From positions 1 through 64,000 of the forward strand of contig NZ_FWFG01000101.1 of assembly GCF_900163655.1 (NCBI RefSeq): a DNA stretch of 64,000 nt. The letters run 5' to 3'. Below, one piece after another: positions 1 to 64,000 of this stretch (position 1 is the first letter of the stretch; each line of letters opens with the position of its first letter). The notes beneath the pieces were generated by a model that was not told where the DNA came from, searched no databases, and saw only the letters and a list, made by a program, of their open reading frames with translations. This DNA is from Brachybacterium nesterenkovii. GTDB taxonomy: Bacteria; Actinomycetota; Actinomycetes; Actinomycetales; Dermabacteraceae. Made by a program: the position numbers and the translations under genes.

Positions 1-60
1 AGCTGAGCTGAGCTGAGCTGAGCTGAGCTGAGCTGAGCTGAGCTGAGCTGAGCTGAGCTG
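1..60. repeat. AGCTG pentanucleotide tandem array
   Basis: Twelve exact head-to-tail copies of AGCTG fill these bases and begin at the window edge, so the array may be longer. After base 60 the sequence decays into related words (GGTTGAGCAGG, GGCTGGGCTGAG) up to about 105. The unit is not a multiple of three, so copy-number change would shift any reading frame across it, but no convincing gene crosses it. Confidence 0.95.
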
Positions 61-246
61 GGTTGAGCAGGACTGGGCAGGACTCGGCTGGGCTGAGCGG
101 CGGCATCGGAAGCCGGTCTGGAAGCTGCGCTGAGCGTCGGCTGCTCGTTGCCGCGGTGCGGAGGCCAAGGGCTGCCGAGGGCGGACCGGGGCGAGCCGAA
201 GGGGCCTTGGGACCGAGTCGAAGGGGCGGTTTCGGCATGGCGTCCG

Positions 247-316
247 CAGATGTGGGCGTCATAGAGCCGGTCACCCGCACATATGCAGGTGACCGGCTCT
301 CCTGCGCCCATATCTG
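247..316. repeat. long intergenic inverted repeat IR1
   Basis: The inner arms 263-275 and 288-300 are perfectly complementary (AGAGCCGGTCACC). The outer arms 247-258 and 305-316 match at 11 of 12 positions (CAGATGTGGGCG against CAGATATGGGCG), separated from the inner stem by 4-nt bulges. The 12-nt loop contains CATATGC. There is no T-run after it, so it is not a classic terminator. It is one of six such elements in the window (others near 9900, 18758, 28826, 30252 and 49942). Confidence 0.85.
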
Positions 317-439
317 TCGCGGCCGCCGCGGCAGACGGCCCCGGGTGTGCGTCCGGGGCGACCTTGTGGGTCTCGTCGGCGATGTCCCCGCCCCGGACGC
401 GCATCTGGGACGACTCCTCGCGGCGGCCGCGCCCGTCGC

Positions 440-445
440 TATCGT
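440..445 (+). promoter_or_regulatory. -10 element, leaderless start of GNAT gene
   Basis: TATCGT ends 6 bp before the ATG at 452. This is the spacing of a -10 hexamer to the first transcribed base, so translation probably starts at the 5' end of the mRNA. Confidence 0.5.
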
Positions 446-451
446 GAGGCG

Positions 452-1030
452 ATGATCCGCCTCATCGCCCTCGATCCCTCCCGCCGCGCCGACTGGGCCG
501 AGCTCATCGCCGCGTTCGACGGCGGTGCCGTGGACGGCTCCGGCTTCGACGCGGGCGAGGAGATCGATACCTCGGAGGCGGGGTTCGGCGCATACCTCGA
601 GCATCGTCTGGGCGAGGCGGACACGGCGCGCGAACCCGCTCCCGGACGGGTGCACTGCACCGATCGCTGGATCGAGCAGGACGGTCGCCTCGTCGGCTTC
701 CTCGCGATCCGTCACGCCCTGAACCGCTTCCTGTTCGACGTCGGCGGGCACATCGGCTACAGCGTGCGGCCCGACGCCCGCCTGCGCGGGGTCGCGACCG
801 CGGCCCTCGCCGCCGGCGTCGAGGAGGCCCGCGCCCTCGGGATCGACCCCGTGCTCGTCACCTGCCGCGAGGACAACGAGGGATCGCGCCGCACGATCGA
901 GGCCAACGGCGGGCGGCTCGACGGTGGCGGAGCAGACGGGCGGCTCGACGGCGGGGGAGAAAGCGGGAGTGACGGGATGCGCCGATACTGGATCGGCGCC
1001 GCGGCCCGCCCGACCCGGCCCGCGGCCTGA
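452..1030 (+). CDS. GNAT family N-acetyltransferase
   Basis: This 192-residue protein is probably an acyl-CoA-dependent N-acetyltransferase of unknown substrate. The GNAT core is visible as a GYSVRPDARLRGVATAAL stretch (motif A, acyl-CoA pyrophosphate loop, around residues 100-118) followed by EARALGIDPVLVTCREDNEGSRRTIEANGG (motif B). After the core comes a short repeated segment, RLDGGGADG then RLDGGGESG, before the usual RYWIG ending; this Gly-rich insert is unusual. I start at ATG 452 rather than the open frame from 347 because the family match begins there and a -10 box sits 6 bp upstream. It is followed by pheA on the same strand with only about 20 bp between. Confidence 0.8.
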   Translation: MIRLIALDPSRRADWAELIAAFDGGAVDGSGFDAGEEIDTSEAGFGAYLEHRLGEADTAREPAPGRVHCTDRWIEQDGRLVGFLAIRHALNRFLFDVGGHIGYSVRPDARLRGVATAALAAGVEEARALGIDPVLVTCREDNEGSRRTIEANGGRLDGGGADGRLDGGGESGSDGMRRYWIGAAARPTRPAA

Positions 1031-1036
1031 CGGGAC

Positions 1037-1042
1037 TAGCCT
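1037..1042 (+). promoter_or_regulatory. -10 element, leaderless start of pheA
   Basis: TAGCCT lies 7 bp before ATG 1050, which favours that codon over the ATG at 1044, because 1044 would lie too close to the -10 box to be transcribed. Confidence 0.45.
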
Positions 1043-1049
1043 CATGCTC

Positions 1050-2027
1050 ATGCGCTACGGATTCCTGGGCCCCGAGACCACATTCACCCATCAGGCGCTG
1101 CTCCAGGCCCTCGCGCAGACGCCGCGCACCCGCACCGCGGAGGATGCGCCCGAGCTGCGGCCGTTCCCGAGCGTCGCCGCCGCGACCACCGCCCTGGTCG
1201 AGGGCGAGATCGACGCGATCATGGCGCCCATCGAGAACTCGGTCGAGGGCGGGGTCTCCGGCACCCTCGACGTGCTCGCGGCGACCAAGCGCATCACGAT
1301 CGTGGCCGAGCAGGTCGTGCCGATCACCTTCGTGCTCGCGGCCCGGCCGGGGACGGCGCTCGCCGACGTCCGCGCCGTCGCCTCCCATCCGCATGCGCAG
1401 GCCCAGGTGCAGGGGTGGATCCGCGCGCACCTGCCGAACGCCGCCGTCGAGCCGGCCTCGTCCACGGCCGCCGCCGCGCAGTCCCTCGCAGAGGCCTCCG
1501 AGGAGGAGGCGCACGGCCGCGCCGCGGTCTGCTCGCCCCTGGCCGCCGAGCACTTCGGGCTGGACATCCTGGCCCGCGGGATCGAGGACAACCGCGGTGC
1601 GCAGACCCGTTTCGTGCTCGTCACGCGCAACCACCGCATCCCCCCGCGCACCGGGGCCGACAAGACGACGCTGGTCGTGCACCTGGCGCATAACCGGGCG
1701 GGCGCCCTGCTGGAGATGCTCGAGCTGTTCAACGCCAACGGCGTGAACCTCTCGCGCATCGAGTCGCGGCCCATCGGCGACGCCCTGGGCCGCTATTCCT
1801 TCTCCCTCGACGTCGAGGGGCATCTCGAGGATCGGCGCGTGGCGGCGGCGCTGCGCTCGCTGCATCGGGTGTGCCCCGTCGTCCACTACCTCGGCTCCTA
1901 TCCGCGGGCCGACGGCGTGCGCTCCACCGTGGCCGAGGCGACCGACGATGCCGCCTACGACGACGCCCGGGCCTGGGTGGACGCGCTGTCGGAGATGATC
2001 ACGCCGGGGGAGTCCGCGGGGGAGTGA
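1050..2027 (+). CDS. pheA: prephenate dehydratase
   Basis: The enzyme converts prephenate to phenylpyruvate, the committed step of phenylalanine synthesis, in the cytosol. The 325-residue length fits the monofunctional actinobacterial enzyme. The catalytic PDT domain starts at residue 1 (YGFLGPETTF) and includes PIENSVEGGV and the TRF motif near residue 186 (QTRFVLV). An ACT regulatory domain occupies about residues 204-281, with the ESRP motif that in characterised relatives helps bind phenylalanine for feedback inhibition. An in-frame ATG at 1044 is an alternative start. The gene appears to have its own leaderless promoter despite closely following the acetyltransferase gene. Confidence 0.95.
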   Translation: MRYGFLGPETTFTHQALLQALAQTPRTRTAEDAPELRPFPSVAAATTALVEGEIDAIMAPIENSVEGGVSGTLDVLAATKRITIVAEQVVPITFVLAARPGTALADVRAVASHPHAQAQVQGWIRAHLPNAAVEPASSTAAAAQSLAEASEEEAHGRAAVCSPLAAEHFGLDILARGIEDNRGAQTRFVLVTRNHRIPPRTGADKTTLVVHLAHNRAGALLEMLELFNANGVNLSRIESRPIGDALGRYSFSLDVEGHLEDRRVAAALRSLHRVCPVVHYLGSYPRADGVRSTVAEATDDAAYDDARAWVDALSEMITPGESAGE

Positions 2028-2368
2028 CGGCGGGCGGGGCGTGACGACCCGCGGGGTGCGACCGGGGATGCTCGACCGAGTGCGAGGGCTGTCCGTGTGC
2101 CCGTGTCCCTGTGCGTCTGTGCGTCCGGCGCGCTGGCGTTCCACTGGCGGAAGGTGAGCGCGCCGAACGCGGGGTCGAGCCCGTCTCACTGTCACCGGGC
2201 CCGTCTCGCCGTCCTGGGCCCGGGCCTGTCCGCGTTCACTCGGAACATGGGGCCCCTCGCGGCGAAGCCGTGCGTTCCAGCCCAGCATTGGTACCCCCGG
2301 GGGTATGCTTGCCTCGACCTGTTGATCGATCGGCGCGGCCCCGGGGCCCGTCGGAGGAGGAGGCCGAC
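2028..2368. other. intergenic region carrying a CsoR-type operator
   Basis: No gene is seen in these 341 bp. They contain a run of GTGTGCCCGTGTCCCTGTGC-like simple sequence (about 2093-2122) and the operator and promoter at 2292-2309. Confidence 0.6.
2292..2309 (+). promoter_or_regulatory. CsoR-type operator overlapping a -10 box
   Basis: TACCCCCGGGGGTA (2292-2305) is a perfect 14-bp palindrome of the GC-rich form bound by CsoR-family repressors. Its last bases overlap the -10-like TATGCT (2304-2309). The next genes are a small Cys protein and a CsoR-family regulator, so autoregulation is the natural reading. Confidence 0.7.
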
Positions 2369-2557
2369 ATGTGTCGTCCCGTCACCTGCAAGACCTGCGG
2401 CAAGACCACCTGGGCCGGTTGCGGCAACCACATCGATGCGGTGCGCAAGAGCGTGCCGGCCTCGCAGTGGTGCGACGGCAAGCACGCCGACGGCGCCGGT
2501 GCGAGCGCGGGCAGCGCCCCCAAGCAGGGCTTCCTCCAGCGCATCCTGGGACGCTGA
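2369..2557 (+). CDS. small cysteine-rich protein beside a CsoR-type regulator
   Basis: This encodes 62 residues, beginning MCRPVTCKTCGKTTWAGCG and containing Cys at 2, 7, 10 and 18 plus SQWCDG further on. I recognise the N-terminal pattern as a conserved short family of unknown function. The CxxC and following Cys/His residues suggest metal or thiol binding, but this is inference. The C-terminal third (AGASAGSAPKQGFLQRILGR) looks like a flexible tail with a basic end. It is preceded by a purine-rich GGAGGAGGAGG ribosome site. It sits directly behind the CsoR-type operator and 2 bp before the regulator gene, so the two are almost certainly cotranscribed. Confidence 0.75.
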   Translation: MCRPVTCKTCGKTTWAGCGNHIDAVRKSVPASQWCDGKHADGAGASAGSAPKQGFLQRILGR

Positions 2558-2559
2558 GC

Positions 2560-2826
2560 GTGCAGCTCGAGGCCGATGAGCTCGCCGGAGCCGTGGCCCG
2601 CCTCAAGCGGGCCCAGGGCCAGATCGGCGGGATCCTGCGGATGATCGAGGAGGGGCGCGACTGCGCCGACGTGGTCACCCAGCTCGCGGCCGTCTCGAGC
2701 GCGATCGACCGCGCCGGCTTCGCGATCATCGCCACCGGGCTGCAGCACTGCCTGGCCGAGGCGGACGCCGACGAGCGCGAGCGCACCCTGGCGCAGATGG
2801 AGAAGCTCTTCCTCTCCCTCGCCTGA
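2560..2826 (+). CDS. CsoR/FrmR/CstR-family metal- or persulfide-sensing repressor
   Basis: This 88-residue all-helical repressor has the family signature RLKRAQGQIGGILRMIEEGRDCADVVTQL. Copper CsoR binds Cu(I) through Cys-His-Cys. Here the first Cys (GRDCADV) and the last Cys (LQHC) are kept, but the position of the His four residues before the last Cys is Gly (ATGLQHC against the usual EHLRHC). A missing His with two Cys resembles persulfide sensors of the CstR type more than copper sensors, so the ligand is uncertain. The start is GTG 2560, 2 bp after the preceding stop codon. The palindrome at 2292-2305 is its likely operator. Confidence 0.85.
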   Translation: MQLEADELAGAVARLKRAQGQIGGILRMIEEGRDCADVVTQLAAVSSAIDRAGFAIIATGLQHCLAEADADERERTLAQMEKLFLSLA

Positions 2827-2976
2827 GCGGCGGCCCCCTGCCGGCTCGGGCACCGCGAGCCCAGTGCGATGCCGTGCCGGGCTGGACGCGGTTGGAGCGC
2901 ACGCGGTCCCCCATGCGCGGTCCCCCATGCGAGGCGTCTCAGGTGCGCTCTTGGTCCTGCGGGTGCTCACGCGGTG

Positions 2977-4176
2977 TCAGGCGTCCTGCGGCACCCGCAG
3001 GCGCAGCGAGGCGGGCTCGACCCACGCCGTGATGTGCGTGGCCTCGCGGTCCGGGTCCCCGTCGTACTGCACGGGCAGGGGCTTGCCCGAGACGATCTCC
3101 ACGCGCGAGACGAGGAAGCGCTCGACCGTGGTGGTGCGCGGCGTCTGCACCCTCATGCGCGGCGTCACGAGCTGGGCGATGATCTGTCCCAGCCCGGCCG
3201 CGCCGCGCCAGCCGAGCGCGAGGACCTCGAGGCGCCCGTTGTCGATCTCCGCGTCGGGCATGAGCACGATCCCGCCGGGCAGCTTGCCCACATTGCCGAT
3301 CAGCACGGTGCGCGCGAGCATCGTGCGGCGCGTCCCTCCCGGCAGGGTGATGTGGACGTCCTGCGAGCGCCCCGCCACGTACTTCGCGCCCGCGACCACG
3401 TACGCCATCCAGCCGATGCGGCGCTTCATCGTCGGACTGGTGGCGCCCATGATCTCCGCGTCCGCCCCGAATCCCGCCATCACCAGGAAGATCTCCGGGC
3501 GGGCGATCTCGAGCTCCTGCGGCGTGCGGCCCGAGCGCATCCAGCCGACGTCCGCCATGCGGTCGCGGCCGTGGAGGGCCACCTTGAGCGCCCCGGCGAC
3601 ATCCTCGAGGGGGACGTCGAGGTTGCGGGCCAGCAGGTTGCCGGTGCCCACGGGCAGTACGGCCATGGTTGTGTCCGTGCCCGCGAGGGCCGCGGCCACC
3701 GTGCGCACCGTCCCGTCGCCGCCGGCGGCGATCACGAGGTCGGCGCCGTCGCGGACCGCCTGCAGCGCCTGCCCGTAGCCGGGATCCTCGCGCGTGGTCT
3801 CGTAGAAGCGCGCCTGGCTGCCCTCGAAGCGCTCGATGCTCTGGTGCAGGTACTCGCGGTAGCGCTCGGGATCGGCGTGCTTGGAGGGGTTCAGGACGAC
3901 GGCGATGTGGGGGAGGTGCGCGCCCTCGGCGGCCGCATCGGACTCCGTCGGCTCATCGTCGTCGGCGCCCGCCGCGCCCGCCGCGTTCGTCGCACGGGCG
4001 GGGGCTGCGTCCGGCGTCGCGGTCGATGCGGCGCGGGCGCCCGCCCGGGTGCGTCGGTCGATGTCGCGCAGCGTGGCCCGGTCTGTGCCCTGGCGGTGCA
4101 GGACGGCGCCGAGCATCACGAGCGCGATGAGGGTCAGCGCGCACGAGACGAGCGGGAGGATCAGGGCCGCATCCAT
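2977..4176 (-). CDS. membrane-anchored diacylglycerol kinase family protein
   Basis: A lipid kinase of the DAGK_cat family (diacylglycerol, sphingosine or related lipid plus ATP to phospholipid), 399 residues. One N-terminal membrane helix (residues 5-26) is followed by an Ala/Asp-rich linker to about residue 85. The catalytic domain starts at HIAVVLNPSK, with the nucleotide-loop motif AAGGDGTVRTVAAAL (GGDGT about 148-152) and VLPVGTGNLLARNLDVP. The N-terminal anchor is unusual for soluble DgkB-type enzymes but common in actinobacterial homologues. It is divergent from serS and convergent with the CsoR-type gene. The specific lipid cannot be read from sequence. Confidence 0.88.
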   Translation of the reverse strand: MDAALILPLVSCALTLIALVMLGAVLHRQGTDRATLRDIDRRTRAGARAASTATPDAAPARATNAAGAAGADDDEPTESDAAAEGAHLPHIAVVLNPSKHADPERYREYLHQSIERFEGSQARFYETTREDPGYGQALQAVRDGADLVIAAGGDGTVRTVAAALAGTDTTMAVLPVGTGNLLARNLDVPLEDVAGALKVALHGRDRMADVGWMRSGRTPQELEIARPEIFLVMAGFGADAEIMGATSPTMKRRIGWMAYVVAGAKYVAGRSQDVHITLPGGTRRTMLARTVLIGNVGKLPGGIVLMPDAEIDNGRLEVLALGWRGAAGLGQIIAQLVTPRMRVQTPRTTTVERFLVSRVEIVSGKPLPVQYDGDPDREATHITAWVEPASLRLRVPQDA

Positions 4177-4182
4177 GCCGAC

Positions 4183-4188
4183 AGGATA
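4183..4188 (-). promoter_or_regulatory. -10 element, leaderless start of the lipid kinase gene
   Basis: On the minus strand TATCCT lies 6 bp before the ATG at 4176. Confidence 0.5.
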
Positions 4189-4368
4189 GTTCCCCGCTCC
4201 GACGGACGGACGGGGTGCGCGTCGACCGGACGGTTCGCGGGCCGAGAGCAGAGTCCCGGGCATGGTCGCCGACGGGACGATGTCCGCTGGCGCTTCGCTG
4301 GCGTTGCGCCGATGACTGCCTGGAACCGGTGCCCCCGTGCCGACGCCTCGTCCGTCGGAGGCGCCCGG

Positions 4369-4374
4369 TACCCT
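4369..4374 (+). promoter_or_regulatory. -10 element, leaderless start of serS
   Basis: TACCCT lies 7 bp before the serS ATG at 4382, with no Shine-Dalgarno sequence between. Confidence 0.55.
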
Positions 4375-4381
4375 GGGGCGC

Positions 4382-5647
4382 ATGATCGATCTGCGGCTCC
4401 TGCGCGAGAATCCCGATGTCGTCCGCGACTCCTTGACGGCGCGCCGTCGCGACCCCTCCGCGGTGGACGCCGTGCTCGAGGCCGACGCCCGCTGGCGCGA
4501 GGCCACCACCGCCTTCGAGTCCGCGCGCGCCGAGCAGAAGTCCTTCGGCAAGAAGGTCGCCGCCGCCCAGGGCGAGGAGAAGCAGGCGCTGCTGGCGCAG
4601 GTCAAGCAGCTGTCCCAGGACGTCAAGCGCCTCGAGGCGCAGACGGCGGAGGACGCCGCCGCCCGCGATGCCGCCCTGCGCGCCATCCCCAACATCGCCG
4701 AGGGCGCCCCCGCCGGTCTCGAGGAGGACTTCGAGACCCGCGAGACCGTCGGCGAGACCCCGGCGTTCGAGTTCGAGGTCAAGGACCACCTCGAGGTCGC
4801 CGAGGGACTGCGCGCGATCGACATGCAGCGCGGAGCGAAGGTGTCCGGTGCCCGCTTCTACTTCCTGCGCGGCGTGGGCGCCGAGCTCGAGCTCGCGCTG
4901 ACCAACGCGGCGATCGCCAAGGCCACCGCCAACGGCTTCACCCTCATGATCACGCCCACGCTCGTGCTGCCCGAGACCATGGACGGCACCGGCTTCCTCG
5001 GCGAGCACGCCGATGAGGTGTACCACCTCGACAAGGGCGACGACCTCTACCTCGTCGGCACCAGCGAGGTGGCCCTGGCCGGCTATCACCGCGACGAGGT
5101 GATCGACGTGTCCGAGGGGCCCGTGCGCTACGTCGGCTACTCCAGCTGCTACCGCCGCGAGGCCGGCAGCTACGGCAAGGACACCCGCGGGATCATCCGC
5201 GTCCACCAGTTCAACAAGGTGGAGATGTTCAGCTACTGCAGCGTCGAGGAGTCCTACGCGGAGCACGAGCGCCTGCTCGGCTACGAGAAGGAGATGATGG
5301 CGCTCATCGACGTTCCCTACCGGATCATCGACACCGCCGCCGGGGATCTCGGCACGAGCGCCGCCCGCAAGTTCGACTGCGAGGCGTGGATGCCCAGCCA
5401 GGACACGTACCGCGAGCTGACCTCGACCTCGAACTGCACGCAGTTCCAGGCGCGACGCCTGAACATCCGCGAGCGCACCGCCGAGGGCCTGCGTCCCGTC
5501 GCCACGCTCAACGGCACGCTCGCGACCACGCGCTTCATCGCGGCGATCCTCGAGAACCACCAGCTCCCCGACGGCTCCGTCGTCGTGCCCGAGGGCCTGC
5601 GCCCGTTCCTGGGCGGACGCGAGGTCTTCGAGCCCGTCGACCGATGA
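4382..5647 (+). CDS. serS: seryl-tRNA synthetase
   Basis: A class II aminoacyl-tRNA synthetase that charges tRNA-Ser; 421 residues, normal for bacteria. The N-terminal helical arm that contacts the long variable loop of tRNA-Ser covers about residues 30-100. The catalytic core shows the motif-2 region ([15 protein letters not shown]) and motif 3 ([18 protein letters not shown], about residues 378-395), plus the serine-pocket sequence [11 protein letters not shown]. Two tRNA-Ser genes also lie in this window (8983 and 25384). The stop codon overlaps the ATG of the downstream HAD gene (ATGA), so the two are translationally coupled. Confidence 0.97.
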
Positions 5648-6786
5648 GCCCGGACGAGGGCGCTGAGGGCACCGGCGAGCACCGCGCGGACGAGGGCGCC
5701 GAGGTCACGTCGACGCATGGTGCGCCCGAGGGCGCTGGGAGCAATCCGACGGACGACGCGGGCGAGCGCGCTGACGACACGTCGACGCAGGGGGCGGGCA
5801 AGGGTGCCCCAGCGCCCGACGACAAGCGCGTCGGCCGCCTGCGCCGCTCCCTCGCACGCCTGCGTCGGGCATCGTTCACGCGGGCGTCACGCGGACAGGG
5901 CACCGTGGGCGCCATGACCGCAGCCACCGCCACCTCGACCGACCTCGATCCCGCTCTCCGCGACCGCATCCGCGCCGCCGTGGGGGACAGGGGGGAGCGC
6001 GAGGTCCTCATCGGCCTCGACGTCGACGGCACCCTCGTGGACCACCACGGGATGATGACCGAGCGCATGCACCGCACGCTGCAGCGCGCCGCCGAGAAGC
6101 ACCACGTCGTCATCGCGACGGGCCGCTCCATCGGGGCCACCCTGCCGATCGTCCGCGCCGCGGGCGTGACGCGCGGCTTCGCCGTCTGCTCCAACGGCGG
6201 CGTGACGCTGCAGATCGACGCCGAGGCCCGCGACGGCTTCCGCGTGGTCGACGTGCAGTCATTCCAGCCCGGCGCCGCGCTCGCCGCGCTGCGCGAGGTC
6301 GCACCCCGGGCCGGATTCGCCCTCGAGGCCCCCGACGGGTCGTTCTTCTCCACCGGCGAGTTCCAGGACAACAGCTTCGGCGTGCGCGCGACGCCCACCC
6401 CGTTCGACGAGCTCACGCAGATGGAGGCGGTGCGCGTCGTCGTCCACGACCCGGCGCTGTCCGCCGAGGAGTTCAGCGAGATCGTCCGCTCCGCCGGCGT
6501 CCACGGCGTCGAGTACGCCATCGGCACCACCGCCTGGCTCGACATGGCCGCGCCCGGCGTCTCCAAGGCGACCGCGCTCGAGGCCATCCGCGAGCGCCTG
6601 GACATCCCCGAGGGCGACACCGTGACCGTGGGCGACGGCTTCAACGACGTCGAGATGCTCCGCTGGGCAGGCGTCGGCTTCGCGATGGGACAGGCCCTGG
6701 ACGGCGTGGCCGAGGCCGCGGACCTGCGCACCGGCACCGTCTGGGAGGATGGCACCGCCGAGGTGCTCGAGGCTCTCGGCGCCTGA
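5644..6786 (+). CDS. Cof-type HAD family hydrolase
   Basis: A haloacid-dehalogenase-superfamily phosphatase of the Cof (type IIB cap) group; substrates are likely small sugar or cofactor phosphates but cannot be specified. Motif I is [12 protein letters not shown], motif II is IATGRS, and motif IV is [17 protein letters not shown]. The catalytic part begins only near residue 110; before it lies a charged, low-complexity leader (repeats of GAEGT, GAGKG and DDTSTQ type). The start at 5644 overlaps the serS stop by 4 bp. ATG 5914 (MTAATATS) would give a more normal length and is a real alternative. Confidence 0.88.
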
Positions 6787-6850
6787 CCCGCGCCGGTACG
6801 CCGGGTCCGTCACGATCCGGGCAGGGCTCGTCGTCCCGCGTGGTCGCGCC

Positions 6851-7795
6851 TCAGCGCTTCCCGTCCACCGTCAGGACCGCCTTGCCCACGTGACCGCCCG
6901 CGCGCAGGATCGCGTGGGCGTCGGCGGCCTGCTCGAGCGGCAGCACCGCATGGACCGGCACGCGGATGCGTCTGGCCTCGACCAGCGGCCACACCCGCTC
7001 GCGCGTCGCCGCGAGGATCCGCGCCTTGTCCTCGATCCCGCGGGAGCGCAGCGTCGTGCCGATCACGCGGGCGCGACGCGCCATGAGGCGCCCCAGGTCC
7101 AGCTCGCCCACCGGCCCGCCGATCGTGCCGATCACCACCAGGCGCCCGTGCTCGCGGAGCATCCGCACGTTGTCCCCGAGGGCCGGACCGCCGACGACAT
7201 CGAGGATCACGTCGGCCCCGCCCGCCTCGCGGACGGCGGCGACCACGTCCGTGGTGCGACGGTTCCAGGCGAGCTCCGCGCCCAGCTCGCGGGCGGTCGC
7301 GACCGCGTCGTCGGAGCCGACGGTCGCGAGCACGCGGGCGCCGAGCGCCGAGGCGTACTGCAGCGCGAACGCCCCGATCCCGCCCGTGCCCCCGTGGACC
7401 AGCAGCGTCTCGCCCGCGGTCAGGCCGGCCTCGAGCGTCAGGTTCGAGACGACGGTCGCGGCGACCTCGACGAGCCCCGCGGCGGTCACGAGGTCCATGC
7501 CCGCGGGGACGGGCAGCAGGTGGGATTCGTGGACGGCGACGGTGTGGGCGTACCCGCCGCCCGCCAGCAGCGCGACCACGGCCTCGCCGGTGTCGCGGCG
7601 GTGGCCGGACACCTCCAGTCCCGGCAGCTCCGAGGCGCCCGGAGGCGGCGGATAGTGCCCCGCGACCTGCGCGAGGTCCGCGCGGTTGACGCCCGAGGCC
7701 GCTACATCGACCAGCACCTCGCCCGGTCCCGGGACGGGCTCGGGGACGTCGACGGGCATGAGGCGGTGGTCGTCCGTGATGGTCATCGCGCGCAT
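6851..7795 (-). CDS. zinc-independent quinone oxidoreductase (MDR family)
   Basis: An NADPH-dependent medium-chain dehydrogenase/reductase, 314 residues, of the quinone oxidoreductase (QOR/TED2/PIG3-like) type. The N-terminal GroES-like domain has GVNRADLAQVAGHYPPPPG. The Rossmann domain starts at LLVHGGTGGIGAFALQYA and ends GKAVLTVDGKR. The catalytic-zinc Cys residues of alcohol dehydrogenases are absent. The loop after PGLEVSG is shorter than I expect (HRRDTGEAVVALLAGGGYA). ATG 7795 is preferred because TAGCCT lies 7 bp upstream, whereas a longer open frame upstream has no family match. It converges on the HAD gene. Confidence 0.85.
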   Translation of the reverse strand: MRAMTITDDHRLMPVDVPEPVPGPGEVLVDVAASGVNRADLAQVAGHYPPPPGASELPGLEVSGHRRDTGEAVVALLAGGGYAHTVAVHESHLLPVPAGMDLVTAAGLVEVAATVVSNLTLEAGLTAGETLLVHGGTGGIGAFALQYASALGARVLATVGSDDAVATARELGAELAWNRRTTDVVAAVREAGGADVILDVVGGPALGDNVRMLREHGRLVVIGTIGGPVGELDLGRLMARRARVIGTTLRSRGIEDKARILAATRERVWPLVEARRIRVPVHAVLPLEQAADAHAILRAGGHVGKAVLTVDGKR

Positions 7796-7802
7796 GGACG
7801 CC

Positions 7803-7808
7803 AGGCTA
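7803..7808 (-). promoter_or_regulatory. -10 element, leaderless start of the oxidoreductase gene
   Basis: On the minus strand TAGCCT lies 7 bp before ATG 7795. Confidence 0.5.
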
Positions 7809-7856
7809 CGCGGCAGGTGAGCGCGGCCCGACGGGGTGGCTGCTGTGCGCGCGGGG

Positions 7857-8738
7857 TCAGTCGATGTCGCGCAGGTGCATGCCGCGCTCGACGGTCCCGG
7901 CGTCCCCGGCGCCGAGCGTGCGGTGCGCGATCGCCCACCGGTAGGGGACGGCGCCCGACGCCGCCGCGGCCGTGGTGTCGGCGTCGATGAGGGCCAGGGC
8001 AGCGGCCTCACGCGACGGGTGGAGCGAGACATGCTGGATCCCCTCGCGGGAGTGGACGATCAGCACCCATGCCTCGTCGACGGGGCTCACGCCCGGTCGC
8101 TGCGGCTCCTCGTCGGCCGGCGACGACAGGTGCGCTCCGTCTGCGTCGTCGGGCGCTCCGTCGCGCGTGGTCCCGGCGTCGAGCGCGGCGCGGGGCCCTG
8201 TTGCTTCTGCCCGGGTGGAAGCCAGCTGTGCCGGCGGCCGCGACAGCGACCGGGCGAGCGCGTTGCCCGGCGTGCAACCCAGACGGTCCACGACCTCCTC
8301 CCGGGTTGCCGCGAGGTCCATGTCGATGATGCGCTCGGCCAGCTCCTGCTCGCGCACGCCGGTATCGGCGCTGATCCGCGGCAGGCGCGGCTCCCCATCG
8401 GCCCAGGCGGTGCGCAGGAGGTCGTCCAGGGCGGCGTCGAGGAACGGCAGGTCCCGGAACTCGTGCCATGCCCGTGCGTGGCGATGCCATGCGAAGGAAG
8501 GGTCGGAACAGACGCGCTCGCGCAGCTCGGCCATGGTCTCGGTGTCGAGTCGCCCCAGCACCATGTCCTCGGGGGTGCTCACCAGGTACTTCGCCCGTGC
8601 ACGCACGGCACCGGTGGTGCGTCCGAGGCGGCCGGCGAGGGCATCGTCGTCGAGGCCCTCACGCAGCCCGGTGATGATCTGCGCGTAGTCGTCCTCGTGC
8701 CAGCTGCGTCCGTGGCGGTCGCGGTGCTCCTGCGGCAT
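7857..8738 (-). CDS. hypothetical protein with SANT/Myb-like helix-turn-helix
   Basis: I do not recognise this 293-residue protein as a whole. Residues about 8-50 (GRSWHEDDYAQIITGLREG through LGRTTGAVRARAKYL) resemble a SANT/Myb-like helix-turn-helix of the kind that binds DNA. The middle is helical and acidic. About residues 185-235 are a low-complexity linker rich in Ala, Arg and Asp. The C-terminus (AWVLIVHSREGIQHVSLHPSREAAALALI) looks like a small separate alpha/beta domain. The ATG at 8738 is preferred to the long upstream extension, which runs into the tRNA-Ser region. A DNA-binding or regulatory role is inference only. Confidence 0.65.
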   Translation of the reverse strand: MPQEHRDRHGRSWHEDDYAQIITGLREGLDDDALAGRLGRTTGAVRARAKYLVSTPEDMVLGRLDTETMAELRERVCSDPSFAWHRHARAWHEFRDLPFLDAALDDLLRTAWADGEPRLPRISADTGVREQELAERIIDMDLAATREEVVDRLGCTPGNALARSLSRPPAQLASTRAEATGPRAALDAGTTRDGAPDDADGAHLSSPADEEPQRPGVSPVDEAWVLIVHSREGIQHVSLHPSREAAALALIDADTTAAAASGAVPYRWAIAHRTLGAGDAGTVERGMHLRDID

Positions 8739-8963
8739 GGCTGCCCCCGGGGTATTGTGCGGAGGGGAGGTCCCGCCGCTCTCGTCGACTCTAGGCGCAA
8801 GGGCCGACCGACGAGATGGGGACAGCGGCGAAGAGCGCGGCAGAGCAGGCCGGGCGGTGGCCGGGCGGGGACGGTGCAGGAGATGGTGGAGTGCTGCAGG
8901 GCGGATAGAGAGGAGCTGCTGTCGGACCCGCGGACGACCTGGAGACGCCGGGTATCCTGGATC

Positions 8964-8982
8964 GGCCCGCTCCGGCGGGCCG
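8964..8982. other. short GC hairpin before tRNA-Ser
   Basis: GGCCCGC and GCGGGCC flank a TCCGG-type loop immediately upstream of the tRNA 5' end. It could be a processing signal or an attenuator; there is no T-tract. Confidence 0.4.
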
Positions 8983-9070
8983 GGAGGGTTGACAGAGCGG
9001 CCGAATGTGGTGGTCTTGAAAACCACTGTGCAGTGACCCTGTACCGCGGGTTCGAATCCCGCACCCTCCG
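8983..9070 (+). tRNA. tRNA-Ser(UGA)
   Basis: An 88-nt serine tRNA. The acceptor stem GGAGGGT pairs with ACCCTCC followed by discriminator G. The anticodon arm is GTGGT-CTTGAAA-ACCAC (anticodon TGA, reading UCA codons). There is the long variable arm typical of tRNA-Ser and a GGTTCGAATCC T-arm. CCA is not encoded. A -10-like TATCCT lies at 8953-8958. Confidence 0.97.
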
Positions 9071-9115
9071 CCGTGCTTCTGCTCCTCCCTGCGCCCTCTC
9101 CCGCTCGAGGTCCCC

Positions 9116-9883
9116 ATGCTCGCTGCCCGACGCGCCGTCACCGCGCTCCTCGCCCCCGCCCTCGCCGCCGTGCTGATCCTGGCCGGGGCCGGGCCCGCCT
9201 CCGCGCGGGTGGACCGCACCGGCGTCTACTCGCTGTCCTACAGCTCCGACCTCGTCTACGCGTCGACCGCCTGCGACTGCTTCTACACCCTCGACTACGC
9301 GGGCTGGCGCGACCTCGGCTTCCCGGCGGCGCGGCGTGCCTCCAGCGACTTCGTGAAGTACCCGTGGTCGCCGTCGATCTACGCGGTGACGTACTTCGGT
9401 CCGGACCGGGACGACTGGATGTGGGAGAAGATCGAGTACGACGAGTGGACGCGGGCGGGCAAGCCGGCGCCGCGGATCGCCGGGTGGATCGAGGGCTCGT
9501 ACTACTACCGGCTCGAGCTCAACAGCGACATCTTCGTCCTCGCCCCCGACGGCACCCGCCACCGCCTCACCCCGCAGGAGTGGGCCGCGGCCGGCTACCC
9601 GGCACCCGAGGTGCGGCGCAACGAGGGGCTGGTGAAGCTCTCCTGGTCGGGCGACATCCTCATGCTCACCGACGTCGCCGCCGGCCAGGGCTACAAGCTC
9701 AGCTACGGCGACTGGCGCGACCTGAGCTTCCCGACGCCGATGAGCGTCACCCGCATCAGCGGGGACCGCGTGTTCCGCTACGCGTCCTCGCCGGACATCT
9801 ACTACCAGGGCGCCGGGATCACCGTGAAGCTCACCGGTGCGCAGTGGGCGGCGATGGGATACCCGAGCCCGCAGGTGATCTGA
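9116..9883 (+). CDS. secreted protein made of five GYPAP-type repeats
   Basis: A 255-residue exported protein. A signal peptide (residues 1-31, basic MLAARRAV start, hydrophobic core, cleavage after ASA) is followed by five tandem repeats of about 45 residues. Each has a S.DIY or S.DLVY strand, a short spacer, a (K/R/T)L(T/S/D)Y or LT turn with an aromatic W, and a G(F/Y)P(A/T/S)P ending, for example LTPQEWAAAGYPAPEV and LTGAQWAAMGYPSPQV. Similar units occur, to my knowledge, as C-terminal cell-wall modules of amidases and peptidases in Micrococcales; here they stand alone. The gene begins 45 bp after tRNA-Ser, in the same direction, and may be read from the tRNA promoter. Function unknown; wall binding is an inference. 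Confidence 0.8.
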   Translation: MLAARRAVTALLAPALAAVLILAGAGPASARVDRTGVYSLSYSSDLVYASTACDCFYTLDYAGWRDLGFPAARRASSDFVKYPWSPSIYAVTYFGPDRDDWMWEKIEYDEWTRAGKPAPRIAGWIEGSYYYRLELNSDIFVLAPDGTRHRLTPQEWAAAGYPAPEVRRNEGLVKLSWSGDILMLTDVAAGQGYKLSYGDWRDLSFPTPMSVTRISGDRVFRYASSPDIYYQGAGITVKLTGAQWAAMGYPSPQVI

Positions 9884-9899
9884 GGGGCGGGCTCCTGCG

Positions 9900-9967
9900 A
9901 GAACCGGTAGCCATGCGTGCAGACGGCCCTCGCAGGAGGAGCGTCTGCACGCATGGCTACCGGTTCT
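9900..9967. repeat. long intergenic inverted repeat IR2
   Basis: Two perfectly complementary 26-nt arms (9900-9925 and 9942-9967, starting AGAACCGGTAGCC) surround a 16-nt loop. The loop itself contains CTCGCAGGAG (9930-9939), which is complementary to CTCCTGCGAG just upstream (9892-9901), so two alternative foldings, or a pseudoknot, are possible. It lies 17 bp behind the secreted repeat protein gene and before the dehydrogenase pseudogene. Confidence 0.93.
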
Positions 9968-10178
9968 GTCAGCGGTGCCGCCGGAAGCGGGACTCCTGCG
10001 TGCATCTGCCGACCATATGGGCGCCGCCCGACCACAGGAGCCCCGTGTCCTGATCCGGCGTCCGGCCGAAAGGCCCGTTCGACCCGCCCGCAGCGGACGT
10101 ACCGTGAAGCGCATCACGCCACGGCAGAGCGGCCCGGCCCGGGTCCGCCGCGCGCGTGCCCTGCCGAGGAGGAACACC

Positions 10179-10966
10179 ATGGAGATCACCGCCGTCGTCG
10201 CCGACCACACGGGAGCCGAGCTCGCCGTCGAGACCCTCGAGCTCGCCAACCCAGCCCGGGCGAGGTGCTCGTCCGCCTCGTCGCCACCGGCGTCTGCCAC
10301 ACCGACACCATCACCCGTCACGGCGACCTCCCGCTGCCACTGCCCGGCGTGCTCGGGCACGAGGGCGCGGGTGTCGTCGAGAAGCTCGGCGAGGGCGTCG
10401 ACCGGCTCGCCGTCGGCGATCACGTCGTCATGGGCTGGGCCTCCTGCGGGAGCTGCCGCAACTGCCGGCGCGGCGAGCCCAAGTACTGCGACCTGCTCGG
10501 CCCCGCCGTCGGCGCGGGAGTGCGGTTCATGGGCCCGAACGCCGGGACCAGCGCCTACTCGCGCCCCGACGGCACCCCTGTCTCGGGCCACTTCTTCGGG
10601 CAGTCGTCCTTCGCCACCTACTCGATCGCGCTCGCGAGCTCGCTGGTGAAGGTCGATGCGGATCTCCCCCTCGAGATCCTCGGGCCGCTCGCCTGCGGGC
10701 TCAGCACGGGGGCCGGCGCGATCATGAACACCGCGAAGCCCCAGGCCGGGGACGCCGTCGTGGTGTTCGGCGTCGGCGCCGTCGGACTCGCCGCGATCAT
10801 GGCCGCCCGCAACTCGCCCACCGCGGCGATCGGCCTCTACCGGCAGGGGCGCTTCCCGTTCGACGAGCTGGCGCGGATGTACGAGCTCGCGGACGTCGAG
10901 CAGGCGATCGCCGACAGCGTCTCGGGCGAGGTGATCAAGCCGGTCCTGCGGATCTCGGAGGTCTGA
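10179..10966 (+). pseudogene. broken zinc alcohol dehydrogenase (aryl-alcohol type)
   Basis: The gene starts with a strong ribosome site (GAGGAGGAAC) and MEITAVVADHTGAELAVETLEL, then loses frame near 10250-10262. The next frame continues with PGEVLVRLVATGVCHTDT, GHEGAGVVEKLG and the structural-zinc cluster CGSCRNCRRGEPKYC, all typical of benzyl/aryl-alcohol dehydrogenases. After FGVGAVGLAAIMAARN the sequence jumps straight to IGLYRQGRFPFDELARMY, which normally comes some 100 residues later, so most of the NAD-binding Rossmann fold is missing. One frameshift plus one large internal deletion make a functional enzyme very unlikely. Confidence 0.88.
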
Positions 10967-11024
10967 GGCGGGCTCGCCGACAGCCGCCCGTCACGAGCGG
11001 CCCCCGCCCGTCACGAGCGGCCCG

Positions 11025-12023
11025 TCACCGCCTCCGGAACCGCTCCTGCGGCGTCGCGGAGAGCGCCTCGCGCCCGTGCGGGGCGTCCCATCCCGACTGG
11101 TCGGGCCCCTTGGGGATGATGCCGTAGGCGCTGGTGACGCCCTGGGAGCCGAAGTACCCCTCCTTGATGGCCTGGAAGTCGGTCGTGGAGCCGAAGCCGG
11201 GGGTCTGGTACAGGTCGCGCGCGTACACCCACAGGTGCTCGAAGTCCACGAGGCGCTGCCGGTTGGCCTTGAAGCCGCCGTAGTAGGCGGCGTCGAAGCG
11301 GGCGAGCGTGACGTACAGGCGCACGTCGGCGTCGGTGATGTGGTCGCCGAACAGGAAGCGCCGGGTGGCCAGGCGCTCCTCGAGCTCGTCGAGACCGGCG
11401 AACAGGGCGTCGTAGGCCGCGTCGTACGCCTCCTGCCCGGTCGCGAAGCCGCACTTGTAGACCCCGTTGTTCACGGTGTCGAACAGCCAGGTGCTCAGGG
11501 CGTCGATCTCGCCTCGCAGCTCCTCGGGGTAGAGGTCGGGGGCGTCCGGCGCGTGCAGCGTCCGCCAGGCGGTCTCGAACTGGGTGGACAGGTGGTGGTA
11601 GTCGTTCGTGACGACCTTGCCGGTGGTGACGTCGACCACGGCGGGGACGGTCGCGCGCCGGTCGTAGTCGGGGTCCGCGGCCCGGTAGGCGTCCATGAGG
11701 AACTCGATGCCGAGCACGGGGTCGACGCCGCCCTCGTCGAGGGAGAAGTTCCAGCCGCGATCGTCGCGGCGCGGGTTCACGATGCCCACGGAGATGGCGT
11801 CCTGCAGCCCCAGCACCTCGCGGACGATCAGCTGGCGGTGCGCCCACGGGCAGATGAGGGCGGCGATCAGGCGGTAGCGGCCGGCCTCGACGGGCAGCTC
11901 GCCGGGCCCGTCGCCGAACGGCGTCGTGAAGGCGTTGGTCTGGCGGGAGAACCCGCCCTTCCCGTCGGTCTCGGTCGTGGTCTCGGGGATCTCTCCCCGG
12001 GCCGATGCGGCGGTGTCGGTCAT
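11025..12023 (-). CDS. Xi-class GST, glutathionyl-hydroquinone reductase-like (copy 1)
   Basis: A 332-residue member of the YqjG/ECM4 family, which reduces glutathionyl-hydroquinones to hydroquinones. The catalytic Cys is in the ICPWAHRQLIV motif (around residue 60). Other family marks are TVPAVVD, NDYHHLSTQFE, NNGVYKCGFA, and the C-terminal helical domain ITDADVRLYVTLARFD. Actinobacteria generally make mycothiol rather than glutathione, so the natural thiol adduct is open. ATG 12023 has a GAGGAGG ribosome site. It lies 10 bp behind a close paralogue of the same length and is the last gene of the group. Confidence 0.9.
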   Translation of the reverse strand: MTDTAASARGEIPETTTETDGKGGFSRQTNAFTTPFGDGPGELPVEAGRYRLIAALICPWAHRQLIVREVLGLQDAISVGIVNPRRDDRGWNFSLDEGGVDPVLGIEFLMDAYRAADPDYDRRATVPAVVDVTTGKVVTNDYHHLSTQFETAWRTLHAPDAPDLYPEELRGEIDALSTWLFDTVNNGVYKCGFATGQEAYDAAYDALFAGLDELEERLATRRFLFGDHITDADVRLYVTLARFDAAYYGGFKANRQRLVDFEHLWVYARDLYQTPGFGSTTDFQAIKEGYFGSQGVTSAYGIIPKGPDQSGWDAPHGREALSATPQERFRRR

Positions 12024-12033
12024 GCGGGCCTCC

Positions 12034-13032
12034 TCAGGCGGCGGGACGGCGGTAGGGCTCATCGGGCGTGGACGACAGCGCCGCGCGGTCCGCGGGGACC
12101 AGCCAGGCGCTCTCGTCGGGCCCGGCGGGCACGATCCCGTACTCGCTGCGGACGATGGGGATCGAGTAGTAGTGGCGCTTGATGTGGTCGAAGTCCGTGG
12201 TGGATCCGAAGCCCGGCAGGGCGTACAGGTCGCGGGCGTATCCCCACAGGTGCGGGAACTCCGTCAGGCGCTGGCGGTTGCAGTGGAAGGCGCCGTGGTA
12301 GGCGGCGTCGAAGCGGGCGAGCGTGGGGTAGAGGCGGACGTCGGCGTCCGTAACGTGGTCGCCGAGGAGGAAGCGCCGGGTGGCCAGGCGCTCCTCGAGC
12401 CCGTCGAGGGTCGCGAAGAGCTCCTCGTAGGCCTGCTCGTACGCCTCCTGGGTGCGGGCGAACCCGGCCTTGTAGACGCCGTTGTTGACGCGGTCGAAGA
12501 CGAGCGCGCTGATCTCGTCGATCTCGCCGCGCAGCTCCTCGGGGTACAGGTCCGGGGCTCCGGGCGCGTGCAGCGGCCGCCAGACGGTCTCGAACTGCGT
12601 GGACAGATGGTGGTAGTCGTTCGTGACGACACCGCCGGTGGTCAGGTCGATCACGGCCGGGACGGTGGGGCGCCCCGTGAACTCGGGGTCGGAGCGCCGG
12701 TAGGCCTCGGCGAGGGTGCGGATGCCCAGCACGGGGTCGACACCGCCCTCGTCGAGGGTGAACTGCCAGCCGTCGTCGCCGCGGATCGGGTCGACGACGC
12801 CCACGGAGATGACGTCCTGCAGCCCCAGCACCTCGCGGACGATCAGCTGGCGGTGCGCCCACGGGCACAGCAGCCCGACGATCAGGCGGTAGCGGCCCGC
12901 CTCGACGGGCAGCTCGCCCGGTCCGTCGCCGAACGGGGTGGTGAAGCGGTTGGTCTGGCGGCGGAACTCGCCGCCCGCGCCCGCCTCCGCATCGAGGTGG
13001 ACGGACGTGTCCTTGGCGGATCGTGCGGTCAT
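12034..13032 (-). CDS. Xi-class GST, glutathionyl-hydroquinone reductase-like (copy 2)
   Basis: Also 332 residues and strongly similar along its length to the next gene, so the pair arose by tandem duplication. The catalytic motif is LCPWAHRQLIV, and NDYHHLSTQFE, NNGVYKAGFA and VTDADVRLYPTLARFD are kept. The copies differ most in the N-terminal 35 residues and in the last 60, suggesting different substrates or partners. The ATG overlaps the stop of the upstream transporter gene (ATGA), so translation is coupled to it. That coupling suggests the reductase acts on a compound moved by that transporter. Confidence 0.9.
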   Translation of the reverse strand: MTARSAKDTSVHLDAEAGAGGEFRRQTNRFTTPFGDGPGELPVEAGRYRLIVGLLCPWAHRQLIVREVLGLQDVISVGVVDPIRGDDGWQFTLDEGGVDPVLGIRTLAEAYRRSDPEFTGRPTVPAVIDLTTGGVVTNDYHHLSTQFETVWRPLHAPGAPDLYPEELRGEIDEISALVFDRVNNGVYKAGFARTQEAYEQAYEELFATLDGLEERLATRRFLLGDHVTDADVRLYPTLARFDAAYHGAFHCNRQRLTEFPHLWGYARDLYALPGFGSTTDFDHIKRHYYSIPIVRSEYGIVPAGPDESAWLVPADRAALSSTPDEPYRRPAA

Positions 13033-14399
13033 GCGGGCAGCTCCTCGGTGGTGGGGCGGTCGGTGAGGTCCTTGGCGCGGGTCTCGGGGATCGTCAGGGC
13101 GACGCCGAGGGAGACGAGCACGGCCAGCGTCACGTAGACGCCGAAGTTCTGCGGCCCCCAGGTCCCGGCGATCCACGCCTGCAGCGCGGGCACGGTCCCG
13201 CCGAAGATCGCGGTCGCGAGCGCGTAGCTGAAGCCGACGCCGATGGTCCGGACGGACGTCGGGACCAGCTCGGCCATCAGGGCGGGCAGGATCGACAGCG
13301 GCGCGGCCAGCAGCACGAGCGAGACGCCCATCGCCAGCAGCATGTGCTGCCAGGAGCCGTCGAGCAGGCGCATGAGGGGCCAGGTCGTGACGGCGACGCC
13401 GATGAAGCCGATCAGCACCACGGGGCGGCGCCCGATGCGGTCGGACAGGCGGCCCCACAGCGGCAGGGTGATCATGGCCAGGACGTTCGCGGCGACGGAG
13501 GCCCACATGACGGCCGTGGGATCAGCGTCGAAGATCGCGATGTGGTAGCCGGCCATCGCCGCCCAGTTCTGGAAGGCGATGGTGATGCCGAGGGTGAGGC
13601 CGATGATCTGCAGGGCCGGGCGCCAGGAGCGCAGCATCTCGCGCAGGAGGCTGGGGCGCGGGCCCGCCGCGGTGGCCTCGAAGACGCTCGTCTCCTCGAG
13701 GCGCGACACGAGGACGACGGCGATGACGCCGGCGACCCCGGCGACGAGGAACGGGATGCGCCAGGCCCAGGCGGTCAGCGCATCCGGTCCCAGCGTGCTG
13801 GACAGGATCGCGCCCAGGAGCGTGCCGGCGACGCCGCCGAGCATGATCGAGACGTAGATGAGCGAGGACCAGGCGCCGCGGCGGCCCGGCGAGGCGATCT
13901 CGGAGATGTAGGCGCCGGCGGCGGGCTGCTCGCCGCCGTGGGCGAGGCCCTGGACGATGCGGGCGACGACGAGCAGGATCGCGGCGCCGAGGCCGATCGT
14001 CTGGGCGGTGGGGGCGACGGCGATGAGCAGCGTGCCGATCAGCGCCGTGGCGGAGGTCGCGAGGAGGGAGGCGCGGCGTCCGTGCACGTCGGAGATGCGC
14101 CCGAAGACCAGGCTGCCCAAGGGGCGGGCGATGAAGCCGACCGCGAAGACGACGAGGGTCTCGAGGTATGCCGTGCGGTCGCCGCCCTGGCCGAAGAAGG
14201 AGGCGGCGAAGAAGGCGGCGAACGTGGAGTAGATCGTCCAGTCGAAGACCTCGACGGCGCTGCCGATGAGGGCGGCGCCGAGGCGTCGCCGGGACTGCGG
14301 GGAGGGGGTGGGGGTCGTCGCGGCCGCAGCGTCGGGCGCGGCGGAGGCTGCGGGCGCGGTGGCGGACGCGGGCGAGGCGATGGGAGCGGGGCTGGTCAT
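13029..14399 (-). CDS. MFS transporter, MHS (metabolite:H+ symporter) type
   Basis: A 456-residue, 12-helix major facilitator. The loop 2-3 signature is FGRISDVHGRRASLL, and SDRIGRRPVVLIG is its repeat in the second half. LVVARIVQGLAHGGEQPAAGAYISE and the VFDWTIYSTFAAFFAASFF first helix place it with MHS-type carriers of carboxylates, betaines or aromatic acids. The N-terminal 40 residues are Ala/Pro-rich and poorly conserved. The gene has its own promoter (14434-14452) and is coupled to the two GST-like genes downstream, so the substrate may be a quinone-forming aromatic compound (inference). Confidence 0.85.
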   Translation of the reverse strand: MTSPAPIASPASATAPAASAAPDAAAATTPTPSPQSRRRLGAALIGSAVEVFDWTIYSTFAAFFAASFFGQGGDRTAYLETLVVFAVGFIARPLGSLVFGRISDVHGRRASLLATSATALIGTLLIAVAPTAQTIGLGAAILLVVARIVQGLAHGGEQPAAGAYISEIASPGRRGAWSSLIYVSIMLGGVAGTLLGAILSSTLGPDALTAWAWRIPFLVAGVAGVIAVVLVSRLEETSVFEATAAGPRPSLLREMLRSWRPALQIIGLTLGITIAFQNWAAMAGYHIAIFDADPTAVMWASVAANVLAMITLPLWGRLSDRIGRRPVVLIGFIGVAVTTWPLMRLLDGSWQHMLLAMGVSLVLLAAPLSILPALMAELVPTSVRTIGVGFSYALATAIFGGTVPALQAWIAGTWGPQNFGVYVTLAVLVSLGVALTIPETRAKDLTDRPTTEELPA

Positions 14400-14433
14400 G
14401 GCGTCCTCGGAGTCGGGCGGGGATGGTGACCCC

Positions 14434-14452
14434 ACGATATGCCTGACTTTGG
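14434..14452 (-). promoter_or_regulatory. promoter of the MFS-GST genes with shared motif
   Basis: On the minus strand CCAAAGT (14452-14446) is followed after 6 nt by the -10 box TATCGT (14439-14434), about 34 bp before the ATG. The same CCAAAGT-to--10 arrangement with identical spacing occurs at 16426-16408 before the SnoaL-like gene, suggesting one regulator for both. Confidence 0.5.
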
Positions 14453-14508
14453 GATGCGCATAGCTCGGGTTATGGCTGGTGCGCCACACGCCCACCGCCC
14501 CTCCGGCG

Positions 14509-15822
14509 TCACTCCGGCAGGGGGTCGAACGCCGTCTCCCGCATGCGCAGGTAGAACAGCGTCGAGATGCCCATGAGCGCCACGAGGTACCAGGGGAAGG
14601 CGTCGGGCGCCCCCAGGTTCTTCAGCTCGGTGCCCACGAGCGGCACGGTTCCGCCGATCAGGCCGACCGTCAGCGAGTAGGGGAAGCCGAAGCCGGTCGC
14701 GCGGAAGCGCCGCGGGAACAGCTCCGCGTACGCGGGCATGCTCGAGGCTTGCAGCAGCGCGATGAACGCGTTGCCGACCACCTGGATCACCAGCAGGCGC
14801 GCGACCGAATCGGTGAGGAGCCCGAGCGCCGGGACCGTCCCGAGTGTGAGGGCCAGGCCGCCGACGATCATCGTGGGCCGGCGCCCGAAGCGGTCGGACA
14901 CGAGGCCTGCGAGCGGCACGAGCACCATCAGCGACAGGTGGGTGACCAGCAGCGACAGCATCGACCACTGCAGAGGGAGCCCGTGGTAGGTCGAGGCGTA
15001 CGCGGGGAAGTAGGTGCCCCAGGCGTAGACCATCGCGGTGAAGCCGAGGGTCAGGCCGATCACCTGGATGCTCTGCCGGGGGTGGAGCAGCATCGGGCGC
15101 ACGAGCGAGCGGAGCGTGACACGGTGGTCGGCGGCCTCGGGCGCCTGCGTCTCGGCCATGTGGCGGCGCAGGAACCAGCCGCCGAGCGCCAGGAGCGCCC
15201 CGAGGAGGAAGACGATGCGCCAGCCGCCCGCGGCCATCGCGTCGTCCCCGATCAGGAACGCCAGGCCCGTGACGATCCCGACCAGCAGCACCCCGCCCAG
15301 GTTCCCGAACAGGTTCATGAGGCCGGCCACCCAGCCGCGGCGGCCCGGTCCGGCCGACTCCATCGCGAGCGCGGACACCGAGGCGAACTCGCCGCCGATG
15401 CAGATGCCCTGCACGATCCTCGCCAGCAGCAGGATCAGGGGCGCCAGGGCCCCCACCTGCTCGTACGTCGGGGCCAGGGCGATCACGAGGCTCGCGCCGC
15501 CCATCCCGTAGACGGTCAGCATGAGCGCCCGCTTGCGGCCGAAGTGGTCGGCGACGGCCCCGACCACGAGCCCCGCGAGGGGCCGGGCGATGAAGCCGAC
15601 GGCCAGGATCCCGTACGTGCCCAGCAGGGCGACCAGGCCCGAGGTGCCCGCGGGGAAGAACTGCGGGGCGAAGTAGACGGCGAGGAGCGCGTACGCGGTC
15701 CAGTCGAACCACTCGATGACCTGGCCGATGCCGGCGCCGATCAGCTGGCGCCGCTCGATCCCGAGGCCGCGGCGCGGCGTGGTGAGCTCCGGGGCGTCCG
15801 GAGCCTCGATCGCCGTGCTCAT
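14509..15822 (-). CDS. MFS transporter, MHS type
   Basis: 437 residues, 12 predicted helices. It begins with IERRQLIGAGIGQVIEWFDW, the classic MHS first helix, and has the loop motif VGAVADHFGRKRALML with its second-half copy VSDRFGRRPTMIVG, plus RIVQGICIGGEFASVSALAMES. It is only moderately similar to the other MFS protein at 13029 and is not a recent duplicate. Its ATG shares one base with the stop of the SnoaL-like gene (TGATG), so the two form an operon; 109 bp separate it from the next transporter gene. Confidence 0.85.
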   Translation of the reverse strand: MSTAIEAPDAPELTTPRRGLGIERRQLIGAGIGQVIEWFDWTAYALLAVYFAPQFFPAGTSGLVALLGTYGILAVGFIARPLAGLVVGAVADHFGRKRALMLTVYGMGGASLVIALAPTYEQVGALAPLILLLARIVQGICIGGEFASVSALAMESAGPGRRGWVAGLMNLFGNLGGVLLVGIVTGLAFLIGDDAMAAGGWRIVFLLGALLALGGWFLRRHMAETQAPEAADHRVTLRSLVRPMLLHPRQSIQVIGLTLGFTAMVYAWGTYFPAYASTYHGLPLQWSMLSLLVTHLSLMVLVPLAGLVSDRFGRRPTMIVGGLALTLGTVPALGLLTDSVARLLVIQVVGNAFIALLQASSMPAYAELFPRRFRATGFGFPYSLTVGLIGGTVPLVGTELKNLGAPDAFPWYLVALMGISTLFYLRMRETAFDPLPE

Positions 15823-16325
15823 CAGAGGAACCAGTCGGTGTTCAGCGAGTGCTCGCGGATGGACTCGATGCGCTCGGGCGGGTAGAGCACGCCCTGCGTG
15901 GTCTTCGACTTCGTGACCAGGGTGCGGTGGGAGATGCGCCACCCCTCCGCGGTGCGCACGAGGTCGTCGACGTAGAGGCCGCCAGCGCGGACCTCGAAGA
16001 GGATGTTCGGCTTGTCGGTGGTCTGCAGCGTCACCCAGGTGACCTCGGTGATCGTGCGGGCGTGATCGCCGTCGATCTGGAAGTGGGTGTTGTTGAGCAG
16101 ATGCTGGCCGGAGAGGCGATCGGGGTCGTTGCGGCTGATGAGCCTCGCCTTGAGCTCGGACGCCGGGAGCGTGTCGATGCCCTCGTCGGGCGCCTCGAAG
16201 GTCGCGTCCGGCGTCCAGACGCGGTCGAAGAGCTCCCAGTTCCTCTGGTCGAGGCCCTGGGAGTAGTCGTTCAGGGTGTCCCGGATTTCCTCGCGGGTGA
16301 GGAGGTCCTCGATGGTGAGCGCCAT
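15822..16325 (-). CDS. SnoaL-like (NTF2-fold) protein
   Basis: 167 residues with the SnoaL_4/NTF2-like pattern: a helical start (REEIRDTLNDYSQGLDQRNW), then LFDRVWTPDATFEAPDEG, a central HLLNNTHFQIDGDHA and a final strand with GWRISHRTLVTKSKTTQG. Families of this fold include small cyclases, isomerases, dehydratases and small subunits of ring-hydroxylating oxygenases; the exact activity cannot be called. A GGAAGGA ribosome site precedes the ATG. It is first in an operon with an MHS transporter and is driven by the promoter at 16408-16434. Confidence 0.8.
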   Translation of the reverse strand: MALTIEDLLTREEIRDTLNDYSQGLDQRNWELFDRVWTPDATFEAPDEGIDTLPASELKARLISRNDPDRLSGQHLLNNTHFQIDGDHARTITEVTWVTLQTTDKPNILFEVRAGGLYVDDLVRTAEGWRISHRTLVTKSKTTQGVLYPPERIESIREHSLNTDWFL

Positions 16326-16407
16326 GGCGGGCGGTCCTTCCGGGTGGGGGTCTGCGGTCCGGTCTCGGGCGCCGCGTGGTGATGGGGAGCGGTGCTCGAT
16401 GCCGACA

Positions 16408-16434
16408 AGCATACGCAGAACTTTGGAAGGTCAA
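16408..16434 (-). promoter_or_regulatory. promoter of the SnoaL-like / MFS operon
   Basis: On the minus strand -35 TTGACC (16434-16429) and -10 TATGCT (16413-16408) are 15 bp apart, a short spacing. The spacer contains CCAAAGT in the same position relative to the -10 box as in the promoter at 14434-14452. TTAACGTTAG just upstream (about 16446-16437) is AT-rich for this genome and could be a further regulator site. Confidence 0.55.
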
Positions 16435-16653
16435 AACTAACGTTAATGTCTGTGGCGTCGAGCGCTGGGCTCGTCGGGCTCGGGGGAGCGGAGGGGTGAG
16501 AGGCGGACGCGGAGGGGCGGATGGGTGGGAGTCAGACGTGGAGGAGCGGCTGCGGAGATGTCGGCCGCGGAGGGGGAAGGTGGGCAGGGAAAGCTGGGCA
16601 GGGAGAGATGGGCAGGCGTCAGGCGGACTGCGCCACCGCTCAGGAGCCGGGTG
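16435..16653. other. intergenic region with a purine-skewed tract
   Basis: No gene seen. From about 16490 to 16620 the plus strand is almost entirely G and A with scattered GGGCAGG words (three close copies near 16580-16620). Confidence 0.6.
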
Positions 16654-16659
16654 CACGAT
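16654..16659 (+). promoter_or_regulatory. -10-like element, leaderless GTG start of the esterase gene
   Basis: CACGAT lies 6 bp before GTG 16666; the same hexamer and spacing precede the peroxiredoxin gene at 23552. Confidence 0.35.
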
Positions 16660-16665
16660 GGACCC

Positions 16666-18048
16666 GTGAGCACAGGAATCGGACTCTTCGACCACCCCAC
16701 CGCCCAGGGCGCGCCCGAGGACGCCGAGCGCCGCCGCTTCACGCCCCGGGTGGGCCCGATCGACGCCTGGCGCGACGGCGACCTGTGGCGCGCGACCGGC
16801 ATCCGCTACGCCCGCGCCGAGCGCTGGGGCGTCCCGGAGCCCGAGCCCGATCACACGCAGCCGCTGGCCGCGACCCGCTGGGCCGCCGCCCCGCCGCAGA
16901 CCACCGACGCCACCGGCGAGGCGCTCTACAGCCCCCTGCGGCGCGACCTCGATGTCGACGAGCACTGCCAGCGGCTGTCGATCCTCGCGCCCGCCGACGT
17001 CGCCGATGACGAGGCCCTGCCCGTGGTCGTCTGGATCCACGGCGGCTCCTACATCTTCGGCACCGGCGATTCCTCCATCACCGACCCCGACGACCTCGTG
17101 CGCGAGCAGCGCGTCGTCGCCGTGACGGTCACGTACCGCCTCGGCGCGCTCGGCTACATCGGCACCGATTCCCGTCCCGCGAACCTGGGGCTGCTCGACC
17201 AGGCGCTGGCGCTGCGCTGGGTGCGACGGAACATCGTAGCCTTCGGCGGCGACCCGGAGAACGTGACGGCGATCGGGGAGTCCGCCGGGGCGGACGCGAT
17301 CGTGCACCTGCTCGCGGCCTTCCCCGACGAGCCGCTGGTCGACCGCGCGGTCCTGCAGAGCCCGCCGCTGGGGATCCGTCGGCGCCGCGAGCGGATGGCC
17401 CGGGCCACGGCGCGCGTGGTCGCCGCCCTCGACGAGTCCTCGACCCACGAGGACATCCTGGCGATCGAGAAGCCCGTGACGGCCGTGGCCCTGCGCTACG
17501 GCCTTGTCGGGTCGATGCCCTTCGGCGTCGAGTACGGGCGCGACCCCATGCCGCCCGAGGACGAGGTCGAGGCCGCGTGGGCGCAGGTCGCCCCGCGCGT
17601 GCCGATCATCATCACGACGATGGGCACCGAGTTCTCGTTCTTCTCCCGCCAGGTGGGGCTCATCGAGCGCGCCGGCCGCGCCGCCGGCTTCGACCGCCGC
17701 GTGCTCGAGCCCCTCGAGGGCTGGTTCTCCCGGGCAATCTTCACCCGCGCGATCGACGAGTTCGCCCGCGACTGGGCCGCCGCCGGCGGGGACGTGCGCC
17801 GCGGCGAGATCACCTGGTCCGCCCCGGGCAACGCCTTCCGCAGCCCCCACGGCCTGGACGTGCTGCTGCAGTTTGGCTCCCGCGAGGTGTGGGAGGGGTC
17901 CGCGCTGCTACGGGGCTCCCGCTGGGAGGACTTCGTCCACTCCGGGCAGGTGCTGCGGGCGGCCTGGAGCGCCTTCGCCCGCGGAGAGGACCCAGGTGAG
18001 GGCGAGGAGGGGATCCTCTCGCTCCGGGCGGTCGACGCGGGGGAGTGA
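16666..18048 (+). CDS. type B carboxylesterase/lipase
   Basis: A 460-residue alpha/beta-hydrolase of the carboxylesterase family (hydrolysis of ester bonds in small substrates). Seen are the oxyanion-hole sequence VWIHGGSYIFG, the nucleophile elbow IGESAGAD (Ser near residue 205), the preceding GLLDQALALRWVRRNIVAFGGDPENVT helix region, and SPHGLDV with the likely catalytic His near the C-terminus. There is no signal peptide, so it is probably cytosolic. It starts at GTG 16666; the open frame extends further upstream, but that part is Gly/Arg-rich without family match. It is divergent from the SnoaL-like operon. Confidence 0.87.
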   Translation: MSTGIGLFDHPTAQGAPEDAERRRFTPRVGPIDAWRDGDLWRATGIRYARAERWGVPEPEPDHTQPLAATRWAAAPPQTTDATGEALYSPLRRDLDVDEHCQRLSILAPADVADDEALPVVVWIHGGSYIFGTGDSSITDPDDLVREQRVVAVTVTYRLGALGYIGTDSRPANLGLLDQALALRWVRRNIVAFGGDPENVTAIGESAGADAIVHLLAAFPDEPLVDRAVLQSPPLGIRRRRERMARATARVVAALDESSTHEDILAIEKPVTAVALRYGLVGSMPFGVEYGRDPMPPEDEVEAAWAQVAPRVPIIITTMGTEFSFFSRQVGLIERAGRAAGFDRRVLEPLEGWFSRAIFTRAIDEFARDWAAAGGDVRRGEITWSAPGNAFRSPHGLDVLLQFGSREVWEGSALLRGSRWEDFVHSGQVLRAAWSAFARGEDPGEGEEGILSLRAVDAGE

Positions 18049-18131
18049 CGGTCGACGCGGGAGCGTGTGAAGGGTGCCTCGTAGAATCCCGTCGCCGGCG
18101 CGCACCGCCCGGGCCTACACTCGGCCACCTG

Positions 18132-18635
18132 ATGCGCGCCCTCACCGAGACCCAGATCCGCGACTCCCTCGTCAACACCACCGTGCGGGAGACCCGCCAG
18201 GCCGTGTTGCCCGACCTCGACGCCGTCCGCTGGGACCAGATCGAGTACCTCGGGTGGCGCGATCCCAAGCGCGACCTCGTGGCCTACGTGGTCGCCGAGG
18301 TCGACGGGGAGGTCGTCGGGATCTGCCTGCGCACCCAGCCGCCGTCGGCCCACCGGCGCAAGATGATGTGCGCCTGGTGCCAGGACGTGACGATCGCCGA
18401 TCCGGCCGTGCTGTACGTCGCGCGCCGGGCCGGTGCCGCCGGGCGCAAGGGCGACACGATCGGAACCGCCGTGTGCGCGGGGTTCCGCTGCTCGGCGAAC
18501 GTGCGCCGCGCCCCGTCGATCACCGAGGTCAGCGGGGCGAGCGAGGAGGAGAAGGCGTACTGGACATCGCTGCGGATCGAGGAGCTGCGCACGCGCGTGG
18601 CCGGATTCGTGCGCGAGGTCGCCGCGAGCGCCTGA
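18132..18635 (+). CDS. FBP-domain protein (EF-G-binding, treble-clef zinc finger)
   Basis: A 167-residue protein of the FusB/FBP-like family. The C-terminal part has the zinc-finger spacing CAWCQ followed by CAGFRC, the treble clef that in FusB-type proteins contacts elongation factor G. The helical N-terminal part (TETQIRDSLVNTTVRE) is also typical. In staphylococci such proteins rescue EF-G from fusidic acid; housekeeping homologues are widespread in Actinobacteria with unknown role, so resistance should not be assumed. It is convergent with selO, and IR3 lies between them. Confidence 0.85.
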   Translation: MRALTETQIRDSLVNTTVRETRQAVLPDLDAVRWDQIEYLGWRDPKRDLVAYVVAEVDGEVVGICLRTQPPSAHRRKMMCAWCQDVTIADPAVLYVARRAGAAGRKGDTIGTAVCAGFRCSANVRRAPSITEVSGASEEEKAYWTSLRIEELRTRVAGFVREVAASA

Positions 18636-18757
18636 CGCGCGGGGCCGGGCGGACGGTGGGCGTGACCGGCCGTGGCGGCACCGGCCGACCGGTGTGGGTC
18701 GCAGTGACGGCGCCGACCGGTGGGCGCGGCGCCGACCGATGACGGAGGCGGGCGGTG

Positions 18758-18838
18758 GGCGTCCAGAAGATGCATCGAGGCGGCATCTGCCCTGTCATAT
18801 GCGAGGCGCATGCCGCTGGACTGCAGATTCTGGACGCC
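18758..18838. repeat. long intergenic inverted repeat IR3
   Basis: Arms 18758-18774 and 18822-18838 (17 nt, starting GGCGTCCAGAA) are complementary with two mismatches. Inside them GCGGCAT (18780-18786) pairs with ATGCCGC (18810-18816), and the loop contains CATATGCG. It lies between the convergent FBP and selO genes. Confidence 0.8.
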
Positions 18839-18859
18839 GAGGGCTGGTGCCCTGAGGAA

Positions 18860-20875
18860 TCACGTCCCGCAGTAGGTGATGAACGCGGTGCCGTCGTCCT
18901 CGCCCGGGCCTTCGAGGTCCTCGAGCCCGGGGTGGTGCACGAAGGGGTCGCGCACCGCCGCGAGCAGGCGCTCGAACGGCGCCATGTCGCCCAGCTCCGC
19001 CGCCCGCAGCGCGGCGTCAACGTGCCGGTTGCGGGGGATGACCACGGGATTCGCCGACGCCATCAGCTCGGCGGACCGTCGACGGGCGGGCGCGGGGGAG
19101 CCGTCGGGTTCCCGGGTGTCATCCTCGTCGCCCGCCGACCGGGCGTCGCCCTGATCACCCGCCGCCTCATCGTCTGCTGATCGGGCGTGGCCCTCGTCCT
19201 CTGCCGACCGGGTGTCGCCCTCGTCGCGCGGACCACCGATGCCGCTGGCGATGCCGTTCGCCGAGGTGTCGATCAGATGACGTCGCCGCGCGAGCCAGGC
19301 ATCGAGCTCGGCCCGGGCCTGCGAGTCAGGGAACAGCCCCGCGAGAGCGGGGACGGAGCCGCTCATCGTCGTGTTCGTGTTCGTGTTCGTGTCCGTGTCC
19401 GTGTCCGTGTCCGTGTCCGTGTTCGCGTCCGTGTTCGTGCCCGCTTCGGTGCCGGTGCCCATGCTCGCCGCCGCGAGCTCCGCGTCCGTGAGAGCCCGGA
19501 AGAACAGCGTGAGGTCGACACGGTGGCGCTGCAGCATCCGCAGGCAGTCCTCGCCCAGCGCCCGGACTGCGGCGCGCCGCGTCGTCGCAGCGGACGATGC
19601 GTCATCGGCGTTCGTGCCTGCGCCCATGCCCTGCCCGGTCGTGCCGTGCTTGTCCGCCCCGTCGCCTCGCCGCAGGGAGTCCGCGTCCTCGCCCAGCGCG
19701 ATCCCCAGCTTGCGGGCCATGCCGTCGGTCCATGCCCGCAGGTACGCGCCCTCGAAATCCTCGAGGACGGCGGTCGCCGCGGACACGGCGGCATCGGCAT
19801 CGGCGTCGATCACGGGGAGCAGCGCCTCGGCCAGGCGCGACAGGTTCCACAGCGCGATGCCCGGCTGGTTGCCGTAGGCGTAGCGGCGCTGGACGTCGAT
19901 CGAGCTGAAGCACGCATCGGTCGCGAAGCGGTCCACGAAGGCGCACGGCCCGTAGTCGATCGTCTCCCCGGAGATCGTCATGTTGTCCGTGTTCATAACC
20001 CCGTGGACGAAACCCGTCAGCATCCACTGCGCGACCAGGTGCGCCTGCGCCCGCATCACGCAGCGCAGCAGGCCCAGCGCCGGGACGGGCTCCTCACGGG
20101 CCTCGGGCCAGTGGCGGTCGATCGCGTGCTCGACCAGATCCCGCACGGCATCGGGGCCCAGATGCCACGCGGCGTACTGGAACGAGCCGACCCGCAGATG
20201 GCTCGCGGCCGCGCGTGCGAGGATCGCGCCGCGCTCGGGCACGGGGCCTCGGCGCAGCACGGGCCGCCCCGTCTCGACCACGGCCAGGCCGCGCGTGGTC
20301 GGGATGCCCAGGGCGTGCATCGCCTCGCCGATCAGCAGCTCACGCAGCATCGGGCCCAGCGGTGCCCAGCCGTCGCCGCCGCGGGCCAGGGGCGTGGGGC
20401 CGATGCCCTTGAGATGCAGATCGCGGCGGTTCCCGTGCGCATCGACGAGGTCACCGAGCAGGAGGGCGCGGCCATCGCCCAGCTGCGGATTGGGCTGGCC
20501 GAACTGATGGCCCGCATACACCTGGGCCACCGTGAACGGCTCGCCCGAAAGGCGCGGGGCGCCGGAAGGGGTCCCGGGGGTGGCGTCGACGGGCGTCGCG
20601 CGGGAGGAGACGGGCGCTGACCGGGGGATCCCGTCCGCAGCCGCACCGCCCGCAGCGTCCTCACCGGCCGGGGAGCATGGGGCGCCGTCGGCCCTGATCC
20701 GGCCCGTTAGCAGGGCCAGGCCCTCGGGCGTGTCCAGCCAGGACGGGTCGATCCCCAGCTCGCGCGCCAGGTCGTCGGACCGGGCGATGATGCGCGGATC
20801 CGGGCACGGGGCGGCCCGATGCGGGACGGCGAGGTCGGGCATCGCGGCGGCGAACGAGCGCTGCAGGCGGATCAT
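18860..20875 (-). CDS. selO: protein adenylyltransferase SelO
   Basis: A pseudokinase-fold enzyme that transfers AMP to Ser/Thr/Tyr of target proteins in characterised relatives. Family marks: VYAGHQFGQPNPQLGDGRA, DLHLKGIGPTPLARGGDG, GIPTTRGLAVVETG, SHLRVGSFQYAA, and the metal-binding GVMNTDNMTISGETIDYGP (about residues 293-311). The C-terminus ends YCGT, placing a Cys where many eukaryotic SelO proteins carry selenocysteine. At 671 residues it is well over the usual 480-500; the excess comes from low-complexity insertions, including a Thr-Asp/Asn run encoded by a hexanucleotide array (19371-19442) and Asp/Glu-rich repeats (RSAEDEGHARSADDE) near residue 570. Confidence 0.93.
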   Translation of the reverse strand: MIRLQRSFAAAMPDLAVPHRAAPCPDPRIIARSDDLARELGIDPSWLDTPEGLALLTGRIRADGAPCSPAGEDAAGGAAADGIPRSAPVSSRATPVDATPGTPSGAPRLSGEPFTVAQVYAGHQFGQPNPQLGDGRALLLGDLVDAHGNRRDLHLKGIGPTPLARGGDGWAPLGPMLRELLIGEAMHALGIPTTRGLAVVETGRPVLRRGPVPERGAILARAAASHLRVGSFQYAAWHLGPDAVRDLVEHAIDRHWPEAREEPVPALGLLRCVMRAQAHLVAQWMLTGFVHGVMNTDNMTISGETIDYGPCAFVDRFATDACFSSIDVQRRYAYGNQPGIALWNLSRLAEALLPVIDADADAAVSAATAVLEDFEGAYLRAWTDGMARKLGIALGEDADSLRRGDGADKHGTTGQGMGAGTNADDASSAATTRRAAVRALGEDCLRMLQRHRVDLTLFFRALTDAELAAASMGTGTEAGTNTDANTDTDTDTDTDTNTNTNTTMSGSVPALAGLFPDSQARAELDAWLARRRHLIDTSANGIASGIGGPRDEGDTRSAEDEGHARSADDEAAGDQGDARSAGDEDDTREPDGSPAPARRRSAELMASANPVVIPRNRHVDAALRAAELGDMAPFERLLAAVRDPFVHHPGLEDLEGPGEDDGTAFITYCGT
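19371..19442. repeat. GTGTTC/GTGTCC hexanucleotide array inside selO
   Basis: Twelve consecutive 6-bp units (mostly GTGTTC or GTGTCC, with GCGTCC and GTGCCC variants) encode alternating Thr-Asp or Thr-Asn on the minus strand. The unit is a multiple of three, so slippage would change linker length without breaking the frame. Confidence 0.95.
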
Positions 20876-20881
20876 CGCCCC

Positions 20882-20887
20882 ACGCTA
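20882..20887 (-). promoter_or_regulatory. -10 element, leaderless start of selO
   Basis: On the minus strand TAGCGT lies 6 bp before the ATG at 20875. Confidence 0.5.
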
Positions 20888-20921
20888 TCGGGCCGGGACC
20901 GCCGCTCCCAGGCCCGCCTGC

Positions 20922-20927
20922 CACCAT
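20922..20927 (+). promoter_or_regulatory. -10-like element before the M50-type gene
   Basis: CACCAT lies 6 bp before GTG 20934. It is a weak hexamer but has the same spacing as the other leaderless starts. Confidence 0.3.
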
Positions 20928-20933
20928 GCCGCG

Positions 20934-21644
20934 GTGGACTGGAACGACATCCTCGACCAGGCGATCGAGCACGCCCGACCCGCCGACGCCGCGCCCCCGG
21001 GGTGGTGGACGCTGCTCGCGCTCGCCGTCGCCTGCGTCGTCGTGGCGCTGCCGCTGACCTGGAGGCTGCTGCGGCCCGCCGTCACCATCGTGCACGAGCT
21101 CGGGCACGGCATCGTCGGCATGGCCTGCGGGCGGCGCTTCACGGGCTTCGTCGTCAGCGGCGACATGTCCGGGCACGCCGAGACCGTCGGCCCCTCCCGC
21201 GGGCTCGGCCGCGTCCTGTCGGCCTGGGCCGGCTATCCCGCGCCCGCACTGGTCGGCGCGCTTCTCGTGCAGGTCGCGTTCGGCGGCAGGGCCCGCCCCG
21301 TCGTCACCGCGATCCTGGTGGTCCTCGCGCTCTCGCTCGTCCTCGTCCGCTCCGCCCACACGCTCGGCGCCGTCCTGCTGGCCCTCGCAGCGACCGGGGC
21401 GCTCTGGTGGCTGGCCGGGCCGACGGTGCTGGCCGCTGCGGTTCTGGCCGTCGGCGTGCTCCTGCTCCTGGGGGCCTGGCGCCACCTCGGCGCCGTGATC
21501 GGGCACGGCCGCGCGCAGGACGATCCCCAGCAGCTCGCCCGCCTCACCGGCGTCCCGGCCTGGGCCTGGACCCTGTCGTACGCGCTCGTGATCGGCGCCT
21601 GCACCTGGTGGGCCTGGCGCGCGATCTCGCCGCACATGGCCTGA
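20934..21644 (+). CDS. M50B-like membrane peptidase-domain protein
   Basis: A 236-residue integral membrane protein. A first helix (WWTLLALAVACVVVALPLTW) is followed by TIVHELGHGIVGMACG, where HELGH (residues 54-58) is the zinc-binding motif of the M50 family, and by at least five more hydrophobic helices. Proteins of this short M50B-like type are common in Actinobacteria; many may not be active proteases, and no partner or substrate is evident. I choose GTG 20934 because the frame upstream runs into the selO start and has no membrane-protein character. It is divergent from selO with 58 bp between. Confidence 0.8.
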   Translation: MDWNDILDQAIEHARPADAAPPGWWTLLALAVACVVVALPLTWRLLRPAVTIVHELGHGIVGMACGRRFTGFVVSGDMSGHAETVGPSRGLGRVLSAWAGYPAPALVGALLVQVAFGGRARPVVTAILVVLALSLVLVRSAHTLGAVLLALAATGALWWLAGPTVLAAAVLAVGVLLLLGAWRHLGAVIGHGRAQDDPQQLARLTGVPAWAWTLSYALVIGACTWWAWRAISPHMA

Positions 21645-21937
21645 GGCGGGAGCCGCGTGTCCGCATCGATGCGCCGCACCGACCCGATGCACTGACCTGC
21701 CGGGGCGCCGGGGCGCCGGGCCGCACTGACCTGCCGGGATGCCGAGCCTCGCCGACGCATCGGCCCGCCGCATCGACCCGCCATGCCGCCGCGGAACCGA
21801 CCGGCAGGGGACCCGCCAGTCCGATCCCGTGATGGCCGTCACGGGAACGGCGTGACCTGGCCGACCTCCAGAGCGCGACGGGCGACTCCGCACGGATCGC
21901 CCCTGTTCGTCCGCGCGACCAGCCGGTAACGTGCCTG
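21645..21937. other. intergenic region with a 16-bp direct repeat
   Basis: No gene seen. GCACTGACCTGCCGGG occurs at 21689-21704 and again at 21723-21738, and CGCATCG/CGGCGG-type words recur around it. Confidence 0.6.
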
Positions 21938-22609
21938 GTGGACAGCGCCGGTCCGGGTGGGCCGCCGCCGTGGGCTTCGCGCCTTCCGATGCCGTTCCCA
22001 TCCCCGAGCTGCGGCACGAGCGCCGACAGCCAACGCGCCGCCGATGGCGGCGCATCCCCATCGAAAGGCAGCACTGCGGGTCGTCCCTCCACCCTCTCCA
22101 CGTTCGCGGCCGAGTTCCTCGGCACCTTCGCCCAGTTCCTCGGCGGCATCGCCGCCGGTGCGGCCCTGTCCGCCGTGTTGAGCGGTAAGCCCGAGTGGTC
22201 GGTCGCCACCGACGGCTTCGCCACCAACGGCTACGGCGAGCTCTCGCCCGGCGGCTTCTCGCTGCTGTCCGTGCTCATCGTCGAGTTCGTGCTCACCGCG
22301 ATCTTCCTGTTCGTGATCCTGGGGACCACCGACGGCCGCGCCGCCGTGGGCTTCGCGCCCCTGGCCATCGGCCTCACCCTCACGCTGATCCACCTCGTGT
22401 CGATCCCCGTCTCGAACACCTCCGTGAACCCGGCCCGTTCGCTGGGCATGGCGGTCTACGGCGGCGCGGACGCGCTCGGCCAGGTGTGGGCCTTCTTCGT
22501 GGCTCCGCTCGCCGGTGCCGCCGTGGCGGGTCTGCTCTACTCGGCGCTGTTCGGCGCCGACGACAAGCAGATCGAGAACAACGAGGAGACTGCGATCGCC
22601 GCGGCCTGA
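21938..22609 (+). pseudogene. truncated aquaporin Z (first pore half missing)
   Basis: The frame encodes the second half of an MIP-family water channel almost intact: NGYGELSPGGFSLLSVLIVEF, FAPLAIGLTLTLIHLVSIPVSNTSVNPARS (second NPA motif) and the last helix. Before it, AEFLGTFAQFLGGIAAGAALSAVLSG fuses the start of helix 1 directly to the helix-3 region, so about 70 residues including the first NPA motif and constriction residues are gone. The 50 N-terminal residues from GTG 21938 are Pro/Ser-rich and unlike the family. A one-NPA channel should not work, so I call it a degraded aqpZ; in-frame translation of a remnant remains possible. Confidence 0.75.
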
Positions 22610-22755
22610 TCGCCGCAGATCCCGTTGTGCGCGCGCCCGACTGACGGGTGCGCGGCACGCGCCACGGAGCCCCGCCCGCCCGGCATGACCGGGGGAGCGG
22701 GGCTCCGTGCTGAACTGGTGTTCCGTTCGTCGGGGGTGCGTGTGAACATGTGCCC

Positions 22756-23127
22756 ATGGAATCGATCGCTGCAATCACGTCGTGGACACTCCAACAGGAG
22801 ATCCCTGTGCCGAACGATGTCACTCAGATACTTGTCCAGGGAGAGCAAGCGGTTGCTGCCTTCAAGACCTTCCGGGACTCCGCCATCTTCACAACGAAGC
22901 GGCTGATCGTCCGAGACGCTCAGGGGCTGAGCGGTAAGAAGGTCGAGATGTACTCGCTCCCCTACAAGAACATCGTGATGTGGTCGTCTGAGAACGCCGG
23001 GGGGATGTTCGACCTGAACTCGGAGGTTGAGCTGTGGACCAAGGCCGGGCACATCAAGCTCCAGCTCGGGAAGGGAGTCGATGTCCGGCGCATCGACTCC
23101 CTCATCGCGTGGGCGGTGCTCCAGTAG
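22756..23127 (+). CDS. bacterial PH-domain (bPH_1) protein
   Basis: A 123-residue protein matching the bPH_1 family: ILVQGEQAVAAFKTFRD, FTTKRLIVRDAQGLSGKKVEMYSLPYKNI and a C-terminal LGKGVDVRRIDSLIAW helix. These pleckstrin-homology-like domains form oligomeric rings in the solved bacterial examples; cellular role unknown. Its DNA is less GC-rich than neighbouring genes (for example ACAACGAAGCGGCTG, CAAGACCTTC), suggesting later acquisition or relaxed codon bias. GTG 22750 is an alternative start; a GAACAT box 6 bp before ATG 22756 would fit leaderless initiation. Confidence 0.8.
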   Translation: MESIAAITSWTLQQEIPVPNDVTQILVQGEQAVAAFKTFRDSAIFTTKRLIVRDAQGLSGKKVEMYSLPYKNIVMWSSENAGGMFDLNSEVELWTKAGHIKLQLGKGVDVRRIDSLIAWAVLQ

Positions 23128-23136
23128 CGGTCGGAC

Positions 23137-23421
23137 TCAGGCTCGCGTCTGCTTCCGTCGTGCGTCCAGGAGGAACGCGGCGATCCGCTCGGCGGCGTCC
23201 AGCTCCACGCCGCCGTCGGACAGCAGCATGACCTCGGCGGCGATCTCCAGCTCGTCGGTCTCCCCAGCGACGATCTCCGCCCAGGCTCCGTCGCGGACGG
23301 TCCGCTCGAGCTCGGCGGGGATCAGGGTCTCGGGGATGCGCAGGCCGGAGGGCTGTGCGGCGTCTGCCTCGGGGTCCCAGGGGGCGGCGTCGGTGGCGGG
23401 ATGGGCATCGTAGGCGCTCAT
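23137..23421 (-). CDS. small acidic hypothetical protein
   Basis: 94 residues, acidic, no family I recognise. The N-terminal 30 residues are Asp/Ala/Pro-rich. The rest (PAELERTVRDGAWAEIVAGETDELEIAAEVMLLSDGG and AAERIAAFLLDARRKQ) looks like three amphipathic helices. Support for it being real: a clean -10 box (TAGGGT) 6 bp before the ATG, codon bias like its neighbours, and tail-to-tail placement against the PH-domain gene. Confidence 0.65.
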   Translation of the reverse strand: MSAYDAHPATDAAPWDPEADAAQPSGLRIPETLIPAELERTVRDGAWAEIVAGETDELEIAAEVMLLSDGGVELDAAERIAAFLLDARRKQTRA

Positions 23422-23427
23422 GGCCTC

Positions 23428-23433
23428 ACCCTA
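23428..23433 (-). promoter_or_regulatory. -10 element, leaderless start of the 94-residue gene
   Basis: On the minus strand TAGGGT lies 6 bp before ATG 23421. The identical hexamer and spacing precede the iclR-type gene at 38854. Confidence 0.5.
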
Positions 23434-23539
23434 GGGCGGCCGAGGCGCGCGGAGACGATCGCGCGCGACGTGTCGCCCAGACGTCACCGGATGCTCGAGT
23501 GCTGGTCGCCGGGGAGGGCGTGATGGCGTGCAGCCCTGG

Positions 23540-23545
23540 CACGAT
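23540..23545 (+). promoter_or_regulatory. -10-like element before the peroxiredoxin gene
   Basis: CACGAT followed by GAGGCC then ATG; the GAGG within the 6-nt spacer could alternatively be read as a weak ribosome site. Confidence 0.35.
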
Positions 23546-23551
23546 GAGGCC

Positions 23552-24064
23552 ATGACTGAGAAGCAGACCGCCTCCGCCTCCGCCTCCGCGACCCCCGCTC
23601 CCGTGAAGCTCGCCGTGGGCGACCGCGCCCCCGACTTCGACCTCCCCGCCGCCGGAGGAGGCCGCATCTCCCTGGCCGATCTCCGCGGCGCCCCCGCGAT
23701 CCTGTGGTTCTACCCGGCGGCCAACACGAGCCTGTGCACCAAGCAGGCGTGCGGACTCCGCGATGAGCACGCCGTCTTCGCGGACGCCGGCTACCGGATC
23801 GTCGGCATCTCCCCGGATCCCGTGCCCGAGCTGGACCGCTTCATCGCCGAGCAGCATCTGCCCTACGACCTCGCCTCGGACGAGACCCATGAGGTCATGG
23901 AGGCGTACGGCGCCTGGGGCACCAAGAACATGTACGGGAAGCTGGTCGAGGGGACGATCCGGTCCACGTTCGCGATCGACGCCGACGGAGTGCTGACGCT
24001 CGTGAAGTACCGGGTGGGCACGCCCTCGCACATCACGATGCTGCGCGAGCGGCTGGGGGTGTGA
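23552..24064 (+). CDS. peroxiredoxin (AhpC/TSA, BCP-like)
   Basis: A thiol peroxidase reducing hydrogen or alkyl peroxides, 170 residues. The thioredoxin fold begins at VGDRAPDFDLPAAGG. The peroxidatic site is FYPAANTSLCTKQAC, satisfying PxxxTxxC, with a second Cys five residues later, the resolving position of BCP-type 2-Cys enzymes. The first 18 residues are a Ser/Ala-rich leader without signal-peptide character. ATG 23552 is chosen over 23528 because a CACGAT box sits 6 bp upstream. There is no dedicated reductase gene beside it. Confidence 0.9.
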   Translation: MTEKQTASASASATPAPVKLAVGDRAPDFDLPAAGGGRISLADLRGAPAILWFYPAANTSLCTKQACGLRDEHAVFADAGYRIVGISPDPVPELDRFIAEQHLPYDLASDETHEVMEAYGAWGTKNMYGKLVEGTIRSTFAIDADGVLTLVKYRVGTPSHITMLRERLGV

Positions 24065-24105
24065 GACAGGGCGGCACTTGCCCATGAGGCGTCCGGTCTT
24101 TGGAA

Positions 24106-25263
24106 TCAGATGCCGAGCCGGGCCAGGCGCACGACGGTCGCGGCGGAGCGCTCGAGGTTCTCGGCGCCCGCCGCGAGCGCGGTCTCCAGATCGACGGCCC
24201 CGGGGACGATCCCGACGAGGGCGCTGACCCCGTGCTCGAGCAGCACATCGGCATCGGCGACCACCCGGCCGGCGAGCACCACGCAGGGGACGCCGGCCGC
24301 CGCGGCCACCCGGGCCACCCCCGCCGGGGTCTTCCCGTCGAGGGTCTGCGCGTCGACGCTGCCCTCGCCGGTCAGCACCAGGTCCGCCCCGCGGACCGCG
24401 CCCGCGAGGTCCGCCGTGCGGCAGACGAGGTCGACGCCGGGCTCCATGAGGGCGCCGAGGAAGGCCATGAGCGCCCATCCCAGACCGCCGGCCGCCCCGG
24501 CGCCCTCCGCAGCGGCCGCCGACGCGGGACCCTTGCCCCCGGCATCGGCGTCCGTCGCCTGCTGCGCCGTCCGTGCCAGGCGGTCGAGCAGGCTGTCCAG
24601 GTCGCGGACCGTGTCCGCGTCGGCCCCCTTCTGCGGTCCGAACACGGCGCTCGCCCCGCGCTCGCCCGTCAGGGGGTTGGTCACGTCGCAGGCGGCGGTG
24701 ATCCGCAGGGACCGTACGGCCGGGTCGAGGCCGCTGAGGTCGATGCGCGCGAGGTCGCGCAGGCCCGCCGGGTGCGGCTCGAGCTCGTGGCCCTCGCTGT
24801 CGAGGAACTGCGCGCCGAGGGCCGCGAGCATGCCCGCGCCGCCGTCGTTCGTGGCCGAGCCGCCGAGGCCGACCACCACCTGTCCGCCCTCGCCCACGTG
24901 CTCGACGGCGGCCAGCAGCAGCTCGCCGACGCCGCGCGAGGAGGAGCGCATGATGTCCCGCTCGCCGGTCTCGACCATGTCCAGGCCCACGGCGCTGGCG
25001 ACCTCGAACGCGGCGATGCCCTCGCCGACGGCGATCGTCCCGCGGGCGGGGCGGCCGAGCGCGTCGTGGACGTCGACGTCGATGACCCGTGCGCCGATCC
25101 CTGCGGCCACGGCCTCGGTGAAGCCCTCGCCGCCGTCGGACATCGGGACCTCGATGCACTCGGCATCGGGCACGACCGTGCGCACGCCGCGCGCCATCGC
25201 GCTCGCGGCCTCGGCGGCGGTCACGGACTCCTTGAACGAGTCGGGGGCCAGGACGATCTTCAT
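24106..25263 (-). CDS. glxK: glycerate kinase (GlxK/GarK family)
   Basis: Phosphorylates D-glycerate with ATP, feeding it into glycolysis; 385 residues, normal for the family. Visible marks are MKIVLAPDSFKESVTAAEAA at the start, VPMSDGGEGFTEAV, VGLGGSATNDGGAGMLAALG, and LTGEGSVDAQTLDGKTPAGVARVA. A loop near residues 240-265 is expanded with Ala/Gly. It stands alone: no glyoxylate carboligase or tartronate-semialdehyde reductase gene is adjacent. A -10-like GATGCT lies 6 bp before the ATG. Confidence 0.93.
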   Translation of the reverse strand: MKIVLAPDSFKESVTAAEAASAMARGVRTVVPDAECIEVPMSDGGEGFTEAVAAGIGARVIDVDVHDALGRPARGTIAVGEGIAAFEVASAVGLDMVETGERDIMRSSSRGVGELLLAAVEHVGEGGQVVVGLGGSATNDGGAGMLAALGAQFLDSEGHELEPHPAGLRDLARIDLSGLDPAVRSLRITAACDVTNPLTGERGASAVFGPQKGADADTVRDLDSLLDRLARTAQQATDADAGGKGPASAAAAEGAGAAGGLGWALMAFLGALMEPGVDLVCRTADLAGAVRGADLVLTGEGSVDAQTLDGKTPAGVARVAAAAGVPCVVLAGRVVADADVLLEHGVSALVGIVPGAVDLETALAAGAENLERSAATVVRLARLGI

Positions 25264-25383
25264 CGTCCGAGCATCTCATGTAGGGGTGGCTCACATCGCA
25301 GCGCCCCGTGTGGCCCGTCACGCCCGCCTCCGGTACGCTAGAACGGCTGCCTCGCGCAGCGATCGTGCGCCTCAGTCGTACGA

Positions 25384-25472
25384 GGAGACGTGGCAGAGCG
25401 GCCGAATGCGCTCCCCTGCTAAGGGAGTAGGCGACCAAAATCGCCTCGGAGGTTCAAATCCTCTCGTCTCCG
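25384..25472 (+). tRNA. tRNA-Ser(GCU)
   Basis: An 89-nt serine tRNA. The acceptor stem GGAGACG pairs with CGTCTCC followed by discriminator G. The anticodon arm is CTCCC-CTGCTAA-GGGAG (anticodon GCT, reading AGC/AGU). It has a long variable arm and a GGTTCAAATCC T-arm. A TACGCT -10-like box lies at about 25334-25339. Confidence 0.97.
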
Positions 25473-25477
25473 CTCGA

Positions 25478-25522
25478 GAAAAGGGCCGTGAACAGGCGAA
25501 ATGCTTGGTCGCGGCCCTTCTT
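25478..25522 (+). terminator. terminator after tRNA-Ser(GCU)
   Basis: AAGGGCCG (25481-25488) pairs with CGGCCCTT (25512-25519), followed by CTTCTTCC. Confidence 0.6.
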
Positions 25523-25896
25523 CCATGCCCGCGTCGGACCCTCTGGAGCAAGAGCGCTGTCGCCTGCGGCCGAGGTCTGCTGATCCGCTCCGCGGAGCAG
25601 GCGCGGATCTGGCGTGCAGGAGCCCCTGCGGGCGTGTCGTCGGCAGGGCGGCCACCGCATGCCGGAGGGATCGACCTCGCCTTCGCTCCGGACCGCACCG
25701 GCGGTGCCGCCGTCCGCCCGTCGGAAGCATCCGCGCACCGGTCCTGACGGCCGCCCAGCATCCGGCCCGCCCCGCCCGTCCTGTGCCCCGGGCGTAGAGT
25801 GGGCGCCGTCCGCTCAGCGCCGATGCGGCTGGTGACGCTGATTCGGCGCCGGTCGCTCGCGCCGCCCTATCCGGCCGAGACGACCCAGGAGGCCCC
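25523..25896. other. intergenic leader region of ppc
   Basis: No gene seen. A small inverted repeat, GCGCCGA (25817-25823) with TCGGCGC (25843-25849), lies 50 bp before ppc. Confidence 0.6.
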
Positions 25897-28728
<2,832 letters not shown>

Positions 28729-28825
28729 GTCGGGAGTCTCCGCGGGGCGGGCTCCCGGGCGTGTCGTCCCCGAGGCGCGTGGTCCCTGGGCGCGTGGTCC
28801 CTGGGCGCGCCGAGGGGAACTCGGT

Positions 28826-28879
28826 TTGTGTCCATTCCCGTGTACAAGCTCAGGCGCATGTACACGGGAATGGACACAA
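28826..28879. repeat. palindromic element IR4 (homologous to IR5)
   Basis: Arms 28826-28845 and 28860-28879 are 20 nt and perfectly complementary (TTGTGTCC then ATTCC then CGTGTAC), with a 14-nt loop. The arm differs from that of IR5 at 30252 mainly in the central few bases. It lies between the ppc stop and the 3' end of the DUF559 gene. Confidence 0.95.
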
Positions 28880-28937
28880 CTCGCGTCAGGGAGGGCGCGC
28901 CTGTCCGAAGGGGGGGCCCCTCTGGACGCGGCGCTCA

Positions 28938-30149
28938 TCAGCGCGCAGGACGCGCTAGACGCGCAGCATGCGCCGGTGGTGCCGTGCCGCGGCCGAGCTC
29001 CGCTCCCGCCGAGCCAGCCCAGTTCGATGCAGGCGGTGCCTCGGCTCCGGCGCGGAGGAAGGAGCGCTGCAGCGCCGAGAGGAATCGCTGGGGCCGGGCG
29101 ATGTCGGCGGCCGTGGCATACCGCAGATCCCAGCCGACGGATGCGGGGGCGTCACGACGGCGCTCGTCCGCGCGCCACTGGTCACGACCGGTCCGATGGT
29201 ATTCGCCCTGGTACTCGATGCCGATCAGCAGGTGCGCATACCCGAGGTCGATGCGGCGGAGGTGCCCGGGGGCGTCGGGGTCGGGCACGACGATGTCCGG
29301 CGTCGGCTCAGGAAAGCCGGCTCGGGTGATGAGCAGGCGCAGGCGGGTCTCCCCGGGCGATGCGACGCGCGGTCGGGCCAGAGCGAGGGCGTTCCGCGCA
29401 GCAGGAGATCCGTGACGCTGCTCGCGCCGTAGGATCTCCCGCATGTCGACGGGCGGCAGGTCCGGGACGGGGCTCGCCTCACCGAGCAGATGGTCGGCCA
29501 CGGCGACGAGGTCGACGAGAGGCAGAGCAGTGCCCAGCTGCCGAAGCACCTCGACGGGGTGCGACACGACCAGGCCCTCGATGGAGACCGTCTGCCCGGG
29601 GTGTGACCGGTGCACGCGGACGCCGGGCCCCGCGCTGTGGGAGCCGCCGGGCGGGACGATGCAGTGCAGCGGGGGAGGGGTCCAGGCAGGCGTGGGCTCG
29701 AACGACGAGGACGCGGCGCGAGGGGACGCGGCAGGCTGGGATGCGGCAGGCTGGGACGCGGCGCGCGGGGACGCGGCAGGCTGGTGGAGCGCCTCGCCGC
29801 GCCGGGCGTCGGGGCTGGCCTCGGGGAGGCGCGACGGGGTGATCCGACCCTGGGTCGTGCGTCGTGTGCGCTCCCCGAGCAGGCCGATGCCGCCGTCGAA
29901 CCACCAGGGCAGGGGAAGGCCGTGCAGGGAGGCGGCCGTGCTGTGGCTGATGACGCGCCCCGGCAGGACATGCGTCTGGAGCCGGTGGCACATCGCGGTG
30001 AGCGAAGCGGGCTGTGCGGTGGGCGTGTAGACGCCGGGGAAGATGCGCGTCAGGTCCGGTCCGGAGAGCCGCTGCGTCGAGACCCCGCGGGCGATCCAGT
30101 CGGCACGGCTCAGGAGTGCCCCGGGCGGGAGAGGGGTTGTGCGCGGCAT
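28938..30149 (-). CDS. AbiEi-like winged-helix / DUF559 nuclease-fold protein
   Basis: A 403-residue protein. The N-terminal part (PGALLSRADWIARGVSTQRL to VFPGVYTP-like, then VISHSTAASLHGLPLP) resembles the winged-helix region of AbiEi-type antitoxins and related actinobacterial proteins. The C-terminal domain (RRIDLGYAHLLIGIEYQGEYHRTG and DERRRD) has the D...E.x.G..H pattern of DUF559, a Vsr-like PD-(D/E)XK endonuclease fold. The centre holds an Ala/Ser/Gln/Pro run encoded by 15-bp repeats (29708-29782). No toxin partner gene is adjacent. Biochemical role unknown. The two homologous palindromes IR4 and IR5 frame the gene. Confidence 0.75.
   Translation of the reverse strand: MPRTTPLPPGALLSRADWIARGVSTQRLSGPDLTRIFPGVYTPTAQPASLTAMCHRLQTHVLPGRVISHSTAASLHGLPLPWWFDGGIGLLGERTRRTTQGRITPSRLPEASPDARRGEALHQPAASPRAASQPAASQPAASPRAASSSFEPTPAWTPPPLHCIVPPGGSHSAGPGVRVHRSHPGQTVSIEGLVVSHPVEVLRQLGTALPLVDLVAVADHLLGEASPVPDLPPVDMREILRREQRHGSPAARNALALARPRVASPGETRLRLLITRAGFPEPTPDIVVPDPDAPGHLRRIDLGYAHLLIGIEYQGEYHRTGRDQWRADERRRDAPASVGWDLRYATAADIARPQRFLSALQRSFLRAGAEAPPASNWAGSAGAELGRGTAPPAHAARLARPAR
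29708..29782. repeat. 15-bp degenerate tandem repeat inside the DUF559 gene
   Basis: Five or so units of GACGCGGCAGGCTGG and variants encode SQPAA/SPRAA repeats on the minus strand, between the N-terminal and nuclease-like domains. Confidence 0.8.
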
Positions 30150-30156
30150 GTCCCGG

Positions 30157-30162
30157 ACGCTA
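30157..30162 (-). promoter_or_regulatory. -10 element, leaderless start of the DUF559 gene
   Basis: On the minus strand TAGCGT lies 7 bp before ATG 30149. IR5 lies about 90 bp further upstream. Confidence 0.5.
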
Positions 30163-30251
30163 CGGCGGAGGGCGGCTGCGCGGGCAGGGGGCGATACGCG
30201 GTGGGGACAACGGGTGCCTGTGGAGGCATGGCGACGCGCGGCCTGCGCACG

Positions 30252-30307
30252 GTTGTGTCCGTTTCCGTGTACATGACGCGCGTCGTGTACACGGAAACGG
30301 ACACAAC
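30252..30307. repeat. palindromic element IR5 (homologous to IR4)
   Basis: Arms 30252-30272 and 30287-30307 are 21 nt and perfectly complementary (GTTGTGTCC, GTTTC, CGTGTAC). The 14-nt centre is itself mostly self-complementary (GACGCGCGTC, 30275-30284), so the element is almost one continuous palindrome. Confidence 0.95.
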
Positions 30308-30376
30308 GCTGCGGGCGGCTCAACGGGGCGCGACCGGGGCGACGGTGGCGCCGACCGGCTCAGCGCGCCCGCAGCG

Positions 30377-32692
30377 TCACCACTCCAGGACGGCCCAGCG
30401 CTTCTTCTTCGCGACCGCGTACAGCCCCAGGTCCGGGGAGACCGCCGACGGCGTGCCGACGAGCTCGAGCCAGGCGGCGTCGGCGTGGGAGTCGCCGTAG
30501 CCGTAGGACTTCTTCAGGTCCGCACCGACGCGGCCGGCGTACTTGCGCAGCCAGTTCGCGCGGGCCTCGTCGACGAGCGGCGGGGTGGCGAGGTAGCCCG
30601 TCATCACCCCGTTCTCGTCCTCGTGCATGTGCGTGGCGACGACCTCGTCGAACAGGTCCGCGAGCGGCTCGACCAGCACGTCGAGCGCGCCCGTCACCAG
30701 CACGGTGCGGTGCCCCGCCCGCCGGTGCTGCTCGATGAGCTCGAGCGCCTCGGGGCGGATCGACGCGCGGATGCGCCGGCCCAGCTCCCCGGCGAGCAGC
30801 TCGCGCAGCTCGGCCGTGCGGAAGCCCTGGTAACGGCGGTTGACGGAGCGGATGAACTCGGAGCGGTCGCGGCTCTCGGCCCGCAGGTAGCCGGGGAGGG
30901 CGCCCGCGAGGTTGCCGATCTCGGCCGGCCACTGGCGGCGCGGCTTCGTGGCCTTCACGACGTCGAGGTACTGCTGGACGATGTTCGTCGCGACGACGGT
31001 CCCGTCAAGGTCGAACACGGCCAGGACGTCGGAGCCCTCGGGCATCGCGGCGGCGGGGCGCTCGGCGCGCGTGCTCAGCGCGGCCTTGCGGCGCGAGTAC
31101 GCCTTGGTCAGCTCCGTGACGGCCGGCAGGTGCAGCTCGCGGAAGTAGGTCTGCCAGTCCAGGTCCGCGATGTCGAAGTCGAAGGCGGCGCGGTCCACGC
31201 CCTCGACGGCGCCGGCGACGCCCTCGGCCGACGTGCCGCCGGCGAGGAACGCGGCGGGCAGCTCCTCGCGCAGGGCGCGCGTGTTCGCATCGTCGAAGAC
31301 CATCTCCGTCTTCGTGTACTGGCGGTACAGGTCGGTGTACTTGCGCAGGCTCGCCAGCCCCGAGGCGTTGCGATGCAGAGTGGAGGTCCAGGTGCGGGTG
31401 CGCCGCGTCGCGGGCAGGCGGGAGACGGCCATCTGGCCGGCCTTCGTCGCGAGCTCCTTGAGGCGGAAGCGGACGTCGACCATCTCGACGGCGGGGAAGT
31501 CCCACTCCGGCACGATCACCGGCTCGCCCTTGTCGTCCTCGAGGGGGTTGTCCACGAAGTAGCCGCGCACGGCCGTGACCATCTCGTGGAACGGCAACGG
31601 GTTGGTGTTGCCGGAGACCACCTGGAAGTAGGCGTCGTCGCCGCGGCGTGACACCGGCTGGGTCGCGAGCGCGACGATCACGTTGACCACGAAGTCGACG
31701 GGGATGATGTCGAGGATCGAGTCGGCCAGGCCCGGGAACTCGGGCAGCAGGCCGCGGCCGTAGGCCATGATCAGCGGGTCGGCGACCTTGTAGCCGTCGA
31801 TCCAGCCCGGGTAGGGGCGGCGCAGCGCCGACTCGATGATCGAGGGGCGCACGAAGGAGACGCGGTGGCCGGAGCCCGCCCACAGGTCCTCGGCGACGCG
31901 CTCGGCCATCGCCTTGGTGAACGTGTAGATGTCGGTCCAGCCGACGGACTGCGCGCGCAGGCGCCCGTAGTCGACGAGGCGGTCGTGGACCCAGCTGCGG
32001 CGCGCGTCCTCCGCGGCGGCGGCCACGGCCTTAGGGCCCATCTTCCCGTCGCGCACGCGAGCCTTGAGCATCTGCGAGCGCAGGGCCTCGGGCAGGCGGG
32101 ACTCGGCGTCGACGCGCTCCCGGGCGGCGAGGGCCGCGTCGTGCTCGGCGCGCCAGTCGACGTCGTGGACGAGCGCGCCCTCCTGGCGCAGGCCCTTGGA
32201 GATGCCGCCGACGTACGCGGTGGAGACGTGGATGACGTGCGGGTCCTGGCCGGAGGCGAGCAGCGCCTCGTAGAGGTTGCGGGCGCCGCCGACGTTGGTG
32301 CGGAAGGCCTCGTCGATCGGCGGGTCGAACGATACCGAGGACGCCGAGTGGATGACGGTGTCGACGTGCTGCGTGATCGGAGGCATGTCCGTGAGATCGC
32401 CCTCGAGGACGTCGACGCGCTCGTCGAAGGCGGCGCGGGCCGTGCCCTCGCCGGCGCGCTCGTCCCAGGAGGCGAAGACGGGCTTGCGCAGGAGGCCCTC
32501 GAGGCGCTTGCGGCCGGTCTGCGCGCCCTTGGGGCGGATCACGACGGTCACCCGCACGCGCGGGAAGCTCTCGAGGAGCGCCTGGAGGACGGCCTGGCCG
32601 AGGAACCCGGTGACGCCGGTCAGCAGGATCTGCTGGTCCGCGGGCGGGGCGGCGGGGGCGACGTCGCTGGTCTGATCAGTGGTCTTCGACAT
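30377..32692 (-). CDS. fatty acyl-CoA reductase (SDR) fused to HAD-IB phosphatase
   Basis: A 771-residue two-domain protein. Residues about 20-450 form an extended SDR of the fatty acyl-CoA reductase / NAD_binding_4 type, with TGVTGFLGQAVLQALL for the dinucleotide, VIHSASSVSFDPPIDEAFRTNV, VSTAYVGG and the catalytic YTFTK (about residues 255-259). Residues about 550-745 are a HAD-IB phosphatase with VFDLDGTVVATN, LVTGALDVLVEPLA and GYGDSHADAAWLE. The first domain should reduce acyl-CoA to fatty aldehyde or alcohol; the second could dephosphorylate a lipid or glycerol-phosphate intermediate (inference). It is divergent from the SDR-PlsC-AGPS genes, with which it likely works in ether-lipid or wax precursor formation. 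Confidence 0.85.
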   Translation of the reverse strand: MSKTTDQTSDVAPAAPPADQQILLTGVTGFLGQAVLQALLESFPRVRVTVVIRPKGAQTGRKRLEGLLRKPVFASWDERAGEGTARAAFDERVDVLEGDLTDMPPITQHVDTVIHSASSVSFDPPIDEAFRTNVGGARNLYEALLASGQDPHVIHVSTAYVGGISKGLRQEGALVHDVDWRAEHDAALAARERVDAESRLPEALRSQMLKARVRDGKMGPKAVAAAAEDARRSWVHDRLVDYGRLRAQSVGWTDIYTFTKAMAERVAEDLWAGSGHRVSFVRPSIIESALRRPYPGWIDGYKVADPLIMAYGRGLLPEFPGLADSILDIIPVDFVVNVIVALATQPVSRRGDDAYFQVVSGNTNPLPFHEMVTAVRGYFVDNPLEDDKGEPVIVPEWDFPAVEMVDVRFRLKELATKAGQMAVSRLPATRRTRTWTSTLHRNASGLASLRKYTDLYRQYTKTEMVFDDANTRALREELPAAFLAGGTSAEGVAGAVEGVDRAAFDFDIADLDWQTYFRELHLPAVTELTKAYSRRKAALSTRAERPAAAMPEGSDVLAVFDLDGTVVATNIVQQYLDVVKATKPRRQWPAEIGNLAGALPGYLRAESRDRSEFIRSVNRRYQGFRTAELRELLAGELGRRIRASIRPEALELIEQHRRAGHRTVLVTGALDVLVEPLADLFDEVVATHMHEDENGVMTGYLATPPLVDEARANWLRKYAGRVGADLKKSYGYGDSHADAAWLELVGTPSAVSPDLGLYAVAKKKRWAVLEW

Positions 32693-32798
32693 GCTGGAGG
32701 CTCCCGGGGACGGTGCTGCGCGATCGCTGACGGACCGCCGCGCGATGCTGCTCGGATGCTGCTCGGGAGTCGCTCCCGGCGCTGGTCAGCGCCGCGCT

Positions 32799-32808
32799 AG
32801 TGTACCGT
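32799..32808. promoter_or_regulatory. overlapping divergent -10 elements
   Basis: On the plus strand TACCGT (32803-32808) is 6 bp before the SDR ATG (leaderless). On the minus strand TACACT (32804-32799) overlaps it by two bases and points to the reductase-HAD gene. One short site could therefore open both directions of the lipid locus. Direct repeats GATGCTGCTCGG lie just beside it. Confidence 0.45.
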
Positions 32809-32814
32809 AGCCGC

Positions 32815-33600
32815 ATGCACAGGGCCCTGATCACCGGTGGCACATCCGGCATCGGAGCCGCATTCGCGACCGCCTTCGCACGCCGCGGCGTGGACCTCGT
32901 CCTGGTCGCGCGGGACGAGAACCGGCTGCAGGAGTCCGCGGCCGCCCTGCGTCGCGAGTACGGCATCGACGTGGAGACCATCGCCGCCGACCTCTCCGAC
33001 CGCGACCACCAGCAGCGCGTGGCCGATCGCCTCGAGGCCGCGGATGCCGAGCACCCCGCGATCGACGTGCTCGTCAACAACGCAGGCTTCTCCGTCCGCA
33101 CCGAGCTGACCAGCGCGGACATGACCGAGCACGACCGCGGCTACGAGGTCATGATGCGCTCGGTGATCCTCCTGTCGGCCGCCGCCGCCCGCGCGATGAC
33201 GGCCCGGCATCAGGGCTGGATCATCAACGTCGGCTCCGTGAGCGCGTTCGTCACCCAGAACAACTACTCCGCGATCAAGTCGTGGGTGAACTCGTACACC
33301 GAGGCGCTCCACGTGCAGCTCGAGGGCACGGGCGTGCAGGTCACGCTGCTCGCCCCCGGCTGGGTCCGCACCGAGTTCCACTCCCGCGCCGGCATCAAGG
33401 GGTCCTCGATCCCCGGCTTCCTGTGGCTCACGCCCGAGCGCCTCGTCGAGGAGTGCCTGCGCGACGTCGCCCGCGGCCGCGCCGTCTCCATCCCCTCCAA
33501 GCGCTTCCAGGTGCTCGTGGCGCTCGCGCGGGTGGCGCCGCGCGCGGCGATCCACCGGGTCAGCTCGGTGCTCTCCTCGCGGCGCAGCAGGGAGCGCTGA
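32815..33600 (+). CDS. classical SDR reductase, candidate acyl/alkyl-DHAP reductase
   Basis: A 261-residue short-chain dehydrogenase. The NAD(P) loop is ALITGGTSGIGAAF (residues 4-17), the structural NNAG is near residue 86, the catalytic Ser is in NVGSVSAF (about 140) and YSAIKSW gives Tyr-Lys (about 151-155). It resembles NADPH-dependent acyl-reductases of the DltE/YqjQ type. In its setting, before a PlsC acyltransferase and an alkylglycerone-phosphate-synthase homologue, reduction of the keto group of alkyl-DHAP is the most economical role (inference); fatty-aldehyde reduction is an alternative. The gene ends 5 bp before the PlsC start. Confidence 0.88.
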   Translation: MHRALITGGTSGIGAAFATAFARRGVDLVLVARDENRLQESAAALRREYGIDVETIAADLSDRDHQQRVADRLEAADAEHPAIDVLVNNAGFSVRTELTSADMTEHDRGYEVMMRSVILLSAAAARAMTARHQGWIINVGSVSAFVTQNNYSAIKSWVNSYTEALHVQLEGTGVQVTLLAPGWVRTEFHSRAGIKGSSIPGFLWLTPERLVEECLRDVARGRAVSIPSKRFQVLVALARVAPRAAIHRVSSVLSSRRSRER

Positions 33601-33605
33601 CGCCG

Positions 33606-34430
33606 ATGGCAGGCTCCGACCAGCGCGGCGCGACCGGCGACGGGACCGCGGCCCGCCCCCCGCAGCCCTCGCTCTCCTCGCCGGCGCGCGCACAGGGCTT
33701 CGACCTGTCCGATGAGCGCCTGGCGGTCTACCGCTCGCGCTGGCGGGCGGGAGTGCGCTGGTTCATCCAGCGCGTCGTCTTCCGCGCGGTGCTGAACTCG
33801 GCGGTCACCCCGAGCGTCGAGGTCCACCGCCGCGTGCGCACCATCCGCGGCCCCTTCGTGCTGGTCTCCAACCACACCAGCCACGTCGACGGGCCGCTGC
33901 TGGCGATCAGCCTCCCGTGGAGCCAGGGCCGACTGCTCTCGACGGGCGTCGCCGCGGACTACTTCTTCCGCGTCTGGCATCGCCGCACGTTCGTGCGCTG
34001 GATGCTCAACGCCTTCCCGATCGACCGCGACGGCTCCCGCAAGAACTCCGGCACGTCCCGGCGCCTGCTGCGCTCGGGCGTGCCGATCCTCGTGTTCCCC
34101 GAGGGCGGGCGCCAGCAGACCGGCGTGATGGGGAGCTTCAAGCCGGGGGCCGCGGCGCTCGCCGCGAACGTGGGCGTGCCCCTCGTGCCCGCCGCGATCA
34201 TCGGCGGCCACGAGGCGATGCCCAAGGGCCGCAACTGGCCCAAGCCGGGGCGCCCGCCGGTGAAGGTCGTCTTCGGCGAGCCGCTCGTGGCCGCCCCCGA
34301 CGAGTCCGTCACCGACTTCAACGACCGCATCCGCGCGGCCGTCGCCGATCTCTACGACACCCACCGCGACGCAGTCCTCGGACCGCGCCCGGCGCCCGCA
34401 CCGGACCCGCACGACAGGAAGGCGGACTGA
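33606..34430 (+). CDS. PlsC-type 1-acyl-glycerol-3-phosphate acyltransferase
   Basis: A 274-residue membrane-associated acyltransferase. The catalytic HX4D motif is in VSNHTSHVDG (about residues 89-94), the glycerol-phosphate-binding motif is FPEGGRQQTG (about 163), and VPLVPAAIIGGHEAMPKG follows. It transfers an acyl chain from acyl-CoA or acyl-ACP to a lysophosphatidate-like acceptor. Between the SDR and AGPS genes it would acylate sn-2 of 1-alkyl-glycerol-3-phosphate, or first acylate DHAP (inference). It follows the SDR after 5 bp and precedes the next gene by 2 bp, so the three genes form one operon. Confidence 0.9.
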   Translation: MAGSDQRGATGDGTAARPPQPSLSSPARAQGFDLSDERLAVYRSRWRAGVRWFIQRVVFRAVLNSAVTPSVEVHRRVRTIRGPFVLVSNHTSHVDGPLLAISLPWSQGRLLSTGVAADYFFRVWHRRTFVRWMLNAFPIDRDGSRKNSGTSRRLLRSGVPILVFPEGGRQQTGVMGSFKPGAAALAANVGVPLVPAAIIGGHEAMPKGRNWPKPGRPPVKVVFGEPLVAAPDESVTDFNDRIRAAVADLYDTHRDAVLGPRPAPAPDPHDRKAD

Positions 34431-34432
34431 CG

Positions 34433-36202
34433 ATGGACCGCAGCACGAGGACCGCTCCCGCGGGGACGCCCGCTATCCCGAGCACGGGCCCCTGGCCGGC
34501 CCCGGCCTCGGGCCGCGAGGTCAAGCGCCACAAGTGGTGGGGCTGGGGCCTGGACGACGTCGCGTTCCGCTGGGACAACAAGCCCGCGTTCCCGCCGTTC
34601 GCCAAGGACAAGATCGGCCTGGACCTCCACGAGCTCGAGCAGCGCCCCGAGCCGGAGCTGTCGGCGTACGAGGTGCCCGCGAGCCGCCTGGGCGAGCAGA
34701 CGCGCGCGCGACTGGTCGAGCTGCTGGGCGAGGACAACGTGCTGGTGGACGACGAGATGCGCGTGGTCCACTCCTTCGGCCGCTCCGTCACCGACCTGTT
34801 CCGGGTGCGCACGGGCGACTTCGAGCGCATCGTCGACGCCGTCGTCTACCCGCGCACTGAGGAGGACGTGCAGGCGATCCTGCGCCTCGTCCTCGACGAG
34901 GACCTGGTGCTGATCCCCTTCGGCGGCGGCTCGTGCATCTCCGGCTCCGTCACCCCGGATGTCGCCGAGCAGCGCCCCGTCGTGACCGTCAACCTGGGGC
35001 GCATGCGCGCGGTGCTGTCGATCGACGAGACCTCCGGGCTGGCCCGCGTCGAGGCCGGCGCCTACGGGCCCGACCTCGAGGACCAGCTCAACGCCGAGGG
35101 CTGGACCCTGGGCCACTTCCCGGACTCGTTCAACTACTCGACGCTCGGCGGCTGGGCCGCGACGCGCTCGACAGGCATGCAGAGCGACAAGTACGGCGAC
35201 ATCGCCGACATCGTCCGCGGCCTGCGCCTGGCCCACCCGCGCGGCGTCCTCGCCGTCACCGCCCTGCCGGGACAGTCCGACGGGCCGAGCATGCGCGAGC
35301 TGGTGCTCGGCTCCGAAGGGCGCCTGGGCGTGATCACCGAGGTCACCGTGCAGGTGCACCGCCTGCCGGCGCAGCGTCAGGTGATCGCCTACATGTTCCC
35401 CGACTGGGAGCACGGCATCCGCGGTATGCACGCGATCGCCCGCGCCACCGACGTGTTCCCCACGTTCACGCGCCTGTCCGACGGCCCCGAGACCGCGTTC
35501 TCGCTGTCGATGGTCAAGGAGCCGACGTCGACCAAGGGCAAGGTGGCCGGGAAGGTGCAGGACGGCCTGTTCGCCTACCTGCGGCGCAAGGGCTGGAACA
35601 CCGACGGGGACATGTGCATCGCCTACGTGTGCTTCGAGGGCTCGAAGGAGTCCGTGTCGCGCCAGGAGAGCACGGTCAGGGGGATCGTCAAGCGCAACGG
35701 CGGCATCTCGCTGGGCGCCGGCCCGGGCGCGATCTACGACCAGAAGAAGTTCGACACCCCGTACCTGCGCGACTTCCTGCTCAGCTACGACGTGTTCGGC
35801 GACGTCTCGGACACCGCGGCCCCGTGGTCGCGCCTGAACGAGATGCACACCGAGGTCATGGCGGCGGGGCAGAAGGCGCTCGACGATATGGGCCTGACGG
35901 GCTTCATGTTCTGCCACATGAGCCACAGCTACCACTCCGGGGCCTGCCTGTACTTCACGTTCGCCTTCCCGTACTCCTCGAAGGAGCGGGCGCTGGCCGA
36001 GTACACGACCCTCAAGCACGCGGTGCAGCAGGCCTTCATCGACCACGGCGGCACGCTGAGCCACCACCACGCGGTGGGCACGGAGCATCAGCCGTGGATC
36101 GAGGACGACATCACGCCCGTCGGGGTCTCGATCCTGCACGACGTGTTCTCCGCGAGCGACCCGGGCCGCAACCTCAACCCGGGCAAGATCATCACGCCCT
36201 GA
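34433..36202 (+). CDS. alkylglycerone-phosphate synthase-like FAD enzyme
   Basis: A 589-residue flavoprotein of the VAO/FAD_binding_4 family with strong AGPS character. Seen are the FAD loop IPFGGGSCISGS (about residue 162), PDSFNYSTLGGWAATRSTGM followed by YGDIADIV, GSEGRLGVITEVTVQVH, and near the C-terminus GTLSHHHAVG, matching the AGPS histidine motif, then a closing DPGRNLNPGKI. AGPS replaces the acyl chain of acyl-DHAP by a fatty alcohol, creating the ether bond. The neighbouring acyl-CoA reductase would supply the alcohol. A different FAD oxidase (D-lactate or glycolate type) is less likely because the GGW.ATR and HHH.VG motifs are specific. Confidence 0.88.
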   Translation: MDRSTRTAPAGTPAIPSTGPWPAPASGREVKRHKWWGWGLDDVAFRWDNKPAFPPFAKDKIGLDLHELEQRPEPELSAYEVPASRLGEQTRARLVELLGEDNVLVDDEMRVVHSFGRSVTDLFRVRTGDFERIVDAVVYPRTEEDVQAILRLVLDEDLVLIPFGGGSCISGSVTPDVAEQRPVVTVNLGRMRAVLSIDETSGLARVEAGAYGPDLEDQLNAEGWTLGHFPDSFNYSTLGGWAATRSTGMQSDKYGDIADIVRGLRLAHPRGVLAVTALPGQSDGPSMRELVLGSEGRLGVITEVTVQVHRLPAQRQVIAYMFPDWEHGIRGMHAIARATDVFPTFTRLSDGPETAFSLSMVKEPTSTKGKVAGKVQDGLFAYLRRKGWNTDGDMCIAYVCFEGSKESVSRQESTVRGIVKRNGGISLGAGPGAIYDQKKFDTPYLRDFLLSYDVFGDVSDTAAPWSRLNEMHTEVMAAGQKALDDMGLTGFMFCHMSHSYHSGACLYFTFAFPYSSKERALAEYTTLKHAVQQAFIDHGGTLSHHHAVGTEHQPWIEDDITPVGVSILHDVFSASDPGRNLNPGKIITP

Positions 36203-36221
36203 CGCGGCGCTCCCGACGCCC

Positions 36222-36262
36222 GCATGACGAAGGCCCCGCCCTGGGCGGGGCCTTCGTCATGC
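36222..36262. terminator. bidirectional terminator between AGPS and MFS genes
   Basis: Perfect 19-nt arms (36222-36240 and 36244-36262, GCATGACGAAGGCCCCGCC) with a 3-nt loop. It separates the convergent lipid and creatinine regions. Confidence 0.85.
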
Positions 36263-36288
36263 GCGAGGGGCCGAGGCCCGAGGTGCGG

Positions 36289-37116
36289 TCAGGCCGACTC
36301 CCTCCGCACGAGCTCGGGGACGCCGATGGCGACGAACGGCATCGGCTCCCCGGCCAGGATCGCCTCGACCGAGGCGGGGGAGTCCTCGAGGCGCGTGCGG
36401 ATGTAGCGGCCGATGAGCCCCATCGGGGCGGCCAGCAGGAACGGCAGGCGCCAGCCCCAGTCGACCATCTGCTGATCGGACAGCGTCGCCGTGAGCAGGG
36501 CGGCGATGAGGGAGCCGAGCAGCAGCCCGGTGGCCGTGGAGGCGGGGACCATCGCGGCGTAGATGCCGCGACGGTGCGGCGGGGCGTACTCGACGAGGAA
36601 GGCGGAGGCGCCGGCGTACTCGCCGGAGGCCGAGAAGCCCTGGACCAGGCGCAGGATGAGCAGGGCGATCGGGGCCAGGATCCCGATCAAGGAGTAGCTG
36701 GGGATGAGGGCGATGAGGAACGTTGCGCCGCTCATGATGAGGATGGACCAGCCCAGCGCCGCGCGGCGCCCGAGGCGGTCGCCGAGGTAGCCCCAGATGA
36801 AGCCGCCGATGGGGCGGACGATGAAGGAGATGGCGAAGATCGCGAAGCTCGAGAGGAGCTGGGTGGCGCGGTCGGCCTCGGGGAAGAAGGCGGCGCCGAT
36901 CGTGGCGGCGAGGTAGCCGTAGGCGGCGTAGTCGAACCATTCGACGAAGTTGCCGATGAAGCTGGCCTGGAGCACCTTGCGGCGTGTGGCGGGGTCGATG
37001 CGATGCGGCATGTGCCGTCCGCTGAGCGTGTCGTAGCCGTCGTCCGACGGCGGCGGCGCTGTGGGGACCCGGCTCGCGGGGGAGGGGCGTGCGGGTCCAG
37101 GGGGCATGGCGCTCAT
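36289..37116 (-). pseudogene. half MHS-family transporter (C-terminal half missing)
   Basis: 275 residues containing only the first six helices of an MHS-type MFS carrier: VLQASFIGNFVEWFDYAAYG, IWGYLGDRLGRRAALG, RLVQGFSASGEYAGASAFLVE and RLPFLLAAPMGLIGRYIRTRLEDSP. A full carrier has about 430 residues; here the frame ends shortly after the central loop with an unrelated tail (EPMPFVAIGVPELVRRESA). The start has a good ribosome site (GAAGGAGG) and an operator copy at 37159-37183, so it was probably once the creatinine or creatine importer of this locus and is now a remnant. A functional half-transporter is possible but unusual. Confidence 0.7.
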
Positions 37117-37158
37117 GGCGCCTCCTTCGGTGTGGGTGCGGCACTGCATCCGGTATGC

Positions 37159-37183
37159 GTTGCGCAGAAGGCAACGACGTTGC
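37159..37183. promoter_or_regulatory. creatinine-regulon motif, copy 1
   Basis: 25 bp: GTTGC, 3 nt, GAAGG, CAAC, 4 nt, TTGC. It lies 43 bp before the transporter start. On the minus strand it contains TTGCCT, which could serve as a -35 box with GGATGC 17 bp on. Confidence 0.7.
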
Positions 37184-37240
37184 ACGAGAGTGCACTCTGA
37201 CGTCTCTGGCGTCAACCCTGCGACCGCGCTCCGGATGCTC

Positions 37241-37269
37241 TTGACGGGCCTCGGGGCTCGTGGTCTCAT
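37241..37269 (+). promoter_or_regulatory. candidate creatinase promoter
   Basis: TTGACG (37241-37246), 17 bp, then TCTCAT (37264-37269). Transcription would begin near 37276, just before operator copy 2. The -10 box is poor, as expected for a regulated promoter. Confidence 0.35.
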
Positions 37270-37279
37270 GGCGCCTAGC

Positions 37280-37304
37280 GTTGCAATGAAGGAAACACGG
37301 TTGC
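37280..37304. promoter_or_regulatory. creatinine-regulon motif, copy 2
   Basis: 25 bp: GTTGC, 3 nt, GAAGG, AAAC, 4 nt, TTGC, located 48 bp before the creatinase ATG and just downstream of the likely transcription start, a position typical for repression. Confidence 0.75.
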
Positions 37305-37352
37305 GTCAGGCGATGATGCCGGACCGCCACGAGCCGGAAGAGGTGCACACCC

Positions 37353-38618
37353 ATGACCGCCCAGAACCCGAACACCGCCCCCGCCACGTCCGTCGCCGAC
37401 CTCGAGCGCCTCAAGGTGCTGCACATCGGCGAGAAGCAGCAGCTGACGTTCTCCGACGCAGAGTTCGAGCGCCGCCTGGCGGGCCTGCGCGAGATCATGG
37501 CGGCGAAGGACCTCGACGCGGTGATCCTCACCAGCTATCAGGGCATCAAGTACTACAGCGACTTCCTGTTCACGTACTTCGGCCGCAGCTACGCCATGGT
37601 CGTCACCGCCGACGACACCTGCACCGTGACCGCCAACATCGATGCCGGCATGCCCTGGCGCACCAGCTACGGCGAGAACATCGTCTACACCGACTGGCAG
37701 CGCGACAACTTCTACTACGCCCTCCAGCAGGTCCTCGCCGAGCGCGGCATCACCAGCCCGAAGCGCCTGGGCATCGAGGACGACACCGTCCCGATGCTGA
37801 TCCGCCAGCGTCTCCAGGACGCCTTCGAGGGCGCGGAGCTGGTGGACGTCTCCCAGGACGCCATGCGCCGGCGCATGATCAAGTCGGCCGAGGAGATCGA
37901 GGTCATCAAGCACAGCGCCCGCATCGGCGACCTCGGCGGCGAGGCCGTCCGCGCGGCGGTCCACGAGGGCGTGCCGGAGTACGAGGTGGCGCTCGCCGGG
38001 ACCCAGGCGATGACCCGTGCGATCGCCAAGACCTTCCCCCACCGCGAGGTGCGCGACACCTGGGTGTGGTTCCAGTCGGGCATCAACACCGACGGCGCCC
38101 ACAACTGGGCCACCACGCGCCAGGTCCAGAAGGGGGACATCCTCTCCCTGAACTGCTTCCCGATGCCCACCGGCTACTACACGGCCCTCGAGCGCACCCT
38201 GTTCTTCGGCGAGCCGGACGAGGAGTCGCTGCGCCTGTGGAACATCAACGTCGAGGTCCACCGGGCGGGCATCGAGCTCATCAAGCCCGGCGCCGTCTGC
38301 AAGGACATCGCCGCCGCCCTCAACGAGATCTACATCGGCTACGGGCTCCTGCCCTACCGCACCTTCGGCTACGGGCATTCCTTCGGCGTGCTGTCCCACT
38401 ACTACGGGCGCGAGGCCGGGCTCGAGCTGCGCGAGGACATCGACACCGTGCTCGAGCCCGGCATGGTGGTCTCGATGGAGCCCATGATCACGATCCCCGA
38501 GGGGCAGCCGGGCGCCGGCGGCTACCGCGAGCACGACATCCTCGTGATCGGGGAGGACGGGGCCGAGGACATCACGATGTTCCCCTTCGGACCCGAGCAC
38601 AACATCATCAGCGCCTGA
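37353..38618 (+). CDS. creatinase (creatine amidinohydrolase)
   Basis: Hydrolyses creatine to sarcosine and urea; 421 residues, the usual length plus a short N-terminal leader. The N-terminal creatinase domain has TSYQGIKYYSDFLFTYFGRSYAMV and ENIVYTDWQRDNF. The C-terminal pita-bread domain has TWVWFQSGINTDGAHNWATT, KGDILSLNCFPMPTGYYTALERTLF, FGYGHSFGVLSHYYGREAG and VSMEPMITIPEG, agreeing closely with Pseudomonas creatinase as I remember it. The metal ligands of M24 aminopeptidases are not conserved, as expected for this hydrolase. It follows a GGAAGAGG ribosome site and stands beside the IclR regulator and creatininase. Confidence 0.94.
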   Translation: MTAQNPNTAPATSVADLERLKVLHIGEKQQLTFSDAEFERRLAGLREIMAAKDLDAVILTSYQGIKYYSDFLFTYFGRSYAMVVTADDTCTVTANIDAGMPWRTSYGENIVYTDWQRDNFYYALQQVLAERGITSPKRLGIEDDTVPMLIRQRLQDAFEGAELVDVSQDAMRRRMIKSAEEIEVIKHSARIGDLGGEAVRAAVHEGVPEYEVALAGTQAMTRAIAKTFPHREVRDTWVWFQSGINTDGAHNWATTRQVQKGDILSLNCFPMPTGYYTALERTLFFGEPDEESLRLWNINVEVHRAGIELIKPGAVCKDIAAALNEIYIGYGLLPYRTFGYGHSFGVLSHYYGREAGLELREDIDTVLEPGMVVSMEPMITIPEGQPGAGGYREHDILVIGEDGAEDITMFPFGPEHNIISA

Positions 38619-38708
38619 GGCGCTGCGGGGGCCGCGGCGGGTGAGGACACGCCCCCGCCGCCGGGCAGCGACCGGTTGCGGACACGCCCCCGCGGCCGGA
38701 TGAGGAGA

Positions 38709-38746
38709 GGCCGCGGACGGAGCGGGATCACCCTCCGTCCGCGGCC
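38709..38746 (+). terminator. terminator after creatinase
   Basis: 14-nt complementary arms (GGCCGCGGACGGAG, 38709-38722, and 38733-38746) with a 10-nt loop. Just upstream GGACACGCCCCCGC occurs twice (about 38645 and 38678). Confidence 0.7.
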
Positions 38747-38841
38747 GCGGCGCGTCGCGGACCCCTGTCGGAGGGCGGCTCTGCATCCCGGGGCGGACGC
38801 GCTCGAGGCGCTCTCCGCACCGCCCCGCAGACCAGGAGGGA

Positions 38842-38847
38842 TAGGGT
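38842..38847 (+). promoter_or_regulatory. -10 element, leaderless start of the IclR gene
   Basis: TAGGGT lies 6 bp before ATG 38854. Confidence 0.5.
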
Positions 38848-38853
38848 CTCGCC

Positions 38854-39648
38854 ATGCCCACCACCGCCACCGCCCGCAGCGCCCAGGACCAGCGCGGCGG
38901 CTCGGTGATCGCCAACGTCTTCGAGGTCCTGCGCTGCTTCACGAGCGACGCCCCCGACCAGGGTGTCACCGAGATCGCGCGCCGCGTCGGCCTCCACAAG
39001 TCCTCCGTCTCCCGGATCCTGTCCACCCTCGAGGCCGAGGGCATCGTCGAGCGCGACGAGCGGACCCGCCGCTACCGCCTGGGGCTCGGACTGATCGGGA
39101 TCGCCGCTCCGCTGCTCGCCTCGCTCGACGTGCGCCGCATCGCGGTGCCCGAGCTCGTGGCCCTGCGCGACCGCACCGGCGAGACCGCGGCGCTGACCGT
39201 CTGGGACGGCCAGGAGTCCGTGTCGGTCGAGCAGGTCGCGAGCAAGCGCAACGTCAAGCAGACCTCGGCGCTGGGCTCCCGCTACGGGACCGGCCTCAGC
39301 GCGAGCGTGCAGGTGTTCTGCGCCCAGGAGGAGGAGTCCCGCGTGCGGGAGCTCCTCGCGCGCGGCGATCTGGGCTTCGACGAGCCGATGGATGCGGAGG
39401 TCTACCTCGAGCGGCTCGAGGAGGTGCGGCGCACCGGCTTCGCCCTGAACGACGGCGAGACCCTGCCCGACGAGGCCGCGGCCGCGGCGCCCGTCCTCGA
39501 CCACCGCGGTCTGTGCGTCGGAGCCCTGCTCCTGGCCGCCCCGCGCTTCCGCGTCTCGCGCGCGCAGCTGGAGGAGCTCGGGATGCAGACCCGCGCGGCC
39601 GCCGACGCCGTCAGCCGGCGCATGGGGGCCGACGTCCCCCGCCGCTGA
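38854..39648 (+). CDS. IclR-family transcriptional regulator
   Basis: 264 residues. The N-terminal winged helix is visible as VIANVFEVLRCFTSDAP, GVTEIARRVGLHKSSVSRILSTLEAEGIVERDERTRRYRLG. The C-terminal IclR effector domain follows (LRDRTGETAALTVWDGQESVSVEQ to PVLDHRGLCVGALLLAAPRF). It lies between creatinase and creatininase, so the likely ligand is creatinine, creatine or sarcosine. The 25-bp motif found before the transporter, creatinase and BCCT genes is the best candidate for its binding site (inference). It is transcribed on its own from a leaderless promoter. Confidence 0.9.
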   Translation: MPTTATARSAQDQRGGSVIANVFEVLRCFTSDAPDQGVTEIARRVGLHKSSVSRILSTLEAEGIVERDERTRRYRLGLGLIGIAAPLLASLDVRRIAVPELVALRDRTGETAALTVWDGQESVSVEQVASKRNVKQTSALGSRYGTGLSASVQVFCAQEEESRVRELLARGDLGFDEPMDAEVYLERLEEVRRTGFALNDGETLPDEAAAAAPVLDHRGLCVGALLLAAPRFRVSRAQLEELGMQTRAAADAVSRRMGADVPRR

Positions 39649-39660
39649 CGGCGTCGCGCC

Positions 39661-40500
39661 TCAGCCCGCGGCCGCCCCTGCCGTCCCGTCGCCGAGCTCG
39701 GAGAGCAGCTCCGCCCCGAGGTCCGCGACGACCTGCTCGTGCAGGAGGCGCCCGCTGTCGGCGCTCGCCCCGATCGGGCTCGACAGGCATCCCGAGGCGG
39801 GAGTGCGCTCAGGGTGGATCGGGAGGCGGTCGAAGCGGCGCAGCTGCGCCGGCCCGTGGCTGGGGGCGCGGTCCATGCGCACCAGGCGCGGATGCAGATG
39901 CAGCATGAGGGAGGTCTCGAGCACGCCGCCGTGCTCCACGTCCCAGCCGCCGAAGCCGTCCGGGAACACCCGCCCGATGGTCTCCTCGCTCACGTAGTCC
40001 CAGTACGACAGGAGCAGGACGGCGGAGGCGTCCCGCGCCTCCGCATCGAGCTCCCGCAGGGCCAGATCGATCCCCTCGTACAGGAACTGCGTGTTCTCGA
40101 AGTGCCCGTTGACCAGCACGATCCGCCGCGCGCCCTGGCGCAGCAGGGAGCGTAGGACATCCTGGGTCTGGCCGATCAGCGCGGCGGCGTCCAGGCTCGT
40201 CGACCCGGTCAGGTGGTCGCCGCCGCCCGAGCGCTGCTGGGACTTGTAACCCCACGAGAAGGCGGGCATCACGAGGCCTCCGACGTGCTCGGCGGCCCCG
40301 CGCGCCATGGCATCGGCCAGCATCGCGTCCGTCCCCAGCGGGAGGTGCGGGCCGTGCTGCTCGGTCGCGCCGACGGGGATCAGCACGGGGGCGCCGGCGG
40401 CGAGGCGCTCGGCGAACGTCACGGCATCGATCTCGGCGGCGACGACGGCGCCCGCGCCCGGCGACGTCGGGGAGGCGGCGGGTCCGGTCCGGTCGGTCAT
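39661..40500 (-). CDS. creatininase (creatinine amidohydrolase)
   Basis: Interconverts creatinine and creatine by opening the ring; 279 residues. Family marks are PVGATEQHGPHLPLGTD (metal ligands Glu and His), FSWGYKSQQRSGGGDHLTGSTSLD, LVNGHFENTQFLYEGIDLALREL, LSYWDYV and FGGWDVEHGGVLETSLML. These residues distinguish true creatininase from the broader creatininase-like deformylases. The ATG overlaps the stop of the BCCT transporter gene (ATGA), so uptake and the first catabolic step are cotranscribed. It is convergent with the IclR gene. Confidence 0.94.
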   Translation of the reverse strand: MTDRTGPAASPTSPGAGAVVAAEIDAVTFAERLAAGAPVLIPVGATEQHGPHLPLGTDAMLADAMARGAAEHVGGLVMPAFSWGYKSQQRSGGGDHLTGSTSLDAAALIGQTQDVLRSLLRQGARRIVLVNGHFENTQFLYEGIDLALRELDAEARDASAVLLLSYWDYVSEETIGRVFPDGFGGWDVEHGGVLETSLMLHLHPRLVRMDRAPSHGPAQLRRFDRLPIHPERTPASGCLSSPIGASADSGRLLHEQVVADLGAELLSELGDGTAGAAAG

Positions 40501-42268
40501 GACTGCACGCTCCCGTGCTTGAGGGGGATCCCGTCGGCGTCCACGTGCTCGTCCTCCGGCAGCGGGCGGGGATCGTTGATGGTCTTCTCCAGCTTCTTGA
40601 CCTCGCGGTTGCGCTTGCGCAGGCGACTGACGAGGTTGGCGATCATCAGCAGGATCACGAACGTGAAGGGGAAGGCGCCGATGATGGTGCCCGTCTGGAC
40701 GGTGTCCAGTGCCGAGGTCCCGCCCATCGACAGCAGGGAGATCGCGACCGCGCTGATCGAGACCACGAGGACCACGCGGAACCAGGCGCCGGCGCGCTTA
40801 GGGGCGGAGACGAATGAGGCGAGCGCGTAGGTGCCCGAATCGAGGCTCGTCACGTAGTAGGTGGCCACCAGCAGGGTCGCGACGATCATCAGCACGGTCC
40901 CGACGATCGGGATCATGCCGAGCATCGAGAACAGGCCGCTCGAGGTGTCCTCGGCGACGTCCGCGGAGATCGAGCCGGAGCTCGTGGAGTCGTAGTAGAG
41001 GGCGGCGGAGCCGATCACGCCGATCCACACCATGACGATGAGCGAGGGGACGATGCACACGCCCAGGACGAACTCGCGGATCGTGCGGCCGCGCGAGATG
41101 CGGGCGATGAACCCCGACACGAACGGGGAGAACGCGATCACCCAGCACCAGATGAACACGGTCCACCAGCCGCTCCAGGAGTCCTCCCAGGAGGCGATGG
41201 ACCCCTGTGCGAGAGAGGCGTCGGTGAAGAAGCTCATCGGGACGAAGTGCGTGAAGAACGCCCCGAAGGTCTCCGTCATGGTCGAGAGGATGTAGACGAT
41301 CGGGCCGAAGACCAGCACGCCGACGACGAGCACGATCGAGAGGATCGAGTTGGCCTCGCTGATCCTCTTCATGCCCTTGTCGACGCCGAGGAAGGCGCTG
41401 CAGGCCGCGAAGGCGCCGAGGGCGAGCACGACTGAGATCCACAGCACCGGGGAGGCGGAGATCCCCAGCGCCGCGGACAGGCCCGAGCTGAACTGGATCG
41501 CGGCGAAGCCGAACGAGGTGGCCAGGCCCAGGACGGTGGCGATGATCGCGAGCAGCTCGACAACCACGCCCGCGGGCCGCTGCACGGCGCGGGGGAGGAT
41601 GTCGACGGTGGCCTCGCGGAAGGTGAGGGTCTTGCCGAGGTTGTGGTGGGAGTAAGCCAGGCACACGGCGACGATGCAGTACATCGCCCAGGCCGTCAGG
41701 CCCCAGTGGAAGTAGGACCATGCCATGCCCGCCGTGCCGGGGTTGGGGCCTGCGGGGATGACGGGGGCCTCCTCCTTGAGCATGATCGGCTCTGCGACGG
41801 ACCAGAAGATGAGGCCCACTCCCTGCCCGCAGGCGAAGAGCATCGAGTACCAGGCGAAGCTCGAGTACTCCGGTTTCGCCTGGGGGCCTCCCAGGCGGAC
41901 CTTCCCGACCTTGGCGAAGACGAGCCACAGGCACACGCCGGCTGCGGCGATCGAGTAGAGGACGAACAGCCAGGTGAAGTGCCGGGTCACGAGCGTCCGG
42001 GCGCTCGAGATGAGGTCGGCGGCACCACCGGGGTCGAGCACGACGGCGATGATCGCGGCCACGATCAGCAGCGGCGGCGCGGCGGTGATGACGGCGCGGT
42101 CGAGAGGCGGGATGATCCGGCCGCGGAAGCGGGGGAGAGGGACCTCGGCGGTGGCTCCGGCGGGGCCGGTGCCGTTGTCGGCGGCACCGCCGGGGGTGGC
42201 GCCCCGGGTGGGCCCGACGCGGAGTCGGGGGCCGTGGTCGGGGGAGGGGGCGAAGGCTTGCGCGTCAT
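40497..42268 (-). CDS. BCCT-family transporter (probable creatinine/creatine or betaine uptake)
   Basis: A 12-helix betaine/choline/carnitine-type carrier. From the first helix (ITAAPPLLIVAAIIAVVL) to the C-terminal KHGSVQS the match is complete, including FSFAWYSM-like SSFAWYSMLFACGQGVGLIFW, YFHWGLTAWAMYCIV and the signature WCWVIAFSPFVSGFIARISRGRTIREF. The N-terminus is unclear: the transporter frame has no ATG or GTG before helix 1 and stays open to a TTG at 42347, inside operator copy 3, while ATG 42268 (MTRKPSP) is in the neighbouring frame. I place the start at 42268 and suspect a frameshift or sequencing error between 42100 and 42250. Coupling to creatininase suggests creatinine or creatine as substrate. 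Confidence 0.8.
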
Positions 42269-42348
42269 GTCCAGTCCGTTCGTCGTGCGTCGTCGCGCGG
42301 TCGGGGCGGGAACGTCTCCGGTGCGATCGTCGGATACCAGCCTGCAAA

Positions 42349-42373
42349 GTTGCGGTGAAGGCAACACGATTGC
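42349..42373. promoter_or_regulatory. creatinine-regulon motif, copy 3
   Basis: 25 bp: GTTGC, 3 nt, GAAGG, CAAC, 4 nt, TTGC, about 80 bp before the BCCT ATG at 42268. It matches copy 2 in the internal TGAAGG and AACACG as well. Confidence 0.75.
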
Positions 42374-42467
42374 GCTGAAGTGTAGCGAGGGCGCGCGGCT
42401 TTGCCCACCCCCGTCTCGGACGGGGGCGGGTGGGGTGTCGCGGGGTTCCGCGCGGTCCGGCGCGCGC

Positions 42468-43148
42468 CTACAGGGCTGCGCGCAGCGCCCGCTCGAAGTG
42501 GGCCACGTGCTCGGCGGAGGTGGCCTCGGCCCCCTCGGCATCGCCGTCGAGGATCTGCTCGAGCAGGTCCGCGTGCTCGGCGATGTGCGCGGTGAGGTCC
42601 GTCAGGCGGTCGATCGAGACGCACCAGATGCGGGCGGCGATGTCGGCGTACCGCCCCAGGGTCTCGGCGAGGTAGTCGTTGCCGGTGGCGAGGTGGACCA
42701 GGCGGTGGATGCGCATGCCCATGAGCATGAGATCGCGCCGCGATCCCGATCGGGCGAGCGAGTCCGCGGAGAGCTCGGGCACGAGGAGCTCGATCTCGCC
42801 GCGCACGGCCCCGCCCCGCTTCTCGGCGGCGCGCCGCGCGGCGAAAGGCTCGAGCACGGAGCGGACCTCGGAGATCTTCGAGAGCTCGGTGATGTCGATG
42901 GTGGTGGCGAACGTGCCGCGGCGGGGGTAGGAGACGACGAGGTGGTCGCGCTCGAGCTGTTTGAGGGCCTCGCGCAGCGGCGTGCGCCCCAGGCCCAGCT
43001 CCGCCATCAGGTGCGACTCGTGGATCGGCTCGCCGGGGGCGATGTCGAGCAGGATCAGCCGATCGCGCAGCTCCCGGTAGGCGCGGGCGGACAGGGAGGA
43101 GCCGGCGGCGGACCCGGTGGACTCCTCGGGCGGCGCGGGAAGGCGCAT
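42468..43148 (-). CDS. GntR-family (FadR/FCD) transcriptional regulator
   Basis: 226 residues. The GntR winged helix is RAYRELRDRLILLDIAPGEPIHESHLMAELGLGRTPLREALKQLERDHLVVSYPRRGTFA. The all-helical FCD effector domain follows, with the usual metal-site residues (D/H in DLMLMGMRIHRLVHLATGN and HIAEHADLLEQI). A GAGGAG ribosome site precedes ATG 43148. It is divergent from glyA-soxBDAG, and the 16-bp palindrome at 43285-43300 is the typical size and symmetry for such a dimer, so it probably controls sarcosine oxidation in response to sarcosine, glycine or a related acid (inference). Confidence 0.9.
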   Translation of the reverse strand: MRLPAPPEESTGSAAGSSLSARAYRELRDRLILLDIAPGEPIHESHLMAELGLGRTPLREALKQLERDHLVVSYPRRGTFATTIDITELSKISEVRSVLEPFAARRAAEKRGGAVRGEIELLVPELSADSLARSGSRRDLMLMGMRIHRLVHLATGNDYLAETLGRYADIAARIWCVSIDRLTDLTAHIAEHADLLEQILDGDAEGAEATSAEHVAHFERALRAAL

Positions 43149-43284
43149 GGGTCTGCTCCTCGTCTCGGCGGTCAGGCCCTTCCTGGGGAGATCCTCGATC
43201 CGGTGCGCTCGGGGCGCGGCGAGGAGATCCGGAGTCCGGGAACCTGTTGACACTGTTTCCTCGGGCATCCTACCGTGAGCCCCA

Positions 43285-43300
43285 CCTTGATATATCAAGG
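43285..43300. promoter_or_regulatory. GntR-type operator before glyA
   Basis: CCTTGATATATCAAGG is a perfect 16-bp palindrome with an AT core that stands out in this GC-rich sequence. It lies 27 bp before the glyA ATG and opposite the divergent GntR gene. Confidence 0.75.
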
Positions 43301-43327
43301 CTCGACGACCATCGATGAGGAGCGTCC

Positions 43328-44443
43328 ATGTCGAATCCGAGCAGCCCCGAGACGCGCTCGCCCAGCACCCCGCCGACGGCCGCCGCGGCCGATCCCGCCC
43401 TGTCCGCCCCGCTCGCCGAGCTGGACTCCGAGATCTCCCGCCTGATCGACGCCGAGCTCGCCCGCCAGCGCGGCGGCCTCGAGATGATCGCCTCGGAGAA
43501 CCACACCTTCCGGGCCGTCATGGAGGCCCAGGGATCCGTCCTGACCAACAAGTACGCCGAGGGCTACCCCGGGCGCCGCTACTACGGCGGCTGCGAGCAC
43601 GTCGACGAGATCGAGCGCCTCGCGATCGCCCGCGAGACGCAGCCCAGGCTCATCATCGCCGGCTGGTCCGCCTACCCCCGGCAGCTCGACTTCGCCCGCT
43701 TCCGCGCGATCGCCGACGAGGTCGGCGCCCTGCTCATGGTCGACATGGCTCATATCGCCGGGCTCGTCGCCACGGGGCTGCACCCCTCGCCGCTGCCGCA
43801 TGCGCACGTCGTCACCACCACCACGCACAAGACGCTCGGCGGGCCCCGCGGCGGCATGATCCTCACCAACGACGCGGAGATCGCCAAGAAGATCAACTCC
43901 GCCGTGTTCCCCGGCCAGCAGGGCGGGCCGCTCGAGCACGTCATCGCGGGCAAGGCCGTCGCCTTCGGGCAGGCCGCCTCCGACGCGTTCGCCGACCGCC
44001 AGCGCCGCACCCTCGAGGGCGCCGCGATCCTCGCCGAGCGCCTGAGCCGCCCCGACCTCGCCGAGCGCGGCATCACCGTGCTGACCGGCGGCACCGACGT
44101 GCACCTCGTGCTCGTGGACCTGCGCGACTCCGTGCTCGACGGCCAGCAGGGCGAGGACCTCCTGGCCCGCATCGACATCACCGTCAACCGCAATGCGGTG
44201 CCCTTCGACCCGCGCCCCCCGATGGTCACCTCGGGACTGCGCATCGGCACCCCGGCGCTCGCCACCCGCGGCTTCGACGCCGATGCGTTCACCGAGGTCG
44301 CCGACATCATCGCCGAGGCGCTGATCGCCGGCACCGCCGAGGGAGGCGCCGACGAGGCCGTCCTCGCCGAGCTCGGACGGCGCGTGAGCGCCCTGGCCGA
44401 CGCCCACCCCCTGTACCCCCATCTCGCCCAGCAGGAGGCCTGA
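43328..44443 (+). CDS. glyA: serine hydroxymethyltransferase with internal deletion
   Basis: SHMT condenses glycine and methylene-tetrahydrofolate to serine, the natural outlet for sarcosine oxidase products. The start ([48 protein letters not shown]) and the second part ([14 protein letters not shown], the PLP lysine in [31 protein letters not shown]) are normal. Between ERLAIARE and [15 protein letters not shown] some 70 residues are missing in frame, including the SGSQAN phosphate loop and the His that stacks on PLP. The protein has 371 residues against about 420, despite a 25-residue N-terminal extension. It is probably inactive unless the deletion is an assembly artefact. It has a GAGGAG ribosome site and is the first gene of the sox operon. 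Confidence 0.85.
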
Positions 44444-44444
44444 C

Positions 44445-45662
44445 ATGGCAGACATGCTCCCCGAGCACCCGGACTTCCTCTGGCGGAACCCGGAGCCGAA
44501 GAAGACGTACGACGTGGTGATCGTCGGCGGCGGCGGACACGGCCTCGCCACCGCCTACTACCTCGCCAAGAACCACGGGATCACGAACGTCGCGATCCTC
44601 GAGCGCGGCTGGCTCGCCGGCGGCAACATGGCCCGCAACACCACGATCATCCGCTCGAACTACCTGTGGGACGAGTCCGCGGCGATCTACGAGAAGTCCC
44701 TCAAGCTCTGGGAGCAGCTTCCCGCCGAGCTCGACTACGACTTCCTGTTCTCCCAGCGCGGCGTGCTGAACCTCGCCCACACCCTGGGCGATGTCCGCGA
44801 GTCGGTGCGCCGCGTGCGCGCCAACCAGCTCAACGGCGTCGACGCCGAGTGGCTGGACCCGCAGCAGGTCAAGGAGGTGTGCCCCATCGTCAACATCTCC
44901 GACGACATCCGCTACCCGATCATGGGGGCCACCTACCAGCCGCGCGCCGGCATCGCCAAGCACGACCACGTGGCCTGGGCCTTCGCCCGCCAGGCCGATG
45001 CGATGGGCGTCGACATCATCCAGAACTGCGAGGTCACCGACATCGTCGTCGAGGGCGGTCGCGTCACCGGCGTCGAGACCAAGTACGGCCGCATCGGCAC
45101 CGGCAAGGTCGCGCTCGCCGTCGCCGGGCACTCCTCGGTGCTCGCCGCGATGGCCGGGGTGCGCCTGCCCATCCAGTCCCACCCGCTGCAGGCGCTCGTC
45201 TCCGAGCTCTTCGAGCCCGTCCACCCGACGGTCGTCATGTCCAACCACGTGCACGTGTACGTCTCGCAGGCGCACAAGGGCGAGCTCGTGATGGGCGCGG
45301 GCATCGACCCGTTCAACGGCTACGGCCAGCGCGGCTCGTTCCACGTCATCGAGGAGCAGATGGCCGCGGCCGTCGAGCTGTTCCCGATCTTCGCGCGGGC
45401 GCACCTGATCCGCACCTGGGGCGGCATCGTCGACGTCACCCTCGACGCCTCGCCCGTCGTCTCCAAGACCGACGTGGGCGGGCTCTACGTCAACTGCGGC
45501 TGGGGCACGGGCGGCTTCAAGGGCACCCCGGGCTCCGGCTTCACCTACGCGCACACGATCGCCCATGACGAGCCGCACGAGCTCAACCGGGCCTTCGCGC
45601 TCGAGCGCTTCGAGTCCGGCCACCTCATCGACGAGCACGGCGCCGCCGCCGTGGCCCACTGA
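44445..45662 (+). CDS. soxB: heterotetrameric sarcosine oxidase, beta subunit
   Basis: The beta subunit carries FAD and covalently bound FMN and oxidises sarcosine; 405 residues as usual. It begins [38 protein letters not shown] (Rossmann GxGxxG at about residues 24-29) and has [38 protein letters not shown] (the region of the FMN-linking His) and the FAD-binding end [16 protein letters not shown]. It starts 1 bp after the glyA stop, and soxD follows after 17 bp. Confidence 0.97.
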
Positions 45663-45679
45663 CACCGGAGGTCATCCCC

Positions 45680-46075
45680 ATGCTTCTCATCGAATGCCCG
45701 GACTGCGGGCCCCGCAACGAGGTCGAGTTCCACTACGGCGGCCAGGCCCACGTGGCCTACCCGGAGGACCCGTCGGCCCTCTCCGACCGCGAGTGGGCCG
45801 AGTACCTCTTCTACCGCGACAACCCCAAGGGCCCCTTCGCGGAGCGCTGGCAGCACGCCGGCGGCTGCCGCAAGTGGTTCAACGCGGTGCGCGACACCGC
45901 CACCTACGAGTTCCTCGCCGTCTACCGGATGGGCGAGCCGCGGCCCGACATCCCCGGGCTCGAGCGCCCCGCCGAGGGCGCCGAGCCGTTCCACACCCGC
46001 GGGTTCGACGAGCCCGGGCGCGACGACGCCCGGGCCGCCGCCGCTCCCCAGACCCCCGAAGGAGGGCAGCGATGA
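45680..46075 (+). CDS. soxD: sarcosine oxidase, delta subunit
   Basis: A 131-residue zinc-binding structural subunit. The N-terminal [20 protein letters not shown] gives the first Cys pair, and [15 protein letters not shown] supplies the later His/Cys; these ligand the single zinc in the solved heterotetramer. The tail after residue 95 is Glu/Pro/Ala-rich and longer than average. A GGAGG ribosome site precedes it, and its stop overlaps the soxA ATG. Confidence 0.95.
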
Positions 46076-49014
46076 GCACCCGTCTGGACGCGCAGCGCGC
46101 ACCGGGCCACGGCATCGACCGCAGCCGCACCGTCACCATCACCCTCGACGGCACGTCCTACGAGGCGTGCGCCGGGGACACCATCGCCAGCGCCGCGATC
46201 GCCGGCGGCCGCATCGACTGCGGCCCCTCGACCTACTTCTCGCGCCCCCGCGGCATCCTCACCGCCGGCATCGAGGAGCCCAATGCCCTCGTCCACGTGT
46301 CCCAGCGCGGCGAGGGCGGCGTCGACGAGTCGATGCTGTCGGCCACCGCGGTCGAGGCCGTCGACGGGCTCGAGGCCCGGTACCTCTCGGGGCTGGGCAC
46401 GATGGACCCCCGCACCGACACCGCGGTCTACGACCACAAGCACGTGCACACCGACGTGCTCGTGATCGGCGCGGGACCGGCCGGACTGGCCGCCGCCCGC
46501 GAGGCCGCCCGCTCCGGCGCCCGCGTGATCCTCATGGACGACCAGGGCGTCGCCGGCGGCTCCCTGCTGTCGACCCGCAGCGCCGAGATCGACGGCGCCG
46601 CCGCGATGGCCTGGGCCGATCGGACCCTCGCCGAGCTGCGCGCGAGCGAGGACGTCACCATCCTGCAGCGGACCTCGGCGTTCGGCTCCTACGACTCCAA
46701 CTACGTCGTCGCGCTCGAGAACCGCACCGACCACCTGCCGCGCGCCGAGCGCGCGGGCGTGTCCCGCCAGCGCGTCTGGCACGTGCGCGCCGCCCAGGTG
46801 GTGCTCGCGACCGGAGCCTACGACCGCCCGATCGTGTTCGCGAACAACGACCGGCCCGGGGTCATGCTCGCCGGGGCCGTGCGCACCTACCTCAACCGCT
46901 ACGGCGTCCTCGCCGGGGAGCGGACGGTGGTCGCCACGACGAACGACACCGCCTACGACCTCGTCGAGGACCTCGTCGCCGCGGGCGCCGAGGTCGCGCT
47001 CGTCGTCGACTCCCGGACCGCGCCGAGCGAGCGCGCGAGCGCCGTCCTCGCGGCGACCGGCGTCGCGGGCCGCTTCGGCGCGGCCGTCGTCGACACCGCG
47101 GGGGAGGGGCCGGCCGGGCGCGTGAGCTCCGTCAGCGTCGCCGACCTCGCGGCCGACGGGACGATCGCCTCGGACATCGAGAGCGTCGAGACCGACCTGC
47201 TGGCCGTCTCCGGCGGCATCGCCCCCGTCGTGCACCTGCACTCCCAGGCCCAGGGGCGCCTGCGCTGGGACGAGGCCCTGGCGACGTTCGTGCCCGCCGC
47301 GCCGATGAGGAACCAGCACCTCGCCGGCGCCCTGACCGGCACCGTCTCCCTGTCCGACGCCCTGCGCGCCGGTGCCGAGGCCGGTGCCGCCGCCGCGACG
47401 GCCGCCGGGTACGAGCGGATGGCCGAGGTCCCCGCGGCGGGCGATGCGGATGCCCCGGCCTTCGGGCCGGTGGCGCCCCTGTGGCTCGTGCCGGGACCGT
47501 CGACGGGCTCGCCGAGCGAGCCGGGCGCGGACCCGGAGGCGTGGCGCGACCACCTCGTCGACCTCCAGCGCGACCAGAGCGTCCGGGACGTGCTGCGCGC
47601 GATCGGCGCGGGCATGCGCAACGTCGAGCACATCAAGCGCTACACGTCGATCTCCACCGCGAACGACCAGGGCAAGACCTCGGCCGTCCCCGCGATCGGC
47701 GTCATGGCCGCGATCCTCGGCGCCGAGGACGTCGGCTCCTTCGGGACCACCGCCTTCCGCGCCCCCTACGCCCCGGTGTCGTTCGTGGCGCTCGCGGGCC
47801 GTCGCCGCGGCGAGCTGTTCGACCCCGCGCGGCGCACCGCCATGCACGAGTGGCACGTCGAGCACGGCGCCCTCTTCGAGGACGTCGGCCAGTGGAAGCG
47901 CCCTTGGTACTACCCCCAGGACGGCGAGGACATGCGCACGGCCGTGCTGCGCGAATGCGCCGCGGTCCGCGAGTCCGTCGGCTTCATGGACGGCACCACG
48001 CTGGGCAAGATCGCGATCCGCGGCAAGGACGCGGCGACCTTCCTCAACCGGATCTACACCAACGGCTTCATCAAGCTGGCCGTCGGCAAGGGCCGCTACG
48101 GCGTCATGTGCACGCCCGACGGCATGATCTTCGACGACGGCGTGACCCTGCGCGAGGCCGACGACGCCTTCTTCATGACCACCACCTCCTCCGGCGCGGC
48201 GAAGGTGCTGGACTGGCTCGAGGAGTGGTCGCAGACGGAATGGCCCGAGCTCGACGTCGTCTTCACCTCGGTGACCGAGCAGTGGTCGACGATCACGGTG
48301 GCCGGACCGCGCTCGCGGGACGTCATCGCGAAGGTCGCCCCGGGCCTGGACGTCTCGAAGGAGGGCTTCGGCTTCATGGAGTTCCGGGACACGGTGCTGG
48401 CGAATGGGGTGCCGGCCCGGATCCCGCGGATCTCGTTCTCCGGCGAGCTCGCCTTCGAGATCAACGTCGAGGCGTTCTACGGGCGCGCCGTGTGGGAGAT
48501 GGTCGCCGAGGCCGGCGAGGAGTTCGGCATCACCCCGTACGGCACGGAGACCATGCACGTGCTGCGCGCCGAGAAGGGCCTGATCATCGTCGGCCAGGAC
48601 ACCGACGGCACGGTCACCCCGCAGGACGCGAACATGGAGTGGATCGTCTCCAAGCTCAAGAAGGACTTCATCGGCAAGCGGTCCTACGAGCGCGAGGACA
48701 ACCTGCGCACCGACCGCAAGCAGCTCGTCGGGCTGCTGCCGACGGACCGCACCACCCGACTGGCCGAGGGCGCCCACCTCATCGAGCACGGCACGCCCGT
48801 GACGCCGCAGGACGGCCCCGTGCCGATGATCGGCTGGGTCGCCTCGTCCTACGACTCGGCGGAGCTGAAGAGCCCCTTCAGCCTCGCCCTCGTCGAGCGC
48901 GGCCGCGACCGCGTCGGCGAGATCGTCCAGTCGCCGCTCGGCGACGAGCTCATCGACGTGGAGATCACCTCTCCCGTCCTGGTCGACCCCGAAGGAGAGC
49001 GCCGAGATGGCTGA
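46072..49014 (+). CDS. soxA: sarcosine oxidase, alpha subunit
   Basis: The 980-residue alpha subunit binds NAD+ and passes the oxidised methyl group to tetrahydrofolate. Domains in order: a 2Fe-2S-ferredoxin-like N-terminus without the cluster Cys set ([20 protein letters not shown]), a Rossmann NAD domain ([19 protein letters not shown], about residues 127-145), a central helical domain with TCGxC-like features replaced by [19 protein letters not shown], and a C-terminal aminomethyltransferase-like folate domain ([33 protein letters not shown] and later [10 protein letters not shown]). It overlaps soxD by 4 bp and soxG by 8 bp. Confidence 0.96.
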
Positions 49015-49753
49015 CGAGAAGAGCACCACCGAGACAGCACCGAGGACGGCCGAGACCCCGGCATATGCCTCCGTGCCCGGCCAGGACGGGGTGCCGGAGA
49101 TCGCGTCCGTCGAGGAGCTGGACCGCCTGCGGGTCTCGCCCGCGGCCCACCTCGCCGACCTCATGGCCGGCGCGGAGGTGACGGGGGAGCGCGGCGCGGC
49201 CGTGCGGGAGCACCCGTTCGCCACCCAGATCGGGATGCGGGCCGTGCCCGGGTCCGAGGGTGCGGCGGCGCTCGAGGGCGTGCTGGGCTTCCCCCTGCCG
49301 ACGGCCGTCGGCGAGGTCACCGGCGATCCGCAGGGCCTGCACGTCCTGTGGCTATCGCCCGACGAGTTCCTCGCCGTCGACGTGTCCGAGCATCAGCGCC
49401 CCGGCGCCGAGGCCCCGTTCGCCGCGGCGCTCGCCCCGGGTGCGGCCGGGCAGGCCGTGGACCTCTCGGCCAACCGCACGATCCTGGTCCTGACGGGGCC
49501 CAGCGCGCGGGCGGTGCTGGAGAAGGGCTGCCACCTGGACCTGCACCCGCGGGCCTTCCCCGTCGGGCGCGCCGAGGTCACCCAGCTGGGCATCGTGCCG
49601 CTCTACCTGCATCGCAGCGGCGAGGAGGAGTGGCGGCTGTACCCGCGCCAGTCCTTCGCGGACTTCTGCGTCCGCTGGCTCGTGGATGCGATGGCCGAGT
49701 TCGGTGCGGCCGATCCGGAGGCGGAGAGCCGGGAGCTGGCCGTCCGCGGCTGA
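49007..49753 (+). CDS. soxG: sarcosine oxidase, gamma subunit
   Basis: A 248-residue gamma subunit, distantly related to the folate-binding part of aminomethyltransferases. Visible are a [21 protein letters not shown] start of the conserved part, [65 protein letters not shown], and the C-terminal [21 protein letters not shown]. The first 40 residues are an acidic, variable extension. It is the last gene of the operon; no purU or folD follows, so formate or folate recycling must be encoded elsewhere. Confidence 0.94.
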
Positions 49754-50116
49754 GCCGCGGACGCGAGACGGCGTCCCGCTGGACCGGGGATGGCGAGCGG
49801 GGCGTCGACCGGGCCGCGGGCACGGGGCACGGTCGTGGGTCACGGCCGCACCGGCCGGGGACCTGCGGGGACGGCGGGGTGGGCAACGGCGCCCGCCCCG
49901 CCGTTTCCGTCTGCGCCGGCGACCGGTCGGCGACCTCCGCTGTCGAGCACTGGCGGTATGGCGTGGGCTGCGACGATATCGTCGCAGCCCACGCCATACC
50001 GCCACCTCTCGACGAGGCGTTCTCGGAAGCGGCGGCGATGGGAGGCACGGAGCGGCAGGGGCAAGCTCGGCGGCAGGGGTGGGCTCAGCGGCCGCGGGTG
50101 CCGCACCCGAGCATGC
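49754..50116. other. intergenic region after the sox operon
   Basis: Besides IR6 no gene or RNA is seen. Around 50041-50100 there are repeated GGCAGGGG and GCTCGGCGG-like words. Confidence 0.6.
49942..50013. repeat. 54-bp perfect palindrome IR6 with extended arms
   Basis: Bases 49951-49977 are the exact reverse complement of 49978-50004, with no loop at all (centre CGACGAT/ATCGTCG). GTCGAG (49942-49947) and CTCGAC (50008-50013) extend the pairing after three mismatched bases. It sits about 190 bp behind soxG, before the convergent tRNA-Arg unit. Confidence 0.97.
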
Positions 50117-50160
50117 GAAAGGCCCCTCACCACAGCGTTTCCGCTGGTGAGGGGCCTTTC
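50117..50160 (-). terminator. terminator of tRNA-Arg
   Basis: Perfect 16-nt arms (GAAAGGCCCCTCACCA, 50117-50132, with 50145-50160) and a 12-nt loop, immediately behind the tRNA 3' end. The A/T ends of the arms would allow it to work in both directions. Confidence 0.88.
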
Positions 50161-50166
50161 GTTCGG

Positions 50167-50239
50167 TGCGCCCGGAGGGATTCGAACCCCCAACCTTCTG
50201 ATCCGTAGTCAGATGCTCTATCCGTTAAGCTACGGGCGC
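50167..50239 (-). tRNA. tRNA-Arg(ACG)
   Basis: A 73-nt tRNA on the minus strand. The acceptor stem GCGCCCG pairs with CGGGCGC followed by discriminator A. The anticodon arm is TCTGA-CTACGGA-TCAGA (anticodon ACG, expected to be deaminated to ICG to read CGU/CGC/CGA). The T-arm contains GGTTCGAATCC. CCA is not encoded. Confidence 0.97.
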
Positions 50240-50428
50240 CCATCGGCCGAAGCCGACCTGATCGATAGTAGTCCGACGGTGGCCGAGGCGCCAATCCCGG
50301 CCTCATGAGGCTCCTCACACGCCCACGGGGTAGGCACCCCGCCAGCGATCCTCCGCGCCGCCCGCGCAGCGCACTGCCCTCCGTCCCCGTGATCCGAGGC
50401 GCGGCCGCCTTCCGTGCTCCGACGCACT

Positions 50429-50477
50429 GCACCCCGCCGACCGTCCCCGGCGGCGGACGGGGGAGTCGACGGGGTGC
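50429..50477 (-). terminator. terminator-like hairpin after the lipoprotein gene
   Basis: GCACCCCG (50429-50436) pairs with CGGGGTGC (50470-50477), with a second stem CCGTCC/GGACGG inside. It is 10 bp behind the stop codon of the minus-strand gene. Confidence 0.6.
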
Positions 50478-50486
50478 GAGGAGCGG

Positions 50487-51551
50487 TCAGCCCTGCGGGC
50501 GGTCCCAGGGCTGGGGAGCCTGCGGCGCCTGCCCGCCCTGGGGCGGGTTCTGCCACGGCTGGCCCTGCTGCGGAGCACCGGGCGCCGCGGGGGCGCCGGG
50601 CGCGGACGGCATACCCGGGGCCTGCGGGGCCTGTCCGCCCTGCGGGGGAGCGGCGTGGCTCCCGGAGGCCGGCGGCTGCGCGGGCGGCTGCGCGGACGGG
50701 GCCGCCCAGCTGGCCCCACCGGTCTGCGGGGCCGATTGCGGCGAGCCGTACGGGCTCGGTGCTCCGGGCGAGGACGCGCCGTAGCCGCCCGGTGCGGCCG
50801 GGGGAGCTGCGGGCGAGGGCGCCCCGTATGCGGCGGGAGCCGCCGGGGCCGAGGCGCCCGCGCCGTAGCCGCCGGGAGCGGCGACCGGAGTGCTCTTGCC
50901 GCGGCGGCGCAGGAGCAGGACGGCGCCGAGGATCAGGGCGCCGAGGACCACAAGGCCGATGAGCGCGCCGACGGCGAGCACGATCCACAGCAGGCCGCTG
51001 GAGCTCTTCTTCGCGGTGATGTCGACGCCGTTCATGAGCTCGTCGATGTCGGTGAACACCACCGAGTTGCCGTCGATCGTCCCGGTCGAGGAGGAGACGA
51101 CCTTGCCGGGGAACGTGATCTTCAGGTTGAAGTCGAGGCCCGTGAGCATCGAGGCGTCGTCGCCCGTCATGCCCGCCGAGCTCGCGTCCAGCACCAGGTG
51201 GTACTCGCCGTCGGACTCCGTGAGCTCGATGCCCGAGCCCCAGGTATCGCGGGTGGTGGTGCCCTCGACCTCGCACGCGTACATGTCGGGATCGTCGACC
51301 GGGGTGGTCCGGTCGGGGCCGCTCGTGATGCCGTCCTGGTTCTCGGTGAAGGTGTCGCACATGGCCTGGGACGAGGTGATCTGGGCCATGTCGCCCATGC
51401 TCTTGTCGATGCCGATCAGGAAGGTCAGGTGCAGGGTGTCGGCGTCCTTGACCTCGATCGTGCCGTCGAACTTGCCGCAGCCGGCGAGGACGAGGAGGAA
51501 GGGAAGGATGAGGAGGGCCGCGATGCGGCGCCTCCAGGTGCTGATGGCCAT
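50487..51551 (-). CDS. LppM-like membrane lipoprotein
   Basis: 354 residues. A lipoprotein signal peptide with lipobox LVLAGC (Cys about residue 25) leads into an LppM-type extracellular domain (FDGTIEVKDADTLHLTFLIG, about 30-185), then one membrane helix (LLWIVLAVGALIGLVVLGALIL, about 197-218), a basic RRRGKS stop-transfer and a long cytoplasmic tail of Pro/Ala/Gln/Gly-rich repeats (GGYGAGASAPAAP, PPQGGQAPQ). LppM in mycobacteria affects phagosome handling; in a free-living relative the role is open. Being close to the division cluster suggests an envelope function. Start ATG 51551 after a GGGGGACC ribosome site. Confidence 0.82.
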   Translation of the reverse strand: MAISTWRRRIAALLILPFLLVLAGCGKFDGTIEVKDADTLHLTFLIGIDKSMGDMAQITSSQAMCDTFTENQDGITSGPDRTTPVDDPDMYACEVEGTTTRDTWGSGIELTESDGEYHLVLDASSAGMTGDDASMLTGLDFNLKITFPGKVVSSSTGTIDGNSVVFTDIDELMNGVDITAKKSSSGLLWIVLAVGALIGLVVLGALILGAVLLLRRRGKSTPVAAPGGYGAGASAPAAPAAYGAPSPAAPPAAPGGYGASSPGAPSPYGSPQSAPQTGGASWAAPSAQPPAQPPASGSHAAPPQGGQAPQAPGMPSAPGAPAAPGAPQQGQPWQNPPQGGQAPQAPQPWDRPQG

Positions 51552-51765
51552 GGCGGTCCCCCGGGGAATAGAGATGTCTGCAGCGTCGGCCGCGGCTGTG
51601 GCCGTGCTCACCTCACGATACCGGGAGAGCGGCCTCCGCACCGTGGGGAGAAGTGCCCATGGGGGTCATATGCGGGAGGACTCGGGTGTCCCACGTCGAA
51701 TGGACGTTCGGTGCAGGGGGGAGGCGCGCCGAAGGGCGTGCGGCGGGTCGAGGTCCCCCGGATCC

Positions 51766-52728
51766 TCAGGCCTCGTGCTCCGGCAGGGCGGACGCGGCCG
51801 ACCCCGGCGGCATGCCCTGACCGAACACCGTCGACGCCTCGGGTCGCTTGGGCCGGATGCTGTCGCCGGAGGACTGGTGGCGCAGGCGCCGCATCACCCA
51901 GGGCCCCAGATGGGTGCGCGCCCACTGCAGGTCGTCCTGGCGCGCGGCCCGCCAGGTGCGGCCGGGCCCGTCCTCGGGGTCGCCCGGGGTGATGTCGTGG
52001 TCCACGCCGAGGGTGTCGAGCACCTCGGCGGCGATGCGCTGATGGCCCAGCGGCGAGAAGTGCAGACGGTCCTCGGCCCACATGGACTCGCGCGTCAGGT
52101 CGCGCAGAGACCATAGGTCCACGATCGCCGCATCGTGACGGCTGGCGACCATGCGCATGTTCTCGTTGTAGATCGCGGCGCGGCCGCGGATCACCCGCAG
52201 CACCGGCGTGGAGCCGACGTCCGGGGCGGTGAACAGCACCACGGTCGCCCCGGCCGCCCGGAGCCGCTCGACCGCGCTGTCGATCTCGGCGGCGATCGCA
52301 TCGGGGTCGCCGAGGCGCAGCACGTCGTTGCCGCCGGCGGAGAGCGTCACCAGGTCCGGCCCGAGATCCAGGGCCGGCTGCAGCTGCTCGTCGAGGATCT
52401 GCCGGTACAGCCGCCCGCGGATCGCGAGGTTCGCGTAGGAGAAGCCGTCGACGCCGCGGCCCAGCTGCTCGGCCGTGCGGTCCGCCCAGCCGCGGTGCCC
52501 GCCCGGGACCGCGGGATCGGGGTCGCCGATCCCCTCCGTGAAGGAGTCGCCCATCGACACCATGCGGGTCCACGGATGCGACCCCGGGGTGGGGTTCGCC
52601 TCGGTATCGCCGCGGCCATCCGACCGCGGTTCGCGGGGCGCGACGATCGGCTCCGCTGCGGGCTCACCGGCGCGCCGGGCCTCGTCGTCGCTGCGCAGGG
52701 CCTGGTCATCGGGGGGCTGGGTGGTCAT
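51766..52728 (-). CDS. SGNH/GDSL hydrolase family protein
   Basis: 320 residues, no signal peptide. Block I is VSMGDSFTEGIGDP with the catalytic Ser (about residue 60), Block II Gly in NLAIRGRLYRQILDEQ, Block III in LVTLSAGGNDVLR, and Block V DRLHFSPLGHQRIA supplying Asp and His. Such enzymes hydrolyse ester bonds of lipids or sugars. The first 50 residues and last 45 are charged, variable extensions. A weak GGAAGTG precedes the ATG. It follows crgA on the same strand with only 4 bp between stop and start, so it is probably cotranscribed. Confidence 0.9.
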   Translation of the reverse strand: MTTQPPDDQALRSDDEARRAGEPAAEPIVAPREPRSDGRGDTEANPTPGSHPWTRMVSMGDSFTEGIGDPDPAVPGGHRGWADRTAEQLGRGVDGFSYANLAIRGRLYRQILDEQLQPALDLGPDLVTLSAGGNDVLRLGDPDAIAAEIDSAVERLRAAGATVVLFTAPDVGSTPVLRVIRGRAAIYNENMRMVASRHDAAIVDLWSLRDLTRESMWAEDRLHFSPLGHQRIAAEVLDTLGVDHDITPGDPEDGPGRTWRAARQDDLQWARTHLGPWVMRRLRHQSSGDSIRPKRPEASTVFGQGMPPGSAASALPEHEA

Positions 52729-52732
52729 AGCA

Positions 52733-53491
52733 TCACTTCCAGAACATCAGCATGGCGCCGCCGGCCATCATGATCCCGAAGCCCGCGGCGAGGTTCCAGT
52801 TCCCGATGGGCAGGGGGAGCTGCCCGGTGGACAGGTAGTAGACGACCAGGTAGACGAGGCCCAGGATCAGCAGCGCCACCGCGGTGGGCGCGAGCCAGGC
52901 CGGGTTCACGGTCGCGGCGGGGGCGCGGCGGCGACCGGCGCGGGTGCGCTCGGCCTCGGCGGCGCGGCGGGCGCGGGCGGTCTCGGTCGCGGACGAGTCC
53001 TTGGCCTTCTCCGGCACGTCCAGCACGGTGGCCTTGCGGCCGCGCCTGGAGTCCCGGGGGGACGTGTCGTCCGTGTCCTCGTCGTCCTCGGCGCGATCGT
53101 CGCGGCGCTTCGCGCCCGGGCGCGCGGAGCCCGCGCGGTCCTTGCGGCTGCGGCGCGTCGGCTCGGCCGGGCGGCGCTTCTTCCGCGGCGTCGGGCGGAT
53201 CTCGTCGTCGAAGCCGTCGAAGGCCTCGTCGGCGTCTCCATCCGCGTCCCCGTCAACCTCGGGGCTCTCGCGGCCCGCCCGGTCCTCGCTGGTCGGGGCG
53301 TCGGTCCCATCCTCGGTGCCGGCCTCGGCGGAGAGCGCGTCGGCCTCGGCGGAGAGCGCGTCGGCATCGCCGTCGGGCGTCTCGGCGTCGCCGAGGTCCT
53401 CGAGGTCCGGCGACTCCTCGGGGGCGTCGTCGGCAGCGCGCCGCGTCGAGGGGCGGTCGGTCTGGGTGCGCCTGCGCTTGCTGCGCGCCAT
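52733..53491 (-). CDS. crgA: cell division protein CrgA with long charged N-terminal extension
   Basis: CrgA is a small membrane protein that binds FtsZ, FtsI and related divisome factors. The typical CrgA part is only the last 85 residues: NPAWLAPTAVALLILGLVYLVVYYLSTGQLPLPIGNWNLAAGFGIMMAGGAMLMFW, two membrane helices joined by the conserved P-G-NW loop. The first 165 residues are extremely charged, with duplicated DALSAEA units and alternating acidic and basic blocks; most CrgA proteins are 90-110 residues, so this 252-residue form is unusual. Divergent from the sortase gene. Confidence 0.88.
   Translation of the reverse strand: MARSKRRRTQTDRPSTRRAADDAPEESPDLEDLGDAETPDGDADALSAEADALSAEAGTEDGTDAPTSEDRAGRESPEVDGDADGDADEAFDGFDDEIRPTPRKKRRPAEPTRRSRKDRAGSARPGAKRRDDRAEDDEDTDDTSPRDSRRGRKATVLDVPEKAKDSSATETARARRAAEAERTRAGRRRAPAATVNPAWLAPTAVALLILGLVYLVVYYLSTGQLPLPIGNWNLAAGFGIMMAGGAMLMFWK
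53321..53366. repeat. 21-bp direct repeat in crgA
   Basis: GCCTCGGCGGAGAGCGCGTC occurs twice in succession and encodes the duplicated DALSAEA in the charged extension. Confidence 0.9.
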
Positions 53492-53550
53492 GCGGGGGCT
53501 CCGTTCCACGAGGGTGCGGGCCGCGCGGTCGGGCGGCCTCGGGCGTGGAC

Positions 53551-53557
53551 TAGCGTA
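53551..53557. promoter_or_regulatory. symmetrical divergent -10 site between crgA and the sortase gene
   Basis: TAGCGTA can be read as TAGCGT on the plus strand (toward the sortase gene) and TACGCT on the minus strand (toward crgA), much like the site at 32799-32808. Confidence 0.4.
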
Positions 53558-53596
53558 TAGCCGCAGGCTCGGAGCGCCGAGCGGAGGGGGTGGACC

Positions 53597-54472
53597 GTGT
53601 CCGCACGGAATACCGGCGTCACGACCGGACGCCGCCGTCACGGTGGCCTCGTCGTCGGGGCGATCGGCGTGCTCGGGGAGCTGATGATCACCCTCGGCGC
53701 CCTCGTGGCCCTCTTCCTCGTCTGGCAGCTGTGGTGGACGGATGTCGAGGCACGCGGGGAGCATGAGGCGGCGATCACCGCGCTCGAGGCGCAGTGGCAG
53801 GCTCAGAGCCCCGCATCCGAGGCCGGCGCGACCGGCGCCGACACGGGCTCGCAGACCGGTGCCGACGCGACGGCGGACGCAGGGTCCGGCGGCGCCTCAG
53901 GCGCTGGAGCCGACGGCGCGTCGGGCTCGGGAGCCGCAGCCCCCATCGCGCCGCCCCAGCTGGGGGACCCGCCGCTCGTCCCCGTCGCCCCCGAGAACAC
54001 GGTGTGGGCGATCCTCCACGTCCCGGCGTTCGACGAGCCGGTCACCCCCGTCGGGGAGGGCGTCACCCGCGAGGGCGTGCTCAACGTGATCGGTGCCGCC
54101 CATTACCCCGGCACGGCGATGCCCGGTCAGGTCGGGAACTTCGCGCTCGCCGGGCACCGCACCACGTACGGCCGGCCCTTCCACGACATCGCGCGGCTGC
54201 AGGCCGGGGACCCGATCGTCCTCGAGACCGCCGACGCCTATTACGTCTACACCGTCACCGACCACGAGATCGTCACCCCGGACCGCGTCGACGTGGTCGC
54301 CCCGGTGCCCGGTCACCCGGGGCGGCAGCCGACGGAGCGGATGATCACCCTGACGGCCTGCCACCCGATGTACTCGGCCGCGGAGCGCTACGTGGTCCAC
54401 GGGACGCTGTCGTCCTGGACCCGCAAGGCCGACGGCGTCCCCGCCGAGCTCGCGGGCGACGGGGGCGCGTGA
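53597..54472 (+). CDS. class E sortase
   Basis: A transpeptidase or housekeeping sortase that anchors surface proteins; 291 residues. One N-terminal membrane helix (VVGAIGVLGELMITLGALVALFLVWQLWW) is followed by an Ala/Gly/Ser-rich spacer (about 75-120) and the sortase barrel. The catalytic His is in NFALAGHRTTYGRPF, the Cys in ITLTACHPMYSAAERYVVHG, and the Arg in the same strand. TLTAC instead of TLTTC is a minor variation. GTG 53597 is preceded by GGAGGGGG. The small membrane protein behind it overlaps its stop codon. Confidence 0.92.
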   Translation: MSARNTGVTTGRRRHGGLVVGAIGVLGELMITLGALVALFLVWQLWWTDVEARGEHEAAITALEAQWQAQSPASEAGATGADTGSQTGADATADAGSGGASGAGADGASGSGAAAPIAPPQLGDPPLVPVAPENTVWAILHVPAFDEPVTPVGEGVTREGVLNVIGAAHYPGTAMPGQVGNFALAGHRTTYGRPFHDIARLQAGDPIVLETADAYYVYTVTDHEIVTPDRVDVVAPVPGHPGRQPTERMITLTACHPMYSAAERYVVHGTLSSWTRKADGVPAELAGDGGA

Positions 54473-54633
54473 TGTACGGCTGGCTGCTGCGCCGTCTGCC
54501 CGGGCCGCTCTGTCTGCGCGTCCTGATCCTTCTCGCGGCCGTCGCGGGGATCGTCGTCGTGCTGTTCGCCTGGGGCTTCCCGGCGATCGCCCCGTACATG
54601 CCCTTCAACGACGGAACCGTCGGTTCCAGCTGA
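54472..54633 (+). CDS. small membrane protein coupled to the sortase
   Basis: A 53-residue protein beginning MYGWLLRRLPGPLCLRVLIL with one membrane helix (VLILLAAVAGIVVVLFAWGFPAIA) and a short polar end. Similar short proteins with MYGWLWR.LPG starts sit beside sortase or pknB clusters in other Actinobacteria, as far as I recall. Its ATG shares one base with the sortase stop (TGATG). Function unknown; it may stabilise or localise the sortase. Confidence 0.8.
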   Translation: MYGWLLRRLPGPLCLRVLILLAAVAGIVVVLFAWGFPAIAPYMPFNDGTVGSS

Positions 54634-54712
54634 TCGACGGGGAGGAGGTCAGCGAGGGGGTGCTGTTGATCGACGAACTCGGAGGCCGGAGTGGTCCGTG
54701 AGGGACGCGCGC

Positions 54713-56983
54713 TCAGCCGTTCCCGTTCCCGTTGCCGCTGTTGGAGCCGGGAGCGCTCCCGTTGCTGGACGTCTTGTTGCCGCGCTCGGTCCCGGTCCCG
54801 CCCGACGCCGGCGCGGGCGTCGTGGTCGGGTCCTGGGTGGGCGCCGGCGTGGTGGTCGGGTCCTGCGTGGTGGGTTCCTGTGTCGGTTCCGTCGTCGTCG
54901 GGTCCTCGGTGGGCGCGGGCGTGGTGGTGGGGTCCTGCGTCGGGGTGGGGCCGGTCGAGATGATGATCGTGACCGAGGTGCCGGCGTCGACCTTCTGGTT
55001 CGCCGCCGGGTCCGTGCCCACCACGGCTCCGGCCGGGACGGCGTCCGATGCCTCCTCGCGGTGGGTGAAGCCGAGCCCCAGCTCCTTCAGGGCCTGCTCC
55101 GCCTCCGCGGGGGTGTGCCCGGTGAGGTTCGGGATGGTGACCGGACCGACCTCGCGCACGACGACGATCTGCACCGCGGAGCCCTTGGCGGCGCTGGATC
55201 CGGCGGGCGGGTTCTGGCTCTTGACGGTCCCCGGGTCCATCGTCGGATCCTCGGCGTCGGTCACCTCGGCCGTCAGCCCCGCCGCTTCGAGGGTCTTCTT
55301 CGCGTCCTTCTCCGACTGGCCCTCGACGTTGGGGACGGCCACGTTGCCCGTGGCGGTCCAGATCGTCACGGTGTCGCCCTGGTTGGCGGTCGCGCTCGCC
55401 TCCGGGTCGGAGCGGGTCACCTGACCGGCGTCGCGCTCGAGGGAGTCCTCGGTGCCGCCCACCTTCATGACCAGCCCGAGGCCCTCGAGCTCGGCGCGCG
55501 CCTCGTCGGTCGTCTTGCCCGCGAGGTCCGGGACCGTCACGGCCCCCGGCCCGGAGGACACGGTGACGGCGACCTTCGAGTTCAGTGCCACCTGCGTGTT
55601 CGCGGTCGGTTCGGTCTTGACGACGCTGCCCTCGGGCACCTCGGTGCTCGCCTCGCGGGTGAACTGCGGCGAGAGCCCCGCCCCCTCGAGCGCCGTGCGC
55701 GCCTGCGCCTCGGTCTTCCCGACGACGGAGGGCACGGCGACCGTGTCCGGCGCGGTGTCCCACGGGCGGAAGTACAGCAGCAGGGCCGTCACGACGGCGG
55801 CGAGCGCGAGGCCCAGCAGCACGAACAGCCAGATGGGGCGCTTGCGGCGCTCATCCTCGGCCTCGGCGACGACCGGCTGGGAACCGGTCGCGACCGCCTG
55901 CGCCGGGATCTGCCCCGTTCCGGGGTAGGCGCCGGCCTGCGCCGGGATCTGCCCGGTCCCCGGATACGCGCCCGCCGCGGCGGCGCCGGGCAGGACGGTG
56001 GTGCCCGGCGCGCCGAGCAGCTCGGTGGCGGGGTCCATCGGCGCGAGCACGGTGGTGCGCTCGCTGCCGTTCTCGGGGCGGTCCGGCGCGGGCGTGAGCC
56101 CCACGATCGAGGTCAGGCGCGGGGCGCGGCCCGCGACGACCGCGGCGATGTCGCGGGAGAACGAAACGGCGGACGGGTAGCGCTCGTCGCGGTCCTTGGC
56201 CAGGCCCGTGAGGATCACGGCGTCCATCGCCGGGGTCAGGCGCGGGTTGTACGTCGACGGCGGGACCGGGTCCTCGCGCACGTGCTGGTAGGCGATCGAC
56301 ACGGGCGATTCGCCGGTGAACGGGGGGCGCCCCGTCAGCATCTCGTACAGCACGCAGGCGGCCGAGTAGATGTCGCTGCGGGAGTCGACGATCTGCCCGC
56401 GGGCCTGCTCGGGGGAGAGGTACTGGGCGGTGCCCATCACGGCCTGCGTCTGGGTCATCGCGCTGTTGGCGTCGGCGACCGCGCGGGCGATGCCGAAATC
56501 CATCACCTTCACCGCGCCGTCGTCGGTGATCATGATGTTCCCGGGCTTGATGTCGCGGTGGACGATGCCCTTGGAGTGCGAGTACTCGAGCGCGGACAGC
56601 ACCCCGACCATGATCTCGGCGGCCTGCCGGGTGTCCATCGGGTGGCCCTCGTGGATGAACGCGCGCAGGGTGCGGCCCTCCACGTACTCCATGACGATGT
56701 ACGGGATCGACGTCTCGGTCCCGTGGGCGTCGGTGCGGTGGTCCTCGCCCGTGTCGTACACGGCGACGATGGACGGGTGGTTGAGCCCGGCGGCGCTCTG
56801 CGCCTCGCGGCGGAAGCGCTCGAGGAAGGTGTCGTCCCGCGCGAGATCGGAGTGCAGGATCTTCACGGCGACCGTGCGGTGGAGGCGTCGATCGGTGGCC
56901 AGATGCACCTCGGCCATGCCGCCTCGTCCGAGCAGGCGGCCCACCTCGTAGCGTCCGCCCAGGACCACAGGGTTCTCGCTCAC
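54713..56983 (-). CDS. pknB: Ser/Thr protein kinase PknB with four PASTA domains
   Basis: A membrane receptor kinase that senses muropeptides or lipid II and phosphorylates growth and division proteins. The kinase domain (residues about 10-275) has LLGRGGMAEV, AVKIL, the catalytic loop IVHRDIKPGNIM, DFGIA and APE-equivalent SPEQARG. The linker contains a duplicated AYPGTGQIPAQAG (14 residues, 42-bp repeat at about 55890-55972). One membrane helix (PIWLFVLLGLALAAVVTALLLYF) precedes four PASTA repeats and a Thr/Pro-rich then Ser/Asn/Gly-rich tail (756 residues in total). GTG start overlaps the pknA stop by 4 bp. It is last in the cluster. Confidence 0.96.
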   Translation of the reverse strand: MSENPVVLGGRYEVGRLLGRGGMAEVHLATDRRLHRTVAVKILHSDLARDDTFLERFRREAQSAAGLNHPSIVAVYDTGEDHRTDAHGTETSIPYIVMEYVEGRTLRAFIHEGHPMDTRQAAEIMVGVLSALEYSHSKGIVHRDIKPGNIMITDDGAVKVMDFGIARAVADANSAMTQTQAVMGTAQYLSPEQARGQIVDSRSDIYSAACVLYEMLTGRPPFTGESPVSIAYQHVREDPVPPSTYNPRLTPAMDAVILTGLAKDRDERYPSAVSFSRDIAAVVAGRAPRLTSIVGLTPAPDRPENGSERTTVLAPMDPATELLGAPGTTVLPGAAAAGAYPGTGQIPAQAGAYPGTGQIPAQAVATGSQPVVAEAEDERRKRPIWLFVLLGLALAAVVTALLLYFRPWDTAPDTVAVPSVVGKTEAQARTALEGAGLSPQFTREASTEVPEGSVVKTEPTANTQVALNSKVAVTVSSGPGAVTVPDLAGKTTDEARAELEGLGLVMKVGGTEDSLERDAGQVTRSDPEASATANQGDTVTIWTATGNVAVPNVEGQSEKDAKKTLEAAGLTAEVTDAEDPTMDPGTVKSQNPPAGSSAAKGSAVQIVVVREVGPVTIPNLTGHTPAEAEQALKELGLGFTHREEASDAVPAGAVVGTDPAANQKVDAGTSVTIIISTGPTPTQDPTTTPAPTEDPTTTEPTQEPTTQDPTTTPAPTQDPTTTPAPASGGTGTERGNKTSSNGSAPGSNSGNGNGNG

Positions 56984-58416
56984 AGTCCAACCGTCCTCAT
57001 GCCGCCGGGGCCGGGGGCGGCCCATCCGATCATCGTACGTGCCGTCTCGGCCTCCGAGAGCAGGTGACCGGTGCCGCCGAGCACGGCGACGACGACCACG
57101 AGCAGCAGCAGGAGCAGCAGGAGGAGGCCGGGGATGCTGAAGGGGCCGATGCGGCGCCCCGTCGACGTCCCGCGGGCGCTCGTCGAGCTCGACGCCGACC
57201 CGCTGGCCTCGTGCTCCGCGCTCACGGGGGAGGCGACGGCCGCGCTCGGATCGGCGGCGGGGCGCCAGGTGCCGCGCCGACCGGTCCCGGAGGGCGACGA
57301 CGCGCTCGCCTCGGGCGCCGCGGTGCGCGAGGCCCCGCGGTTCGCGGACCCGCCGGATGCGGCCGTCAGAGCCGACGAGGTGGACAGGGCGCTCGAGCTC
57401 GAGCGGTGGCGGATGCCGCCGCGCCGGCCCGAGGTGCGCGGCAGCGGCATCGCCGCGGTGCGCGTGGCAGGCGCCCCGGCGGCATGGCCGCCCGTGGAGC
57501 CCGCGGACGAGGACGACGACGCGGGGGAGGGCAGCTCGCCGGTGCGCTGGGGCGAGCTCGCCGCGGCGCTGGTGGTGAAGCGCGGGGTCTCGCCGCGCTG
57601 GATCGCCTCGAGGACCCGTGCCACGGCCGCCGCCGAGCGGGGCCGGTTCGCCGGCGCCTTGGCGAGCGTCATCATCACCAGACGGCGCAGGTCGGCGTCG
57701 ATCTCCTCGGGCAGCTCGGGCGGCGCCTGCTTGACCTGGGCCATCGCGATGTCGACCTGGCTGGCGCCGGTGAAGGGGCGCGCCCCGGTGAGCATCTCGT
57801 AGGCGACGATGCCCAGCGCGTAGACGTCCGACAGCGACGTGGCCTGCTTGCCCATCGCCTGCTCGGGGGACAGGTACTGGGCGGTGCCCATGACCAGGCC
57901 GGTCTTCGTCAGCCGCGCCTGCTCGGAGCTGCGGGCGATGCCGAAGTCGGTGATCTTCACGCCCCAGCCGTCGTCGGTGTCGACGAGGATGTTCTCGGGC
58001 TTGACGTCGCGGTGCACGACGCCCTTGGAGTGCGCGGCGTCCAGCGCGCGGGCGAGCTCGATGAGCACCGGGATCACGCGGTGCTCGGGCAGGCCGTGGA
58101 TGTTCTCCTCGATGATCTCGGACAGCGGGCGGCCCGGGCAGAGCTCCATGACGATGTAGGCGCGCCCGTCGAGCTCGCCGTAGTCGTAGAGCGCCGCGAT
58201 CGCGTCGTGCGAGAGCGCGGCCGTGTGGCGGGCCTCGGCGCGGAAGCGCTTGAGGAAGCCCTCGTCGCCCGCGTACTCCTCGCGCAGCACCTTGACGGCG
58301 ACGTCGCGGTCGAGGTCGCGGTCGCGGCCCTTCCACACCTGGCCCATGCCGCCCGTGGCGATGAGCTCGGTCAGCTCGTAGCGTCCCTCGAGCACCAGGC
58401 CCTTCTCGGTCCTCAC
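56980..58416 (-). CDS. pknA: Ser/Thr protein kinase PknA
   Basis: 478 residues. The kinase domain at the N-terminus has LIATGGMGQVWKG, VAVKVL, VVHRDVKPENILVD, DFGIARS and SPEQAMG. A Ser/Ala/Arg-rich, poorly conserved linker (about 290-435) leads to a single C-terminal membrane helix (PGLLLLLLLLLVVVVAVLGG). There are no PASTA repeats, as expected for PknA. In mycobacteria it regulates cell shape together with PknB. The GTG start overlaps the pbpA stop (GTGA). Confidence 0.94.
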   Translation of the reverse strand: MRTEKGLVLEGRYELTELIATGGMGQVWKGRDRDLDRDVAVKVLREEYAGDEGFLKRFRAEARHTAALSHDAIAALYDYGELDGRAYIVMELCPGRPLSEIIEENIHGLPEHRVIPVLIELARALDAAHSKGVVHRDVKPENILVDTDDGWGVKITDFGIARSSEQARLTKTGLVMGTAQYLSPEQAMGKQATSLSDVYALGIVAYEMLTGARPFTGASQVDIAMAQVKQAPPELPEEIDADLRRLVMMTLAKAPANRPRSAAAVARVLEAIQRGETPRFTTSAAASSPQRTGELPSPASSSSSAGSTGGHAAGAPATRTAAMPLPRTSGRRGGIRHRSSSSALSTSSALTAASGGSANRGASRTAAPEASASSPSGTGRRGTWRPAADPSAAVASPVSAEHEASGSASSSTSARGTSTGRRIGPFSIPGLLLLLLLLLVVVVAVLGGTGHLLSEAETARTMIGWAAPGPGGMRTVGL

Positions 58417-59858
58417 GGCGAGACCACCGCCTTCATGATGTCCTGGGCGATCGGCGCCGCGGCGTCGGAGCCGTAGCCGCCCTCCTCGACGACGACGGCG
58501 ACCGCGACCTTGCGGTCGCCCTTGTTCGCGTAGCCGACGAACCAGGCGTGCGGATTGCGTCCCTCGCCCCACTGCGCGGTGCCGGTCTTGCCGCCCACCT
58601 CGGCGCCGTCGATCTGCGCGGCCTCGCCGGTGCCGTCGGTGACGACCGCCTGCATCATCTCGCGCATCTGCGCGGCATTGGAGGCCGACAGCGGCTGCGA
58701 GAGCTTCTCCGGGGTCAGCGAGCTGACCTCCTTCAGGCTCGAGGTGCGCACGGACTGCACCAGCTGGGGCTTCATCACCTGGCCGTCGTTGTCGAACGAC
58801 GCGGCGACCATCGCCATCTGCAGCGGGGTCACGCGGTCCTCGTACTGGCCGATCGACGTGGTCGCCAGCTGGGCGTCGTCGAGGTCGGTGCCGATCGTCG
58901 AGGGGGTCACGCGCAGCGGGATCGACATCTTCTGCCCGAAGCCGTACTCCTCGACGGTCTTGGCCAGCTCGTCCTCGCCGAGCGAGGTCCCCAGCATCGC
59001 GAACGACGTGTTGCAGGACTGGCGCAGGGCATCCTGCAGGCTCGACTGGTCGCCCGGGCCGCATGGAGCCTGGTTGCCGCCCGAATGGTTGCTCATGACG
59101 CTCGAGGAGCCGGGGAGCGTGTAGGAGCCGGGCCCGGGGATCACGGAGTCCTTCGTGTAGGAGCCCGAGTCCAGCGCGGCCGCCGCGACGAGCAGCTTGA
59201 AGGTGGAGCCCGGCGGGTACAGGCTGCCGCCGATCGCGCGGTTGGTCAGCGGCTTTTCGGGGTCCTCGCTCAGGCGCCGCCACGCGTCGCGGACGCCGCG
59301 GCGGTCGTGGCTGGCGAGCTCGGCGGGGTCGTACGAGGGCGTCGACACCATCGCGAGGACCGCGCCGGTCTCGGGGTCGAGGGCGACGGCGGCGCCGCGC
59401 TGCCCGTCGAGGGCGTCGTACGCCGCCTCCTGCGCCGCCGGGTCGATCGTGAGCTCGACGGTCGCGCCCTGCGGGGTGCGGCCCGAGACGATGTCCGCCA
59501 TGCGCTGGTAGAACAGCGAGTCCGCCTCCCCCGAGAGGGTGTCGTTGAGCGCGTTCTCGAGGCCGGAGAAGCCGTAGACGACGGAGTAGTAGCCGGTCAC
59601 GGGCGCGTACATCGGCCCGTCGGCGTACTGGCGCTGGTAGCCGTAGGAGTCGTCCGAGGGCACCGAGTCCGCGACGGCGGAGCCGCCGACGACGAGCGGA
59701 CCGCGGTCGCGCCCGAACTCGTTGTACATGGTGCGCGCGTTGCGGGAGTCGGCGTTCAGGCTCTTGGCCTGGAACACCTGGATGTAGGTGGTCGAGCCGA
59801 ACAGCGTCAGGAACAGGACGGCGACGACGAGCCAGACGTGGCGCAGGGGACGGTTCAC
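58413..59858 (-). CDS. pbpA: class B penicillin-binding protein PbpA
   Basis: A transpeptidase for peptidoglycan crosslinking at division or elongation; 481 residues. One N-terminal membrane anchor (HVWLVVAVLFLTLFGSTTYIQVF). The active-site motifs are PPGSTFK (SxxK), SCNTSF (SxN) and GKTGTAQ (KTG). It is in the usual order behind rodA, the SEDS glycosyltransferase that partners class B PBPs. GTG 59858 overlaps the rodA stop by 4 bp. Confidence 0.95.
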   Translation of the reverse strand: MNRPLRHVWLVVAVLFLTLFGSTTYIQVFQAKSLNADSRNARTMYNEFGRDRGPLVVGGSAVADSVPSDDSYGYQRQYADGPMYAPVTGYYSVVYGFSGLENALNDTLSGEADSLFYQRMADIVSGRTPQGATVELTIDPAAQEAAYDALDGQRGAAVALDPETGAVLAMVSTPSYDPAELASHDRRGVRDAWRRLSEDPEKPLTNRAIGGSLYPPGSTFKLLVAAAALDSGSYTKDSVIPGPGSYTLPGSSSVMSNHSGGNQAPCGPGDQSSLQDALRQSCNTSFAMLGTSLGEDELAKTVEEYGFGQKMSIPLRVTPSTIGTDLDDAQLATTSIGQYEDRVTPLQMAMVAASFDNDGQVMKPQLVQSVRTSSLKEVSSLTPEKLSQPLSASNAAQMREMMQAVVTDGTGEAAQIDGAEVGGKTGTAQWGEGRNPHAWFVGYANKGDRKVAVAVVVEEGGYGSDAAAPIAQDIMKAVVSP

Positions 59859-61282
59859 GCGGCGACCCCCTGGGGTGCGGCGGCACCGGCATCGGATGCG
59901 GTCGCGCCATGGGGGGCGCCCGCGCCGTGGGGGGCGCCCGCGCCGGCGCGCCGGGCGGAGGGGCGGCGCGCGGCGTCGGACAGGCGCACGAGCAGGCCGA
60001 CGATGATCCAGTTGGCCACGAGCGAGCTGCCGCCCGCCGCGAGGAACGGGAGGGTCAGGCCGGTCAGCGGCATCACGCGGGTGACGCCGCCGACGACGAC
60101 GAACACCTGCAGGGCGATCACGAAGCCGAGCCCGCCCGCGAGCAGCGTCCCGAAGCCGTCGGAGATCCCGACCGCGGCGCGCAGGGCGCGCTGGACCAGC
60201 AGCAGGTACATCAGCAGCACGGCGAAGGTGCCGATCATGCCCATCTCCTCGGCGATGCCGGAGAAGATGAAGTCGCTCTGGCCGAACGGGACCATCGAGG
60301 GGCGGCCCTCGCCGAGGCCGGCGCCGACGACGCCGCCGGCGCCCATGCCGAACAGCCCCTGGTTGATCTGGAAGCAGGCCTCGTAGTTCGAGGACGCCAG
60401 CGGGTCCAGCCAGCAGGTCAGGCGCTTCTGGACGTGGCTGACCTGCGTGACCGCGTACAGCGCGGGAGGCAGGAACATGACGGCGCCGATGATCATCCAG
60501 CTCAGGCGGTCGGTGGCGATGTACAGCATCGCGACGAACAGCCCGAAGAACATGAGGGAGGTGCCCAGGTCGGTCTCGAACACGAGGATCGCGACCGCGA
60601 AGGCCCAGGCGACGACGATCGGCCCGAAGTCGGACCAGCGGGGCAGGTGGATGCCCAGCACCTTGGGGCCCGCGAGCGCGAGGGTGTCGCGACGGGAGAC
60701 GAGGTAGCCGGCGAAGAACACGGCGAAGAGGATCTTGGCGATCTCCGCGGGCTGGAAGCTGTAGCCCGCGATCGAGATCCAGATCCGGGCGCCGTACACG
60801 TCGCGGCCGAGGCCGGGCACGAGCGGCAGCAGGAGGAACAGGGCGCCCGCGACGGCGCTGACCCACGTGTAGCGGCGCAGGATGCGGTGGTCGCGCAGGA
60901 GCCACAGCACCGCGGCGCAGGCGAGGACGCCGACGGCGGTCCAGATCAGCTGGCGGCCCGCGTACGCGCTCGTCTTGTCGTTGAAGAGGATGCGCGCGGT
61001 GTCGTAGCTCGAGATCGCGGCGAGGCCGATCAGGTTCAGCAGCAGCGTCAGCGGCAGGATCGTCGGATCCGCGTACGGGGCGCGGATCATGACCAGGACC
61101 TGCAGGAGCACGGCGATGCCCGCGGCCATCCCCGCGGTCAGCGGGAACGAGGAGGGCAGCTCGCCGGTGCGCCCGAGGGAGACCAGGGCGATCGCGCCGA
61201 GCCCGGTGGCCAGGGCGAGCAGCAGCAGCAGCGCCTGGGTCAGGCGGCGGGGCCGCGCGGTGTAGGAGACGACGGTCGCCAC
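59855..61282 (-). CDS. rodA: SEDS-family peptidoglycan glycosyltransferase RodA/FtsW
   Basis: 475 residues, about ten membrane helices. SEDS signatures: FQPAEIAKILFAVFFAGYL, ETDLGTSLMFFGLFVAMLY, QINQGLFGMGAGGVVGAGLGEGRPSMVPFGQSDFIFSGIAEEMGMIG and TLPFLAAGGSSLVANWIIVGLLVRLS. Polymerises lipid II glycan chains with the adjacent PbpA as partner. The C-terminal tail carries a GAGAPHGAGAPHGA duplication. GTG start, 1 bp after the pstP stop. Confidence 0.94.
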   Translation of the reverse strand: MATVVSYTARPRRLTQALLLLLALATGLGAIALVSLGRTGELPSSFPLTAGMAAGIAVLLQVLVMIRAPYADPTILPLTLLLNLIGLAAISSYDTARILFNDKTSAYAGRQLIWTAVGVLACAAVLWLLRDHRILRRYTWVSAVAGALFLLLPLVPGLGRDVYGARIWISIAGYSFQPAEIAKILFAVFFAGYLVSRRDTLALAGPKVLGIHLPRWSDFGPIVVAWAFAVAILVFETDLGTSLMFFGLFVAMLYIATDRLSWMIIGAVMFLPPALYAVTQVSHVQKRLTCWLDPLASSNYEACFQINQGLFGMGAGGVVGAGLGEGRPSMVPFGQSDFIFSGIAEEMGMIGTFAVLLMYLLLVQRALRAAVGISDGFGTLLAGGLGFVIALQVFVVVGGVTRVMPLTGLTLPFLAAGGSSLVANWIIVGLLVRLSDAARRPSARRAGAGAPHGAGAPHGATASDAGAAAPQGVAA

Positions 61283-61283
61283 G

Positions 61284-62636
61284 TCAGCCCCCCGTCGTCG
61301 GGCTCGGCGCCGGTGCGGGTGCCGGGGACGGCGCGGGGGTCGGGGCGGGCGTCGCCTGCTGCTGCTGGAGCGCCGCCTGGCGCGCGGCCTCCTCCTGCTG
61401 CTGGCGCGCGAGCTGGGTGCGGGAGGCCTCGTCGCGCAGGGAGTCGACGATCTCCTCGGCCGCGGGGCGCGAGGACGCGGGGATCGTGGCCTCGACCTGC
61501 TGCAGCGTGACGGCCGAGAGGTCCGCCGAGGGGACGTCCGTCGTCTCGACCCGGTGCGACAGGTCGATGGGCCCGAGGTCCTGGGACACGCCCTGGTAGA
61601 CGACGACGCGGCCGTCCTCCGCCGTCACGTAGTACTGCGACTGCGTCCAGGCGTAGCCGGCCCACAGGCCGCCCGCGATGACGGCGATGAGGAGGAACAC
61701 GGCCACGAGCGCGGGCCAGCGGCTGCGGCGCGGGGGCTCCTCGTCCTCGGCGTAGTCGTCGTCCTCGAAGGCCGCGGGGCGCTCGGGGCGGGTGAGGGCC
61801 GCGGCCCGGGCGGCGGGACCCGAGGCGGAGGTGGGGCGGTTGCGGGTGCGCGCGGCGGCGCCCACGACCTCGGGGGACGTCGACGGGGCCTCCTCGCCGG
61901 GGGCCATGGCGTCGAGGTCGACGACGTCGGCGATCACGCAGGTGATGTTGTCGGGGCCGCCGGCCCGCAGGGCCATCTGCACGAGGGCGTCCGCGCACTC
62001 GTCGGGATCGGCGACGTCGCGGAGGGTCTCGGCGATCGTCTGATGGGAGACCAGGCCGGAGAGGCCGTCGGAGCACAGCATCCAGCGGTCGCCCGCCCGG
62101 GCGGGCCGCAGCGACAGGTCCAGCTCGGGCTCGGAGTCGACATCCCCCAGGACGCGCATGAGCACGCTGCGCTGGGGGTGGCGCTCGGCCTCCTCGGCGG
62201 TCAGGCGGCCCTCGTCCATGAGGCGCTGGACGAACGTGTGGTCCTTGGTGATCTGCGTGGTCTCGCCGTCGCGCAGCAGGTAGGCGCGGGAGTCGCCGAT
62301 GTGGGCCAGGGCGAAGCGCCCCTCGACGCGCAGCAGTGCCGTCACGGTGGTGCCGAGCCCGGCGAGCTGGGGCTCCTCGCGGGCTCGGCGCAGGATCGCC
62401 TGGTTGGCGTCGAGGATGGTCTCCTCGAGCGCGGCGACGATGTCGTTCGCGGGCGTCTCAGAGTCCAGCTGGGACAGGCGGCCGATCACGATCGACGAGG
62501 CGACGTCGCCGCCCGCATGGCCGCCCATGCCGTCGGCGACGGCGATCAGGTGGCTGCCGGCGTACCCGGAGTCCTGGTTGTTCGAGCGGACCAGTCCGAC
62601 GTCGGAGCGGGCCGCGAAGCGCAGCGCGTAGCTCAT
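61284..62636 (-). CDS. pstP: PP2C-type Ser/Thr protein phosphatase PstP
   Basis: The only phosphatase of the cluster, reversing PknA/PknB phosphorylation; 450 residues. The PP2C domain (residues 1-235) has SDVGLVRSNNQDSGY, VADGMGGHAGGDVAS, AHIGDSRAYLLRDG, MLCSDGLSGLVS and GGPDNITCVI, giving the metal-binding Asp residues. A linker, one membrane helix (WPALVAVFLLIAVIAGGLWAGYAW) and an extracellular region of about 130 residues ending in Gln and Ala/Pro repeats follow. The ATG overlaps the fhaB stop (ATGA). Confidence 0.96.
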   Translation of the reverse strand: MSYALRFAARSDVGLVRSNNQDSGYAGSHLIAVADGMGGHAGGDVASSIVIGRLSQLDSETPANDIVAALEETILDANQAILRRAREEPQLAGLGTTVTALLRVEGRFALAHIGDSRAYLLRDGETTQITKDHTFVQRLMDEGRLTAEEAERHPQRSVLMRVLGDVDSEPELDLSLRPARAGDRWMLCSDGLSGLVSHQTIAETLRDVADPDECADALVQMALRAGGPDNITCVIADVVDLDAMAPGEEAPSTSPEVVGAAARTRNRPTSASGPAARAAALTRPERPAAFEDDDYAEDEEPPRRSRWPALVAVFLLIAVIAGGLWAGYAWTQSQYYVTAEDGRVVVYQGVSQDLGPIDLSHRVETTDVPSADLSAVTLQQVEATIPASSRPAAEEIVDSLRDEASRTQLARQQQEEAARQAALQQQQATPAPTPAPSPAPAPAPSPTTGG

Positions 62637-63136
62637 CGGGGACCTCGCCTCAGCTCGATCTCGGTGCGCCCGATGCGCACGCGCGCGCCGGACTTGAAGG
62701 GGACGACGCCCTCGATGCGCTTCTCCGAGACCAGGGTCCCGTTGGTGGAGCCGAGGTCCTCCACCCACCACTGGCCGTCGCGCTGGAACACGCGCGCGTG
62801 GCGGTTGGAGGCGTAGTCGTCGTCGAGCACGAGGGTGCACTCGGGGGCGCGGCCGATGAGCACGGGCGTGGAGCCGAGCGTGAGGGTGGTGCCGCGCAGC
62901 GGGCCCGCCGTCACCACGAGGGCGGTCGAGGTGACCGCCGGGTCGGTCCGCAGCGCGGCCGCGGCGGTGGGATCGGCCGCCGGGCGCTGCTCGCGCTGGG
63001 GGCCGCGGCGACCGCCGCGGGAGACGACGGTGGTGCCGAAGAGGTCGTTGCGCAGTACCAGCATGACCGCGACGACGAAGACCCACAGGGCGACGACGAA
63101 GCCGATCCGCAGGACGACGATGGTCAGCTCGCTCAC
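62633..63136 (-). CDS. fhaB: FHA-domain protein FhaB (FipA)
   Basis: 167 residues. An N-terminal membrane helix (VLRIGFVVALWVFVVAVMLVL) is followed by a linker and a C-terminal FHA domain binding phosphothreonine: LIGRAPECTLVLDDDYASNRHARVF and DLGSTNGT. In mycobacteria FhaB/FipA is phosphorylated by PknA and interacts with division proteins. GTG 63136. Standard position between pstP and fhaA. Confidence 0.95.
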   Translation of the reverse strand: MSELTIVVLRIGFVVALWVFVVAVMLVLRNDLFGTTVVSRGGRRGPQREQRPAADPTAAAALRTDPAVTSTALVVTAGPLRGTTLTLGSTPVLIGRAPECTLVLDDDYASNRHARVFQRDGQWWVEDLGSTNGTLVSEKRIEGVVPFKSGARVRIGRTEIELRRGPR

Positions 63137-63143
63137 GTGGGCC

Positions 63144-63863
63144 TCACCAGCCCGAGCCGGCGGACGGGGCGTCGTCCGCCGGGAGGATGACGGTCATGCG
63201 CGTGCGGCCGACCGTCAGGAGAGCCCGGTCGCCCAGGCGCACGGGCGTGCGGATGCGGTCCCCGTCCACGAAGGTGCCGTTGGTCGAGCCGAGGTCCGTC
63301 GCGGTGAGGCCGGAGCCGTCGCGCCGCAGCTCGAGGTGGTGGCGGGAGACCCCCGTGTCGTCGAGGATGATGTCCGCGTCCCCGCCGCGGCCGATCACGG
63401 TGATCTGGCCGGTCAGGAGGTACTGCTGGCCGTCGATCTCGAGGATGGGGTCGGCCGCGACGCGCTCGGCGGCCCCCGTGGCGGGGGCGACGGTGCCGCG
63501 CTCGGTGCGGGACTCGGTCTCGAAGCGGCCCTGGCGCACCTCGTCGTCCCGCGAGAGGGCGACGGACACGGGGCCGACGAACATGTACGACTGCTTCTCG
63601 GCGTGCTCGACGATCACGCGCTCGAGCTCCTCGACCAGGGTGTCCTCCCAGGAGGCGAACTTCTCGTGGTCGGGACCGGCGAGGTAGACCGTGTAGACGT
63701 TGGGCGCCAGCGTGCGGGTGCGGTCCAGGACCTGGATCTGATCGTCGCACTCGCGCTTGAGGCCCTGGGCGAGGTCGAGCGGCTTGAGGCCGCCGCGCCC
63801 GGGCGAGAAGACGCTCGTGACCCCGCGGTCCAGGCCGCGCTCGATCCGATCCAAGATCCCCAC
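63144..63863 (-). CDS. fhaA: FHA-domain protein FhaA with DUF3662 domain
   Basis: 239 residues. The N-terminal DUF3662 domain begins GILDRIERGLDRGVTSVFSPGRGGLKPLDLAQGLKRECDD; the C-terminal FHA domain has VIGRGGDADIILDDTGVSRHHLEL and DLGSTNGTFVDGDRI. FhaA recruits phosphorylated partners such as the MviN pseudokinase complex in mycobacteria. The linker between the two domains is short here, so the protein is smaller than the mycobacterial one. GTG 63863 with GAGGACC ribosome site; a TACGAT -10-like box lies at about 63934-63939. First gene of the seven-gene cluster. Confidence 0.94.
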   Translation of the reverse strand: MGILDRIERGLDRGVTSVFSPGRGGLKPLDLAQGLKRECDDQIQVLDRTRTLAPNVYTVYLAGPDHEKFASWEDTLVEELERVIVEHAEKQSYMFVGPVSVALSRDDEVRQGRFETESRTERGTVAPATGAAERVAADPILEIDGQQYLLTGQITVIGRGGDADIILDDTGVSRHHLELRRDGSGLTATDLGSTNGTFVDGDRIRTPVRLGDRALLTVGRTRMTVILPADDAPSAGSGW

Positions 63864-64000
63864 GTGCGGTCCTCCACTGGTCGACGGTCGGTGCTGGCAG
63901 GCGCGCCGCGGGCGGCGGGCACCTCGCCGATCGTACCGTGCAGGCCCGACGGACGACCTGCTCGACGGGGGCCGCGCGTGCGCGGATGCTGTGGAGATCT

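Follow-up and report, generated by a model that had tools for sequence, protein, structure and literature searches.

The eukaryotic ether-lipid pathway comprises FAR1, GNPAT, AGPS and PexRAP (PMC9131029). Among the described systems compared here, the closest to the locus reported below is the Myxococcus xanthus operon MXAN_1676-1674, which encodes an AGPS, a fusion of FAR1-like and GNPAT-like parts, and an NAD-dependent epimerase/dehydratase. Disruption of the AGPS gene in Myxococcus lowered ether lipids only slightly, the AGPS share being minor (PMC9131029). Myxococcus also has the elbA-E operon, which includes the HAD protein ElbB and the multidomain ElbD (PMC9131029). Bacterial anaerobic plasmalogen synthesis relies on pls genes (Jackson et al. 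2021, as cited in PMC9702350).

The window, a 64,000-nucleotide stretch of Brachybacterium nesterenkovii DNA, contains a four-gene locus that was originally predicted, from the sequence, to be an ether-lipid locus around an AGPS-like enzyme. We confirmed the coordinates of the four genes, which are listed with the adjoining features:

30377..32692, (-) strand: FAR-HAD, fatty acyl-CoA reductase with a C-terminal HAD-IB phosphatase domain
32693..32814: intergenic region separating the divergent FAR-HAD and SDR genes, from the gene coordinates
32815..33600, (+) strand: SDR, 261 aa, proposed alkyl(acyl)-DHAP reductase, with TGGTSGIG and YSAIK motifs
33606..34430, (+) strand: PlsC-family acyltransferase, 274 aa, proposed DHAP acyltransferase, with NHTSHVD and FPEGGR motifs
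34433..36202, (+) strand: AGPS (alkyl-DHAP synthase) homologue, 589 aa
36221..36263: 20-bp hairpin, possible terminator (z -4.2; no T run)

All four frames are open with intact motifs, and the three genes on the (+) strand are tightly spaced (SDR-PlsC, 5 nt; PlsC-AGPS, 2 nt). A GTG at 32800 is an alternative SDR start; tblastn alignments begin at the first residue of the 32815 start in all 16 genus loci fetched. The hairpin sits in the gap that separates AGPS from the following, convergent gene. A sigma-70 consensus scan found no promoter in the divergent region, and consensus scans of the locus found neither promoter nor terminator. Pfam matches above cut-off were FAD_binding_4 and FAD-oxidase_C (AGPS), Acyltransferase (PlsC), adh_short (SDR), and NAD_binding_4 and HAD (FAR-HAD), while none of the four proteins was named at an NCBIfam equivalog cut-off.

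Judged by its published description, MXAN_1676-1674 resembles this locus in that its AGPS neighbours a FAR, an acyltransferase and a reductase-type protein dependent on NAD(P). Here, however, the FAR is joined to a HAD phosphatase, and the acyltransferase is a separate protein. As far as elbA-E is described in the same source, it shares FAR-like, acyltransferase and HAD parts with our locus, whose four genes include no multidomain ACS/ACP protein. The likeness to the eukaryotic pathway, as outlined there, lies in the AGPS clade, catalytic residues and fold and in the same four activities proposed, whereas here a single bacterial locus uses a PlsC-size acyltransferase in place of GNPAT and adds a HAD domain. 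The gene set is close to the eukaryotic one without matching it fully: a single clustered acyltransferase stands against two acylation steps, and the HAD domain is extra.

The AGPS homologue carries the motifs on which the original prediction was built (GGWAATRSTGM, SEGRLGVITE and SHHHAVG). Sequence searches of the PDB retrieved AGPS of Dictyostelium (2uuu, 2.7e-100) and guinea pig (4bby, 3.5e-86), the next family being LDHD at 1.7e-20. The best NCBIfam flavoenzyme match was GlcD, at 122 bits against the 568 needed. The predicted fold superposes on mammalian AGPS with Z 43.6 and 1.9 A over 540 residues (residues 25-587), compared with Z 35.1 for D-lactate dehydrogenase. Eleven AGPS entries occupied ranks 1-11 of the fold search (Z 39.8-43.6), aligning from residue 25 or 26 onward, whereas the remaining 39 listed entries had Z <=35.1 and alignments starting at residue 80 or later. 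Among the entries listed, the N-terminal part is therefore aligned in AGPS only.

In a tree of 52 rows (49 of 96 locus-derived rows, the window protein and two eukaryotic rows), the homologue falls in a 27-row clade with both eukaryotic AGPS (support 97/86), as the original prediction required. The glycolate oxidases and another bacterial group, termed AGPS-like here, fall outside that clade. All AGPS-side rows are split from the outgroup by a branch with support 86/74, and the guinea-pig row sits on a long branch. An AU test of eukaryotic AGPS with the window clade versus with the AGPS-like group, which was named after the tree had been seen, gave p 0.038. We place eukaryotic AGPS on the window protein's side with moderate confidence.

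Residues named as catalytic in Dictyostelium AGPS, R352, R447 and Y508 (PMC3509576), correspond to R347, R446 and Y507 in the window protein. R347 and Y507 are the positions mutated in 4bc7 (Arg419His) and 4bca (Tyr578Phe), in guinea-pig numbering, and an HHH motif is present at H544-546. Nearly all AGPS-like rows retain Arg347, Tyr507 and HHH, with Tyr at 347 in L110 and Gln at 545 in L039 as exceptions. In three FAD-oxidase rows, R347, Y507 and HHH are kept but position 446 is Lys, and the five GlcD rows carry Arg there. By these alignments, the catalytic residues and HHH appear necessary for AGPS but not exclusive to it. Position 231 holds Asp throughout the clade (the window protein, the two eukaryotic rows and the other 24 bacterial rows); among the 17 bacterial AGPS-side rows outside it, 16 have Gln and one has Glu. 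In the aligned rows, Asp231 marks the clade that holds the eukaryotic enzymes.

The divergent fatty acyl-CoA reductase of the original prediction is present on the (-) strand, although its fusion to a HAD-IB domain had been overlooked. The FAR part matches NAD_binding_4 over residues 24-339 (157.7 bits; cut-off 20.1), has GVTGFLG and YTFTK motifs and shows a near full-length PDB match to 7eoz over residues 20-526 (6.1e-37); its 'Sterile' domain scored 31.0, below the cut-off of 35.4. The HAD-IB domain (TIGR01490, 109.7 bits; cut-off 98.3) spans residues 557-754, at about 30431-31024 of the window, and has a DLDGT motif. For the SDR, the best NCBIfam match was mycolate reductase (175, with 380 needed), and no DHAP-reductase model occurred among the 25 of 216 NCBIfam matches listed. 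The activity that we propose for it is that of acyl/alkyl-DHAP reductases of the Ayr1/PexRAP type.

All four genes occur together, with the divergent order kept, in each of the 16 Brachybacterium loci fetched. This and the PDB E-values of AGPS and FAR argue that the finding is not due to chance. AGPS was found in all 36 genus genomes searched, as two pieces in G022 and cut by a contig end in G006. Much the same gene set recurs in many related bacteria. In 44 named loci at 48-72% identity, many of them on short contigs, SDR was present in 39, PlsC in 36 and FAR in 26; a further FAR-HAD match in L087, outside those 26, is the HAD domain alone. Seven of the 18 loci without FAR near AGPS had both 8-kb flanks (L076, L079, L080, L091, L093, L095 and L096). 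Outside Actinomycetota, PlsC lies near AGPS in six loci, from Acidobacteriota (L101, L105), Verrucomicrobiota (L102, L103), Planctomycetota (L106) and a bacterium (L104), and FAR lies near AGPS in a Gemmatimonadota locus (L109).

Across 396 genomes of the order, 74 had AGPS of this type together with FAR-HAD, none had AGPS only, seven had FAR only and 315 had neither (Fisher 1e-72, not corrected for kinship). FAR-HAD occurred in 74 of 74 genomes with a strong AGPS match versus 2 of 36 with a weaker match only, the line at 1e-180 having been drawn after seeing the gap from 2e-184 to 9e-122. Linkage and co-occurrence thus back the predicted ether-lipid pathway.

We consider it highly likely that the locus makes alkyl-acyl ether glycerolipids by the DHAP (animal-type) route. 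FAR would supply the fatty alcohol by reducing an activated fatty acid, and the PlsC-family enzyme would acylate DHAP. AGPS, on its FAD, would exchange the acyl chain for the fatty alcohol to give 1-alkyl-DHAP, whose ketone the SDR would reduce to 1-alkyl-glycerol-3-phosphate, and a housekeeping PlsC would attach the sn-2 acyl chain. The cell would thereby make 1-alkyl-2-acyl lipids, and do so under air. If the HAD domain acts in the pathway, it may remove the phosphate, leaving alkyl-acyl-glycerol for glycolipids or another head group. The pathway is based on homology, catalytic residues, clade, predicted fold, linkage and co-occurrence, from which we infer each reaction, the acyltransferase assignment, the HAD role and the final lipid.

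The acyltransferase is where this pathway could differ. The clustered PlsC may instead be the sn-2 acyltransferase for alkyl-glycerol-3-phosphate, with a broad-specificity housekeeping enzyme acylating DHAP, a reading that we regard as plausible but on balance doubtful. Its sequence features are PF01553 and an H(x)4D motif only, from which the DHAP- and lyso-phosphatidate-acyltransferase roles cannot be told apart. The sole PDB match, the lyso-PA enzyme 5kym, and the best NCBIfam match, AGP_acyltrn (54.6, below the cut-off of 103), favour the sn-2 role, as do three further PF01553 genes in the genome and the lack of PlsC near AGPS in eight of the 44 named loci (L067, L068, L070, L074, L076, L080, L093 and, on a 3.1-kb contig, L082). 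Yet a housekeeping PlsC should supply sn-2 rather than DHAP acylation, and L101, L105 and L106 have PlsC near AGPS with no SDR or FAR match in the sequence fetched. The AGPS-linked PlsC also separates from four unlinked PlsC with support 93/93, in a tree built from 28 of 50 collected rows (the genome's fourth PF01553 protein, L140, lies outside those 50), and the FAR beside AGPS in Myxococcus carries a fused GNPAT-like domain (PMC9131029). PlsY had no match in the window's own genome; the control matched in 8 of 14 genomes, Corynebacterium glutamicum not among them. The first G3P acylation would then fall to one of the PF01553 proteins.

The final lipid would be a saturated alkyl ether and not a vinyl ether, since the genome yielded neither a CarF/PEDS1-type nor a PlsA-type gene. 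Lipid_desat (PF10520, CarF/PEDS1) gave no matches at E<=1, although the control was weak (1 of 14 genomes, none over cut-off); a CarF-type vinyl-ether desaturase was rejected on this basis, a difference from Myxococcus as described. HGD-D (PF06050), which we take to be a domain of PlsA, likewise gave no matches at E<=1 in the genome (again a weak control, 6 of 14 genomes, two over cut-off), and an anaerobic PlsA-type plasmalogen route was rejected. As summarised in PMC9702350, that route shares the product class of ether glycerolipids but acts on the finished diacyl lipid. Our literature search found no dimethyl-acetal reports for Propionibacteriaceae; glycolipids with alkyl ethers have been described from Propionibacterium propionicum (Pasciak 2003, as cited in PMC11237483).

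Among ten scanned neighbours of AGPS, a diiron gene was the one retained as a possible extra pathway gene; luciferase-like, methylase, indigoidine-synthase-A-like, GNAT and TIM-barrel genes were set aside as not lipid-related, as were two without domain matches. In clusters of Microbacteriaceae, Jiangellaceae, Brevibacterium and Kocuria marina, a ferritin-like pair adjoins FAR, with metal ligands intact in one protein and apparently missing in the other. The pair lies elsewhere in the genome in 22 of 27 Brachybacterium genomes of the order sample and had no match in the window's own genome. The diiron protein best matched acyl-ACP desaturases in fold (Z 18.5), followed by R2-like oxidases (16.3); Foldseek gave no match at E<=0.001. 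That Actinomycetota have an animal-type one-locus pathway extended in several lineages by this acyl-ACP-desaturase-fold pair, acting on the ether lipid or fatty alcohol and possibly forming a vinyl ether, seems to us unlikely. If true, the pair could be an aerobic plasmalogen desaturase unrelated to CarF/PEDS1.

We find it very improbable that the cluster makes another product, such as wax esters or free fatty alcohols, with the flavoenzyme acting as a dehydrogenase of 2-hydroxyacids or the like. The fold and FAD domain are common to glycolate and D-lactate oxidases, mycolate reductase is the best NCBIfam match of the SDR, and the FAR could serve other lipids. Against this stand the E-value gap, the clade, Asp231, the N-terminal region and the presence of FAR-HAD in every genome with a strong AGPS match but in few with a weaker match only. 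Wax-ester use of FAR was rejected, as no wax synthase (WS/DGAT) match in the genome exceeded the cut-off (the best scored 10 bits, E 0.75), although the control was weak because the control genomes had none above it either. Equally hard to credit is a remnant, or a cluster dependent on genes missing here, that makes no ether lipid: our literature search, judged by title and abstract, found no ether-lipid report for Brachybacterium, but the open frames, intact motifs and conservation in the genus genomes searched and loci fetched speak against it.

Brachybacterium very probably makes ether lipids by an animal-like route, as judged from its genes. In this compact locus, present throughout the Brachybacterium genomes searched, AGPS is the only ether-bond candidate detected. 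The split between Asp231 and Gln231, together with linkage, suggests a rule separating AGPS proper from AGPS-like flavoproteins, which the 30% identity threshold described for a metagenome survey (PMC11868695) may mix. The locus could supply bacterial AGPS, FAR and reductase for biochemical work, and it gives a clean genetic way to ask whether ether lipids in bacteria are made by the animal route.

The four genes of the original prediction, encoding a fatty acyl-CoA reductase (FAR), an SDR, a PlsC acyltransferase and a homologue of alkyl-DHAP synthase (AGPS), were all recovered in the window through their ORFs, motifs and profile matches. The last three are almost contiguous on the plus strand and FAR is divergent on the minus strand; FAR also carries a C-terminal HAD-IB phosphatase domain that was absent from that description. 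The window belongs to contig C10 of a 3.02 Mb genome (119 contigs, 99.98% complete), and the genes in and around the locus are:

28938-30323, minus, ORF beyond FAR with no NCBIfam match
30377-32692, minus, FAR fused to HAD-IB domain
32815-33600, plus, SDR
33606-34430, plus, PlsC
34433-36202, plus, AGPS homologue (589 aa)
36289-37269, minus, MFS transporter
37353-45659, genes with profile matches to an M24 peptidase (creatinase-like), an IclR regulator, a creatininase-family protein, SHMT and DAO (scan of the ORFs outside 40500-43319)

A strong hairpin lies 3' of AGPS, between it and the convergent MFS gene, and the locus is taken to be the four genes. The MFS product has only 326 aa and seems to lack its C-terminal half, because its matches break off at position 196 in one profile (length 452) and at 181 in another (length 347). 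The genes at 37353-45659 may have a role in creatinine/sarcosine use.

The best PDB sequence matches of the AGPS homologue were Dictyostelium AGPS (2.7e-100) and mammalian AGPS (3.5e-86), with D-lactate dehydrogenase about 65 orders of magnitude behind (1.7e-20). An AlphaFold2 model built from 30 sequences (pLDDT 87.0, residues 1-22 unreliable) superposed on AGPS over residues 25-587 (Z 43.6, rmsd 1.9, 540 residues, 30% identity), and on D-lactate dehydrogenase only from residue 86 (Z 35.1). A phylogeny against glycolate oxidases, as proposed in the original prediction, was inferred from 52 rows under LG+C20. Outside the AGPS side (86/74) fell five rows resembling glycolate oxidases and three of other FAD oxidases. 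Within it, the window protein grouped in a clade of 27 rows (97/86) with both eukaryotic AGPS, actinobacterial cluster proteins and rows of Acidobacteriota, Verrucomicrobiota, Planctomycetota and Gemmatimonadota. The remainder of the AGPS side consisted of a single row labelled archaeal and an AGPS-like group of 16 rows (88/75), which came from Mycobacteriaceae, Microbacterium, Brevibacterium, Parvibaculum, myxobacteria, Chloroflexota and other taxa. When eukaryotic AGPS was constrained to join this group and that row, the tree lost 7.7 log units (AU p 0.038); the tested group had been picked after the tree was seen, and the guinea-pig row is a long branch. Eukaryotic AGPS likely, though not certainly, shares a clade with the window protein.

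Arg347, Arg446 and Tyr507 align with Dictyostelium R352, R447 and Y508, described as catalytically important (PMC3509576); R347 and Y507 are also positions mutated in guinea-pig AGPS structures 4bc7 and 4bca, and HHH 544-546 is conserved. These residues are insufficient alone as proof of an AGPS, because other rows keep all or some of them: the AGPS-like rows also have Arg/Arg/Tyr/HHH (except Tyr347 in L110 and Gln545 in L039), three FAD-oxidase rows keep R347, Y507 and HHH but have Lys446, and GlcD rows have Glu347 and His507 yet keep Arg446. Position 231 discriminates the eukaryote-holding clade from the other rows. It is Asp throughout that clade (window protein, both eukaryotic rows and all 24 other bacterial rows). 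Of the 17 bacterial AGPS-side rows elsewhere, 16 have Gln and one has Glu; the FAD oxidases have Gln, and GlcD has Ala.

The second group was assigned by the tree, for those members placed:

L107, L110-L136, loci of AGPS-like flavoproteins (Mycobacteriaceae, Brevibacterium, Parvibaculum, others)

In the 17 rows examined, this group retains Arg/Tyr/HHH with Gln or Glu replacing Asp231. No FAR, PlsC or SDR match was found at 70 bits in the flanks examined of these loci.

Gene neighbourhoods were compared across 58 genomes (our own, 35 others of the genus and 22 of the order; threshold 1e-20), 41 of which had an AGPS match, including 36/36 of the genus. The divergent four-gene order was identical in all 16 other Brachybacterium loci fetched, out of 35. 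In a genome of another family (G047), all four genes share one orientation and have 43-54% identity, and three loci (L038, on a 7.1-kb contig, L039 and L040) were without the set. We then examined the best 80 of 580 matches in further genomes. Among these, 44 loci at 48-72% identity had SDR in 39, PlsC in 36, FAR in 26 and SDR plus PlsC in 34 within the stretch examined, with a HAD-only match at one additional locus (L087); PlsC was thus missing there in eight. Both 8-kb flanks were available for 27 of the 44 (SDR 25, PlsC 22, FAR 20). All three partners were missing in the stretch examined at L076, L082 and L093, and FAR was not found near AGPS, with full flanks, in loci including those of Enemella, Tessaracoccus, Raineyella and Propionicicella (L079, L091, L095, L096). 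The other 36 of these 80 had PlsC nearby in six, SDR in two at the threshold used, FAR in one and none in 29; of the seven with a neighbour, six were placed in the tree, all in the eukaryote-holding clade. Linked PlsC proteins fell into two clades, an actinobacterial one (98/93) and one drawn from other phyla (99/99); a branch with 93/93 separated them from four unlinked PlsC, including two of our own genome.

Co-occurrence was scored in 396 genomes of the order at 1e-40, covering the best few candidates per genome. AGPS matched in 110 genomes (74 strong, at 1e-180 or better, and 36 weaker) and FAR-HAD in 81. FAR-HAD accompanied strong AGPS in all 74 genomes, seven had FAR only, none strong AGPS only and 315 neither (Fisher 1e-72, kinship ignored); FAR was present in 2 of the 36 weaker-AGPS genomes. 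Both genes occur in single members of genera g33 (G124), g21 (G163) and g7 (G243, G406), and listed relatives such as G361, G055 and G041 are without both, so several gains or losses agree. G078 and the genus g28 genomes G060 and G074 have FAR away from AGPS; the tie is therefore independent of adjacency.

Ferritin-like proteins of about 264 aa adjoin FAR in 13 AGPS loci (L037, L063-065, L069, L071, L078, L081, L083, L086, L088-090), with one copy in L088 and two in the other 12. In L037 and L063-065 they lie to one side of FAR, and in eight loci they flank it on both sides. An example pair is:

L078:2417-3208 and 5569-6327, minus, ferritin-like proteins

In the first protein, E45, E76/E77, H80, E141, E171 and H174 resemble diiron ligands, judging from sequence; its paralogue has several of these positions replaced. 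A model of the first (pLDDT 87.8) matched acyl-ACP desaturases (Z 18.5), then R2-like oxidases (16.3). The gene occurs in 54 of the 396 genomes, 47 with strong AGPS; a search of the window's genome at 1e-10 found none. Any connection to ether lipids is only a lead, because seven genomes have the gene without strong AGPS and because, by match coordinates, the 22 Brachybacterium genomes that carry it have it on a different contig from AGPS or at a long distance. The two-gene unit also occurs away from AGPS in L142, L143, L145-L152, L154 and L155.

Myxococcus MXAN_1676-1674 is described as having the same parts, fused differently, and the elb operon of Myxococcus as also containing a HAD gene; loss of the Myxococcus AGPS reportedly had a minor effect (PMC9131029). 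Actinobacterial AGPS homologues have been noted in Black Sea MAGs (PMC11868695), genomes that combine FcrA with AGPS have been described (PMC11948995), and propionibacteria reportedly contain alkyl-ether lipids (PMC11237483). Searches of open-licence literature, judged by listings, turned up no report of the cluster in Brachybacterium or its order, an absence that is not proof.

In the proposed pathway, FAR would supply the fatty alcohol, the clustered PlsC would form acyl-DHAP, AGPS would exchange acyl for alkyl, the SDR would carry out the subsequent reduction and a housekeeping PlsC would finish the lipid. We lean slightly towards the clustered PlsC acting on DHAP rather than at sn-2. Our own genome has four PF01553 genes and, at 99.98% completeness, no match to PlsY (PF02660), so other PF01553 proteins can serve the normal pathway; for want of a PlsY match, the enzyme for the first G3P acylation has to be a PF01553 protein or a member of another family. 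The HAD domain could dephosphorylate alkyl-acyl-glycerol phosphate. In Mycobacterium simulans, a separate HAD gene (L087:5039-5698) directly follows AGPS, its product 29% identical to the FAR-fused domain of the window. The predicted product of the locus is a saturated alkyl ether lipid.
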